A stretch of DNA of 64,000 nucleotides from Manis javanica (taxonomy: Eukaryota; Chordata; Mammalia; Pholidota; Manidae). The stretch covers positions 88,646,001-88,710,000 of the forward strand of contig NC_133157.1 of NCBI RefSeq assembly GCF_040802235.1. Reading direction: 5' to 3'. The notes under the pieces are model-generated. The model had not been told where the DNA came from. It worked only from the letters and a program-made list of their open reading frames with translations, and did no database searches. A program made the translations under genes and the position numbers. Of this stretch, positions 1 through 64,000 are shown piece by piece. How positions within the stretch are numbered: the stretch's first letter is position 1; the number at the start of each line of letters is the position of its first letter.

Positions 1-109
1 TGTATAACAATCCATGAACACTCTGAAGGGCATGAACAACCTGGGTGAATCTTACAAACAGTATTGCAAAAAGAAACTGGGCTTAAAAGTATACTGCATA
101 ATTCCATTT

Positions 110-133
110 ATATATATATATATATATATATAA

Positions 134-190
<57 letters not shown>
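110..190. repeat. (TA)n microsatellite
   Basis: Almost pure TA dinucleotide run with one short interruption (TAAATG) near 131-137. The open frame that crosses it reads alternating Tyr-Ile and is not a gene. Confidence 0.97.
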
Positions 191-191
<1 letters not shown>

Positions 192-199
192 CTTTAAGG

Positions 200-1689
200 G
201 CAAAACTACTCTGTAGAGTTAGAAGAGTGGTGATCTTTGAGAGGTGGGATATAGGGTACTTGGGGGAAGAGAGGAGGAGGGCTTTAGGATGCTGGCAAAA
301 TTCTGTCTCCTGCTTTGGGTGGACTCACTTTATGAGATTGCCAAGCCATGCACTTGGGATTCTGCACTTTTCTGTACACATGCTATATTCAACTAACAAA
401 AGTCATTGATTTAAAATATTGCACTTTAAGATGAAGGATGGGAAGTTTGTGATCCAAATATATTTGCACTGTCCCTGTAAGCCACGAAGAGCTGGTAAGG
501 GTTTTAAGTAGAAGTGGAGGGGTGTGCTGGGTTGTAACAGGACACAGAATCTCTGGTGGTGGAGAAGCAGAGGGAATGGTAGGAAAAGAGGGCAGGAGGC
601 TGCTGCAGCAGCAGAGTAGGAAGGAGAAAAGGGGGATCCTGCTCCAGGGCCACTGCTGTGAAGACAGGATCATCCTGAGGGAGCATGAATCCCAGTGACC
701 ATGTGAAATACAGGGCAGAGAAGGGCTGAGTTTTCTGGCAAATATGGCCAGACAGAGAGAATGAATCCAAGAAGATGAGGTGACGTGCAGCATGCTTCCA
801 CCACTCCAACTGTGGTCACCCACAGCAGGGGCGGCATGACGCTGTGACAGAGCAGCAGCTCCCAGTCCTCCTCACCTGGCTGGCCCCTCAGCCCCTCCCG
901 TGCTCTCATAGCCCAGTGGGAGGTGTCAGACACAGTCTCTGGGCCTCAGGGCTTAGCCAGATTTGCTGCCTCTGCCCCTTTAAGATTCCAAATCTCCTGT
1001 GCTCTCTACATCCTAGTATTTTTAACACCCAGAGATGTAAGGGGCGCCCTTCCAGCAGCAGCCAGGAAAAATTAAATGTAAAACTCCATTATCAAGTGAT
1101 CGAACAGCAGCACTAGAGCAGGACTGATGGAATTACAAGCCTCCTTTGAGGTGGACAGTGGTCGCTCCGTGACAGCGCCCACGAAGTGGTCTTGCCTAAA
1201 GGCAGGCCTGAGCCTAACTAAGAAAATAACCGAAGAAACCCGGAATCCAAATATGCTGAGAACAACCGGCCCACAGGGACTCTAAAAGAGACAACATCCT
1301 AGACAGAAGAAACGTGGCAACTATTGTAGATCAGAAGAGAATAAAGAGACAAGACCAAGTACAACCCCAGTGGGTTCCTCTTCCATGGCTTCTGGAGATC
1401 TCCCCGTGCTGGGATGGCATGTCAGGAAGGAAGAGATGGTGGTCCGAGATGCTGCAAAGAGCTGTTTGGATTACTGGATTTTTTAACATGGAGTGGGTAT
1501 TTGGTTAGTTTTTTTTAATAAGCAGGAGGAAGCTTGAAGGAACACCTGAGTAGTTATATACAATGCCAAGGAGCTGCTCCTGGAGAGATCTGAGCTGCAG
1601 AGTGAGCTGTTCTGCAGTGGTGCTACCTCTTTTTGAACATGGGGGATGGAGAGGCTGCCATGTTAGCAGAAGTGGTCAGGAATACTGAC
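200..1689. other. Gene-free stretch, nothing recognised
   Basis: No exon with convincing splice sites, no RNA gene and no repeat family I can name. Short open frames on both strands overlap one another and show no protein family resemblance. Confidence 0.5.
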
Positions 1690-2223
1690 TGTGGTGATTA
1701 ATTTTATGAATCACCTTGACTGGATCATAGGGAGCTTGGGTATTTGGCTAACCATTATTTCTGGGTGTGTCTGTGAGGTTGTTTCCGGGTGAGATTAACA
1801 TTTGAATCAATAGACTGAGTAAAGAGACTGCCTCCTTGATGCAGATGGGCCTCAGCCAATCCATTGAAGGCCTGAATAGTAAAAAAGGCAGAGGAAGAAT
1901 TTATTCTCTGCCTGGCTGCCTGAGCTGGGATGTGGTCTCCTATCCTCAGGCTGGGAATTATGCCATCAGCACCCCTGGTTTTCAGCTTTCGGAATCAGCC
2001 TCGAATTTGTACCACCAGCTTTCCTGGGTCTCCAGCTTGCAGGTGGCATATCCTGGGACTTCTTAGCCTCCATAATTGCATGGGCCAATCCTTTTAATAA
2101 ATCTCTCTCTCTGTAGTACCTGAGAGAGATATATATCTCATACATATGTACGTATGTATCTCTAAATCCTTATATATCCTACTGGCTCTGTTTCTGTTTC
2201 TCCAGAGAACCCTGGCTAATACA
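1690..2223 (+). mobile_element. Ancient MER/LTR-type interspersed repeat, family not assigned
   Basis: The block begins TGTGGTGATTAATTTTATG and ends CCCTGGCTAATACA, with TG and CA termini. I recognise the overall sequence as a common mammalian interspersed repeat (a TTAATTTTATG start, 'gaaggcctgaatag' in the middle, 'ataaatctctctct' near the end) but cannot fix the family name. A CT run and a short palindrome GAGATATATATCTC lie near 2103-2140. TG...CA ends fit a solo LTR, but a DNA transposon is not excluded. Confidence 0.55.
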
Positions 2224-5200
2224 TTGAATTTGTGACTCACCAGTGTATCAGCTACAGTCAAAGCCATGATGTGGATGGTACCTTCCCTAGCACAGAGGGC
2301 AGCACCTGGGACAGCACCCTGGAACCCGCCCTGGGGATCAGGAAGGGTCTGTAAACAATACCTGGAACCCCCACCGTGGGGCAAGCCCAGAGGTCGGGGT
2401 CACAAAAGCAGGGGTTTGACTACATGAGAAAACTGGAAGGAGAGGCATTAAATAGAATTTGGACTTTTCCCTGCTAACTTCAGACAATCAAACAGCCAGT
2501 TTTCTACATTGACTTGCTTAGTTTTCATAGCTTCTCTGTGTTTATTTGAAATGTCACTGCCTGGAAGATTTGCAAATGAGTATTGCTTCTTAAAATGTTT
2601 TTCTCTGAGGCTTAATGGGGAATTGACATGGTGCAAAAAATATCACACATGTTATTGGAAGAGGGAAATACTACCCTTGTGGAAGGAAGTGGTGGGGTCA
2701 GTTAGCATCAGTAAGTGTGGGCCATCGGAAGGCCTCTCCTCCTGTCATGGAACAACGTGAGGAGCTGGCCTTGTCCCAAATGGTTAACCTGAGTTGAATG
2801 AAGCCTTCCTATCTGCCTTCCAGTGTATGGACAAATAGAGGACAAAGGAAAAGTGTAGTAGCTTCCCAAGGAAATACATGAAATTGGGAGGTGGAATGTT
2901 TCACAGAACAACTGGGTACAGTTGTATAAATGTCCCTTCAAAAAGTTAAGGTCATATAAAAAGGGCTGGGGGGGAGTGGGAGGAAACTATTCTTTATTAA
3001 CAGGGATTATACTATGCATAATAATGTAATGTGCCCTCCTTAATTGGACCCTGGTGATTACACAGGAAGACAGATTTTGAGATAACTGGAAAACTTGATT
3101 ATGAATTGATGTTGGAGATACTGGGAAATTATTTTGTTAGGTATGATAATGATCATAAGATTATGAAGTAAAAGTTTTCTTTAAAAAAAAAGAAATGCAT
3201 ACCTAAGTATTTAGAGGTGAATCATCATACTGTCTATAACTCATATTGCAACTGCTGCAGAAAAACGGGAAGGTGTCATTTTATAGAGATACACAACAAA
3301 ATATTTCAGGGCCAATGTCATGCCTATAGCTTACATTAAAATATTCCACACACAGCCCCCCAAATTAATAAAGCAAATAGAGCAGAATCAGACATTACTA
3401 ATGTTCACCAACATCTGGTTCGCCCTACTTTCTGATCCGTGGAGAGTTACACTCCCCAAAGTCCCTGAAGTTAGTACAATTGTGGCCAGGTTATTAGATC
3501 TGGCTGATGGCACATGAGCAGGAATAATAAGGTACTTGAAGGGCAAGCATCTAGTCATCTGTATTGGCTCTCCAGACTGCTCTAGCCTGCACTGCTGTAA
3601 AGTCAAAAGGCTCTTGTTTTGATGTTGTCATCATAAGAACATGAAGCCTCTGTCAACCTGGGTCTCCTAACAATGCTTAAAATGAAGTACAGTCCTCAAC
3701 TATTCCACCAACCTATGCTGGGCATAGAGCAATAAATTCTATTGCTTTAGAAGTCTCTGTAAGGCTACCAGAATTGTTTGTTACTGAAGTATCACATAGC
3801 CTTCCCTGACTGATACAGTTAAAACTAGGTGATGCATTGATTTCATTATTCTCTCTACTTTTCTGAACTTTTTTTACAATGAAAAGTCTGAATAATGATT
3901 TTCTTTGAACATGAGAGTCTATGTTGCTGGCATTATAATGAGATATTAGTTAATGAGAATTAACACCTTCTTTTGATGCAGAGGCCAAGCCTGGAGTCAG
4001 CTCCAGAGCCATCAGCACAGATATTTTGGTCTAATGGAAAGAGTCAGGACTTAGTATTGCTTCTATATTTTATTCCAACTCACAAGAGTGAGGTTGTCTG
4101 GATTTCAGGTTCCTTCCCTCTAAAATAAGGAAACTTTTAGGAAGCCTCTAAGAAGCTTTCCATTTTAAAGAGATAAGGCTACCTAAAGTTCTTACTCTTA
4201 AGAAGAAAGCTGGAGCAATTTTTAGTGTCAAAAATACGGATTTAAGTGCTATTTTAAGGCAACAAGAGTAATGCAACCCTTAAACAGAAATAGCAATCAA
4301 CAAAATACTACACTGGAATAATATATCTTAATAAGAGCACACCGTGACTAAGGGCAGAAGGTTAGGAGCATACTTCCCATCTTCACGCCCCTCGCCCCCT
4401 CGCTTTCCCGTGGGGCTCTCCCTGGAGCCACATTCCTGTCCTCTCTCCTCTCCTTACTTTTTCCTTGTGCTGGGGAAGAGAAGGGAGTCATCTGATTGAT
4501 TACCATCAAAGTCAGGACAATGGTGTGTCACTATAAAGGTGGGAAGGGGGATGAGTTTGTAAGGGGATACACAGAAGGAACTTCCAGGATGGAAGGCAAA
4601 GCTGTATTTCTTTACTTGAGTAGTGGTTTTAAGTGTATGCCTGACAATAATTCAATATTATTGAATTATTTGCCCACAATATTAGGTCATATATGTGTTT
4701 TTTGTGGTTTTCTGAATTTTCACTTTATAATACAAAGATTTTGACTGTTCATTTGGGGAGAGAAAGCTAACTAAAGGGAGGGAGCACCTTCCTTTTCTGC
4801 CTCTCTTTGGGATCTACCTATCTGTGGAAGCCTACTTTCTCTGCTGCTCCATGCCCTGAGTCTAGGGACCAGGTCCCCCCAAAGATGGGGAGGCAAATAG
4901 TTATAACAGCTGGTAGCAATTGTCCATTGCCGTGGGTTCTATATGAGTTGCTTTTGTCCTGGAGCCCAGGACTCACGGACCCATTTGTTGCGGATGGCAA
5001 GCCACACTGCCTAGCAGCCCCAGCGGTGGTCAGAGGAATAGAGGAAAAGCCGAGGTAACACAGACATGGACGTTGGCTCCCCAAGGCCAATTTCTTAACA
5101 GGGTCGGGGGGAGTAGCATCGTGTAATGTGCATTTTTTGTATTGCATGTTAATATTCAACGATGCTGTAGGAGATGAGAAAACAGAAAAGAGGAAAATAT

Positions 5201-8200
5201 AAGTATAGATGTGAGATGTAAGTAAAGATCAGTAAGTTTGGATGTGAGATGAAGTGGCCGAGGGGAAAAAAAATCTGAATGGCACAACAATAAAATTTTG
5301 ACATTACCATCAGAAGAGACTTAGTACCAGATCTTACAAAGGAAAAATAAAAACAATGGCTCTTCTTCTCTGACAAGACAAGTTCACGGAGCCAAGGGCA
5401 CATTTGCATGTTGGAGGATTTGTCTTCTAACCTCTGCAACTCCTCTGTGAGGTTACAGGGAGATCCAGGAACCTCAAATGAGGACCCTCACAACAGCAAA
5501 ACAACCTTTGAGGCACCAAAGAAAGCCCTTCACCCTCACTCTCTTTGTCCCATCCTTCAGCTGCAAATGACTATTTTTGATAACCATGCTTACTTGTCTC
5601 TGTTTTATGTCAGTGAGTAGGTTTTTGGGCTGAAAATGTGCCCCAGTTTGAATCTAAATAGACACTAATTCCATGCACACTCACGCATGCATGCTCACAT
5701 GTGCTCTCACAGTATATTGGGCATCACAGCAACGAAAGAAAATAACTTAAAACTAGCCAGAAACACTGCCAACAACAAGCACAGGGGGGTAGCTGAGCCC
5801 TAGTCCAGACCTGGGGGAATCCAGGCCCTCCACTCACAGAAACTGAAGAGGCCCAAGCACAGAGGGGGCCCCCTGAAGCCTGTCATGGTTTCCTGCATGA
5901 GGCTGCAACCTCTCTGGAAGGGGGCTGCTGGCGTCTGCCAAAGCTAGGAGGGGATGCACGGTGGGACCCCTTAAGGGAAACCATAGGGCACCTGGATTAC
6001 TGATGGAAGGGCTGTGCTGATACCCCATGGGGTGGCCTGGGCCCTGCTCTTCAGCCACTGCTGCAGGACCTGTCAGCCAAAGGTGGGAAATACATCCAGT
6101 TTGCTCCATTACCAGCCATACGAAGAGGTGTAACTACTTGGTCTGCAAATTGTCAGGCTATCCACCGAAAAGTTAAGGGCAACAGGTTAGAGAAATGTAA
6201 CTAAAAATCACATTTCCCAGTGGTTGTAGGATGTGACCCAGTTTGCATCCTAAAAAACACATCTGGAGCCATATAATAGGAAGCAATGGGTGAAGTAACC
6301 CAGAAAGTAATACACTAATAGGGCAAGAGCACATTATCTCATGGAAAATAATAAATTGTGTTCCCAAAGCCTTAGGACACTCAGGAACAAATTCTTTGAT
6401 AACAAGGACTAAAGACACATTCCTTTGACAGGAAGTGTTTGAACAACTATGTAATGAAGTAAGCTCTTCATCTGTCAAGGGAGAAGCACAATTATCACAG
6501 GAGATAAGCTGAGCCAGAGGTGGCAGGTGGGTTCCTGGCAGATACTATGCAGATCACAGGAATAAAGTCTCTGGCCATGGATATGAGCTCAGGGATAGCA
6601 GTGGCTGTCCCACCAGATCTGCAATGCCAGGTGTCCAGTCACCTCGTTTCAGTAAAGGCCCCCACTCATGCCCAGTGTGACAGACACACACTGGACACTC
6701 AGGCTGTCATGTTCAGGGAGGGATGGAGGACTTGGCTCCTGTGCTTGGCTCCTGCCTCCTCTTCTTTCCACATGTGACTTTCCTTTGACTTTTTAGCCTA
6801 TAGACATTTCAGAGGCAGCAATTAAAAATAGGCCAGAGCACAGAAACAAAAAATAGGGTGTGTAACAAAATACACATCTAAGGTTTGGACAGTGCTGGTG
6901 TTTCAAGATAACTCCTTCTCTTGCATAAGTGGCTGAGAGAGTCTGTAACAAGGACTAAATCACTACATAACAAGATAGACCCACATGCAGAAAAAATACT
7001 TTAAAAAGTCAATACTGTTAGGTATACGGAAGTGAGCTCTACAACTTGGCTGGTAAATGCAGTGGCTTATAAATTGTGTTAAAGGCAGCATGAGTAAGAT
7101 ATCCCCATTTTACATGCATCCTCAGATGAATTACAACGGTTTGGCAATTCTGGATTCAAAAATAGCTAGACATCTTCTCTTTAACTTCATTATTTTAAAC
7201 TTTATAAATTTCCTCTTTTGGTTTTATTGGTCAGATAAATTACTCTTCACACATAATATTTTAAGTCATAAAAAATAGGTGTATTTAACTAAATGAATGA
7301 GTGCTGTTTTATAAACCAGTTGGCCCTTATAAACTAAAAAAGTAGTGCAGATCAACTTGATTATTTCACTTCTGCTATCTGGATGTGATTTTTAAGTGTC
7401 ATCTCTTTGTTTTAAAAATCAATAATGATTATATTCCACCTTAAATATAATTTTTGAGACCTTTGACTTAAAGACCTATGACTAATACTATATTAAGTTA
7501 GCGAAAAACATTGGTATCTGAAATATTTGACAATTAAAATGCATAAAGAGGTTTCAAAACTAATCATTCTATCAACATATATTTGCTTTTTCCAAAGCTC
7601 CAATTAAGATGGTAAATTTATGTTAGATACATTGCCTTTTACACTACAGTGATAAGGTTAAGTTATTTTCAAAAGCTGAAGTTAAAACTTTGAATTTTTA
7701 TCTACTTGCATATATGTATTTGTGTATCTGTCAACAAACATGCATGTAAAAATGTGTCCAACCAAAAAAGCTTATGAATAATAAATGGAGCAAATAGTTC
7801 AGATAAGTATTATTTTGATCTTTGAATATACAGTCTGCTCTTTTGAAAAAAAAAAGGAAACTATTTTGTTTTTTGTCTTCTGTGGAGGACAGAACCCCAC
7901 AGTTAACTCCTATCTCCCAAAGAGTCAACCTTCTGAGAGGCTGTTTTTTATTTGTAGCTTTGTAGTGATTTATTAAATAATTTTAAACAAGTCTGATGTC
8001 TAAAAAGCTAAGTTTACTTACTACTATGATTAGACCTTGCTTTTTCTGGCTTTAGTAATTTCTTATCTTTAGAAAACTCTGACATATGTTCATATCTTGA
8101 TGTGATTAAATATTTGACAACTCTCTTTTGAAATTTCCTTTTTCCTAATCTAGGTCCACAACTAAAACAAAACTAGCAGATCAAAAAGGGAAGCTAGATT

Positions 8201-8716
8201 AATTATATGGTGCTAAAATGTTATCAATGTGTTTCAATAATTATTTAATTTTTAAGTTGAACAGAACATACTTGGGCTCATGTATAATGAATGAGGCAAG
8301 ACTACTCAAGAATTGATGTTTGTTCTTAGATACAAAAACCCTTGTAATTTGGTGGCAGCTATGTTATATACTTTATGGAAGAAATTAAAGGCCCTGGGCA
8401 TTTGTCAGTATCCTCAGTGATCTTAAGTTCTTTCCCTTTGGGTCATCATTGGCTCAATATACCCAACTAGGGCATTCCACTCTCCTCCATTCTAATTAAA
8501 AGCCATAGATGAACCAGAGCTATTCAGTCTTGTCACCCACAGGTGGTTTCATAAACTATAGATCAGAAATTGCTTTTTCTAGAAGTCACACACACACACA
8601 CAAAAAAAAATGCACCAGATGCCAGACAGACTTCCCAAGGAACAAAGTCAGGATTTCCAAGACTTGTTCTACCTAGGAAGAGACAACTCCATGGACATGT
8701 GCCTTACAGTCTGTCT
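2224..8716. other. Gene-free stretch with unassigned repeat debris
   Basis: No gene is supported. The section around 2980-3290 ('agtatttagaggtgaa', 'tgtctataactcat') resembles a degraded mammalian interspersed repeat that I cannot name. Small open frames here, such as 5834-6109 and 6173-6478 on the minus strand, have no domain, no splice context and no family resemblance. Confidence 0.5.
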
Positions 8717-8806
8717 TTCTTCCTTTCCTCCTTCCCTTCACCTCTCTTCCCTTCTCTTTCCACCCTCCTTCTTCCCTCCCTCTCTCCCTTTCCTCCTTTC
8801 TCTTTC
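8717..8806. repeat. Polypyrimidine (CT-rich) tract
   Basis: About 90 bases nearly all C or T on the plus strand, in an imperfect CTTCC/CCTT pattern. It creates spurious Ser/Pro/Phe/Leu-rich open frames in the plus direction. Confidence 0.9.
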
Positions 8807-9727
8807 TTATAGATTATGATAGACTGACTATGATGGAGCTGACATCAATCACAAGGGTTTTCAGAATGTGCTCCCCCTCATTTAGGTTTTATACTTCAAA
8901 ACATCTAGAAGAGGACATCTAGATTACTTAAAAGATAATTTTTGGTAAGAATGATATTCGTGGGTTTCTCTTTCTCTTCAATGTGATTAATTTATTATTT
9001 CCAGAAAAGCTTTGACATTGTTTCCTTTTTCTCCTTAACTACACCACTACCTCTTTAAAGGCAAAAGTCAGAGGCTGCACTGCGGCAGGTACTCGGCATC
9101 AGCCTCTGGAGTGGCTGCCACTCACCAACACAACACGTGCCAAACGTGGGGGAAAACACAGAGGGGAAAACCTGCACTGCTGCTGATTAACAGGGGTCAT
9201 AAGTCAAGAGTTCTTTCACCATCTCCCAAACCCAATTTAACTTAACCACGTTTTCTAATTGGGAGATACATAATTATTAAGTGACTTCTGATGAGATGAC
9301 ATAGTTTTTCTACAGGACATGTTTATAGTAATGTTACTGATTAAAATGAGGTCTGTCTCATTTCCTGAATTATTGATTAATTCAGTTGCTTAATATAAAC
9401 CAAGCATCCCAGGCAACAACATTGTTCTGGATCTCGTGATTTGGCAAAGGAACCTTCACTGAGAGTTGGAGTGGCAGAGAAATGCAGCTCATTGGCTTGT
9501 TTGTCTGCAGTCCAGCATGGGAATATTCTCACACCCCCCACTACAGGTTGACAGATTTTAAATAATTAGTTGTTTGAAAATGTTTTGTGATCTGTATGCA
9601 GAAACTCTATTTTGAGAATGAAAATGCTATAAAATATGCTTCTGGGTTTTGATGAAATTTCTAAGCCAATAGTCTCCATTTAAAAAAAAAAATCACACAT
9701 GCTTAAACAAATTTTAAGCATATCATT

Positions 9728-9789
9728 CTGTGTGTGTGTGTGGCTGTGTGTGTGTATATATATATATATAATATATATATGTGTGTATC
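9728..9789. repeat. Compound (TG)n(TA)n microsatellite
   Basis: Two TG runs followed by two TA runs and a short TG run; a compound dinucleotide repeat in non-coding DNA. Confidence 0.93.
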
Positions 9790-9928
9790 TATGCATATAC
9801 ATGCACACAAATAAAAGAGGAAGAGGCAACAATATAGGCAGACATCCTAATATTTTTTTATCTTACCCCAATGTATACTGTCTTGGAGATCATTGCTCCA
9901 TGCTAAAATGATTACACCTTAAAAGTTA

Positions 9929-9979
9929 AATGTTAGCTAACATTTATGGAACATTTATAATATGCCATACTGCACTAAG

Positions 9980-10044
<65 letters not shown>

Positions 10045-10195
10045 TCTCATTTAATCCTCTAATGACTGTAGAGAGCAAATACTATTTCCCCATTTAATAG
10101 ATGAAAGCCCATTGCTCAAGGAACCACTGCAAATAAGAGGCATCATTGAGACTGAAGTTTATGTAGGTTGAATGCAGAGTCCATGCTTTTAATTT
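9929..10195 (-). mobile_element. MIR SINE (antisense) with internal TA expansion
   Basis: The plus strand reads as the reverse complement of MIR: 'agctaacatttatgg' then 'gcactaagtgcttta', 'tttaatcctct', 'ccccatttaatagatgaa' and 'agagtccatgctttta'. Between the second and third blocks, at about 9985-10040, a pure (TA)n run has expanded inside the element. Confidence 0.8.
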
Positions 10196-10542
10196 TATAC
10201 TTTTACCTGCAAAAGTGACCTTAGTTTCTGCAATATATTTTTAACTTCATTTCTTTTTTACTTCTTTTACATTTTTAAATTATCAAATAATAAATAAATG
10301 TGGTTTAAAAAATCCAAATGGTAAAAAATGTACAAAAGAAATAGGAAAAGCCTCCTTTGCCTTCTCAATCTATTTTCTAAGTGACTTGTCAAAAGATCCT
10401 CAGTATTGAGATATCAAAGACATTTATTTCTCAGAAGTACAGTTGAATTATTTTTGCCTCTTCCTTGGAGTTCTGCTTCTGATAATGGCAGAATTAGTCA
10501 TATTGGATGAAAACTCATACAGATAATAACTGTAAACTCTGT

Positions 10543-10576
10543 AGGCACACCCACACACCCACACACATACACACAT
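10543..10576. repeat. CA-rich simple repeat
   Basis: Short imperfect CACACC/CACACA run, purely simple-sequence. Confidence 0.8.
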
Positions 10577-10984
10577 TCAAAACCTGAGAAAACTATCTGA
10601 AGACACTGGATAGGCACAGAAGAGCAGGAAGAAACTGGAAGGGAGTTGACATTTGGAAGAAAGGAATAGTACTAAGTGAGTCTCCTGATTCTGCAGCTTT
10701 TTGCCTGAGAGCAAGCTTCAGTTTGTGCTATATTCATAGAGGCCAAAATAAAAAACCTGAGGAATTGGGGAAGTAACTTTGGGGAACCCCCAAAAGCTAG
10801 AAAATTAAAGGAGAAATCTCAGAAAGGAGGGAGCTACAGAGCAGGTGCCCCAGATTATTTTTGTAAATGCCACCCAAATCTCTGGCTGGCCCTTGAATGA
10901 TGCACAAGCATGGCAGACTCTAAGCAACACAGCCAAGGCTAAAAGAACCAACAAGAGATCTCAGCAACCTCCCATTGTGTGTGA

Positions 10985-13870
10985 GGCAGAGCTTTTGGTC
11001 AGATAAATTAACCACCTGCTAAAACAAAATAATTAATGTTATTCAGAGGAACAACAGAATTTAGAGTTTCTACAATTTATTATCACAATGTCCAGAATAT
11101 AATTCAGAATTATTAGACATATGAATGACGATTTATGAAAAGCAGTATTTCCTAAACTTGGTCTAAGGACTCCTTTACACTCCTAAAAATTATTGAGGAT
11201 CCCAACAGGATTTTTTCATGCACATTATATCTACTGATATTTACCCTATGATAAATTAAAATGGAAAAAAACCTAAAAATAACAGTAATAAACCCTATAC
11301 ATGTTAATATAAATAACATGTATTCATGAAAAACAACTGTATTTTCCAAAACAAAAATAATTAATGATTAGAGTGGTATTTTGTGTATTTTTTCAAATCT
11401 CTTTGCTGTCTGGCTTAATAGATGGAAGCAAGACTCTCATATATGCTTCTGTATCCAATTTATTGCAATATTCTGTTTTGGTTTAAGTTATGAGAATAAT
11501 GTGGCTTCACATAGTTGGAAAGAGGAATATTTCAATTGTCTTTACAGATAATTATGGATGTTCTTCTTTAGTACTATACTAAAATTTGATAAGAGGTAGT
11601 TTCTTAAATGCTTGCTGCAATGTAGCACCTGAGACTATATTATAGTCTGCTATATCTCACATTCTATTATATTAAAATCCATTGTTGTATGGATTTTTTT
11701 TATCCATGCATGATTTTACAGCTCTAGCTTTGGTCATTTGTGAAATACTGGTTCACTGAGTTATGCAGATCTTGCAAATTTTGACACAGTACATTGCTCA
11801 ATATTAAAAATATCATAGACGCTATATCATTATTAATCTCATAAGGCAAATCTTTAAATAACAGGAAGCTCATGCTCATGATGGTAGATACAAGTTTCTC
11901 AAAATTCCAATTTTTACTTGAAATTCCAAATTAAAATCTACTGTGAGCAACAAATACTTTTATTTCCTTGAAATTACACACTCACATTATTCAGAAATTG
12001 TCAGCTAAATACTGAATTCTGAAAAACTGGTGTCTCTAGACATTGTTCTTTCAATTGAAAATGGTGTTTCATGAAAGAATCAACTAGTTCTGGTCACAAG
12101 TCAACCAACCATGTAAGCCCTTTTACTATCAGCTTCATTGTGAAGCAAAAGTGGCTTATGCATAATTCACATCTTGTTATATAGAATATTAAAAATATAT
12201 GTACTTAGAGGTTAAGGTTTAAAGAAACTAATAGTTTATCTGGCTTTAATAAGGAAATTCTTCAGTAACTAGCTATAAGTACAGCCTGATGCCACTGCCA
12301 TGACTCATGTTAACATGCCAGCAACTGTGCTGATAATTGCTTTTCACCATCATCACAAATGTCAACATATTGAAATAGGTGAATAACATCTTAATATCAT
12401 TATTAAAAATAGTTTTGACCTTGCAGACCTCCAGAAAGCATCTTGGAGAACCTCAGGAGTCCACAAACTTCACTTTGAGAACTGGTGCACAAGAGAAAAT
12501 GTAAACAATGGACACTGACCTCAGGATGACCCAGATGTTTGAATTAGTAGACAAGTAGCTATTATAAGTATGCTCAAATTTTTAAATGGACACATGCTCA
12601 AAATGAATGATCAAATAACTCTCAGCAACAGAAACTATAATTGTGAAATTTAAAAAATTCACTGGATGGGCTTAACAGCAGATAGGAAAAAAGAGTCAGG
12701 AACTGAAAGATAAATCCATTAAAAACTGTCAAATCTAAAACAGAGACAAAGTTAACAGAGTCATAGGATGCTATGAGACACCATCAAAAGGTTTAAGGCA
12801 CTTGTCACTAGAATCCCCCTCCCCACTAAAAACAGAAAGAGAATGGGGTAGAGATATGGTTTTGAAGAAAAATGGCCCAAAGTCCAAATATAAGGGAAAG
12901 ACAAAAATTTTTTAATTCAACTAGCTCAGAGAACCCCAAGTATAAACACAAAGAAAGCCACAATGATACACATGATAGACTGTGGAAAGCCAAAGACATA
13001 GAGAAAATCTTAAAAGCAGCCAGAGAATTACCCACTATAAACAGGGGACACTAACAAATGGCAGTAGGTGTCTCACTCATCAGAAATGACAGAAACCATT
13101 TGCAATATGCTCAAGGGAAAAAAAATTTTCTCAGTTCAAAATTCTGTACCCATTGAAAATGTCCTTGAACAATGAAGGTAAAATAAAGACATTTTTCAGA
13201 TAAAGGAAAACAAAAAGTATTCATGATCAGCAAGTGTACACCTTAAGAAATGCCCAACTAAGTTCTTTAGGCCTAAGGGCAATGACATCAGGTGGGAATT
13301 CTGATGTGCATGAAGAAATGAAGAGTACCAGAAATAATAAATTTATGTGAGAAAATATAAAAGTTGATTTCTTGATTTCCTTAAAATACATTTTACTACA
13401 TAAAGCAAAAGTTATAACAATGTATTATAGATTTGTTGCATGTGTGTGCACAAGAGATGAGTGAGGATATATAGAAACATATACAGTGGCAAGGTTTTCA
13501 TATTTTATGAGAAGCAGCACAACATTAACTCTAAATAGACTGTGTGAAGATAAGAATTTGTGTTGTAATCCATAGGTCAACCATTCAGGAGAAAATGAGG
13601 TACAGATTAAAAACCAATAGGGGAATTAAAATGGAATTTTAAAAAAATTCTATTAGCCCAAAAGAAGGCAAGGAAGGAAGACCAGAGAACAGAGTCAGAT
13701 GCAACAAAAGGAAAAAGAAATTACAAAATAGGAGTCCTAAATTAAACCATCTCAGTAAGTAAATTAAATACAAAGGGGTAAGCCTTCTACTTGATGTCAG
13801 AGACTGTTACAGAATGTAAGAAAAAGCAAAGCTCAGCTATCTGCTGTCTGCAAGAGACACACTGCAAGTA
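10985..13870 (+). mobile_element. HAL1 (L1-related) relic, interrupted by a hAT element
   Basis: The left part (10985-11142: 'caatgtccagaatataattcagaattattagacat') and right part (12485-13870: 'aaaatcttaaaagcagccagagaa', 'gaaggtaaaataaagacattttt', 'agaaatgaagagtac') read as one L1-type element in plus orientation. They match my memory of HAL1, which carries only an ORF1-like region. Many stops make it long dead; the 60-codon frame at 12872-13054 is a residue of it. Outer limits are approximate. Confidence 0.6.
11143..12484. mobile_element. Ancient hAT (Charlie/MER1-like) DNA transposon inside HAL1
   Basis: The left end starts CAGTATTTCCTAAACTTGG and the right end, read in reverse complement, starts CAGTTCTCAAAGTG. 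Both fit degenerate hAT-Charlie terminal repeats of the CAGNGGTTCTCAAA type. The interior ('gactcctttacactcctaaaaattattgagga', 'acctcaggagtccacaaactt') matches a familiar mammalian family. I see no transposase frame and no clear 8-bp target duplication. It splits the HAL1, so it inserted later. Confidence 0.65.
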
Positions 13871-16382
13871 TCTGTCTTTTGTCTGTTAATATTTTAAGGT
13901 ATAAATTCACTTTCTGATATGGGCAGGAAAATAATAACTCTCTAAAAATTCCTTCTTCTACAGCCAAATCCTGACAAATAGGAGGGCTGGCTAGTTAAAA
14001 ACTAAGAAGAAAGTGTACTTGCTTGTGGCATCTGTCCATCCTGTCCAGAAGCTCCCCAACCCCACCCCATCCCGAAGCCCTCTTCAATGTTTTGCCTTCT
14101 GACTTGACAGCCTAAGCTCCACGTTTCTTCCAGGCACAGCTTGGTTCCAGTCCCTCCAGGTCCAGGTGCCTGTGAATACTGTGAATAACATAATTCAGTA
14201 AAATAACCAAAGCCAAAGTGCTACTGACAATATATTAGCATTCTGTGATGTGGCTGGAACACAGCAGCCAGTGCCTTAATCACAAGAACTGATATCCACT
14301 GATACGTAAAGGAGGACCATGCTCAGTGCTAAGCACTTCCCTAAGTCCACCCTAAGAACTTGATGAGGCAGGTGATGTGACTGTTAACATTTTCCAATCC
14401 AGGCAACTAAGGTAGTAGAAATGGGTCTCTCCCCTATCCCCCACCACTGCCTCAATTATGTTTACATTTAAGTGTTAAAAACAGGATTTAAACACAGTGT
14501 ATCTGCATCTAATATCCAGTCCCTTAAATCTAAGGAATCATTCTGGCATAATGCCAGGCAGGGCAGAAGAGACACAGGGACAAGGTAGCTTTTTTTGTCC
14601 TTCCAGACTGCCTCAGTGGCCCCCTATCCACTAACTACACATTGACTATGTAACAATCATCCTTGGGGTCAAGTAAGAAGCTAGCACCTATGATGCAGGA
14701 GCTTTACATACGTTATTCACTGTTTCCTTACAACCCCAAAAGGTGTGTGCTCCTTATCCCCCATTACTGATGAGAAAATATGAATGTTTTAGAAGTTACA
14801 AAGTTAAAAGTTATACAGTGAGGCATAATGATCATTTCTTTCAATAAACATAATTGTGTAAGAGTAACAGGTAAAAAAAAAACAGAACACATATAACAGG
14901 AGTGATGCTGCCACAAACCTCTATTTGGTCTGATCACTTCATACAGGCTTGTGTTCCGATATTAATAGTATAAAGAAAATAACAAGGACAAATGCTTCCA
15001 GAATATTTTCTGAAGGTAGAAAAATCTGCTTCTAACACCCTGGAGTAAACTTGGTCTTGGACATGCCTGATGGCTGTCGCCAAACACCAGAACACACTGG
15101 AATCACCACAGTGCTCTGAATATCGCTTGCCTTGTGGCCTCTCTCTCCATGAAGAAATAATTATGACCCTGACACAGTGGGGCAAAACAACAGCGTGGAA
15201 AAGTCTCTGGAGAAGTAGTAGAATCTGTTTTGCCTCTTATAAGAAAATAATTTGATTTCTGGATAGTCATTAATCAGAGGGCTGGAAGGATGGCTGTCAC
15301 TTGTTGCTTTTCCCAGAAGCCTCTGGAAGACCACGAGCATGGCTTAGTGGTCCTTGCTCTTGGGAAGGTGTTAAGCTATCAGTGCCTCCTTGCCTGACTG
15401 TGATGAAGATCCTTAATAAGAATGAGTAGGAGTCATGGGAAGCGAGTGAACTTGAACAGGAAGGTAGGAGATGATGATGAAATATCTTGTGCTGATTTTC
15501 ATAGGATTCTGCAGTTTGCTAGCTTTTTGACAGTTGGCAAATCGGTTTGGGAGCCAGTATCATCCTGAGTGTCACTATCGTCCTCTGCACTTGCTCTGAG
15601 GATGACAGGAGGCATGGGCTGTTGGTTCCAGAGGAAAAACGTTACCTGTCCTCTTACTGCAGTGACTGCTGAGGGCCTGCAAATTAAACTGACAAAAGAC
15701 AGATGAACAAGTTGGAAAAAAGCTAATTTGTATGCATGTGTGCACAGGAGCTCACAAAAGAAGGGTCTGTGGGAAGAACCATAGGTCTATTCAGGAGAGA
15801 CAAATGGGTTTTAAGGAGAACAAACAGAAGATAAGAAAGTTTGTGATAATGTTGGTCTAAGCAGATTCAAGTGGTCTTTCCTTTGTTCTGGCCATGAACC
15901 TCCCCAGACAGGGGACTTATGGATGGTGTTCTTGGTCTCTCTTCTGGGAGTAGACCTGCTCTGAGGAGGGGATTCATAAGAGGGGAGCCTCATTTCTCAG
16001 CAGTTGCTGCTTTTATTCAGGTAGGGAAGCTCTGAGAAGTCTTCTACTTCTGCTGAATCTCAAATATATATCTTCATCTTAAAATAATCTTTATGTCAAC
16101 TCTAAAGGACAATGGGAACCAGATAATGTCTGGATGAATGGAAAAATTGCCTCTCTGACAAGGTGAATAGGGTTGGAAAGAAGGACCCAGAAGGCCCGCA
16201 AGGCTGCAAAACCCTGTGGGACAGGATAGTTGGGGAGGAACTGTGCTCCAGCCTGCTCCTCCTGTCCCCTCCCCCGCCCTCAGGAGCCCTTTGTGACCAG
16301 GCCACCCTCTGTGATGCGGGCCTGCTGTGCTGTGCCCAAGCTCAGAGATCAGTTGCCTGAGGGTAGCAGTGCGATTCAGACT
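13871..16382. other. Gene-free stretch with MIR fragments
   Basis: No gene supported. Two antisense MIR-like pieces lie at about 14290-14420 ('cagtgctaagcacttcc') and 14660-14830 ('gagctttacatacgttattcactgtttcctta'). The segment 15660-16060 looks like an old LTR or MER repeat ('ctaatttgtatgcatgtgtgcacaggag') that I cannot name. Confidence 0.5.
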
Positions 16383-16568
16383 GTGGAGAATCCTCTCCTG
16401 TCTCTGCAAAGCGTTCTGGCTACCTGGCTAAGCTCCAGCTCCACCTCCTGGGTGACTGACACCATCATTGGCATCCAGTGTGGACTGGGGCTTTTCCTCC
16501 TGTTACTCCCCTTCTTCCCAAGTGATCCATCCTCACCACCACCTAGAAAACACAGAAACATCAGGAAG
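16383..16568 (+). pseudogene. SPATA31 relic exon 1 (start codon lost)
   Basis: 62 codons matching the SPATA31 N-terminus: family MEN start, then S-S-S-T-S-W-V-T-D-T, a hydrophobic membrane segment (GLGLFLLLLPFF) and basic PPPRKHRNIRK, ending in a good donor AAG|GTAAGG. The first codon is GTG, where the family has ATG. The frame is open upstream to an unrelated ATG at 16230, but nothing suggests that region is SPATA31. Confidence 0.85.
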
Positions 16569-17325
16569 GTAAGGAACCCTTGGCCCAGACCCGACAGAAT
16601 GTGAGTCTCTCTTTTCTATGATTACTGCTGCTTTTTGGAGTCAGCTGTAGAGGCTCCTGTGATGGGAAAGAAGAGAACATCTTTTCTCAGGAAAGAATCC
16701 AAGATCCTCCTTCTAGGTATAAGCCAGGCTGGGCATGAGTTCCGGTGGGAGGATCTCTCTCAAGATCCCAGACAGGAGCCAGGTGGGCTAAAGGGCTCCA
16801 GGCCAATGTCCCAAACCCAGGGGCCAGCAGCTGCGGCTGAGATCCTAAGAATTTGATGCCTGCGGTAGGACAGGCCCCTGAGCACTGATCCGCCGACTGC
16901 CTTCCTGGGGCAGGGGTCTGGGGCGAGGCTTCGTCCAGGCTGACCTGAGGGCAGTGCTGAGCCCGCAGCAGCGCCTCTGAGCAGGGGCTGCAGTGGGGCC
17001 CAGGCCTCGGGAGGCAGAGTGTGGCCTGACGGAGCTCAGAGGGGCCTGTGGGTCTGAGCATGTGTGTGTTTCTTGAGCAGAGAAATACACTGACGCAAGA
17101 AAGTCAGGGCGGGTCTCACATAGACAACCCTCCTTTACATTCTTCAAGGAAGGAAAACTGAAACTATTTTTAACTACTTTAAAAAAGTACAAGAAAGTAA
17201 ACCTCAAGGCCCATTAGTTAAACGTAGACAGTAATGTTCACGGACGTCGAGATCTGCACCTGATCTAGTGAGTCTAGTGAGACTTGGCCCCACCCCACCA
17301 TGTTTTTGGTTTTTTGGTCCCTCAG

Positions 17326-17386
17326 CATCACCTGGAGCCAAGGGAGGAGACCAGGAGAAGGAAGAAGAGAGGTGCAGCTCTGAGAG
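17326..17386 (+). pseudogene. SPATA31 relic exon 2
   Basis: A 61-base exon between a pyrimidine-rich acceptor (TCCCTCAG|CAT) and donor (GAGAG|GTGAGC). It continues exon 1 in phase and encodes HHLEPREETRRRKKRGA, matching the family's basic stretch after the membrane segment. It is still intact. Confidence 0.8.
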
Positions 17387-17643
17387 GTGAGCACCTGCCC
17401 ACCGGCCCTGCCGCCCTGAGGCAGCCTCCTTCTCTCCCGCCCAAGGGCCCAGCTCCATGACACCCTTGAGGATGCCAGCGGCAGGGCCTGTCCCTCAGGA
17501 GTGGGAGCCCGTGGGGAGGCTGCTGGGCAGGAGATCTGATCCTGGATGCTCCCCAGAGTCTGTGCTGGAGCAAAGCTTCAAGGGGCTGGAAGTGGGTGTC
17601 ACCCAGCACAGACGCTCAGGCAAGACCTGGGCACGGCCCGAGG

Positions 17644-18648
17644 GGCTTCATGAGGCGCGTCCTGGAAGATCTCTCCAGTGGCTCAGAAAGCCCCCTAGTG
17701 AGGTTGCAAGGGGTGAGCTCAGAGGAATCAAAAAGTGACTTGAGGCTCCCGAGGAGTGACTCAGGAAGTGATTTACTAGGGGAATTAGAGTGTAGAAAAC
17801 ATCCTGAAAAGCCACGTAAGGACGTTGGGGAAGACCGGTGAAGGTCTGAGCTCTGTATGCATGCACCCTGGCTTGCTGTCAGGTGTGCTTTTCCCATGTT
17901 GGACAGTCACTCAGAAACTGGAAATTGCGGACTCTTAAAGGGCTGGAAACCCCATGTAAACACCTGCCACGGGACTCCCTTCCTTGAGCTGGACACTGGA
18001 GAGATGCTAGAAGCACATACCACAAGATTCCAGGTGAAGCACAGGTGGCATGTACTCCTTATGGTCCTTAAGGCCATAACTGTCTTTAAACTGAAAAAGG
18101 CTCAACCCTTGCCCATTCTGCAGTCGACCTTAACCCGTCCCCCTAGGCACCTGTGTGTCTGGCATCCTCCTGATAGTTGTTTACTGACTGTGGGAATACC
18201 TCTTCAGGCCTTTCCAGGAGAGATGGTGGAAACAGAGGAGTCAGCTTCCGCCATGGCGAGGCCTCCCCTCGCCCCCTCACATGTGTGTGTGGAAAAGGTC
18301 TGGGGAGGTAGCCCATTGGATGAAGACCACAGGCGCCCCAAATCCTGTCTCATTGGAGAGGAGGGCAGGCCGCCTTTTCAGTGCCCCACACCCAAAGTTA
18401 TGGGCAGAACCTGGCAGAATGGGACTACAGAGCAGGCCCGGAGGGGCGGCCTGGAGCTGAGTCCCTGTTCAGCAATGGCCAGGGATTCTCTGAGAAAAGA
18501 CAGTGGGGGTTGGGCCTCACAAGACCCCTGCAGTAAGGTAACAACGCTGGAGGTGAGCTCAAGATCCCAGTCTTTGAGGGCCAAAGAGGCTCGGGAGGCC
18601 AAGGAGTTCCCAGCTCTTCAGCCACCCACAGTCTTAGAGTCATCTTGA
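17644..18648 (+). pseudogene. SPATA31 relic, middle of the large last exon
   Basis: From 17644 the frame encodes FMRRVLEDLSS and a SSEESKSDLRLPRSDSGSDLL block, then meets an in-frame TGA at 17839-17841. The same frame resumes and stays open for 263 codons from 17857 to 18648. Recognisable landmarks are PWLAV, the RFQVKHRW block, VLKAITVFKLKK and a DEDHRRPKSCLIGEEGRPP segment. Order and spacing follow human SPATA31A. The long residual frame is a remnant, not evidence of function. Confidence 0.8.
18315..18371 (+). repeat. 57-bp direct repeat, copy 1
   Basis: Matches 19060-19116 with about 4 mismatches in 57. Both copies lie in the SPATA31 relic and encode a DEDHR.PKSCLIG.EGRP peptide in different reading frames. 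Confidence 0.9.
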
Positions 18649-19727
18649 AAATAAAATGTCAGAACTTAAATGTGCATACAGGGATTTTAGAAGCTCCAGA
18701 GATCAGTGAAAGTTCCCCACTCCGTAGAAAGTCTGTTTTCCTGTACCCAGGAGAACCGTATCCTAACACAGAGGCTGTTAGTGAGGTTAAGACCAAAGTC
18801 AGGGTACAGTCGAGGAATCATCCTCAAGATTGCCCCCAACACATGCCTCTCATAAAAGACAACTTGACTTCTCAGGTGCCCCCATGCCGTCCCTAGAGAG
18901 GGCCTACGGGAGAGCACAAAGAGGGGTCTGGAGCACTGGGCCCATGTCAGGCTGTGAATATGAGCCAGCCTGCCCGGGTTCGGGGAACAGTAGACTTTGC
19001 TGGGAACAAATGCCTCCAGTGCCCACCAGAGGAGAAACAGAGGCCTTCAGAAAGCCTCTATTGGATGAGGACCACAGGCACCCCAAATCCTGTCTGATTG
19101 GACAGGAGGGCAGGCCTTTGGAAGAAGGTTGAGGCTCTTTTTTCAGAGACTGTTCCCCATAAAAAAGCCAAACATTAGGATACTCTGCCAAAATCTAAAC
19201 TCTCATCAGCCACTGCCTGGAGCCAGGGATCATTCACAAGCAGATCAATTATGCAGAATGCGAATTCTGAGGCTCAGGTGCTAATGAGAGCTGTCAGACA
19301 GATTCTAGAGGAGAAAGTGGCAGTTTTCCAAGGACTTCACACCACAAAGTTAAATAAACATCAACAGGAATCCCAAGTCCCAGTATCTGGGTGTTACCAC
19401 TCCCACAGGCAGCCTGGCTACCCAGAGCCAGGGAAAATGAGTCGTGCACCCTGTGGTCACCAAGCCACCCAGCAGGGCCAGACTTGTTCTGTCAAGGAAA
19501 GGCAAGTCAGACACCAAGAGTCCTTGGAAAGTGTCAGATCCAACAATGAGCAGCTGGACCTGCAGAGCTCCGCGACCTTGTCCCACAAGAAGACTGTGTG
19601 TCTCCTCCAGTCAGTCGCTGCCAGGCTGGACCAGCCATGTCATGCGTCCCAGGCCAACAGCCACACTGCCCGCGGCACTGTCTTCTTTGGAGAGGTGTCT
19701 AGTCTGGACAACTGCAAAGTGCTCTAA
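18645..19727 (+). pseudogene. SPATA31 relic, C-terminal part of the last exon
   Basis: Coding similarity shifts frame near 18645 (LEAPEISESSPLRR...VSEVKTK), changes again around 18960-19130, and returns to the first of these frames at 19251. There 158 open codons include SEAQVLMRAVRQILEEK, HTTKLNKHQQE and SVRSNNEQLDL and end at the family's usual C-terminal region. The segment 19060-19116 is a near-duplicate of 18315-18371. Confidence 0.75.
19060..19116 (+). repeat. 57-bp direct repeat, copy 2
   Basis: Second copy of the repeat at 18315-18371, 745 bp downstream. Confidence 0.9.
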
Positions 19728-19804
19728 CCTTTCCTCGTTCATGTCTCCAAGAAAAAATTCAAACCTTTTTCTCATTAGCACATTCAACATATTTAATGCT
19801 TCCC

Positions 19805-19810
19805 AATAAA
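19805..19810 (+). promoter_or_regulatory. Poly(A) signal of the SPATA31 relic
   Basis: AATAAA (CCCAATAAACATG) about 80 bases after the end of the residual C-terminal frame, where a SPATA31 3' end is expected. Confidence 0.55.
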
Positions 19811-19819
19811 CATGTTTTT

Positions 19820-22285
19820 TTTCCCTCATAAAAAGGTAGTATTGGCTTCTGTGTGTCCTGTGCTCATGATTCCCTTTGGCTTCCAGAAGGGAGGGCAGGG
19901 AGGGAGGGATGTGGGGCACTGCAGGACCGCCCCTTACCCAGGTCTCTTCCTTGCACCTGTTTTCATAGTACTGTCATTACACAAACAACAAAAAACTGAA
20001 AATGAGGAAACTAACCTATGGAGGTCTCACCCCGCTCCAGGGTCTATTTCACCACATTTCTTCTGCTTCCATGCCACTTTGAACTCCAGGCAGCTGTGGA
20101 GGGCAGGTGTGCAGAGGCATTACAAAACTGGGCATTCCTCTCAGGCTCCGGGAAGCATTAGAGGCAAGACAGTGGAAGTCTGGGAGGGGGTGCTGGGTCC
20201 TGAGTTCAGAAGCAGGAGAAATCTTGCACCTGGATCTCTTGGTGGGGAACAGATGACACCTGCCCTCTGGAGCCCCTTCTCTCTCTGAAGGAGGTTGGAT
20301 TAGGAGGGGCCCTGTGAACCCGACCTGGTATCACCTCAGTGAAATGGAGGTGCACCCACCCCCACCTCTGTCTTTCCCACACTGTGGAGCAGCATCAGCC
20401 AGGTTGGCACCGTCAGCTGGTGCATGGTGGGGGGTGGAGCATCAGGAAGGCTGCAGGGCCATGGTCACCCCTGTCCCAAGTGAACGAATGGCTGTGCTCA
20501 GGGGTCACCTAGCTTCCCCTGTGTTAGTCCTAGAGAAGGAGTTCTGGAATGAATTAAAGAGGGGCTGGAGTGTGTGGGGGGTAAAATTGCAGCATTTCCA
20601 GAATCCCCCACCTGGCCTTGGTCTCTTTACATACACCGTTGCAGCTTCCCCCAGGCTCTGGGGCAAGGCGTGGAGAGAGGCTGTTCTCTCCTCCTGTTGC
20701 ATAATTGGTCTGGCACCTGTCAGTTGCCAGGGATCTGTCTGCAGAGCTTCTCCTGAAAGGGGAGGGTAGAGAGGTGAGTGCACAGTGACCACCGGGAAGA
20801 AGAGAGCGAGAGCGGCAGCCCGAGGGGACAAACGGAGCCGGGCCTCACTGTGAGCAATGAGCGGGTTTCTCCCATTGATGCTGGAAGTCTAGCCTTCCCA
20901 TCACACTGGGTCATTCGTCCCGGGCCAGGAACACTGCTTCCCCTCGGAGCTACAGCATGTAGTGATTATCTGACAGCTGTACACTGTGAATCTCTGGGAG
21001 AGAAGATTTGAAAAGGTTGCATGCAAGGAAAGAGGTGTCGATGAATGTGCAGAGAACACGGAGCCCCGTGGGGTCCCACCGCCATCTGCTGACCTAGAGG
21101 GAAGGAAAAGTTAAGACCTCAGTGGCTCAACCTGGCCCCACCCTGGGGTCTCCACCCTGCTCCAGCTCCTTGATCACAGGCCTAGCAAAGCCACCATTAG
21201 GTTGCAGGCAGAGGGCCAGACTTCTAGGAGGAAAGCAAATCAGAGCTAGTTAATCCTTTCACAATGTATTCTAAGCTTACCCATCAATTCTTGAATTCTC
21301 TTCATTCCAGAAAGGATGAGTTACACATAGGTGGGGGTCCCAGGACTGAGGAACTCTGGAGGGGATCTTTGTCTGTGACCTTCACTAAATGCACGGCACA
21401 GGGGCTATTCCCAAGGGAAAAGTGGGAACTTACAAACCTGGGAGACCAGCCTATAGTTACAGTTACCTAGGCGGCTTGCCTGGCTCCCAGTCTTTGCTGA
21501 TTCCAGCAGGACAGCCATCAGATGGAATTTGTCACCTGGTAGGGTGGGGGCAGGGGGCAGAAGTGACCTGACCAAAATGGGTTGTGTTGGGGGTGCAGGC
21601 CAAGAGGGGCCCACTGCTCCCTGCCTCCAGCGCAGCTTCCCTCTCCTCTGGCCTCACCGTGTGGGAAAGCAGCAGGATGTGGAGCAGTTGCTCTACACAG
21701 ATCCTGTGCTTTGTGCCACTCATGGGGTGCCCAGTGGGCCAGGCTGCTCCCAGGTGTTCCCAGGGTTGAGACCTGCTCCAGGGATGTCTGGTCCAGATGA
21801 CAGCAAGAATGGGCCCCATCCCACAGGCCTGTCAGGACCCCAACATATGGTTCTGGGAGCAGGTGGGGAGAGGCCGAGGGGGCACAGGCTGCTCCAGCCT
21901 TGGTGTCTCCCAGGATCCAGGAACTGACTACAGGCCCCGATTTCTGAGCAGCCTCCAGAGGACCCCAGCAGGAGACTGGATCTGGGGTTCAGGGGTGGGG
22001 GCAGTTTGAGACCCAGGGCAGAGCGCCCCTGGTTGGGGGCTCAGCAGAGGGTCACAGAGCAGGGACCCTGAATATAGGGGCTGCGGGTCCCTCTCAGTGG
22101 CACCCCCAGGCAAATTCCGGGATGTGAGGGTGCCGCACATGCACCCAGGAGGGAAACGTGCCACAGATGGTGATGGTGACAGAGCAGCAACAGGAAGGGG
22201 AAGTCCCTCTGCCCTCTCTGCTCAGGCTTACACACCATGCAGGTTGGCCAGCAGTGGAGAGGCGGGATGCACCCAGGGACCGCGC
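19820..22285. other. GC-rich gene-free stretch
   Basis: Raised GC gives many long overlapping open frames on both strands (for example 19812-20288, 20314-20769 and 21529-21927). None shows a known domain, consistent exon structure or family similarity. Nothing I can name. Confidence 0.5.
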
Positions 22286-22620
22286 AGACCACTCAGAGAC
22301 AGAGACCTCTCACACAGACACCTTCCACAGAGGCCACGTGTTTCCCAGAGACCTTAAACCTCACACAGGGCCCTCATGGTGCATCACAGACTCTTAGACA
22401 GAAACCTCACGCAGATTTTCCACAGAGATTTCCCAGAGAGATCTGTCAGTAAACCTCTCAAAGCCTTCTCAGAAGGCCTTCACTTAGCCCTCATCCAGAG
22501 ATCTTCTCCAGAGACCTCACGTGGCTTCACAGAAACCTCATCTAGGAGTGGAGCATGGAGACCTCGCACTATCCCACAGAAACTCAGCACACTATCCTCA
22601 CAGAGACTTGTGTCCATTCT
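22286..22620 (+). repeat. Degenerate tandem-like tract of CAGAGACCTCAC type
   Basis: Variants of (C)ACAGAGAC/TCTCAC, such as cagagacctctcacac, cccagagacctt, cacagagatttcc and ccagagacctcacg, recur roughly every 15-35 bases over about 330 bp. The period is irregular, so this is a decayed minisatellite or low-complexity tract, not a clean array. Confidence 0.6.
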
Positions 22621-22839
22621 TTGGGACCCACTGCCAAGACCTGCTTCAGAAATAGGAACCTCCCCAGCAAACTTCAGATCCCTGACATGCTTTGACATCA
22701 GCATGACCCTCAGCATGGCTCTGTGCTTGGGAGAAATGATTGGGAATTTCTGTTCTTCCGTAATGTCATTGTATCTGAACAAAACTGCAGATTCCACATG
22801 TAGATTTGCAAAATGAATTGTTTCACAGGTCTTCATTCA

Positions 22840-25185
22840 CTTGCACAACTTTTAAACACAACTAAAACACTCAGTCTCCAATGAGAAAAAATATCTTACT
22901 TGTCCAGTTTTAGTTATCCTGTCAAATGGTAACACTGTCACATTTTTCATTTTGTTGGGGACAAGGCCTGAAACACATTTATTATATTAGTTATTAATAT
23001 AAAATTGTTTACTTGGGAAGCTTAAAAAAGATGCACAGCAAATGGACTCTAAGAATGAAATGAACCAGGAAAGAAGCATCTGGACTCACACTGGCCTCCT
23101 GGAGGCTACGTGACTATCACATTGTTCAGCTCAGAACACCTGGCATCAGACTTGTGGGGTTTATTTTGTAACCGGTGAACAATTGTGAGGATTTTTCATA
23201 AATAAGACAAATTCCTGGTAATATTCCTATTGTATCATCTGGCAAAATTATACTTGCTTTTATTCCTTAAAATGTAGTCATGAGTGCAAATGACACTACT
23301 ATCCATGTTTCCAGGATATGACACAGTCCTAATGCTCAACTAATATACTTAAACTGGCAGGTGGGTAAGAAGGGTTCATTTTCTAATCACTCTATGAAAT
23401 GCATGTTTTCTAACAAAAGCAGTCATCCCTTTTATATTATTACAGGGCTAATAAGGACACACTGCTTTGAAATAGTTTTGAAATATTACAAAACCTATCA
23501 GTTAATATATGCTTGAGATATTCATATGGCCTAAGAAAATTACTGAGGATAGGATATCATATCATCTGAATTGAAGACAGCATACAGTTAATCAATACAT
23601 CAATACATGTATGATAATAATGAAAGGCCCCACTTATATGTCCAGCACTTTTCAAAGGGCACACTTTGATGAAACTACATATTTCTCATTGCTCAGCAGC
23701 AGCCTGCTATCCTTGCCATAGTAAAATATCCACTAATGGCAGCTGTCAAACCTGAGTTACATGTAGGTCTCTCAGGTTAACCCACTGGTATGACAGCATC
23801 ACAGTCCTTTCTCTCTGAACAGGGCTAACATGAGAACTCTTTTGGCCTATTCAACAATAAATTCAATTTTTCTATTTCCCCATCACTTAAAAAAATTATA
23901 ACTATTCATTTTTCTACTTTGTTTTATGATTCAATGACATCATAAGTGAATAAAAGTATGGTCATGGATTGTCATCTAATATTCTATCAGATCTTTTCTT
24001 TACAGTGCTACTAATGCAGGTAGACTGATTAGAACAAAAAGGAAACAGGAAAAAGTTCGTGCAGCAATATCCTTTGCAAGGTGACTATTTTAACAGGGTT
24101 AAAACAAATGATTCTTCTTTAGTCCTTTGAGTTAAAGTCACTCAAGGTGGCCAGAAAGTCTGGAAACATGAAAAATGTCCATAATTAATTTACTGCTATA
24201 CTACATTGAATGTGCTGTTCCTCACTAGCAAGTCATAGTTCAGTAAGCTGTGCAAAACTATACTGGACAACGTGCATTAAAGCAGTATTCCCATCAGTTG
24301 TAGCACATTCATCTGTCATGCATTGCCTCACATGATTTGTGCATTTAATTTTCATGGAATAAGCTTGCACCTTTAGAGGGATCAATCTATTAAAAAGATG
24401 CTACTAATATTTCCAGACTCTCTGGGCATCTGTATTTTATTTTTAGTAAGATTCACTAATGCAAATCTTATAAGCATTTTTACCATTTATATATACTCAG
24501 ACAAAATGCATATCAAAAGCTAGATCCCTCCTGTCTTATAAAATGTTTACATCAAAACATTTTGCTGAGAATGAAATGATTTTTAATCTATAGATAAAAG
24601 ACTCTAATGATAGTTAGGATATATTACAAATTTGGATTTAAAGTAGATTTTACTTAAAACAGGTCTCACACTGATTTTAACAAACTGGGTGCTCTGGAAC
24701 ACAGTCCGGAGGGGATCATCCAGTCACTTTCTAGCATGGAAAGTGTCCAACACTCTATTTGGGAACAAAATATATATCTGGAAGAATTTTCACAGAAGAG
24801 CAGTGCTGGGAGGAAAATGATGCCTCTGGGCAATAATATTCTTCCTTCATGACTTTGTTGTGGGCCCCCCAGGCCCTGTGGCTGCTGCCATCCCGTCCCC
24901 AGGTCCCCAGGCTGTGGCCTTCATTGTCAGGCTCAGGGCACCCAGGAAGCTGCTTGTCTGAAGGAGGTGCTTCCATTCCCTCCTGTCCCCTGGGTGCCCA
25001 GGTGTACACACGGCACCATCTCCAGCTGACAGGTGTTTATGAACTAGCTGTGCTTCATAGAGCACAATGCGCACACGAGGGTAACGCTAACCCCTGCCTT
25101 CTATAAACTCAAGGGAGAAGCAATTAGTATTAAAATCACCTACTTGAAAAACAAAGCTCATGGGTTTTTCCCCCTCAGAGTAGTT
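22840..25185. other. AT-rich stretch without recognised genes or repeats
   Basis: No open frames of note until a small GC-richer island at 24.75-25.1 kb and no named repeat. The section 24120-24600 looks like unique sequence with normal complexity. Nothing further can be said without alignment. Confidence 0.45.
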
Positions 25186-25189
25186 TCAC

Positions 25190-25527
25190 CAGTCTGCTAG
25201 GGCTGCTGTAACTAAATCCCACAGACTGAGTGGCTTAAAGAGCAGAAATATACAGGCTCACATTGTTGGAGCCTGGAAGTCAAAGGCCAAGGTGTTAGCA
25301 GGCCTAGTTTCTCTGCGGCCTCTCTCCAGGGCTTGCTCCTCAGTCTGTCTCATCTCCTCCTATAAGGATTCCAGTCATCTTGGATTAGGGCCCAGCCACA
25401 CTGACTTCACTTTACCTTAATTACCTCTTCCAAAACCCTCTTTTCAAATCCACTCACATTCTGAATTACTGGGAATTAGGGATTCAACAGAAGAAATTTG
25501 GGGTAGGGACAAAATTGAGCCATAACT
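25190..25527 (-). mobile_element. MLT1-type (ERVL-MaLR) LTR, antisense
   Basis: The plus strand reads as the reverse complement of MLT1: 'tctgctagggctgctgtaac', 'cccacagactgagtggctta', 'tcttggattagggccca', 'ttaattacctcttcc' and 'acaaaattgagccata'. Confidence 0.85.
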
Positions 25528-26984
25528 CATCTGCCTGAGTTTACTAGTGAGCCGAGTCTGTCAGAGAGACTCCACTAGAGGTCACAGGGCTTAGGAACTA
25601 AGCAATGACGGCAGGGAGCTAACATTCCCCTGAGTTTCAGGAAGGCCCAGAGGTTGCTGCTCAGAATCATGGCGTTTAAGAACACCTCCTCCAATCTGAG
25701 GGACCTTGAAAGGAAACTCTAACGTCTAAGCTCCCAGTGTAGCAAATATTTACCATGTTGTTCTCATGACAATAAATATGGGAAATACTTTAAATGTGGA
25801 ATTATTATGAAGGTAGGTAGGCTTATTTATTTAAAAGTAATATAACCTGAAAAATGTGTAGAATCTGAAAAGTAAACATTCTTCTACTTTCATTCTTTTT
25901 ACATGAATGTGAATCTTCATTTTAAGATCTTTCGTTAACAGGTCACTGTGGAAAGACATCTTCAGTTTGTAGTTCCAGCTGTTTCTGGTGAAACCTATTA
26001 TACTTTGGGCTGTGAACCTTTATTTTAGGATTCATGAAAGTTTAAAGTAAAAAAATAAAAAAACTCTGTGGCAGATTGTGCTCTTGAATATTCAGAATCC
26101 CTTTTGTACACAGTGGTAATAGAATGTATCTGGGTACATGGTTGCCCAGCACATGGTTACCTTTTTAGATCCTCTTTGCAGTGAGGTGTACTTGTGGGAA
26201 GTAGTTAGGGACACATACCATTTCTAGGTCTTCCCCTAGATAGAACTGGGTACTCCTGGCATATTTTTCATCTTACTGGTGGCAGGGAGCAGCCACTTCA
26301 GATTCAGCAATGGAGGCCCCATGTTGAAGATGGCAGAGCCACCTTACCATGCCTGGACTGTTGACATTTTCTCTTATTCAAGCCATTACATTTGTGGTGA
26401 TACTCTGATACTGTGGCCTGACCTTTACATTAATACAGCACTTTCTTGTTTCAGGCAAGACAATACCTTCCCATCTTCAGAAAGTACAGAGTTGTGTTTT
26501 ATTCTTCATATTGTTTCCTAAGATATTTTTGTCTCTCCAGTTGTGGTTGGTAACATGTTAAGTGTTTCATTTACCAGTGACACCTGTGCCCTTGTACATG
26601 TTCTGTGCAACAGAATTGTGTTCTGAGAGGGTTGGCTTTTGCCATTCAGGGTTGGCTGCTTTCCAGGAGTTCAGTGCTGGCCAAGCTGTATTGCACACGT
26701 TCATTATTACAAAGAAGTAAACATTAGGAAAATGTGAAGGGTGTGGCAGATCAAAAAGACTGTGAGTTGAGAGCTGGCCAGAGGCCAGAGTCCCAAATCC
26801 TGTACACAGAGGTAGTAATAGAGTACCTCCAACAACAGCCTTAACTTCCTTTCCCAAATTGATACTTATCCTTCCTGGCTTACACTCTGTTTCTTGCTCA
26901 CATCTTTTACTGAAAAATAGAAAGGAACCAAAGGGAATTAAATTGATTGCACCTTAGATTTATTGAAAGTCTGTGCAAAACAGA
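25528..26984. other. Gene-free stretch
   Basis: Nothing recognisable; short open frames only. Confidence 0.45.
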
Positions 26985-27165
26985 GATTAAGAACATGGGA
27001 ATTGGAGTCAAATATATCAGGGTTTAAATTTCCGCTTAGGACTTAACTGCTGCAGAGTTTGGTTAAGTAACTTAATCTCACCTGTCCTCATCTGAAAAAT
27101 GGGGGTAATAATACCACCTTCCAAGTTTTCTGACCATTAAATAACAAATCTTAATGTCTGGAACA
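26985..27165 (+). mobile_element. MIR SINE (sense)
   Basis: Sense MIR landmarks in order: 'attaagaacatgggaattggagtcaaa', 'cagggtttaaatttcc', 'ggttaagtaacttaatct', 'ctcatctgaaaaatgggggtaataatacc'. Confidence 0.85.
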
Positions 27166-27879
27166 GACTAAGAAGGAAGTTTATACAGTAGTTAATATTA
27201 CCAAATCTCTTCCCATTTCCTGGGGCCAAGTGCTGTACACATTTATCAACCCTATAAAATGGATTTAGGATTGTAAAATGTAGTCAGTGTACAATAGCAG
27301 AAATTTATGTGTAACAGTGGGAGTGTGCTCTTAGCAGTACATTTCCAAACAATATTGCCAGATACACCTTTTTTGGGTGAAATTTGATAAATGCTAGGTA
27401 GGAGGAAATTCTAGACAACATGCTCTGATGAGCACCTTAAGCTGATACTCGTTTCTGGATGAGGGAAGAGCATATATACCTCATCATATGGTTTGGCCCA
27501 GGAGCCCCTTTGGCAGGATGCTGGCGCCTTTCTGGGACATTCCACCTGCTTGGGATGGAGTGCTGAGGACTATTTACTGGCTGTTGTCACCCTCTTGTTG
27601 AACTCCGTGCAGTAAGGCACCCTACGTTTGTAGGCATTTTAGCTGATAACCCGTGGCGCCTCGGTACGAGAGGAAAGCGGGGTTCCACGAGAACCTGCTA
27701 CTGTCAGTCCAACCTGATACCTCACATTCTCGTTCAGCTTTGCAGCTAACGCTGGACCCCAGGCCACAGCAGCGGAGTGCGGGGAGATGCCTCCCTCTGG
27801 GAATTCTTGCAGAACCTAAGCCCTTCCATAGCCTTGGAAAACGGCTTTCTCCTGCTTTTGCTGGACAGCCAATACACCC

Positions 27880-28480
27880 GGTGCCAAGTAAAGGACGCCG
27901 GGGCCTGGGAACCTGGAGCTCAGCCACCGGGCCTGGACGGGGCGGGACGAGGGGCGGGGCCTTGCGGCTACGGGGTGGGGCCTGGGGCGATAGCGAGGCC
28001 CGGGGGCCGGGGCTGGGCGTGCCCGGAGTGCGCGCGGCGGCGAGCGCGTGATGGGGGCGGGGCAACAGCCCCAGGCGCACGTCGTAAACAGACAACATGG
28101 CGGCGGCGGCGCCTGGCACCTTGGGCTCTTTGCAGGTGGGCCGCACCCGCTTGGTGGCCGCTTGCTGTGCGCGGCTCGGCCCTGGGTGGAGGCTGCCAGG
28201 CTCCTGGACGACTCCGCGCGTGACTTGGGCCCGGGGCTGGGTGCCTGCGGCCGGGGGGGCGGCTCCGCGGAGGAGCTACAGCCCTGAGGTGAATACCGAA
28301 GACGAGCTGCGGGTGCGGTACCTGGAGGAGGAGAACCGAGGTGAGGGCGGCCGCCGGTCCTGGGAAGGGGTCGCGAGGTCCAGTGTCCGGGCTGACGTCG
28401 GTGTCCGCCGGACTGACCGGTGGAGGCCGCTCCCCTCCCCCGCCCCAGCCTCGCGCCCGTGTAGCGCTTCCTGTGCCTAA
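27880..28480 (+). promoter_or_regulatory. AUH: CpG-island promoter of AUH
   Basis: CpG-dense, GC-rich block surrounding AUH exon 1, with several GC boxes (GGGGCGGGGCC near 27951, GGGGGCGGGGC near 28052) and no TATA box. This is the usual housekeeping type. The initiating ATG sits in CAACATGGCGGCGGCGG, a YY1-type element around 28094-28107. The transcription start is probably within the ~100 bp upstream of the ATG but cannot be placed exactly. The minus-strand open frame across the island is a by-product of GC content. Confidence 0.8.
28097..28340 (+). CDS. AUH: AUH exon 1 (coding part): mitochondrial methylglutaconyl-CoA hydratase
   Basis: AUH hydrates 3-methylglutaconyl-CoA to HMG-CoA in leucine breakdown in mitochondria and also binds AU-rich RNA. 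This exon gives 81 codons plus one base, from an ATG in strong context (AACATGG) to the donor CGAG|GTGAGG. The first ~60 residues are Ala/Arg-rich with few acidic residues, as for a mitochondrial targeting peptide. The motifs GWVPAAGG and [16 protein letters not shown] match human AUH, where this exon is a few residues longer. The split codon completes Gly with exon 2. The gene continues past the window end, so only about the first third of the protein is visible. No defect is seen. Confidence 0.95.
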
Positions 28481-29329
28481 AGCTGTACGGAGCAGCCTGC
28501 CTGCCTGTCAGGGCGGCCTCACTCAGCGCCGGGGACAGAAATGCACTTTACGGCCAAGGTCAATCAACCGGGTGTGTGATATTTGCTTCCAGGTTTTGTT
28601 CTTGCTTTGTAATTGTTTTCTGTCAACTCGTATCAGGGAGAGAGTTTTAGAAGCTGCAGAGAGAATGCATTTTGTTATTCCGTACAACTGTACATTAAAG
28701 TTGTTCAGCTGGAACAATTTTTCCCCCTTGTTCAGCGGGAACAGTTTTTTGCCGTGTCCATTTTATCTTAGAAAGTTAGTTTTGGGAGACGATTCAACTT
28801 CAGTTAAACAATTTTGAACCTTTTTTTGTCTTCAAGTTACGGTGCTGAGCCCTGAAGACACATTGTGGATGATAATGACCTTGCCCTTGAGCAACCTACA
28901 TTGGGAGGAGACCAATAAATTAGCAACACAATACCGGAGAAAAAACTTTGGGAAAGATCATTGACGTTCATTCCTTTAACTCGCCGCGTTGGGAAAAGCT
29001 AAAGGGGTCCTGAAAGGAGTAATAACATTTTGCCAGAGGACCAGTCATTTAAGTTTGACATGCAGTTAATTGAGAACCTTTGATCTCTTAAGCAGAAGTG
29101 CGTAAGGAGTTAGGTCACGATTGCTGTCTTTAAGCAGCTGTGAATATAGTAAAAGCATATGGCTATGCCAACTTTAAAGGTTCGTTGAGAGCACAGGGCT
29201 GTAATAGCTGCAAGGGGCATATGATCATTTATATTTGGGGAGATGGGAAGAGGAAAGAGAAGATTCTGAGGGTCAGGTTAGGGTTTTGCCAGATGAAACG
29301 GGTTCCAAGGCACTTGCTTACTTAGGCAG

Positions 29330-29500
29330 TGGAATTTGACATCAATGAGGGTTCTTAAACTAGCTTTTCCTCACTTTCTCATGTGTAAAATAGAAAAAAT
29401 ATCACCAATTTTGTATGGTTGCTCTGACGATTAGATGAGAATGTTAATATAAATTGCTCTCTAAGTATTTAGATCATAGTGGGTACTCCAGAGTATGTTA
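29330..29500 (+). mobile_element. Degraded MIR SINE
   Basis: 'cctcactttctcatgtgtaaaatag', 'tggttgctctgacgattagatgaga' and 'gctctctaagta' follow the order of a sense MIR, heavily mutated. Confidence 0.6.
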
Positions 29501-31100
29501 CTTCATTTGTTAACTTGTTTATTTCAGACAGAGACCAGAGCATGGTCAGAGGCATGGGGTGTGAACATGTGTAGTGTTTTTGGAAAATAACGTAAGGCAA
29601 GTGTAGCTGTAGTGCGGCATGACAGGCAGAATAGTGAGAAATGCAGGCAGAAAGCAGGTGGGCACTGGGGTGATTAGAGATGTGAATGCCATCCTCTTGG
29701 CTAAGCTTGGTCTTGATGGGATTTCAATTGTATTAGGTGTATCAACAGTATAATACATTAGATGCAAAGGGAACGCAAGTACAGTTGATAATGTGCACAT
29801 ACTCAGTTTTGTTGTCCTTATGATCTAAGTGCAGATTGAAAGAAAATTTTCATAAAATATGTGGAAAGTCCTTAAGTTAGGATCCAAATGGAAAGAGAAG
29901 AAATCAGAGCATACGAAACAATTTAATTAAATTCAGATGTTTTCAGTTACCTGAAATGTAAAAAATCAGCTATTAGGATATCCTCATTTCTTAAGGAAAT
30001 TGACCCAGCTTCCTCTGAGGATCATCAAGAATGACAGCTAAGGCTTGGCTAACATTATGAATGTGCTTTGCTTTATTATGGAATCAGCAGTAAGCAGTGC
30101 AAAGAAAAACATGAGGTCAAGGATACTGTAGGTGGAGGAGTCTCCCTGAGCCTTTGCTTCTCACACAGGCGAGTCCAAACTTTAGTGCTCTCAGCAGCCT
30201 GCCAAGAAGATGAGAACTCTCTGGGGTCAGAGGAGCCCCAAACTGCACTCTGCTCTCTAGGCCTCGTTAGGCTGGTGGATGTAGGTGAGTGCAGAACACA
30301 TCAACCCTCATCGTTGCCTGGGTTCTATATTTGTAATTTGTTGTGGAGGCAACAAAGTCGATATAATTATATGATCACTAAAGTTTGTTTAGTGGTTATT
30401 TCTTGCAGTGTTATCCAGCCTAGCTGGAGTTTCACAGCAGCAGTCCTGGGCATGGTTTACAAAGGTGTTTCCTAGTGTCTTAGTGTGAATGGGTGGCCTC
30501 TTTTATAGGTCAAGTGATCTCTGATCATTATTTTTCCCACTTTAATCTAAACGCAAGTGCTGGGCTTACCTTTTTTCAAGGACTAGACTTACTTCTCTGC
30601 TCTGTGGAAAACCTCTAGTGGCTCCCTGTTTCCTGTAAGCCTCCCTTCACAGCTGGCAGGCATTCACAGTCTATCCATCTTCCTGCAGTTGCACCTCTGC
30701 CTTCCCTACGAACCTTTTCCAAAGTCTGGTAAGATTCTACTCGTAATTATGATCCACTGCAAAGATCATCTTTGTGTACCAGATCAAAAGACCAGGCAGA
30801 AATAGAACACACAAGCAAATGCATAGTGCAAGTCATCATTGATACCTGCTACTTCTCAGCATTCACATCTAGATTATTAAGTCATCCTGAGTGTCTCTGA
30901 AATTGTTTTACTCTTCTTTATTTTCTTAACCAACACCACTCTTGTCCAAGCAAGCATCATGTCTCAAGTGGACTGTTGTAGAGGTCTGCTAGCTGGTCTT
31001 TCTACATCTCCTTGCTTTTCTTTTTGGACAGGTTGATTCCTTTCATGTTTATTTTCCTCATGTTTTAAAAATAAATTTTCATATATATATATTTTTTTTT

Positions 31101-31422
31101 GAGAGGGCATCTCTCATATTTATTGATCAAATGGTTGTTAACAAAAATAAAATTCTGTATAGGGGGGTCAATGCTCAATGCACAATCATTAATCCATCTC
31201 AAGCCTAATTCTCATCAGTCTCCAATCTTCTGAGGCATAACGAACAAGTTCTTACATGGTGAACGAATTTTACATAGTGAATAAGCTCTTACATGGTGAA
31301 CAGTACAAGGGCATTCATCACAGAAACTTTCGGTTTTGATCACGCATTATGAATTATAAACAATCAGGTCAAATATGAATATTTGTTTGATTTTTATACT
31401 TGATTTATATGTGGATCCCACA
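31101..31422 (-). mobile_element. ERV 3' LTR (U3-R) at the end of the L1A tail
   Basis: In the L1 sense, the purine-rich AAAGGGAGAAA is followed directly by TGTGGGATCC, as at a PPT/U3 boundary. A TATA-like TATAAATC lies just inside. Three imperfect ~20-bp repeats of TTCACCATGTAAGAA type follow (plus strand about 31240-31305). AATAAA at 31119-31124 is 18 bases before the poly(A). U5 is absent, as expected for a polyadenylated transcript end. Confidence 0.7.
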
Positions 31423-32054
31423 TTTCTCCCTTTATTTTTATTATTATTTTTATTTTTAATAAAATGCTGAAGTGGTAGGTAGATGCAAGATAAAGGTAGA
31501 AAACATAGTTGAGTGCTGTAAGAGGGCAAATGTAGATGATCGGGTGTGTGCCTATGGACTAAGTATTAATCCAAGCTAGACAAGGGCAGCAAAACATCCA
31601 CAGATGCAGAAGATATCTGTCAAAGCAGGGGGGGTGAGGTTCTGAGCCTCACCTCTGTTGATCCCCAAATTCTCACCTGATGGCCCCCCTGCGACTGTGC
31701 CTGTCTTAGGTTGTTCCTCCCTTGAGGAATCTTACCCATCTCTGGCTAACCAGTCATCTTCTGGGGCCATACAGGGAAATGTAAAGTTGGTAAGTGAGAG
31801 AGAAGCCATATTGTTTGAAAAGGTTAGCTTTCTACTTCTTTGCAGATTTATGCCCTGTGGCTTCTATGCCCAGCACTTGTCTCGAGGTATCTTTACCACC
31901 TGGAGGAATTATGATACTTGGTAAATTCGATATGAGAAACTAATTCTATTTAAGGGTTGTAATTAGGAAGGAAGAAGAAAAGCTATAGAGGTAGCATATG
32001 GAAAAAACATGGGAGGATTGATTATTTCTTTGACATATCTTCTTGTAGAGTACC

Positions 32055-32507
32055 TTAAGCATGTATAGGTTTTAAACTACTAACTAATTTGCACACACAT
32101 ATTAACATAATAGGAATACGGTGACATAAACAAAGCAAATCTATAATTACTATCCATCTCCAGTGAAGCCAAGAAAACCATTTAGGCACCCTAGGCATTT
32201 GTGAAAATTTGTCTATGATATGATGGATATTGTCCTACTGTACTTGAACAGTCTGAGAAAAATCAGACAAATTAAAGCAGCCCATTTCTGGGATCTGTTC
32301 ACATCCCATATGTTCTTTTAACCGTAGATAGTCTATAGTCATAAGATTTTGGAGTGCTACAACTTGCACCCCTCCCAACTCCTGGTTGAGTTCCAACAGT
32401 ACAGATCCGGTCAAATTCGTTGTCTCACTGTATGCACATGCCAGCCTAGACATCTCCCTCCTCATTCCAATGGCAAGTCCAGGAAACGGTGGGGTGGACG
32501 CAGCCAC
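32055..32507 (-). pseudogene. Retroviral env transmembrane-subunit fragment in the L1A tail
   Basis: The frame runs in the L1 sense from 32507 to a TAG at 32235 and, beyond it in the same phase, on to TAA at 32055. Seen features: a hydrophobic N-terminal stretch, a heptad-type region, LQNLMTIDYL (the immunosuppressive-domain position of gamma/alpha-type env), a C-x7-C in the place of the usual CX6CC motif with one Cys replaced by Gly, and FNLSD. After the TAG come a Trp-rich stretch and a hydrophobic anchor. The surface subunit is absent. The spacing resembles alpharetrovirus-like TM proteins. It is a broken fragment of an old endogenous copy, with no evidence of expression. Confidence 0.8.
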
Positions 32508-33260
32508 AACCGCAGCATCGCCCGGATCCCTGTGAAGGCTTTTTGATGATCATCCCCCGGCACGAGTCCTCCAGAGAGTGCTGATGCCGGAAGCTCCTCC
32601 TCATATCGTATCTTAGTTCATTTTCTGGGTATCCAAGCTAGGCCTTGATCTTCTGCATAGAAACAAACAGACCCTTTGCCCACACTTTGACATGCCCTCT
32701 ATACCACTGTGCAGAGCTCATTGGAGGTCAGCACACAGGGACTGCATTTTTTTTTTTTTATTAAGAGAAAGGAATATTATCAGAAAAGAGTACCTCCATA
32801 GCTGATCATCTGACACCCTTTAAGTGATCAACATTAAGGATATTTAAAGCATGCGTTGATCTTTGATTTACCAATAGTTTTATTCTATCAAGGAGTAATC
32901 CCCCTTTTCTTTTTTTTTTTAATCTTTAATCTACACTTACATGAAGAATACTATGTTTACTATGCTCTCCCCTATATCAGGTCCCCCCTAACAACCACAT
33001 TATGGTTACTGTCCATCAGCTTAGCAAAATGTTGTAGAATCCCTACTTGTCCTCTCTGTGTTGTGCAGCCCACCCTCCCCTTTCTCTTTCCCCCCCATGC
33101 ATGCTAATCTTAATACCCCCATTCTCCCCCCCCCCCTTATCCCTCCCTGCCCACCCATCCTCCCCAGTTCCTTTCCCTTTGGTACCTGTTAGTCCATTTT
33201 TGGGTTCTGTAATTCCACTGCTGTTCTGTTCCTTCAGTTTTTCCTTTGTTCCTATACTCC

Positions 33261-36200
33261 TCAGGTGAGTGAAATCATTTGGTATTTCTCTTTCTCCGCT
33301 TGGCTTATTTCACTGAGCATAATACTCTCCAGCTCCATCCATGTTGCTGCAAATGGTTGGATTTTTCCACTTCTTATGGCTGAGTAGTATTCCATTGTGT
33401 ATATGTACCACATCTGCTTTATCCATTCATCTACCGATGGATATTTAGGTTGCTTCCAATTCTTGGCTATTGTAAATAGTGCTGCGGTAAACATAGGGGT
33501 GCATCTGTCTTTCTCAAACTTGATTGCTGTGTTCTTAGGGTAAATTCCTAGGAGTGGAATTACTGGGTCAAATGGTAGGTCTGTTTTGAGCATTTTGATG
33601 AACCTCCAAACTGCTTTCCACAATGGTTGAACTAATTTACATTCCCACCAGCAGTGTAGGAGGGTTCCCCTTTCTCCACAGCCTCGCCAACATTTGTTGT
33701 TGTTTGTCTTTTGGATGGCAGCCATCCTTAGTGGTGTGAGGTGATACCTCATTGTAGTTTTAATTTGCATTTCTCTGATAATTAGCGATGTGGAGCATGT
33801 TTTCATGTGTCTGTTGGCCATCTGTATTTCTTTTTTAGAGAACTGTCTGTTCAGTTCCTCTGCCCATTTTTTAATTGGGTTATTTCTTTTTTGTTTGTTG
33901 AGGCATGTGAGCTCTTTATATATTCTGGACGTCAAGCCTTTATCGGATCTGTCATTTTAAAATATATTCTCCCATACTGTAGGGTTCCTTTTTGTTCCAT
34001 TGATGGAGTCTTTCGCTGTACAGAAGCTTTTCAGCTTAATGTAGTCCCACTTGCTCATTTTTGCTGTTGTTTTCCTTGCCCGGGGAGATATGTTCAAGAA
34101 GAGGTCACTCATGTTTATGTCTAAGAGGTTTTTGCCTATGTTTTTTTCCAAGAGTTTAATGGTTTCATGACTTACATTCAGGTCTTTGATCCATTTTGAG
34201 TTTACCTTTGTATATGGGGTTAGACAATGGTCCAGTTTCATTCTCCTACACGTAGCTGTCCAGTTTTGCCAGCAACATCTGTTGAAGATACTGTCATTTC
34301 CCCATTGTATGTCCATGGCTCCTTTCTCAAATATTAATTGACCATATATGTTTGGGTTAATTTCTGGAGTCTCTAATCTGTTCCACTGGTCTGTGGCTCT
34401 GTTCTTGTGCCAGTACCAAATTGTCTTGATTACTATGGCTTTGTAGTAGAGCTTGAAGTTGGGGAGTGAGATCCCCCCTACTTTATTCTTCTTTTTCAGG
34501 ATTGCTTTGGCTATTCGGGGTCTTTGGTGTTCCCATATGAATTTTTGAATTATTTGTTCCAATTCATTGAAGAATGTTGCTGGTAATTTGATAGGGATTG
34601 CATCAAATCTGTATATTGCTTTGGGCAGGATGGCCATTTTGACAATATTAATCCTTCCTAGCCATGAGCATGGGATGAGTTTCCATTTATTAGTGTCCCC
34701 TTTAATTTCTCTCAAGAGTGACTTGTAGTTTTCAGAGTATAAGTCTTTCACTTCTTTGGTTAGGTTTATTCCTAGGTATTTTATTCTTTTTGATGCAATG
34801 GTGAATGGAATTGTTTTCCTGATTTCTCTTTCTTTTGATTCATTGTTAGTGTATAGGAAAGCTACAGATTTCTGTGTGTTAATTTTGTATCCTGCAACTT
34901 TGCTGTATTCCGATATCAGTTCTAGTAGTTTTGGAGTGGAGTCTTTAGGGTTTTTTATATACAGTATCATATCATCTGCAAATAGTGATAGTTTAACTTC
35001 TTCTTTACCAATCTGGATTCCTTGTATTTCTTTGTTTTGTCTGATTGCCGTGGCTAGGACCTCCAGTACTATGTTAAATAACAGTGGGGAGAGTGGGCAT
35101 CCCTGTCTTTTTCCCGATCTCAGAGGAAATGCTTTCAGCTTCTCGCTGTTCAGTATAATGCTGGCTGTGGGTTTATCATATATGGCCTTTATTATGTTGA
35201 GGTACTTGCCCTCTATTCCCATTTTGCTGAGAGATTTTATCATGAATGGATGTTGAATTTTTTCAAATGCTTTTTCAGCATCTATGGAGATGATCATATG
35301 GTTTTTGTCTTTCTTTTTGTTGATGTGGTGGATGATGTTGATGGATTTTCGAATGCTGTATCATCCTTGCATCCCTGGGATGAATCCCACTTGGTCATGG
35401 TGTATGATCCTTTTGATATGCTGTTGAATTCTGTTTGCTAATATTTTATTGAGTATTTTTGCATCTACATTCATCAGGGATATTGGTCTGTAATTCTCTT
35501 TTTTGGTGGGGTCTTTGCCTTGTTTTGGTATTAGGGTGATGTTGGCTTCATGGAATGAGTTTGGGAGTATTCCCTCTTCTTCTATTTTTTGGAACACTTT
35601 AAGGAGAATGGGTATTATGTCTTCTTTGTGTGTCTGATAAAATTCCGAGGTAAATCCGTCCTGCCCCGAATTATTGTTCTTGGGTAGTTTTTTGATTACC
35701 GTTTCAATTTCTTTGTTCGTAATTGATTTGTTTAACTTTTGTGTTTCTTCCTTGGTCAGTCTTGGGAGGTTGTATTTTTCTAGAAAGTTGTCCATTTCTT
35801 CTAGGTTTTCCAGTTTGTTGGCATATAGGTTTTCATAGTAATCTTTAATAATTCTTTGTATTTCTGTGGAGTCTGTCGTGATTTTTCCATTCTCATTTCT
35901 GATTATGTTTATTTGTGTTGATTGTCTTTTTCCTCTTAATAAGTTGGGCTAGAGGCTTATCTATTTTGTTTATTTTCTCAAAGAACCAGCTCTTGGTTTC
36001 GTTGATTTTTGCTATTGTTTTATTCTTCTCAATTTTGTTTATTTCTTCTCTGATCTTTATTATGTCCCTCCTTCTGCTGACTTTAGGCCTCATTTGTTCT
36101 TCTTTTTCCAGTTTCGATAATTGTGATGTTAGTCTATTCATTTGGGATTGTTCTTCCTTCTTCAAGTGTGCCTGGATTGCTATATACTTTCCTCTTAAGA

Positions 36201-37089
36201 CTGCTTTCGCTGCGTCCCACAGAAGTTGTTGTTATTTGTTTCTATATATTCCTTGATCTCTATTTTGATTTGTTCCTTGATCCATTGATTATTTAGTAGC
36301 ATGTTGTTAAGCCTCCATGTGTTTGTGAGCCTTTTTGTTTTCTTTGTAGAATTTATTTCTACTTTTATAGCTTTGTGGTCTGAAAAATTGGTAGGTAGAA
36401 TTTCAATATTTTGGAATTTACTGAGGCTCTTTTTGTGAGCTAGTATGTGGTCTATTCTGGAGAATGTTCCATGTGCACTTGAGAAGATGTATATCCTGTT
36501 GCTTTTGGATGTAGAGTTCTATAGATGTCTGTTAGGTCCATCTGTTCTAGTGTGTTGTTCAGTGCCTGTGTGTCTTTACTTATTTTCTGCCCGGTGGATC
36601 TATCCTTTGTGGTGAGTGTTGTGTTGAAGTCTCCTAAACTGAATGCATTGCAGTCTATTTCCCTCTTTAGTTCTGTTAGTATTTGCTTCACATATGCTGG
36701 TGATCCTGTATTGGGTGCATATATATATTTAGAATGGTTATATCCTCTTGTTGGACTGAGCCCTTTATCATTATGTAGTATCCTTCTTTATCTCTTGTTA
36801 CTTTCTTTGTTTTGAAGTCTATTTTGTCTGTTATTAGTACTGCAACCCCTGCTTTCTTCTCACTGTTGTTTGCCTGAAATATGTTTTTCCATCCCTTGAC
36901 TTTTTGTCTATGCTTGTCTTTGGGTTTAAGGTGAGTTTCTTGTAAGCAGCATATAGATGGGTCTTGCTTTTTTATCCATTCTGTTACTCTGTGTCTTTTG
37001 ATTGGTGCATTAAATCCATTTACATGTAGGGTGACTATTGAGAGATATGTACTTATTGCCATTGCAGGCTTTAGATTCGTGGTTACCAA
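33261..37089 (-). pseudogene. L1A ORF2 (endonuclease-reverse transcriptase), broken
   Basis: Pieces occur in order. The endonuclease starts at 37089 (TYLSIVTLHVNGFNAPIKRH, QETHLK) and is frameshifted near 36690. A further piece at 36691-36452 ends KATGYTSSQ... after a one-base deletion. An inter-domain piece lies at 36165-35893 and the RT N-terminal region at 35795-35361. A 446-codon RT frame at 35297-33957 keeps [11 protein letters not shown] and FADDM. The C-terminal domain at 33935-33261 keeps the [18 protein letters not shown] Cys/His knuckle and ends at the natural stop. At least four frame breaks rule out an active protein. Confidence 0.9.
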
Positions 37090-37320
37090 AGTTTCAAGGT
37101 TAGCTTCTTTAGTATCTTACTGCCTAACTTAGCTCGCTTATTGAGCTGTTATATACACTGTCTGGAGATTCTTTTCTTCTCTCTCTTCTTATTCCTCCTC
37201 CTTCATTCTTCATATGTTGTGTGTTTTGTTCTGTGCTCTTTTTAGGAGTGCTCCCATATAGATCAGTCCCTGTAGGATGCCCTGTAGAGGTAGTTTGTGG
37301 GAAGCAAATTCCCTTATCTT

Positions 37321-38148
37321 TTACTTGTCTGGGAATTGTTTAATCCCACTATCATATTTAAATGATAGTCGTGCTGGATACAGTATCCTTGGTTCAAGGC
37401 CCTTCTGTTTCATTGCATTAGGTATATCATGCCATTCTCTTCTGGCCTGTAAGGTTTCTGTCGAGAAGTCTGATGTTAGCCTGATGGGTTTTCCTTTATA
37501 GGTGACCTTTTTCTCTCTAGCTGCCTTTAAAACTCTTTCCTTGTCCTTGATCCTTGCCATTTTAATTACTATTTGTCTTGGTGTTGTCCTCCTTGTATCC
37601 TTTCTGTTGGGGGTTCTGTGTAATTCCATAGTCTGTTTGATTATTTCCTCCCCCAGTTTGGGGAAGTTTTTAGCAATTATTTCTTCAAGGAGACTTTCTA
37701 TCCCTTTTCCTCTTTCTTCTTCTTCTAGTACCCCTGTAATACGAATATTATTCCTTTTGGATTGGTCACATAGTTCTCTTAGTGTTGTGTCATTCTTGGA
37801 GATCCTTTTATCTCTCTCTATGTCAGCTTCTATACGTTCCTGTTCTCTGGCTTCTTTTCCTTCAATGGCCTCTTGCATCTTATCCATTCTGCTTATAAAT
37901 CCTTCCAGGGATTGTTTCACTTCTGTGATCTCCTTCCTGACATCTGTGATCTCCCTCTGGACTTCATCCCATTGCTCTTGCATTTTTCTCTGCATCTCAT
38001 CCCATTGCTGTTGCATTTTTCTCTGCATCTCTGTCAGCATGTTCATGATTTTTATTTTGAATTCTTTTTCAGGAGGACTGGTTAGGTCTGTCTCCTTCTC
38101 AGGTGTTGTCTCTGTGATCTTTTTCTGCCTGTAGTTTTGCCTTTTCAT
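37321..38148 (-). pseudogene. L1A ORF1 (RNA-binding chaperone), nearly intact
   Basis: 275 codons with no internal stop. The order is an N-terminal basic region, a long coiled coil (about residues 30-115), an RRM-like domain (NNIRITGV... about residue 132), and a C-terminal domain ending LEPRILYPARLSFKYDSG. ORF1p normally trimerises through the coiled coil and coats L1 RNA. The frame stops at TAA where L1B has CAA, costing roughly the last 35 residues. The coiled coil contains an 11-residue (33-bp) tandem duplication of the type DEMQRKMQ.QW. Confidence 0.9.
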
Positions 38149-39391
38149 GGTGATGTAGATAGTTTGCAGAGCTGGTACGAGTTACCGCTGGAAGACCTTC
38201 CCTTCTTGTTGGTTTGTGACCTTCCTCTCCTGGGAGAATAGCGACCTCTAGTGGCTTATGCTTGACAGCTGTGCGCAGACAGAGCTTCTGCTACCTGTCT
38301 GTTTGCTATGGAGTTTATGTCCGCTGTTGCTGTGGACACGGCCTGGCTCGGGCTGCTCCTCCAAAGTGGTGGAGCCCTGTTGGAGGGGGAGTGGCCGGCA
38401 GGGTATTTATCTCCGTAAGGGCCCTCTGTGCTCCCTGTTGCCCAGGGGTTTAGAGTGCCCAGAGATCCCGAGATTCCCTGCCTCTGATCTAAGTGTCCTG
38501 TCCTGCCCCTTTAAGACTTCCAAAAAGCACTCTCCAAACCAAAACAACAACAGCAACAATGAGAGAGAAAACAGCAAAAGAAAAGGAAAAAGCATGCGAT
38601 TTTTTTTTTTCTCCTCAGGTGCCGGTCCCAGGCACCCCCTCACTGGTCCTGCTGCCCTGCCTCCCTAGCACCGGGGTCCCTGTCCCTTTAAGGCTTCCAA
38701 AAAGCACTCGCCAAAAAGAGAAAAAAAAGGGGAAAAACGCGCGATTTCCTCCGTCCTCAGGCATCGGTCTCAGGTACCCGCCCACCGGTCCAGCAGGGAA
38801 AAATGCACGATATTCTTTGTCCTCAGGCGCCAGTCCCTGGCACCCGCTCACCGGTCCTGCCGCTCTGCCTTCCTAGCACCGGGGTCCCTGTCCCTTTGAG
38901 GCTTCCAAAAAGCACTCACCAAAAAGAGAAAATAAAAAGGTGAAAAGCGCGCGATTTCCTGCGTCCTCAGCGCCGGTCTCAGGCACCCGCCCACCGGTCC
39001 CACAGGGAAAAACGCGTGATATTCTTTGTCCTCAGGCGCTGGTCCCAGGCACCTGCTCACCGGTCCCGCCGCTCTGCCTCCCTAGCACCGGGGTCCCTGT
39101 CCCTTTAATGCTACCAAAAAGGACTCGCCAAAAAAAAAACCGCTGCGGTTTCTTTTCACCTGCCGGGAGCCGGGGGGAGGGGCGCTTGGGTCCCGCCGGG
39201 CTGGGGCTTGTATCTTACCCCCTTCGCAAGGCGCTGGGTTGTTGCAGGCGTAGATGTGGTCTGGATGTTGTCCTGTGTCCTCTGGTCTCTATTTTAGGAA
39301 GAGTTTCCTTTGTTATATTTTCATAGATCTATGTGTTTTTGGGAGGAGATTTCCACTGCTCTATTCACGCCGCCATCCTGGCTCCACCCTC
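38149..39391 (-). promoter_or_regulatory. L1A 5' UTR with tandem monomers
   Basis: GC-rich and CpG-containing. The plus-strand anchor CCCTTTAAGGCTTCCAAAAAG or close variants recurs near 38507, 38684, 38892 and 39101, spaced 177, 208 and 209 bp. Each full unit contains two copies of a CCTCAGGCGCCGGTC...CACCCGC.CACCGGTCC sub-motif. This is a repeated-monomer promoter like that of mouse L1. The extreme 5' end keeps AGGATGGCGGCG, a YY1-like site. Confidence 0.85.
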
Positions 39392-40140
39392 AAATTATGT
39401 TTATTCTTAGGTATTTTATTCTTTTGATACTGTTAGAAATGATTTTTCTTACCTTAATTTTTGTAGTGTTTAATAGTGTATAGAAATATAAGTGATTTTT
39501 GTATACTGATCCTATATCATGCAACTTGTCTGAGTTCATTTATTAGTGATATTAGCTCTTTTAGAGATGTTCTCAAATTTTCTCTGTATAAGGTTATGTC
39601 ATCTGTGAATGGAAATAGTTTTGCTACTCTTTTTTTTCCAATCTGGATGCCTTTCATTTCTTTTTCTTGCCTAATTACCCTTGCTAGAATTTCTAGTACA
39701 ACATTGAATAGAAGTGGTGAAACCTGACATCCTTGTCTTGTTTTTTACTTTAGGGGGAAAACTTTCCATCTTCAATCATTGAATATGATGTTAGTTGTGG
39801 GTTTTTTATAAATGTTGTTTATGAAGTTGAGGAAGTTACCCTCTCATACTAGTTTGTTGAGTTTTCTTTTTTAAATCATTTGAGTGTGTTGGATTTTGTC
39901 AAGTGTTTTTTCTGCATCAGTTGAGATGATTGTGTGGTTTTATTTTTTTTCTCTATTCTGTTAATGTGGTTTATTAGTTTGTTTAATCTGTGCTGAACCA
40001 CCCTTGTATTCCAGGGATAAATCCCACTTGGTTGTGGTGTATAAACCTTTAAATATGCTGCTGTATTTGGCCTCCTGGTATTTTGTTGAGGGTTTTTGCA
40101 TCTATATTCGTAAGAGATACTGGTCTGTAGTCCTGTAATA
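39392..40140 (-). mobile_element. Older L1 fragment (ORF2, RT region), flanking L1A
   Basis: Minus-strand L1 ORF2 text, diverged: 'tattcttaggtattttattctttt', 'tgtcatctgtgaatgg', 'ccttgtattccagggataaatcccacttgg'. It stops exactly at the L1A 5' end. The matching L1 sequence is not found on the other side of L1A. Confidence 0.8.
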
Positions 40141-40248
40141 TATTCTTGCTTCCTTCTCACTTGTTCTGTATGCTGTGGCCTTAGGGATCTTTTTAAAATG
40201 CAGGACTGAACATAGAAATAAGTTTCCCCACCTTCATTAAAAGGTGTT

Positions 40249-40410
40249 AGAAATATATCACAAACTAAATGGTGGAATACTAAAAGCATACTTACTAAAG
40301 TCATTGACAAAATAAGGGAACATGTTTTCCTTGCTAATATTCTGTGTTGGACTTGAAGTCCTAGCTAAAGTAAAATGGCAAGAGAAGGAAACGAGATTAA
40401 CATTGGAACA
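40249..40410 (+). mobile_element. Older L1 ORF2 fragment (plus strand)
   Basis: 'aaatggtggaatactaaaagc' through 'tattctgtgttggacttgaagtcctagc' and 'ggcaagagaagga' is L1 ORF2 in the opposite orientation to its neighbours, with a small internal deletion. Confidence 0.65.
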
Positions 40411-40449
40411 GGAAATGTAATTTCCAGTATTTCTGGGTAATGATTGTCT

Positions 40450-40690
40450 CTTAAAAAACTGTATGTTTGTCCATGTTGTATATGTATCGAGTACTTCATT
40501 TTTTTTTGCTGGCTATTATGATGTTGCATGGATACCACATTTTGTTTACCTCCTCATCACTGGATGGACATTGAGGTTGTTTCCACCTTCTGAATATTTT
40601 GGATAATGCTGCTCTGCATTTTGGTACAGGCTTTTGTGTGAACATGTTTTCACTGGAAATCCTTTGTAAGGAAACTTCTAAGGCCAAAAG
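40450..40690 (-). mobile_element. Older L1 fragment (ORF2 C-terminal region)
   Basis: 'gatgttgcatggataccacattttgtttacc', 'atggacattgaggttgtttccacc' and 'gtgtgaacatgttttcac' are the antisense of the L1 ORF2 C-terminus. Confidence 0.75.
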
Positions 40691-40924
40691 TTACAAAGGT
40701 GAAGGTATACTACATAAAAAGCTAAACTTTTTGTGCAGAACATGTGCAGGAGCTATGCATATATTCATGTATTTTTCAAGTCCCAGCAAAGTCATTTTTC
40801 ATCCTAGTTGTGTGAGTTTTATAGAGCAGAGTTGATGCTGTAATATGAAGTTGTTACAGATTGATACACTTGGCTTTCTTCATGAGGAAACTGAAGCTTG
40901 AATGTTGTAGCACAGTGATTCACT

Positions 40925-41125
40925 CAAGTGTGCAATTAGATTGCCACTTAGTTACTGAAAGTAGTTATTCAGCCTCTGGCAGGCCCACTTTCTTTTATCT
41001 GTTCAATAAGGATAAAATTAGTACCTACAGTTTGGGTTGTTGTGGCGATTATAGGAGTTAATAAATTTAAAGCCTTGGGAGCAGTGTCCTGCACACACTA
41101 GAGAGCTCAGTTAGTGGTAGCTGTT
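40925..41125 (+). mobile_element. MIR SINE (sense), degraded
   Basis: 'tgttcaataaggataaaattagtacctac', 'gttgttgtggcgattataggagttaata' and 'gcagtgtcctgcacacacta' follow MIR order. Confidence 0.7.
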
Positions 41126-42336
41126 GTCTTTAGTATTGGGACATACTCAAGGGTATTCAGGAATTTAATGTAGAGCCTGCCCTAGATACCAGTTCTCCTC
41201 CATGATTTTCTCCATACAGAGATCATTTGGAATTCTTGCAAATTCATTCTACTGTGAGCTGAAGTTCATCTTTGTACTTTCTGTGAACATTGGGTTTGCA
41301 CAGTTTCTTACATAGAGAAGACGTGTCCATTTTGTTTAACCCAGTTACACATAAGGATAATACCAATCCCCACCCCTATGAGGTGGAAGGTATTTCTGTT
41401 ATGCAAGGAAAATTTGTCCTTACTCAGAGGACAGGGATGTTGAATACAGCTTTTATAGGACTTAGAGTAGCAAATTAAGGTTTTTGAACTTTAAAATATT
41501 TGGAAATAAACTGTTTTAAGCAGGGGGTAAATTCTATGCAATTCTTGTTTTTGGAAAATTGATCTGACTGCTGGAGTTGGAATGGGAGGCTGGATTTTAG
41601 ATGATGGTCTGTTATAAAATTAGGGCAGTTAGGAGCAAGAATAGGGCTTTGTGGGAGACAGAATGAACTTTTTAATAGATTGAGGTTGAATTGCCTGGTT
41701 AACTTCTAAATGGAAGTGCCTTTGGGTTAACTTTGTGGGACAGAGAGTGATGGAAATAGTGAAAACTGTATGGTATGAGAAAAAGATAGAGATACTAACA
41801 CCTGGTACACAGGCAAAAAGCTGACCCCACAGTGCTTGCTTGCTTGTGACCAGGATTTGTTAGCTATTATTTGTGTATATACTTGAAGGTGATGAAACCA
41901 TGTTTTAAATTATATTCTGTGATTGAGGATTTTCACTAATAAGCATGGTCTTCCCTCTTGTTAGTGTGATTTAGTGATGTAGAATTTAGTAAAATATGGC
42001 AGATAACCTTGGTGGTGCTTAAAGAGGTATAAATTGAAGGGGACATGATATTATGAAGTTCTTCTCTAAAGGCTGGAAGAAAAGTCGTGAATATTAAGCA
42101 CTAGATTTTAGAGATATGTTACAAATACCACATTTAAAAAAATATGGTTATCTTGAAAAGGAAGGTTAAACACAGAAACAATGCTAAAGCTATTGGAGTG
42201 GAGTGAACAAAAATAAAGGTTTTTAAGGAGGTGGTAGATTTTTGCAGTGCCAAGTTAACTAACTGTGTGTGTGTGGGCTCTGTGCCCTAGATACCTCACT
42301 AACTCAAGTGCTTGTGCTTTGTTTTTTCTTAACTAG

Positions 42337-42404
42337 GAATTGTGGTGCTTGGAATAAACAGAGCTTATGCCAAAAATTCATTCAGTAAAAATCTTGTAAA
42401 AATG
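42337..42404 (+). CDS. AUH: AUH exon 2
   Basis: A 68-base exon with acceptor CTTAACTAG|GA and donor AAAATG|GTGAGT. It joins exon 1 in phase (Gly split 1/2) and encodes [20 protein letters not shown] followed by KM. This is the first beta strand of the crotonase fold. KNS.SKNL.KM begins the lysine-rich segment known in human AUH as the AU-rich RNA-binding helix. Substitutions relative to human are conservative. It ends on a codon boundary. Confidence 0.95.
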
Positions 42405-42513
42405 GTGAGTGTAAAGATTAAACTGTTGGTTTGTAATATTAAGATACACTGTTGACATCTATCTGAAAATAACTTTTCTCCATTTTCCTTCTTACCCTCC
42501 CATTTTTGTTTAG

Positions 42514-42606
<93 letters not shown>

Positions 42607-45573
42607 TAAGTAAGTTTTATTATGAAATTAAACTGTAGTCTAAGTTTTTCTCAGTAGTAACCTGTTTTCCATTATACAGTGTTCCTGTGGTTTGAATTAC
42701 ATTACCAGCAATTCTTCTTCATCTGTTTTTTACGGTTTTACAAGAAAAAAAAATGCTGTGTCAGTGTTAGAAAGTTTTGCAGCATGTGGATTATTTTGGA
42801 ACTTGAAAAAATAATTTGAAATCTTAAAATATTTGTAGTTACATGAATTTTTAGTTATATAGATATTTTATGAAAGATCAGTTGCAAAGGGAAAATGCTC
42901 TTTGCAACAGTGTGTTCTATATTTTATTAGTTGCTCAAAAAATACCTTAATTGACTAGCAGTAGCTGCCTTGCACAATGTGTTAAGTGTGGACATCGGCT
43001 TTGGAGGTTACTGTTTGTAGTAGTGCCAACTCATATTTGTGTCCACAGATTGTACTTTTAAATTGGTATCTATAGTAACAAAAGATAAGTTTTTTCACCC
43101 CATTTGTACTGCATTACCAGAAGCTAAAGATTAAGTTGTCTTGTATTTTCTATATTTGTAAGTATTTCTAAGCCATGAGATCAAATGAATCAGTTTCAAG
43201 TAGTAAAAAATGTAGATAAAGATAAAAAATGCTGATGACGTGCAGTATCATTGTAATTTACAATGATAAGTAAATGAAGGTAGAAGTTGACTGAAGCATA
43301 AAATTTTCTTTCAGGAAAAATATAAGTAAGGTTATTCTCTTGAGGTGACCAAACATTTGAGGAGCCACCTACAGTTTTACTCATTGTACCAGTATTTATT
43401 GAGCATTTCAAATGTGCCTGGAGCAGTGCTGAGAACATGGGGATTTTTCCAGACCAAATGCTTTAGAGGTGTAGTAGTTGAGGCTGATAATTTGTCAGTT
43501 TCATTTTTAAGGGCCCTCAGTTTTTCCAGCTTCAAACTCAGTGGTTTCCACCTTAAAATATTGCAGAATTTTATGGTATTTAAGAACATTCAGGAAAAAT
43601 GAGTTATATTTGGCTACTGACGTGATATACATATCTAAAAGGATTAATTTTAACTCTGCTTGGGTCATCAAAGGGAGGAGGATCATTATCCTCAGCTGCT
43701 TGGGTGATGATGTTCTGCAGTGCAGGCTTCTGCTTTTACAATGGTCAGATGTGACCAACACCACCTCCTGGTGCGGTTGCTGGAGGCTTTGTTTGTCAAG
43801 CACAGTGCAATAGTTAGTAAATGATAGCTGTAATAGTTCTTATAAAGGCTTCACATGTACTTCAGTCTTTTTCTAAACAATATGAAAACTAGTGTTTGGG
43901 GAGTTGTTGTATTGGTGACTTTTGAGCCGGATAAATATGTCTCCAGGTGCCTGAGTCTAGCTCCATGATTGACAGCTATGAGGTCACCTCACTCAGGTCC
44001 ACTGAGGGAAGACAGAGCAGTTTGGGAGCCTTTAAGGAAGAATTCCTGGTAGAACTCTCTTCAGTTGACCTGTTCCTTTGCTGCCCATTGGTTTTGGATC
44101 ACCATATTGTTAATATTCTTTTAAAAGGGCTTTAATGCTTTAATTTAATGCTTAAATGTACAGTCTCTAGTAGTCTTCTATAGGTTGCCTTGGGGACACA
44201 TTAAATAATACAAAAAATGCTTTTTACCAGATTAACAAGTTAGCCTTGAATAATACTGTTTTCTAATGGTTAATCAAATTTATTTTCTTTGCTCTATGTG
44301 CTTTTCAATTTTGCATGACCATCTATATTTCAACTCATAAGATGTGTTGCTGTAGATTGTCAAAAAAAGTCATGTTTGAATTATGGAAAAATTGGGATAA
44401 ATCATTTATAAATTTTAGTAACTCGGTGTATATATTGAAACCATTCTTTGAAATTTCTGAAAAGTTTTATTTTCTTATATATATTTGAAACAGGAAGTTT
44501 AGTAGGTCTGTCTTTATTAATACATACATATTTAGTATAAGGCCAGATAAGTAAAATCTCTCTACATAGTTAAAAAAAACATTTACATGTAGCCTGTATT
44601 AGTATAAAAATCCTGATTTTAGTTAGGCCTCATTTATTAGTTATTGTTGAATAGTCTTTCACATAATTAGAGCTTTAATTTCTATTCTGAAGTAGTAATG
44701 TTCAAAAACAAAATCCTCAGAAACGGTGTACTCATGTAGTGATCCTTCTCTCAGTCCCTCTCTTCCTTTCTGCCCCCGCAGAGGTTTCTCTTCTCTGTAC
44801 ATCTGCATTTCAGTGGCACCTTGTTCATTTCAAAAAACTTAAAGCTTATGAAGTGATCTTGCCTCAAATTTCTTGGGGACAAGAGCTTCTCTGTTTCTGT
44901 TTTAAAATCTTTTGTATTCTCAGAACATAGCACATAATAGACTCAGCATCTATTTGATGAAATGAGTCAGCCTTTAAGCTGTGCTGTAATTCACTGATTT
45001 CTTTTTTTTTTCAGGAACTGCTGAGATGTGTTAAGCAGTTTTTCTGATTTATCTTAGACCACACCCCTATTCACTGATGGTGTCTCTGTCTTCTTACTTT
45101 GGTTAATTTTTTTCTATGTCTCTTTTCTAATATGATAGAAAGACAGATAATTAAGCACTATTAAAATGTTCCCCATATGCCTTGGTTGGCCTGAATGGTT
45201 TCTGACTTCCCATTTAAATATATTTTTTAGAACGAATAACCATATTTCACTGACATTTAAATTTCTTTAATGAAATTTTAGTTTAAAAAAGTAGATAGTA
45301 AGTCAAAATGTATGAAATATGTACAAAGTGTATGAAATGTATACAAAAGAGAGAAGTTCCACTCTCACACCACACCCTTTTTTGTTTCTTTAATAAAAGC
45401 AGTAGTTTTGTTATTTTCTTTTTTTATCCTCGTATGTCATTATACAGGTACATACAAATATACATAAATACACCAGTATACAAATGCACTTAGTAGAATT
45501 TTAAGGAAGTATTTGAAGTGATGATATAGACAGTTGTGATATGGAAAATATTTGTTACAAGAGAGAGCTGTAT

Positions 45574-45590
45574 AAAAAATGTTATGCCCA
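45574..45590. repeat. Target-site duplication, left copy
   Basis: AAAAAATGTTATGCCCA immediately before the retroposed tail copy. Confidence 0.9.
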
Positions 45591-46413
45591 GAAGCCACAG
45601 GGCATAAATCTGCAAAGAAGTAAAAAGCTAACCTTTGCAAACAATATGGCTTCTCTCTCACTTACCAACTTTACATTTCCCTGTATGGCCCCGGAAGATG
45701 ACTGGTTAGCCAGAGACGGGTAAGATTCCTCAAGGGAGGAACAACCTAAGACAGGCACAGTCGCAGGGGGGCCATCAGGTGAGAATTTGGGGATCAACAG
45801 AGGTGAGGCTCAGAACCTCACCCCCCCTGCTTTGAGAGAAATCTTCTGCATCCGTGGATGTCTTGCTGCCCTTGTCTAGCCTGGATTAATACTTAGTCCA
45901 TAGGCACACACCTGATCATCTGATCATCTACATTTGCCTTCTTACAGCACTAAACTATGTTTTCTACCTTTATCTTGCATCTACCTACCACTTCAGCATT
46001 TTATTAAAAATAAAAATAATAATAATAATAGGAGAAATGTGGGATCAACATATAAATCAAGTACAAAAATCAAATGAATATTCATATTTGACCTGATGGT
46101 TTATAGGTCATATTGCATGATCAAAACCGAAAGTTTCTGTGATGACTGCCCTTGTACTGTTCACCATGTAAGAATTTATTCACTCTGTAAGAATTCGTTC
46201 ACCATGTAAGAACTTGTTCGTTATGCTTCAGAAGATTGGAGACTGACGAGAATTAGGCTTGAGATGGATTAATGATTGTACATTGAGCATTGACCCCCCT
46301 ATACTGAATTTTATTGTTGTTAACAACCATTTGATCAATAAATATGAGAGATGCCCTCTCAAAAAAAAAATAAAAATAAAAAAATAAACCAAAAAAAAAA
46401 AAAAAAAAAAAAA
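45591..46413 (+). mobile_element. Retroposed copy of the ERV-LTR tail, 5'-truncated, sense to AUH
   Basis: The sequence from GAAGCCACAGGGCATAAATC to ATGCCCTCTC (46360), followed by an A-rich tail (46361-46413), matches the last ~750 bp of the L1A and L1B tails in the opposite genomic orientation. The LTR starts at about 46038 (AGGAGAAA|TGTGGGATC) and AATAAA is at 46337-46342. The target site ATGTTATGCCCA (up to 17 bp counting shared A's) occurs at 45574-45590 and again at 46414-46425. This is the signature of L1-type target-primed insertion. It has no env or L1 coding sequence, so it could derive from the composite L1 or from an ERV transcript. Confidence 0.9.
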
Positions 46414-46425
46414 ATGTTATGCCCA
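46409..46425. repeat. Target-site duplication, right copy
   Basis: AAAAAATGTTATGCCCA directly after the poly(A); the leading A's merge with the tail, so 12 bases are unambiguous. Confidence 0.88.
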
Positions 46426-47298
46426 TAATGACTACAGCTGTGTAAATTATTTACAGTAAGATCCTGGATTGGGAGTGTGATACTTTCTTTTCTCCATCTT
46501 CAGACTTTCAATAATAATTATGCTATAATAATGCATTATATTAAGTGAATATATACAAAGTAAATAGTTTTGGAAGGATTACTAAGTGTATTAGTATATT
46601 TTTTGGTCTTGGTGACTTAAATTGTGACATTGAGTTTCTGAATTACTATTACAATGTTTGAGAGGAACATTTTTAAATAAAAAGACCTCAGACGCTTTCA
46701 TTTTATAGAATCCCTGTGAGATTAAGGGCCTGGTTCAAGGTAGTGGCTTACCTGGAAGTATTGACTTCTTAGGGCAGAGCTTTCTTTACTGTACCAGTGA
46801 TTTCTAATCTTTTGGAGTATGTGGTTTCCTTTTTAAGTTCTTAAAATTTCGTGTAGTTAAACATGTAGTGGTCCTGCATTGATTGAGAATGTGTGTAATG
46901 TCAAAATGCTACTCTGGTTATGATAATGTGTTTAAGTGAATTTTCTGTTATTAATCACAATGACGTCTAGATACAGAATAAAAAAATTATAGTCATCATG
47001 GCTGTAGACAATGTTCCTTACACATTATGTGCTTTCAGATACCATTCCATGCCCTAGGCATGACCCCAGGTTGGAAATCCCTGTTGCATACTCTTTCTTG
47101 TAGGTTAGAGAACATTGCTTTTGGGTTCATGGCTTGCCTATACTTTGGAGTATGGAGACATCATTTTGATAGTCAAAGCTCATTGTGAAGCACTGGCTAC
47201 ATAGATTATATAAGATACTGACATGTACAGGTGCTGTCTTCCCAGAATGGTCTAGAAATTACTTACTCATTAAAAATTTTTTATCTTATTTCTTAAAC

Positions 47299-47322
47299 AC
47301 ACACGAATGCACACACACACAA
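47299..47322. repeat. (CA)n microsatellite
   Basis: Short interrupted CA run in AUH intron 3. Confidence 0.8.
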
Positions 47323-47999
47323 AGGAAAGCTGAAATAATTATGCTATTTCAAACATTTAGGTAGTCAGAATTTTAATATGTTGCCAGTAATGAATGATGA
47401 AAAAGTCCTTTTGCCTAGGCTGTTACATTGCATGTAGACATGTAACACTAGTCATCTGTTTATTTTCATTCTTTCATTGTTTCAACACATTAGCAAAGTA
47501 CATATGTATTGTTTTTACGATAATATTTTTGAAATGAAATTTTATGAGAAATTACTGAGACTCAGAATTTTTTCCTTTGAAATTCCTGAAATAGGTTATA
47601 ACAGTTCTTAGTAATTGATTTCCTATATGTAGAACTCTAAATTGAGTGTTTTACTGAATTGTACATACTAGTGTGGGTTTTTTAAAAAAGTAAAGGTAGT
47701 TTTGCTTCTGCTTTTGAATTCTAGTAAATTGTTCTCTGACTAAAAACTTCTCACTAAAATGGTCAACATGCTTTATTTAATATTGTATGTATTGTTCAAA
47801 TGGATACAGATGCTATGACGAAGTTAGGTATGTGGGAGCTTCTGACTAATGAAGTTATTTATTCCAACATTGTTTCAGAATCTTAGGTTAAGTTATTATT
47901 ATGTGTTTAAAGTTTAGTCCCTTAGAGAGTTTGATAAGTAAAGTGAAAGGGTAGTTACATTTATATTAATTTAGCATAGGATTCTTTTATTATATACCA

Positions 48000-48335
48000 T
48001 TTTTTGGAAGTAAAAAAAAATCTTTTATTGAGGTATGAATTACTTGAAATAAAATGTACCAATTTTAAGTATATAACTGATGAGTTTTGGCAGATATTTA
48101 AATCATGATCACAGTTGTGACATAGGACATGTCATCACTTATAAAATGAATAGTCAGCAATAAAATAAAAATTATATTCATCAATAAAACTAAACTGCTA
48201 AAACTTGTGACATGGGTGAACCTCAAATCATTATGCCAAGTGAAGGAAGCCAGATACAAAAGCACACCTACTGTAGGATTCGGTTTATAAGACATTCTTT
48301 CTAGGAGAGGCAAAACTACGGTAAGACCAAGGAGA
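48000..48335. mobile_element. Old L1 3'-end material
   Basis: 'cttttattgaggtatgaatt' (antisense L1 3' UTR type) is followed by 'ccaagtgaaggaagccagatacaaaagcacac' and 'aggagaggcaaaactacggt' (sense L1M 3' UTR type). These are two old fragments in opposite orientations. Confidence 0.5.
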
Positions 48336-48344
48336 TAGTAATCT

Positions 48345-49090
48345 TTTTTTTTTCTTGTGCCTATTTGTAGTCAATCCCTTCCCCTACTGTAACCTTTTAA
48401 ATTACTGTCTGCAGGGTATGCCTTTATTGGGTTGGATCATAAGTGTGTGTTTTGTTTTATAAGAAGCTGTTTTCTAAAGAGTGGCTGTGCCATTTTGCAT
48501 TCACAGCAATGTATTGGAGTTCCAGGTGCTGCACATCCTTGTCAGCACTTGGTATTAATCAGTCCTTTTAATTTTAGGCATTCTGATGGGTATGTAGTTA
48601 TATGTTACTGAAGCTTTCATTTTCATTTATCAAGTGCTGAATGATTTTTCAACTTCTCCTTTGGTACTTTTTGGTCCACCTGTGTATCTTTTTGGTGAAG
48701 TGTTTATTCTGATGTTTTGTCCATGGGTTTATTAGGATATCTTCTTCCTGAGATGTCAGATGAAGGCCTTGTATCAACAATATATTAAGAACTCTATAGT
48801 TGATACAAGGCCTTTATCTGACATATGTTTTGAATAAGCTTTCTCCCACTGTATGGTTTGCCTTTTTCTTAACTGTTTCGAAGAAAAAAACATTTTCAGT
48901 TGAATTCTGATTTATCAATTTGTTTTTTTTAATGGTTTGTACTTTGTGAATGAACTAAGAGGTGTTATTCTACTCCAAAGCCACAAAGACTTAAGCTGTT
49001 TTCTTCTCGAAATTTTTCAGTTTTTATTGCTTACATTTTGACCTGTGATGCATTGTGAGTTAGTTTGTATATGCTGCCAAATCCGGATTT
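48345..49090 (-). mobile_element. Old L1 fragment with an internal quasi-palindrome
   Basis: 'agagtggctgtgccattttgcattc', 'ccttgtcagcacttggtatt' and 'ctttctcccactgtatggtttgcc' are antisense L1 ORF2 C-terminal and 3' sequences. A 25-bp inverted copy of its own sequence is inserted at 48754-48778. Confidence 0.75.
48754..48823. repeat. 25-bp inverted repeat with 20-base loop
   Basis: The arms 48754-48778 and 48799-48823 are complementary at 24 of 25 positions (GTTGATACAAGGCC...TCTGACA). The right arm is the expected L1 sequence; the left arm is the extra inverted copy. Confidence 0.93.
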
Positions 49091-49131
49091 AGGTATTGTG
49101 GTAGATAACAAAATTCATATTTGGTCTTTGC

Positions 49132-49872
49132 TGTGGGTTCCTGGCACAGAGCTCCTAAAACCCAGGGAATTTCCTGAGTGATAAGATTACCTTTTATATG
49201 CTAATGAGATATGACTCAAGGCAGGGGGCCCCTAGATAGGTTTAGGATGGGGGCTGGTTGCCGGAAAAGTCAAGTGTCCTTCTATTAGAGAGTTTAGAAC
49301 TTTTCAGCCCTATTCACCCAACCTCAAGAGAAGGGAAAGGGGCTGGAGATTGAATTCAGTCAGTAATGGCTGGTGATTTAATGAGTGCCTGTGTAGTGGA
49401 AGCTCCATACACTCCATGAGCAGCGGGGTTTTGGGGTTTCCATGTTGGGGAATGCATCAGTATGCTGGGAGGGTGGTGCTCCCAGAGAGGGCTTGGGAGC
49501 TCCGTGCTCTTCAACCCACATCCTGCCCTATGCATTTCTTTCATTTGGCTGTTCCTCAATTGTATCCTTTATAATAAATCATTAAATGTTAAGTAAAGTG
49601 TTTTCCTAAATTCTGTGAGTCATTCTAGAGCATTATTGAACTCTGAGAAGGGGTTTGTAGGCACCCTCAAATTTGTAGCTGGCACTTAATAGTATGGGTG
49701 ACTCTTGGGATTTGTGACTGGCATCTGAAGTGAAAGCAGTGTTATGGGACTGAGCCCCTAACCTGTAGGAAATGGGCTGAATTCAGGAGTCAGTGTCAGA
49801 ATTTGAATTTTATTAGTAGATACCCAGTTGGTGTCAGAGAATGGGAGAATCGATGTGGAAAAGCCCCACACA
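49132..49872 (+). mobile_element. ERVL-like LTR, sense
   Basis: Starts about TGTGGGTTCCTGGCACAGAG and ends about CCCCACACA. It includes AATAAA-like 'ataataaatcatt' and a familiar LTR text ('ggctgttcctcaattgtatcc', 'tggcatctgaagtg'). It is followed by TGGTGTCAGGAATAGGAT (49875-49892), which resembles a tRNA-Leu primer-binding site with two mismatches, as used by ERVL elements. Family name not fixed. Confidence 0.65.
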
Positions 49873-49892
49873 TTTGGTGTCAGGAATAGGAT

Positions 49893-50418
49893 TTGCTAGA
49901 CTGTCCGAACTCAGAAAAGTGTTTTACTTACTATTACTAGTTTATTACAAATGATAAAACTCAGGAGCAGCCACATGGTAGATGCATAGGCAAGACTGGC
50001 GTGGAGAGTGTTGCAGAGCTTCCATGCTTCTGGGGTATGCCACTCTGAACACACATGTTCAACAACCTGGCAGCTACCTAAATCCCATTGTTTAATGGCT
50101 TTTTATGAGAATTTCATTGCACAGCCATGAGTGATTAAATCACTGGTCATTGGCGATAGAGTGTCTGGCTCCCTCCCCTCCCCAGAGGTTAGGGGGTGGA
50201 ACTGAAAGTTCCCACCCTCTAATCACATAGTTGGTCTTTATGGTGACCAGCCTCCATCCTGAAGCTTTTAGGGGGCCCTCCAGTAATCAGTCACCTTAAT
50301 AGCATAAACTTAAGTATGGCTGGGAGGGGCTTGTTATAAGTAAAAATAGAGAGAGAATACTTCTGTCACTTTAGAAATTCTTAGGGTTATAAGAGCTCTG
50401 TGCCAGGATTCTGTTACA
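49893..50418 (-). mobile_element. ERVL-like LTR of the same family, antisense
   Basis: 'gtttattacaaatgataaaactcaggagcagcc', 'gattaaatcactggtcattgg' and 'aagagctctgtgccaggat' are the reverse complement of the sense LTR just upstream. Its 5' end is therefore at the right, about 50418. Confidence 0.65.
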
Positions 50419-50429
50419 AAGATCAAACA

Positions 50430-51005
50430 TATTTTTTATTATACCATAGTTTTATGTTTGTTTGTTTTTTGGCATATGCATATCTAATTCTTCCAGCACT
50501 GTTTATTGAAGACCAACTTTTCCTCCATTGAATTATTTAGGACTTCTCTAAGAAATCAGTTAACCATATATGTGTGAGTTATACCAAGGCTCTCTTTGCT
50601 TTTCCACTGTCTCAATTACTGTGTACAAGTTTAGATATTTTTGGTTAAATTTATTCTTAGTATTTTATGTATTTTATTTTACAGTATATTTCATATTCTG
50701 TAAGTGGCAGTTCTTAATTTAGACTCCCAGTTTTTTATTGCTAGTATATGGGAATGCAGTTGATTTTTGTATATTGGCTTTTGTATCCTCCCACCTTGTT
50801 GGACTCACTTTTTAATTTTAGGCATCTTTTTTTTTTATTTTGCCAGAAGCAAATTTGGGATTTTCTCAGTAGGTAGTCAAGTCATCTGCAGATAGACAGT
50901 TTTCCTTCTTCTTTTCACATATATTGTCTTTTAATTTTTTTATTATAATATCAATTAGGACCTTCACTTAATATAGTGTTGAATAAAAGTATGTAAGTAT
51001 AATAT
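50430..51005 (-). mobile_element. Old L1 ORF2 fragment, left part split by L1B
   Basis: Diverged antisense L1 ('tattcttagtattttatgtatttt', 'gtcatctgcagatagacag', 'agtgttgaataaaagt') ends at the L1B target site. It resumes in the same orientation at 59695. Confidence 0.75.
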
Positions 51006-51021
51006 TAGCTGTGTTTTTTTT
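51006..51021. repeat. L1B target-site duplication, left copy
   Basis: TAGCTGTGTTTTTTTT, merging into the L1B poly(T) (antisense poly(A)). Confidence 0.9.
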
Positions 51022-51025
51022 TTTT

Positions 51026-52850
51026 GAGAGGGCATCTCTAATATTTATTGATCAAATGGTTGTTAACAACAATAAAATTCAGTATAGGGGGGTCGATGCT
51101 CAATGTACAATCATTAATCCATCTCAAGCCTAATTCTCGTCAGTCTCCAATCTTCTGAAGCATAACGAACAAGTTCTTACATGGTGAACGAATTCTTACA
51201 TAGTGAATAAATTCTTACATGGTGAACAGTACAAGGGCAATCATCACAGAAACTTTCGGTTTTGATCACGCATTATGAACTATAAACAATCAGGTCAAAT
51301 ATGAATATTCGTTTGATTTTTATACTTGATTTATATGTTGATCCCACATTTCTCCCTTTATTATTATTATTATTTTTATTTTTAATAAAATGCAGAAGTG
51401 GTAGGTAGATGCAAGATAAAGGTAGAAAACATAGTTGAGTGCTGTAAGAGGGCAAATGTAGATGATCAGGTGTGTGCGTATGGACTAAGTATTAATCCAA
51501 GCTAGACAAGGGCAGCAAAACATCCACGGATGCAGATTTCTCTCAAAGCAGGAGGGATGAGGTTCTGAGCCTCACCTCTGTTGATCCCCAATTTCTCACC
51601 TGATGGCCCCCCTGCGACTGTGCCTGTCTTAGGTTGTTCCTCCCTTGAGGAATCTTACCTGTCTCTGGCTAAGCAGTCATCTTCCGGGGCCATACAGGGA
51701 AATGTAAAGTTGGTAAGTGAGAGAGAAGCCATATTGTTTGAAAAGGTTAGCTTTCTACTTCTTTGCAGATTTATGCCCTGTGGCTTCTATGCCCAGCACT
51801 TGTCTCGAGGTATCTTTACCACCTGGAGGAATTATGATACTCGGTAAATTCGATATGAGAAATGAATTCTATTTAAGGGTTGTAATTAGGAAGGAAGAAG
51901 AAAAGCTATAGAGGTAGCATATGGAAGAAAACATGGGAGGATTGATTATTTCTTTGACATATCTTCTTGGAGAGTACCTTAAGTATGTATAGGTTTTAAA
52001 CTACTAACTAATTTGCACACACATATTAACATAATAGGAATACGGTGACATAAACAAAGCAAATCTATAATTACCATCCATCTCCAGTGAAGCCAAGAAA
52101 ACCACTTAGGCACCCTAGGCATTTGTGAAAATTTGTCTATGATATGATGGATATTGTCCTACTGTACTTGAACAGTCTGAGAAAAATCAGACAAATTAAA
52201 GCAGCCCATTTCTGGGATCTGTTCACATCCCATATGTTCTTTTAACCGTAGATAGTCTATAGTCATAAGATTTTGGAGTGCTACAACTTGCACCCCTCCC
52301 AACTCCTGGTTGAGTTCCAACAGTACAGATCCAGTCAAATTCGTTGTCTCACTGTATGCACATGCCAGCCTAGACATCTCCCTCCTCATTCCAATGGCAA
52401 GTCCAGGAAACGGTGGGGTGGACGCAGCCACAACCGCAGCATCGCCCGGATCCCTGTGAAGGCTTTTTGATGATCATCCCCCGGCACGAGTCCTCCAGAG
52501 AGTGCTGATGCCGGAAGCTCCTCCTCATATCGTATCTTAGTTCATTTTCTGGGTATCCAAGCTAGGCCTTGATCTTCTGCATAGAAACAAACAGACCCTT
52601 TGCCCACACTTTGACATGCCCTCTATACCACTGTGCAGAACTCATTGGAGGTCAGCACACAGGGACTGCATTTTTTTTTTTTTATTAAGAGAAAGGAATA
52701 TTATCAGAAAAGAGTACCTCCATAGCTGATCATCTGACACCCTTTAAGTGATCAACATTAAGGATATTTAAAGCATGCGTTGATCTTTGATTTACCAATA
52801 GTTTTATCCTATCAAGGAGTAATCCCCCTTTTCTTTCTTTTTTTTTTTTT
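51026..52850 (-). mobile_element. L1B 3' tail: A-tract, segment, A-tract, env-PPT-LTR
   Basis: Same architecture as the L1A tail. First A-tract is the T-run near 52840-52850, the second is 52671-52683, the PPT/LTR boundary is at about 51348, and AATAAA is at 51044-51049. Differences from L1A are scattered single bases, indicating recent common origin. Confidence 0.87.
51979..52431 (-). pseudogene. Retroviral env TM fragment in the L1B tail
   Basis: The 90-residue open part is identical in protein sequence to that in L1A. It is followed by the same in-frame TAG (52159-52161) and the same later TAA (51979-51981). The shared stop shows the fragment was already broken before the two L1 copies separated. 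Confidence 0.8.
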
Positions 52851-53190
52851 ACTCTTTAATCTACACTTACATGAAGAATACTATGTTTACTATGCTCTCC
52901 CCTATATCAGGTCCCCCGTAACAACCACATTACGGTTACTGTCCATCAGCTTAGCAAAATGTTGTAGAATCCCTACTTGTCCTCTCTGTGTTGTGCAGCC
53001 CACCCTCCCCTTTCTCTTTCCCCCCAATGCATGCTAATCTTAATACCCCCATTCTTCTCCCCCCCCTTATCCCTCCCTGCCCACCCGTCCTCCCCAGTTC
53101 CTTTCCCTTTGGTACCTGTTAGTCCATTTTTGGGTTCTGTAATTCCGCTGCTGTTCTGTTCCTTCAGTTTTTCCTTTGTTCTTATACTCC

Positions 53191-56100
53191 TCAGATGAGT
53201 GAAATCATTTGGTATTTCTCTTTCTCCGCTTGGCTTATTTCACTGAGCATAATACTCTCCAGCTCCATCCATGTTGCTGCAAATGGTTGGATTTTTCCAC
53301 TTCTTATGGCTGAGTAGTATTCCATTGTGTATATGTACCACATCTTCTTTATCCATTCATCTACCGATGGACATTTAGGTTGCTTCCAATTCTTGGCTAT
53401 TGTAAATAGTGCTGCGGTAAACATAGGGGTGCATCTGTCTTTCTCAAACTTGATTGCTGTGTTCTTAGGGTAAATTCCTAGGAGTGGAATTACTGGGTCA
53501 AATGGTAGGTCTGTTTTGAGCATTTTGATGAACCTCCAAACTGCTTTCCACAATGGTTGAACTAATTTACATTCCCACCAGCAGTGTAGGAGGGTTCCCC
53601 TTTCTCCACAGCCTCGCCAACATTTGTTGTTGTTTGTCTTTTGGATGGCAGCCATCCTTAGTGGTGTGAGGTGATACCTCATTGTGGTTTTAATTTGCAT
53701 TTCTCTGATAATTAGCGATGTGGAGCATGTTTTCATGTGTCTGTTGGCCATCTGTATTTCTTTTTTAGAGAACTGTCTGTTCAGTTCCTCTGCCCATTTT
53801 TTAATTGGGTTATTTCTTTTTTGTTTGTTGAGGCATGTGAGCTCTTTATATATTCTGGACGTCAAGCATTTATCGGATCTGTCATTTTAAAATATATTCT
53901 CCCATACTGTAGGGTTCCTTTTTGTTCCATTGATGGAGTCTTTGGCTGTACAGAAGCTTTTCAGCTTAATGTAGTCCCACTTGCTCATTTTTGCTGTTGT
54001 TTTCCTTGCCCGGGGAGATATGTTCAAGAAGAGGTCACTCATGTTTATGTCCAAGAGGTTTTTGCCTATGTTTTTTTCCAAGAGTTTAATGGTTTCATGA
54101 CTTACATTGAGGTCTTTGATGCATTTTGAGTTTACCTTTGTCTATGGGGTTAGACAATGGTCCAGTTTCATTCTCCTACACGTAGCTGTCCAGTTTTGCC
54201 AACACCATCTGTTGAAGATACTGTCATTTCCCCATTGTATGTTCATGGTTCCTTTATCAAATATTAATTGACCATATATGTTTGGGTTAATTTCTGGAGT
54301 CTCTAATCTGTTCCACTGGTCTGTGGCTCTGTTCTTTTGCCAGTACCAAATTGTCTTGATTACTATGGCTTTGTAGTAGAGCTTGAAGTTGGGGAGTGAG
54401 ATCCCCCCTACTTTATTCTTCTTTTTCAGGATTGCTTTGGCTATTCGGGGTCTTTGGTGTTCCCATATGAATTTTTGAATTATTTGTTCCAATTCATTGA
54501 AGAATGTTGCTGGTAATTTGATAGGGATTGCATCAAATCTGTATATTGCTTTGGGCAGGATGGCCATTTTGACAATATTAATCCTTCCTAGCCACGAGCA
54601 TGGGATGAGTTTCCATTTATTAGTGTCCCCTTTAATTTCTCTTAAGAGTGACTTGTAGTTTTCAGAGTATAAGTCTTTCACTTCCTTGGTTAGGTTTATT
54701 CCTAGGTATTTTATTCTTTTTGATGCAATGGTGAATGGAATTGTTTTCCTGATTTCTCTTTCTATTGATTCATTGTTAGTGTATAGGAAAGCTACAGATT
54801 TATGTTTGTTTATTTTGTATACTGCAACTTTGCTGTATTCCGATATCAGTTCTAGTAGTTTTGGAGTGGAGTCTTAGGGTTTTTTATGCACAGTATCATA
54901 TCATCTGCAAATAGTTACAGTTTAAGTACTTCTTTACCAATCTGGATTCCTTGTATTTCTTTGTTTTGTCTGATTGCCGTGGCTAGGACCTCCAGTACTA
55001 TGTTAAATGACAGTGGGGAGAGTAGGCATCCCTGTCTGGTTCCCGATCTCAGAGGAAATGCTTTCAGCTTCTTGCTGTTCAGTATAATGCTGGCTGTGGG
55101 TTTATCATATATGGCCTTTATTATGTTGAGGTACTTGCCCTCTATTCCCATTTTGCTGAGAGTTTTTATCATGAATGGATGTTGAATTTTGTCAAATGCT
55201 TTTTCAGCATCTATGGAGATGATCATGTGGTTTTTGTCTTTCTTTTTGTTGATGTGGTGGATGATATTGATGGATTTTCGAATGTTGTACCATCCTTGCA
55301 TCCCTGGGATGAACCCTACTTGGTCATGATGTATGAACCTTTTGATATACTGTTGAATTCTGTTTGCTAATATTTTATTGAGTATTTTTGCATCTACATT
55401 CATCAGGGATATTGGTCTGTAATTTTCTTTTTTGGTGGGGTCTTTGCCTTGTTTTGGTATTAGGGTGATGTTGGCTTCATAGAATGAGTTTGGGAGTATT
55501 CCCTCTTCTTCTATTTTTTGGAACACTTTAAGGAGAATGGGTATTATGTCTTCTTTGTGTGTCTGATAAAATTCTGAGGTAAATCTGTCCGGCCCCGGGA
55601 TTTTGTTCTTGGGTAGTTTTTTGATTACCGTTTCAATTTCATTGCTCGTAATTGGTTTGTTTAACCTTTGTGTTTCTTCCTTGGTCAGTCTTGGGAGGTT
55701 GTATTTTTCTAGGAAGTTGTCCATTTCTTCTAGGTTTTCCAGCTTTTTGGCATATAGGTTTTCATTATAGTCTTTATTAATTCTTTATATTTCTGTGGAG
55801 TCTGTCATGATTTTCCCATTCTCATTTCTGATTATGTTTATTTGTGTTGATTGTCTTTTGTCTTAATAAGTTTGGCTAGAGGCTTATCTATTTTGTTTAT
55901 TTTCTCAAAGAACCAGCTCTTGGTTTCATTGATTTTTGCGATTGTTTTATTCTTCTCAATTTTGTTTATTTCTTCTCTGATCTTTATTATGTCCCTCCTT
56001 CTGCTGACTTTAGGCCTCATTTGTTCTTCTTTTTCCAGTTTCGATAATTGTGATGTTAGACTATTCATTTGGGATTGTTCTTCCTTCTTCAAGTGTGCCT

Positions 56101-57030
56101 GGATTGCTATATACTTTCCTCTTAAGACTGCTTTCGCTGCGTCCCACAAAAGTTGGGGCTTAGTGTTGTTGTTGTCATTTGTTTCTATATATTCCTTGAT
56201 CTCTATTTTGATTTGTTCCTTGATCCATTGATTATTTAGTAGCATGTTGTTAAGCCTCCATGTGTTTGTGAGCCTTTTTGTTTTCTTTGTAGAATTTATT
56301 TCTACTTTTATAGCTTTGTGGTCTGAAAAATTGGTAGGTAGAATTTCAATATTTTGGAATTTACTGAGGCTCTTTTTGTGAGCTAGTATGTGGTCTATTC
56401 TGGAGAATGTTCCATGTGCACTTGAGAAGATGTATATCCTGTTGCTTTTGGATGTAGAGTTCTATAGATGTCTGTTAGGTCCATCTGTTCTAGTGTGTTG
56501 TTCAGTGCCTGTGTGTTCTTACTTATTTTCTGTCCAGTGGATCTATCCTTTGTGGTGAGTGGTGTGTTGAAGTCTCCTACAATGAATGCATTGCAGTCTA
56601 TTTCCCTCTTTAGTTCTGTTAGTATTTGCTTCACATATGCTTGTGCTCCTGTATTGGGTGCATATATATTTAGAATGGTTATATCCTCTTGTTGGACTGA
56701 GCCCATTATCATTATGTAGTATCCTTCTTTATCTCTTGTTACTTTCTTTGTTTTGAAGTCTATTTTGTCTGATATTAGTACCGCAACCCCTGCTTGCTTC
56801 TCACTGTTGTTTGCCTGAAATATGTTTTTCCATCCCTTGACTTTTCGTCTATGCTTTTCTTTGGGTTTAAGGTGAGTTTCTTGTAAGCAGCATATAGATG
56901 GGTCTTGCTTTTTTATCCATTCTATAACTCTGTGTCTTTTGATTGGTGCATTAAGTCTATTTACATGTAGGGTGACTATTGAGAGATATGTACTTATTGC
57001 CATTGCAGGCTTTAGATTCGTGGTTACCAA
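53191..57030 (-). pseudogene. L1B ORF2, broken
   Basis: The endonuclease frame 57030-56395 runs 211 codons with QETHLK, NIYAPN and GDFNTPL, then shifts frame at KATGYTSSQ, the same one-base deletion as in L1A. Further pieces are 56245-55838, the RT N-terminal half 55724-54915 ([23 protein letters not shown]) frameshifted just before the FADD motif, 54681-54142, 54081-53887, and the C-terminal knuckle domain 53865-53191 to the natural stop. It is not functional. Confidence 0.9.
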
Positions 57031-57309
57031 AGGTTCAAGGTTAGCTTCTTTAGTATCTTACTGCGTAACTTAGCTCACTTATTGTGCTGTTATATACACT
57101 GTGTGGAGATTCTTTTCTTCTCTCCCTTCTTATTCCTCTTCCTCCCTTCTTCATATGTTGTGTGTTTTGTTCTGTGCTCTTTTTAGGAGTGCTCCCATAT
57201 AGATCAGTCCCTGTAGGATGCCCTGTAGAGGTGGTTTGTGGGAAGCAAAATCCCTCAGCTTTTGCTTGTCTGGGAATTGTTTAATCCCACCATCATATTT
57301 AAATGATAG

Positions 57310-58089
57310 TCATGCTGGATACAGTATCCTTGGTTCAAGGCCCTTCTGTTTCATTGCATTAAGTATATCATGCCATTCTCTTCTAGCCTGTAGGGTTTCT
57401 GTCAAGAAGTCTGATGTTAGCTTGATGGGTTTTCCTTTATAGGTGACCTTTTTCTCTCTAGCTGCCTTTAAAACTCTTTCCTTGTCCTTGATCCTTGCCA
57501 TTTTAATTACTATGTGTCTTGGTGTTGTCCTCCTTGGATCCTTTCTGTTGGGTGCTCTGTGTAATTCCATGGTGTGTTCGATTATTTCCTCCCCCAGTTT
57601 GGGGAAGTTTTCAGCAATTATTTCTTCCAAGAGACTTTCTATCCCTTTTCCTCTTTCTTCTTCTTCTGGTACCCCTATAATACGAATATTATTCCTTTTG
57701 GCTTGGTCACATAGTTCTCTTAGTGTTGTTTCATTCCTGGAGATCCTTTTATCTCTCTCTATGTCAGCTTCTATACGTTCCTGTTCTCTGGCTTCTATTC
57801 CTTCAATGGCCTCTTGCATCTTATCCATTTTGCTTATAAATCCTTCCAGGGATTGTTTCACTTCTGTGATCTCCTTCCTGACATCTGTGATCTCCCTCTG
57901 GACTTCATCCCATTGCTCTTGCATTTTTCTCTGCATCTCATCCCATTGCTCTTGCATTTTTCTCTGCATCTCTGTCAGCATGTTCATGATTTTTATTTTG
58001 AATTCTTTTTCAGGAGGACTGGTTAAGTCTGTCTCCTTCTCAGGTGTTGTCTCTGTGATCTTTGTCTGCCTGTAGGTTTGCCTTTTCAT
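57310..58089 (-). pseudogene. L1B ORF1, truncated by nonsense
   Basis: 259 codons with the same domain order as L1A ORF1: basic N-terminus, coiled coil with the 33-bp repeat, RRM-like NNIRIIGV, and C-terminal domain to RILYPA. The stop is TGA where L1A has CGA, a CpG-type transition. The downstream sequence remains open past the point where L1A stops, so the two copies were inactivated independently in ORF1. Confidence 0.9.
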
Positions 58090-59678
58090 GGTGATAGAGA
58101 TAGTTTGCAGAGCTGGTACGAGTGACCGCTGGAAGAGCTTCCCTTCTTGTTGGTTTGTGGCCTTCCTCTCCTGGGAGAATAGCGACCTCTAGTGGCTTAT
58201 GCTTTTCAGCTGTGCGCAGGGAGGGCTTCTGCTACCTGCCCGTTTGCTATGGAGTTCATGTCTGCTGTTGCTGTGGGTGTGGCCTGGCTGGGGCTGCTCC
58301 TCCAAAGTCGTGGAGCCCCGTTGGAGGGGGAGCGGCCGGGAGTCTATTTATCTCCATAAGGGTCCTCTGTGCTCCCTGTTGCCCAGGGGTTTAGAGTGCC
58401 CAGAGATCCCCAAATTCCCTGCCTCTGGTCTAAATGTCCTGTTCTGACCCTTTAAGACTTCCAAAAAGCACTCTCCAAACCAAAACGACAACAGGAACAA
58501 TAAGAGAGGGAACAGAAAAAAAAAAAAATAGTTAAAAACAAGCAATTTTTTTTTTTTCCCTCTGGCGCCGGTCCCAGGCAGCTGCTCGGTGGTCCTGATG
58601 CCCTGCCTCCCTAGCACCGGGGTCCCTGTCCCTTCAAGGCTTCCAAAAAGCACCGCCCACCGGTCCCACAGGGAAAAACGCGCGATATTCTTTGTCTTCA
58701 GGCGCCTGTCCCAGGCACCCGCTCACCGGTCCTGCTGCTCTGCCTCCCTAGCACGGAGGTCCCTATCCCTTTAAGGCTTCCAAAAAGCACTCGCCAAAAA
58801 GAAAAAAAAGGGAAAAATGCGCGATTTCCTCCATCCTCAGGCGCCTGTCTCAGACACCCGCCCACCGTTCCCGCAACGAAAAACGTGCGATATTCTTTGT
58901 CCACAGGCACCGGTCCCAGTCACCCGCTCACCGGTCCTGCTGCTCTCCCTCCCTAGCACCAGGGTCCCTGTCCCTTTAAGGCTTCCAAAAAGCACTCTTC
59001 AGAAAGAGAAAAAAAAAAGAGGGAAAAATGCGCGATTTCCTCCGTCCTCAGCCACCGGTCTCAGGCACCCGATCTGCGGTCCCGCAGGGAAAAGGATGGG
59101 ATATTCTTTGTCCTCAGGCGCTGGTCCCAGGCACCTGCTCACCGGTCCCGCCGCCCTGCCTCCCTAGCACCGGGCTCCCTATCCCTTTAAGGCTTCTAAA
59201 AAGCACTCGCCAAAAAGAGAAAAAAAAAGGGGAAAAATGCACCGTTTCCTCCGTCCTCAGTCGCCGGTCTCAGGCACTCGCCCACCGGTTCCATAGGGAA
59301 AAATGCGTGATGATCTTTGTCCTCAGGTGCTTGTCCCAGGCACCCGCTCACTGGTCCCGCCACCCTGCCTCCCTAGCAACGGGGTCCCTGTCCCATTACG
59401 GAAAGCACTCGCCAAAAAAAAAAAAACCGCTCCGGTTTCTTTCCACCCGTCGGGAGCCGGGGGGAGGGGCGCTCGGGTCCCGCCGGGCCTGGGCTTGTAT
59501 CTTACCCCTTTCGCAAGGCGCTGGGTTCTTGCAGGTGTGGATGTGGTCTGGATGTTGTCCTGTGTCCTCTGGTCTCTATTTTAGGAAGAGTTTTCTTTGT
59601 TATATTGTCATAGCTCTATGTGTTTTTGGGAGGAGTTTTCCACTGCTCTACTCACACCGCTATCCTGGCTCCGCCCCC
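58090..59678 (-). promoter_or_regulatory. L1B 5' UTR with expanded monomers
   Basis: The monomer anchor (CCCTTTAAGGCTTCCAAAAAG type) recurs near 58448, 58630, 58767, 58972, 59182 and 59392, with spacings 182, 137, 205, 210 and 210 bp. That is two units more than L1A, one of them shortened. The YY1-like site at the extreme 5' end is mutated (ATAGCGG instead of ATGGCGG). Confidence 0.85.
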
Positions 59679-59694
59679 TAGCTGTGTTTTTTTT
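59679..59694. repeat. L1B target-site duplication, right copy
   Basis: TAGCTGTGTTTTTTTT immediately after the L1B 5' end (GCTCCGCCCCC on the plus strand). Confidence 0.92.
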
Positions 59695-60475
59695 ATAGAT
59701 ATATTGTGTCATGCTGAAAAAGTTTTATTAGTAATTTGCTCACTTTTCAAAAATCATGAATATGTGTTGAATTTTGTCAAATTTCTTTCTTTTTTGCATG
59801 TATTAAGATGGTCATACAGTTTTTCTTTTTCAGTCTTTTCATATAGTGAATTATTGGCTGATTTTCAAATACTGAACAACCTTATATGAACCCTTGCTTA
59901 TGATGTATTACTGTTTTTGTATATTGCCAGATTTGATTAGCTGAAATTTTGTTGAAGAATTTTTCCACTATTCATAATGGACATTGGTTTGTAGTTTTCT
60001 TTTCCTGTAACATCTGTGTCTGTTTCTGGTGTTAAGATATTGCTTATCTCATAAAATGAATTGGGAAGTGTTCCCATTTTGTTTATTCTATTTAGCTGGA
60101 AGAGTTTGTATAGAGTGGGTATTATTTCTTATTTAGTTTGGTTAAATTTCCAACAGAGCTATCTGGCCTAGTTTTCTTTGTGGGAAGATTTTTAGCTTTG
60201 AAATTAATTTTATTACTACATACAGAGCTATTAAGGTTATCCATTTCTTTTTACGTTTTTGTAATTTGAATCTTTTAAGGAAATTATCTGTTTTATCTAA
60301 ATTTTCAAATTTACAGCTATATTCCCTTAGGTGTTTAATGTCTCTTGAATCTGTAGTGATGTTCTCTTTCATTTTTGATACTTGTAATTTCTGTTTTTTT
60401 TTCTAAAAATTGTGGCAAAACTTTTTTTACTTTCGATCTTTTCAAAGAACTGGCTTTTGATTTCATTGACATATA
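59695..60475 (-). mobile_element. Old L1 ORF2 fragment, right part split by L1B
   Basis: Continues the 50430-51005 fragment toward the L1 5' side: 'gtgttgaattttgtcaaat', 'ggttaaatttccaacagagctatctgg', 'tcaaagaactggcttttgatttcattgac'. Confidence 0.75.
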
Positions 60476-60510
60476 TATTTTTAAGTTTATTTGTTATTTT
60501 GGTTTATTAA

Positions 60511-63500
60511 TTTTTTTATAAATGTATTATTGATATTCATACACTATTATGAATGTTTCACATGAAAAATAATGTGGTTACTACATTTACCCATATTATC
60601 AAATCCCCACCTATACCCCATTGCAGTCACTGTCCTTTAGTATAGTAAGATGCCACAGATTCGCTGTTTGCCTTCTCTGTGCTATACTGTCTTCCCTGTG
60701 ACCCCCCCACACCATGTGTACTAAACATAATACCCCTCAATCCCCTTCTCCCTCCCTCCCCACCTGCCCTCCGACACCCCTCCCACAAAGGTTGAATTAG
60801 CTTACATTCCCACCAGCACTGTAGGAGGGTTCCCCATTCTTCACATCCTCACCAGCATTTGTTGTTCTTAGCCTTTTTGATGCTCGCCATTCTAATTGGT
60901 GTGAGGTGATATCACATTGTGGTTTTAATTTTCATTTCCCTGATGATTAGTGATGTGGAACATCTTTTCATGTGTCTGTTGGCCATCTGAATTTCTTCTT
61001 TGGAGAATTCTCTTCATATACTCCACCCATTTTTTAATTGGGTTATTTGCTTTTTTGGGTGTTGATATTTGTGAGTTCTTTATATATTTTAGTTGTTAAC
61101 CCTTTGTTGGGTATATTGTTTACAAATATTTTCTCCCATACTGTAGGATGCCTTTTGTTCTGTTGATGGTATCCTTTGCCATACAGAAGCTTTTTAGTTT
61201 GAGGTAGTCTCATGTGTTCATTTTTGCTTTTGTTTCTGTTGCTCGAGGAGATGTGTTCAGGAAGAAGTTGCTCATGCTTATATTCAGGAGATTTTTGCTT
61301 ACGTTGTCTTCTAAGAGTTTATGGTTTCATGACTTACATTCAGGTCTTTGATCCATTTTGTGTTTACTTTTGTGTATGGAGTTATACCATAATCCAGTTT
61401 CTTTCTCTTGCATGTAGCTGTCTAGTTTTGCCAACACCAGCTGTTGAAGAGGCTGTCATTTCCCCATTGTATGTCCATAGCCCCTCTATCGTATATTAAT
61501 TGACCATATATGGTTGGGTTTATATCAGGGCTCCCTAGTCTATTCAATTGGTCTATGGGTCTGTTCTTGTGCCAGTACCAAATTGTCTTGATTACTGTGG
61601 CTTTGTAGTAGAGCTTGAAGTTGGGAAGCGTAGTCCCCCCAGCTTTATTCTTCCTTCTCAGAATTGCTTGGCTATTCAGGGTCTTTTGTGGTTCCATATG
61701 AATTTTAGAACAATTTGCACTAGTTCGTTGAAGAATGCTGTTGGTATTTTGATAGGGATTGCATTGAATCTGTAGATTGCCTTAGGCAGGATGGCCATTT
61801 TGACAATATTAATTCTTCCTATCCATGAGCACAGGATGTATTTCCATTTATTGGTATCTTCTTTCATTTCTCTCATGAGTATCTTGTAGTTTTCAGAGTT
61901 CAGGTCTTTCACTTCCTATGTTAGGTTTATTCCTAGCTATTTTATTCTTTTTGATGAAATTGTTTCTCTGATTTTTCTTTCTGCTAGTTCATCATTAGTG
62001 TATAGGAATGCAACAGATTTCTGTGTGCTAATTTTGTATCCTGCAACTTTGCTGAATTCAGATATTATTAGATCTAGTACTTTTGGAGTGGATTCTTTAG
62101 GGTTTTTTTATGTACAATATCATGTCATCTGCAAACAGTGACAGTTTTAACTTCTTCCTTACTAATCTGGATGCTTTTTATTTCTTTGTGTTGTCTGATT
62201 GCCATGGCTAGGACCTCCAGAACTACGTTGAATAAAAGTGGAGAAAGTGGGCATCCTTGTCTTGTTCCCAATCTTAAAGGAAAGGCTTTCAGCTTCTCGC
62301 TGTTAAGTATGATGTTGGCTGTGGGTTTGTCATATATGGCCTTTATCATGTTGAGGTACTTGCCCTCTATTCCCATTTTGTTGAGAGTTTTAATCATGAA
62401 TGGATGTTGAATTTTGTTTAATGCTTTTTCAGCGTCTATGGAAATGATCATGTGGTTTCTCTTCTTTTTTTTGTTGATGTTGTGGATGATGTTGATGGGT
62501 TTTTTTGTACCATCCTTGCATCCCTGAGATGAATCCCACTTGATCATGGTGGATGATCTTTTTGATATATTTTTGAATTTGGTTTGCTAATATTTTGTTG
62601 ACTATTTTGCATCTATGTTCATCAGGGATATTGGTCTGTAATTTTCTTTTTCTTGTGGTGTCTTTACCTAGTTTTGGTATTAGCTTGATGCTGGCCTCAT
62701 AGAATGAGTTTGGAAGTATTCCATCTTCTACTTTTTGGAAAACTTTAAGGAGGTATTTTTGTTTGTAAACTAACTATTTTGTTTATTTTCTCAAAGAACC
62801 AGCTTTTGCTTTCATTGATTCTTTCTATTGTTTTATTCTTCTCGATTTTATTTATTTATGCTCTAATCTTTATTATGTCCCTCTTTCTACTGACTTTGGG
62901 CCTCATTTTTTCTTCTTTTTCCAGTTTAAGGAGGGTGGGTATTAGGTCTTCACTAAATGTTTAATAAAATTCAGCGGTGAAGCCATCTGGGCCAGGTGTT
63001 TTGTTCTTAGGCAGGTTTTGGGTTACCAGTTAAATTTGTTGCTGGTAATTGGTCTGTTCAGATTTTCTGTTTCTTTCTGGGTAAGCCTTGTAAGCTTGTA
63101 TTTTTCTGGAAAGTTGTGCATTTCTTCTAGGTCATCCAGTGTGTTAGCATATAATTTTTCATAGTATTCTCTAACAATTCTTTGTATTTCCACAGTGTCT
63201 GTAGTGATTTTTCCTTTCTCATTTCTGATTCTGTTTATGTGTGTAGACTCTCTTTTTTTATTGATAAGTCTGGCTAGGGGTTTATCTATTTTGTTTATTT
63301 TCTCAAAGAACCAGCTTTTGCTTTCATTGATTCTATTGTTTTATTCTTCTCGATTTTATTTATTTATGCTCTAATCTTTATTATGTCCCTCTTTCTACTG
63401 ACTTTGGGCCTAATTTTTTCTTCTTTTTCCAGTTTCATTAATTGTGAGTTTAGACTGCTCATACGGGATTGTTCTTCCCTGAGGTAGGCCTGTATTGCAA

Positions 63501-64000
63501 TATACTTTCCTCTCAGCATGGCCTTGATTGCGTCCCACAGATTTTTGTGTGTTGAGTTACTGTTATCATATGTCTCCATATATTGCTTGATCTGTTTTTA
63601 TTTTGTCATTGATCCATTTGTTATTTAGGAGTGTGTTTTGAAGCGTCTATGTGTTTGTAGTATTTTTCATTTTTTTGCGTCATTTATTTCTAGTTTCATA
63701 CCTTTGTGGGCTGAGAAGCTGATTGGTACAATTTCAGTCTTTTTGAATATACTGAGGCCTTTTTTGTGGCCTAGTATATGATCTATTATTGAAAATATTC
63801 CATGTGCACTTGAGAAGAATGTGTATTCTGCTGCTTTTGGGTGTAGAGTTCTGTAGATGTCTGTTGGGTCCATTTGTTCTAATGTGTTGTCCAGTGCCTC
63901 TTCCTCCTTACTTATTTTCTGTTTGGTTGATCTGTCCTTTGGAGTGAGTGGAGCATTGAAGTCTCCTAGAATGAATGTACTGTATTCTATTTCCCCTTTT
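60511..64000 (-). mobile_element. L1C: older LINE-1 with ordinary 3' end, cut by the window edge
   Basis: Minus-strand L1 beginning (3' end) at 'tttttttataaatgtattattg'. It has the G-rich 3' UTR tract on its sense strand but no env/LTR tail. An ORF2 C-terminal segment is missing at about 60788, and ~180 bp are inserted at 62754-62933. ORF2 traces include 61697-61422, 61912-61676, 62547-62125 and 63873-63667; the last reads through KAAEYTFFSSAHG without the deletion seen in L1A and L1B. ORF2 continues beyond the window. Confidence 0.85.
62754..62933 (-). repeat. Local duplication inside L1C ORF2
   Basis: About 150 bp of this segment (62778-62930) duplicate 63293-63440 of the same element almost exactly. 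The insertion is bounded on both sides by TTTAAGGAGG (62744-62753 and 62925-62934). Confidence 0.85.

What the first reader, a model, noticed from the sequence alone, without database searches (positions are those of the whole stretch)
31092..39391. Composite LINE-1 carrying the 3' end of an endogenous retrovirus (env TM, polypurine tract, LTR U3-R)
L1A and L1B, two independent insertions, end not at the L1 3' UTR but after a shared ~1.8-kb tail. In the L1 sense the tail reads env TM fragment, PPT (AAAGGGAGAAA), TG-start LTR, AATAAA and poly(A). L1C, without this tail, shows the ordinary end. The simplest reading is that an L1 read through into a neighbouring ERV, borrowed its LTR poly(A) signal, and the chimera then multiplied. 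3' transduction by L1 is established. A lineage that fixed an ERV env-LTR terminus as its standard 3' end is, to my knowledge, unusual and perhaps undescribed.
Basis: partly seen in the sequence, partly recalled or inferred. Interest (0 to 1): 0.9.

Follow-up and report, generated by a model that had tools for sequence, protein, structure and literature searches.

The report
Pangolin LINE-1 wearing retroviral 3' end
In the Malayan pangolin genome a LINE-1 jumping element has taken on the tail end of an old retrovirus, with its RNA-ending signal, as its usual end, has spread in thousands of copies, and in one branch carries a cluster of changes that looks like ancient RNA editing.

Summary
By its assembly statistics the host is the Malayan pangolin. 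L1A (31101-39391, -) and L1B (51026-59679, -) keep the ordinary L1 3' UTR and an A-rich remnant, then carry about 1.8 kb of an endogenous retrovirus: sequence around the start of env, an ASLV-like env TM piece, polypurine tract, and LTR U3-R ending at the R/U5 boundary plus poly(A). A third, tail-only copy (45591-46360, +) lies between 17-nt duplications. Exact patterns occur genome-wide 1,108 times (L1-ERV junction), 15,348 (tail 22-mer) and 133 (true R-U5 ends). Of 46 matching L1 3' UTR ends on one 23.9-Mb stretch, 43 are shown tailed. ERV loci with more env and U5 exist; the nearest is 84% identical and colinear with the tail. The 15 tailed L1s compared form one group (100/100). New: between older and younger tails, 23 of 25 fixed differences in about 200 nt are A>G, with ADAR-like neighbours and nearly all-or-none haplotypes, as if one hyper-edited L1 RNA founded the younger branch. 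Closest parallel: SVA's SINE-R, here on an L1 that has coding capacity as a family.

The parts
31101..39391 (-). L1A, near full-length tailed L1; reading frames broken
   Evidence: 96.1% to L1B; frames; RVT_1 and L1 ORF1 domains
37321..38148 (-). L1A ORF1 frame
   Evidence: Transposase_22 E 4.2e-22, Tnp_22_dsRBD E 1e-12
32905..33260 (-). Ordinary L1 3' UTR with A-rich remnant at its end (old L1 poly(A), inferred)
   Evidence: ORF2 frame ends near 33264; A/G-rich tract just before GGGGGATTACTCC in L1A, L1B, 13 sampled G-type copies that span it and L037
32532..32904 (-). ERV part 1: begins GGGGGATTACTCC, holds a length-variable A run near 32752, ends about the start of env (inferred)
   Evidence: contiguous in the L1-free ERV relative L041; last ~52 nt match the first 52 nt of L040, 80.8%
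32058..32531 (-). ERV part 2: env TM fragment, stop inside
   Evidence: ASLV TM 4jpr E 6.4e-8; frames; about 900 nt of env missing before it relative to L040
32370..32569 (-). A>G cluster: 23 fixed A>G relative to older tails
31423..31433 (-). Polypurine tract AAAGGGAGAAA
   Evidence: same place as the PPT of ERV loci
31101..31422 (-). LTR U3-R, AATAAA at 31119-31124, ends at the R/U5 boundary
   Evidence: ERV loci continue as U5 (A/G)GCACC at this base
51026..59679 (-). L1B, second tailed L1; tail 51026-52828, PPT 51349-51359, LTR U3-R 51026-51348
51007..51021 (.). L1B target-site duplication, 3' copy
59680..59694 (.). L1B target-site duplication, 5' copy
45591..46360 (+). Tail-only copy: 5'-truncated tailed L1; LTR TG at 46038
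   Evidence: 94% to the L1A tail
45574..45590 (.). Target-site duplication of the tail-only copy, left
   Evidence: AAAAAATGTTATGCCCA
46409..46425 (.). Target-site duplication of the tail-only copy, right
60783..64000 (-). L1C, untailed older L1 (comparison)
   Evidence: 84% to L1A in its best piece; outside the tailed group

Best explanation
A composite L1 lineage. SHOWN: tailed elements are L1s whose ordinary 3' UTR and A-rich end are followed by the 3' end of an endogenous retrovirus (sequence around the env start, shortened env with TM, PPT, LTR U3-R), ending at the R/U5 boundary and then poly(A); the tailed L1s compared form one group, the same junction occurs over a thousand times, and copies bear the marks of L1 insertion (target-site duplications, poly(A), 5' truncation). 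INFERRED: an L1 sat in sense orientation inside a provirus just upstream of env; its transcript ran past its own poly(A) site to the AATAAA of the 3' LTR and was cleaved at the R end (3' transduction). Because the transduced piece carried its own 3'-processing signal, daughter RNAs ended there and the terminus became the usual one. INFERRED second step: one tail RNA was A-to-I hyper-edited by ADAR over about 200 nt while double-stranded, was reverse transcribed, and founded the younger branch to which L1A and L1B belong.
For: Junction 1,108 times, control 0; tail 22-mer 15,348, control 0; 43 of 46 L1 3' UTR ends of this type on C1 up to 23.9 Mb shown tailed. In 20 fetched loci (22 ends) every alignment runs through the last ERV base (ref 8291) into the A run; 20 of 22 ends read CCCTCTC before the A-rich run. 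Exact duplications of 11 nt or more at 10 of 28 ends examined, plus L1B by eye. ERV loci L039, L040, L043 continue into U5 at that base; 133 exact R-U5 ends genome-wide, control 0, two of them 7.3 kb apart on one strand, the downstream one inside L039. L043 is colinear with tail L037 over 1,355 nt at 84% and its env frame continues upstream. Tailed L1s 15 of 15 on one side of a 100/100 branch. Editing: 23 of 25 differences in ref 6815-7030 are A>G versus 3 of 16 elsewhere (p 2.7e-6, block chosen after seeing it); 3' G 12/23 vs 6/47 (p 9e-4), 5' G 2/23 vs 16/47 (p 0.04); five ERV loci have A in 71 of 81 A/G-resolved cells, the nearest (L043) in 13 of 13; six-site haplotypes in the first 100 of 9,991 matches: 55 all G, 37 all A, 8 with one A, none in between.
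Against: No founder (an L1 still inside a provirus at this site) was found; none was sought by a dedicated search. The ~900-nt env gap shows no clear GT-AG ends and is unexplained. The closest ERV is only 84% identical, so the exact donor is unknown. 18 of 28 ends gave no exact duplication of 11 nt (some because the fetched stretch or the chain of pieces ends early); L1A is one of them. Only 2 of the 8 untailed L1s in the tree reach the 3' UTR end in the aligned piece. No RNA data show that the LTR signal is used. Frames of L1A and L1B are broken and no mobile copy was sought. Read backwards, 18 of 23 A>G contexts (GG, GA) would also suit APOBEC3; only the ERV outgroups fix the direction. No inverted partner of the block was found in the fetched stretch of L037, and its own fold is only 1.7 SD more stable than shuffles.
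Confidence: 0.8

Rival explanations
1. Template switching: reverse transcription began on a (shortened) ERV mRNA at its poly(A) tail and jumped to the poly(A) end of an L1 RNA, giving the same order L1, A-run, ERV 3' end in one step without an L1 inside a provirus.
For: Gives the same junction with an A-rich tract; could also accommodate the missing ~900 nt of env as a processed ERV RNA.
Against: The env gap shows no GT-AG boundary in L040, L039 or L043. 3' transduction is the commoner L1 behaviour (passage in PMC12593883), and an L1 lying between env and 3' LTR of another pangolin ERV is on record (PMC12584738).
Confidence: 0.25
2. Nested or recurrent insertions: L1s repeatedly landed next to, or were hit by, ERV fragments.
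For: Tail-only copies exist.
Against: Same junction 1,108 times; one group in the tree; tails end in poly(A) at the R end, unlike LTRs, which continue into U5; duplications enclose L1 plus tail (L1B, L021, L025).
Confidence: 0.02
3. The A>G cluster is not editing but GC-biased gene conversion or ordinary substitution along a long branch.
For: The younger branch is not short (0.042 in ORF2) and tails could convert one another.
Against: Gene conversion should also give T>C: 1 T>C against 23 A>G inside the block (p 3e-6). Stepwise change should leave intermediate haplotypes; none in the 100 listed.
Confidence: 0.1
4. The A-type tails are APOBEC3-hypermutated descendants of a G-type ancestor.
For: 18 of 23 sites have G or A 3' of the changed base, an APOBEC3 plus-strand context (motif recalled).
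Against: Five separate ERV loci carry A in 71 of 81 resolved cells; the A-type copy L037 keeps a 175-aa open TM frame; L037 splits off before the G-type copies.
Confidence: 0.05

Closest known systems
SVA retrotransposon, SINE-R module (from the 3' end of env and the 3' LTR of HERV-K10; passages of PMC12593883 seen)
   Same: Env 3' end plus 3' LTR forms the 3' terminus of an element moved by L1 proteins, followed by an A-tail.
   Different: SVA is non-autonomous (abstract starts) and hominid-specific; here the module sits on an L1 with ORF1 and ORF2 sequences, comes from another ERV, and also holds sequence from around the env start.
L1 3' transduction families (e.g. PMC6425141, search listing only)
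   Same: Downstream DNA with its own poly(A) site carried to new loci after the L1 A-rich end.
   Different: Those I recall are small families beside untailed siblings; here 43 of 46 ends examined are shown tailed, with thousands of copies and at least two sub-lineages.
Pangolin ERVs, MPERVs (PMC12584738; abstract and Results read)
   Same: Alpha-, beta- and gamma-like ERVs in the Chinese pangolin; one Gamma element (b9) has an almost complete LINE-1 between env and 3' LTR, the kind of arrangement inferred for the founder here.
   Different: That element is a gamma ERV. 13 Alpha ERVs and 19 Alpha solo LTRs are reported, and no L1 carrying an ERV end in the parts read. I could not test whether our ERV is one of its lineages.
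L1 chimeras (Law and Burns 2026, PMC13174262; abstract and searched passages)
   Same: L1 RNA joined to other RNAs.
   Different: In what I saw, human 5'-side chimeras; word searches of its main text for pangolin, Manis and ERV gave 0.

Membership tests
LINE-1 | ORF1 RNA-binding protein and ORF2 reverse transcriptase | tested here: met
   Transposase_22, Tnp_22_dsRBD, RVT_1; endonuclease domain not tested
LINE-1 | Target-site duplications, poly(A), 5' truncation | tested here: met
   10 of 28 ends by script plus L1B; starts from ref 3 to 7779 in L009-L028
LINE-1 | Usual though not defining: L1 3' UTR runs directly into poly(A) | tested here: not met
   followed by ERV sequence in 43 of 46 ends examined; 3 not shown either way
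LINE-1 | Currently mobile copy | not tested
   L1A/L1B frames broken; no intact copy sought
ERV 3' end (tail) | env TM | tested here: met
   4jpr E 6.4e-8, 5h9c E 7.2e-8; Pfam found nothing
ERV 3' end (tail) | PPT then TG-start LTR with U3 and R, AATAAA | tested here: met
ERV 3' end (tail) | U5 and LTR end | tested here: not met
   absent, as expected for an RNA 3' end; a pattern for the young R end followed by non-A hit 4 loci, three with an altered start of the A-rich end, one (L029) without A-run, none with the U5 of the ERV loci
L1 3' transduction | A-rich remnant between L1 and transduced DNA, new poly(A) at its end | tested here: met
L1 3' transduction | Source locus identified | tested here: not met
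   relatives of the donor found (L043, 84%), not the founder
SVA | Hexamer, Alu-like and VNTR modules, no L1 coding sequence | tested here: not met
   element carries L1 ORF domains; the SVA modules themselves were not searched for
ADAR hyper-editing | Clustered A>G, 5' G avoided, 3' G favoured | tested here: met
   under-representation of 5' G at ADAR sites in passages of PMC2873906; 3' G preference recalled
ADAR hyper-editing | Double-stranded partner | tested here: inconclusive
   no inverted partner in the 10-kb stretch L037; inverted tails near each other do occur, as in this window, though that one does not cover the block

The most novel reading that the evidence does not exclude
A mammalian LINE took over a retroviral polyadenylation module as its functional 3' end, and the branch to which the window's copies belong descends from an L1 RNA that had been hyper-edited by ADAR before reverse transcription: host RNA editing written into a successful transposon lineage in one step.
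Probability: 0.6. Interest if true: 0.8.

Novelty: new variant of a known kind. Interest (0 to 1): 0.72.

Why it matters
It shows an SVA-like module capture on a LINE that encodes its own machinery, with relatives of the donor ERV still present for comparison, so the question whether a new 3'-processing signal helps an L1 spread becomes testable. The nearly all-or-none A>G cluster offers a way to ask whether ADAR-edited RNAs seed new transposon lineages. Practically, homology searches for this ERV's env or LTR in the Malayan pangolin will pick up thousands of L1 tails unless these are filtered.

Tried and rejected
Serial transduction (two-step tail) was considered because of the internal A run near 32752; rejected because L041 has both sides contiguous without L1. 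Splicing as cause of the env gap: no GT-AG ends seen, left open. Selection on the TM frame in the tail: dN/dS 0.07-0.17 in three comparisons that involve ERVs and 0.18-1.6 in twelve among tails, 11 of these below 1; constraint on the tail frame is thus neither shown nor excluded, and the A>G block disturbs the counts. Exact patterns built on the young tail, for LTRs with U5 or without the PPT, found only tail copies. Viral contigs: no match for an ORF2 piece. The PF03708 search (avian gp85) did not complete. A truncation hot spot at ref 7507-7530 (L023, L027, L028, tail-only copy) was half tested: the downstream 22-mer count came (15,348), the upstream one never did.

Sampling limits: L009-L028 are 19 of the 40 scored best matches to L1A's own tail plus one further scored match (20 of 40 in all; 1,676 first-look candidates), so they are biased to the G type. 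The older type rests on L034, L037 and L038, on 39 further scored matches at 96-97% to L033 (3,583 first-look candidates; their A/G state was not read) and on 37 of 100 all-A haplotypes. Those 100 are the first listed of 9,991, all on C1 up to 23.9 Mb; the 46 L1 ends are likewise the listed ones up to that point, and the 22-mer list used to rescue four of them reaches only 13.5 Mb.
Full report
HOST. The window is G000:C2:88646001-88710000 of a genome of 2,559,957,944 bases in 63 contigs. Contig C1 has 241,980,339 bases and C19 141,798,549. The Malayan pangolin assembly in PMC11825179 (searched passages) has 2.56 Gb, 62 scaffolds, 19 pseudochromosomes, longest scaffold 241.98 Mb and scaffold NG50 141.80 Mb. 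I take the host to be Manis javanica; the one extra contig was not examined.

WHAT IS IN THE WINDOW. L1A (31101-39391) and L1B (51026-59679), both on the minus strand, match along their length at 96%. They have L1 ORF1 and RT domains (ORF1 scanned in L1A only) but broken frames. In the L1 sense each runs through the ordinary 3' UTR, which ends in an A/G-rich tract, then GGGGGATTACTCC and about 1.8 kb of tail. A third copy, of the last 0.8 kb of tail, lies on the plus strand (45591-46360) between perfect 17-nt duplications. L1B has a 15-nt duplication; L1A has none that convinces. L1C at 60783-64000 is an older L1 without tail.

WHAT THE TAIL IS. A 104-aa frame in the tail matches the ASLV TM fusion structures (6.4e-8 and 7.2e-8); a metagenome relative, P0034, matches them at 5.9e-10; Pfam gives nothing for three tail pieces. 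Searching the genome with P0034 (150 scored of 30,902 first-look candidates) pointed to loci with longer frames. Of the five fetched from that list, L039 and L040 have env, TM, LTR, then U5 starting (G/A)GCACC exactly where the L1 tails turn into poly(A). L043 is the nearest: 1,355 nt colinear with an older tail (L037) at 84%, env frame continuing upstream (310 aa), PPT, LTR, U5. L042 is a further ERV whose U3 did not align to the tail. L041 is a relative in which the first part of the tail is contiguous with other sequence, no L1 lies between, and the LTR is different. A pattern across R and U5 occurs 133 times, control 0, two of them 7.3 kb apart on one strand with the downstream one inside L039. 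A pol piece from between them has RVT_1 and RVT_thumb and is closest to PDB 7sr6 (9.6e-69; next 8.9e-27), which I recall as HERV-K RT, so that provirus combines a beta-like pol with an ASLV-like TM. Relative to L040 the tail lacks about 900 nt of env (L040 52 to 960). L040's open frame begins about 27 nt before the fetched stretch (497 aa against 488), so the 52 nt shared before the gap lie at the start of env; this is my reading.

HOW COMMON. Exact patterns: junction 1,108, control 0; L1 3' UTR 16-mer 4,965, control 4; tail 22-mer 15,348, control 0; a 34-mer over six variable sites 9,991, control 0. These count exact matches only, so they are lower bounds for copies, and the last two may include some ERVs. 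Of the 46 listed places of the 16-mer on C1 up to 23.9 Mb, 39 have the tail by the 34-mer or junction lists and 4 more by the 22-mer list, 43 of 46 in all; the other three are not shown either way. In a tree of the ORF2 3' end the 15 tailed L1s are one side of a 100/100 branch and 8 untailed the other, L037 splitting first among the tailed. The root is at the midpoint, the bootstrap had not fully settled, and only 2 of the 8 untailed reach the 3' UTR end in the aligned piece. I give no date because no pangolin rate was measured here.

HOW IT MOVES. In the 20 fetched loci L009-L028 (22 ends) each alignment runs to the last letter of the L1A reference, ref 8300, nine As past the last ERV base (ref 8291). 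The letters CCCTCTC stand before the A-rich run at 20 of 22 ends; L015 lacks one C and one of two ends in L019 reads CCCACTC. Their 5' ends range from near full length to about 520 nt. Of 28 ends examined by script, 10 have exact duplications of at least 11 nt; L1B, missed by the script, makes 11. This is ordinary L1 insertion of a tailed RNA.

THE A>G CLUSTER. Comparing two older tails where they agree (L037 = L038) with the young majority (at least 80%), 41 fixed differences appear in 1,337 columns: 25 in ref 6815-7030, of which 23 are A>G, and 16 elsewhere, of which 3 are A>G. The block was delimited after seeing the cluster. The changed As have G 3' of them in 12 of 23 cases against 6 of 47 unchanged As, and G 5' of them in 2 of 23 against 16 of 47. 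The 16 copies of the young set that cover the block are G at 21 to 23 of 23 sites (L009 at 15 of the 15 it covers), L031 at 22; L034, L037 and L038 are A at all 23. Five ERV loci have A in 71 of 81 A/G-resolved cells, G in 10, which sets the direction. The first 100 of 9,991 genome matches are 55 all-G, 37 all-A and 8 with one A over six sites, none with one to four G. One ADAR event on a double-stranded tail RNA explains this best; no partner strand was found in the fetched stretch of L037.

KNOWN OR NEW. SVA's SINE-R has the same plan (env 3' end plus 3' LTR of HERV-K10; passages of PMC12593883). PMC12584738 (Results read) describes a LINE-1 lying between env and 3' LTR of a gamma ERV in the Chinese pangolin: the kind of nesting that could start such a lineage, but not the lineage. 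I found no description of an L1 with an ERV end, nor of a tailed pangolin L1, in searches of an open-licence library (listings; the papers opened are named above); nor of an ADAR-founded L1 lineage in searches (listings, plus passages of PMC5974252 and PMC2873906). Subscription papers, Dfam and Repbase were not searchable; a consensus containing this tail may already be there.

Noticed in passing
ref 7507-7530 of L1A (window about 31862-31885); L023, L027, L028 and the copy at 45591: Four short copies start within about 25 nt of each other, perhaps a 5'-truncation hot spot or a separate short transcript.
   Followed up: partly
window 32752-32765 and alignment: An A-rich run inside the tail varies in length between copies (about 11 to 37 nt); the ERV relative L041 has a short A/C-rich stretch there.
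   Followed up: partly
ref 7492, 7509, 7516 (window 31876-31900): Three further A>G changes in 25 nt, possibly a second small edited patch.
   Followed up: no
L037 and rows with 175-176 aa frames: The older tail L037 keeps an open frame of 175 aa for the env TM fragment, and many rows (chosen by protein similarity) show the same frame length; constraint is neither shown nor excluded.
   Followed up: partly
L036/L038 near the LTR start: One older tail has a short tandem duplication at the PPT/LTR start.
   Followed up: no
L041 (C13:33099700-33102200): A related ERV shares env with the donor family but has a different LTR and a partial env deletion, suggesting exchange of parts among pangolin ERVs.
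   Followed up: no
P0001-P0039: Metagenome protein sets contain translated pieces of this tail, most likely host reads predicted as proteins.
   Followed up: no
window 38514-39155 and 58522-59446: The L1 5' UTR holds tandem units of about 205-211 nt, in different numbers in L1A and L1B.
   Followed up: no
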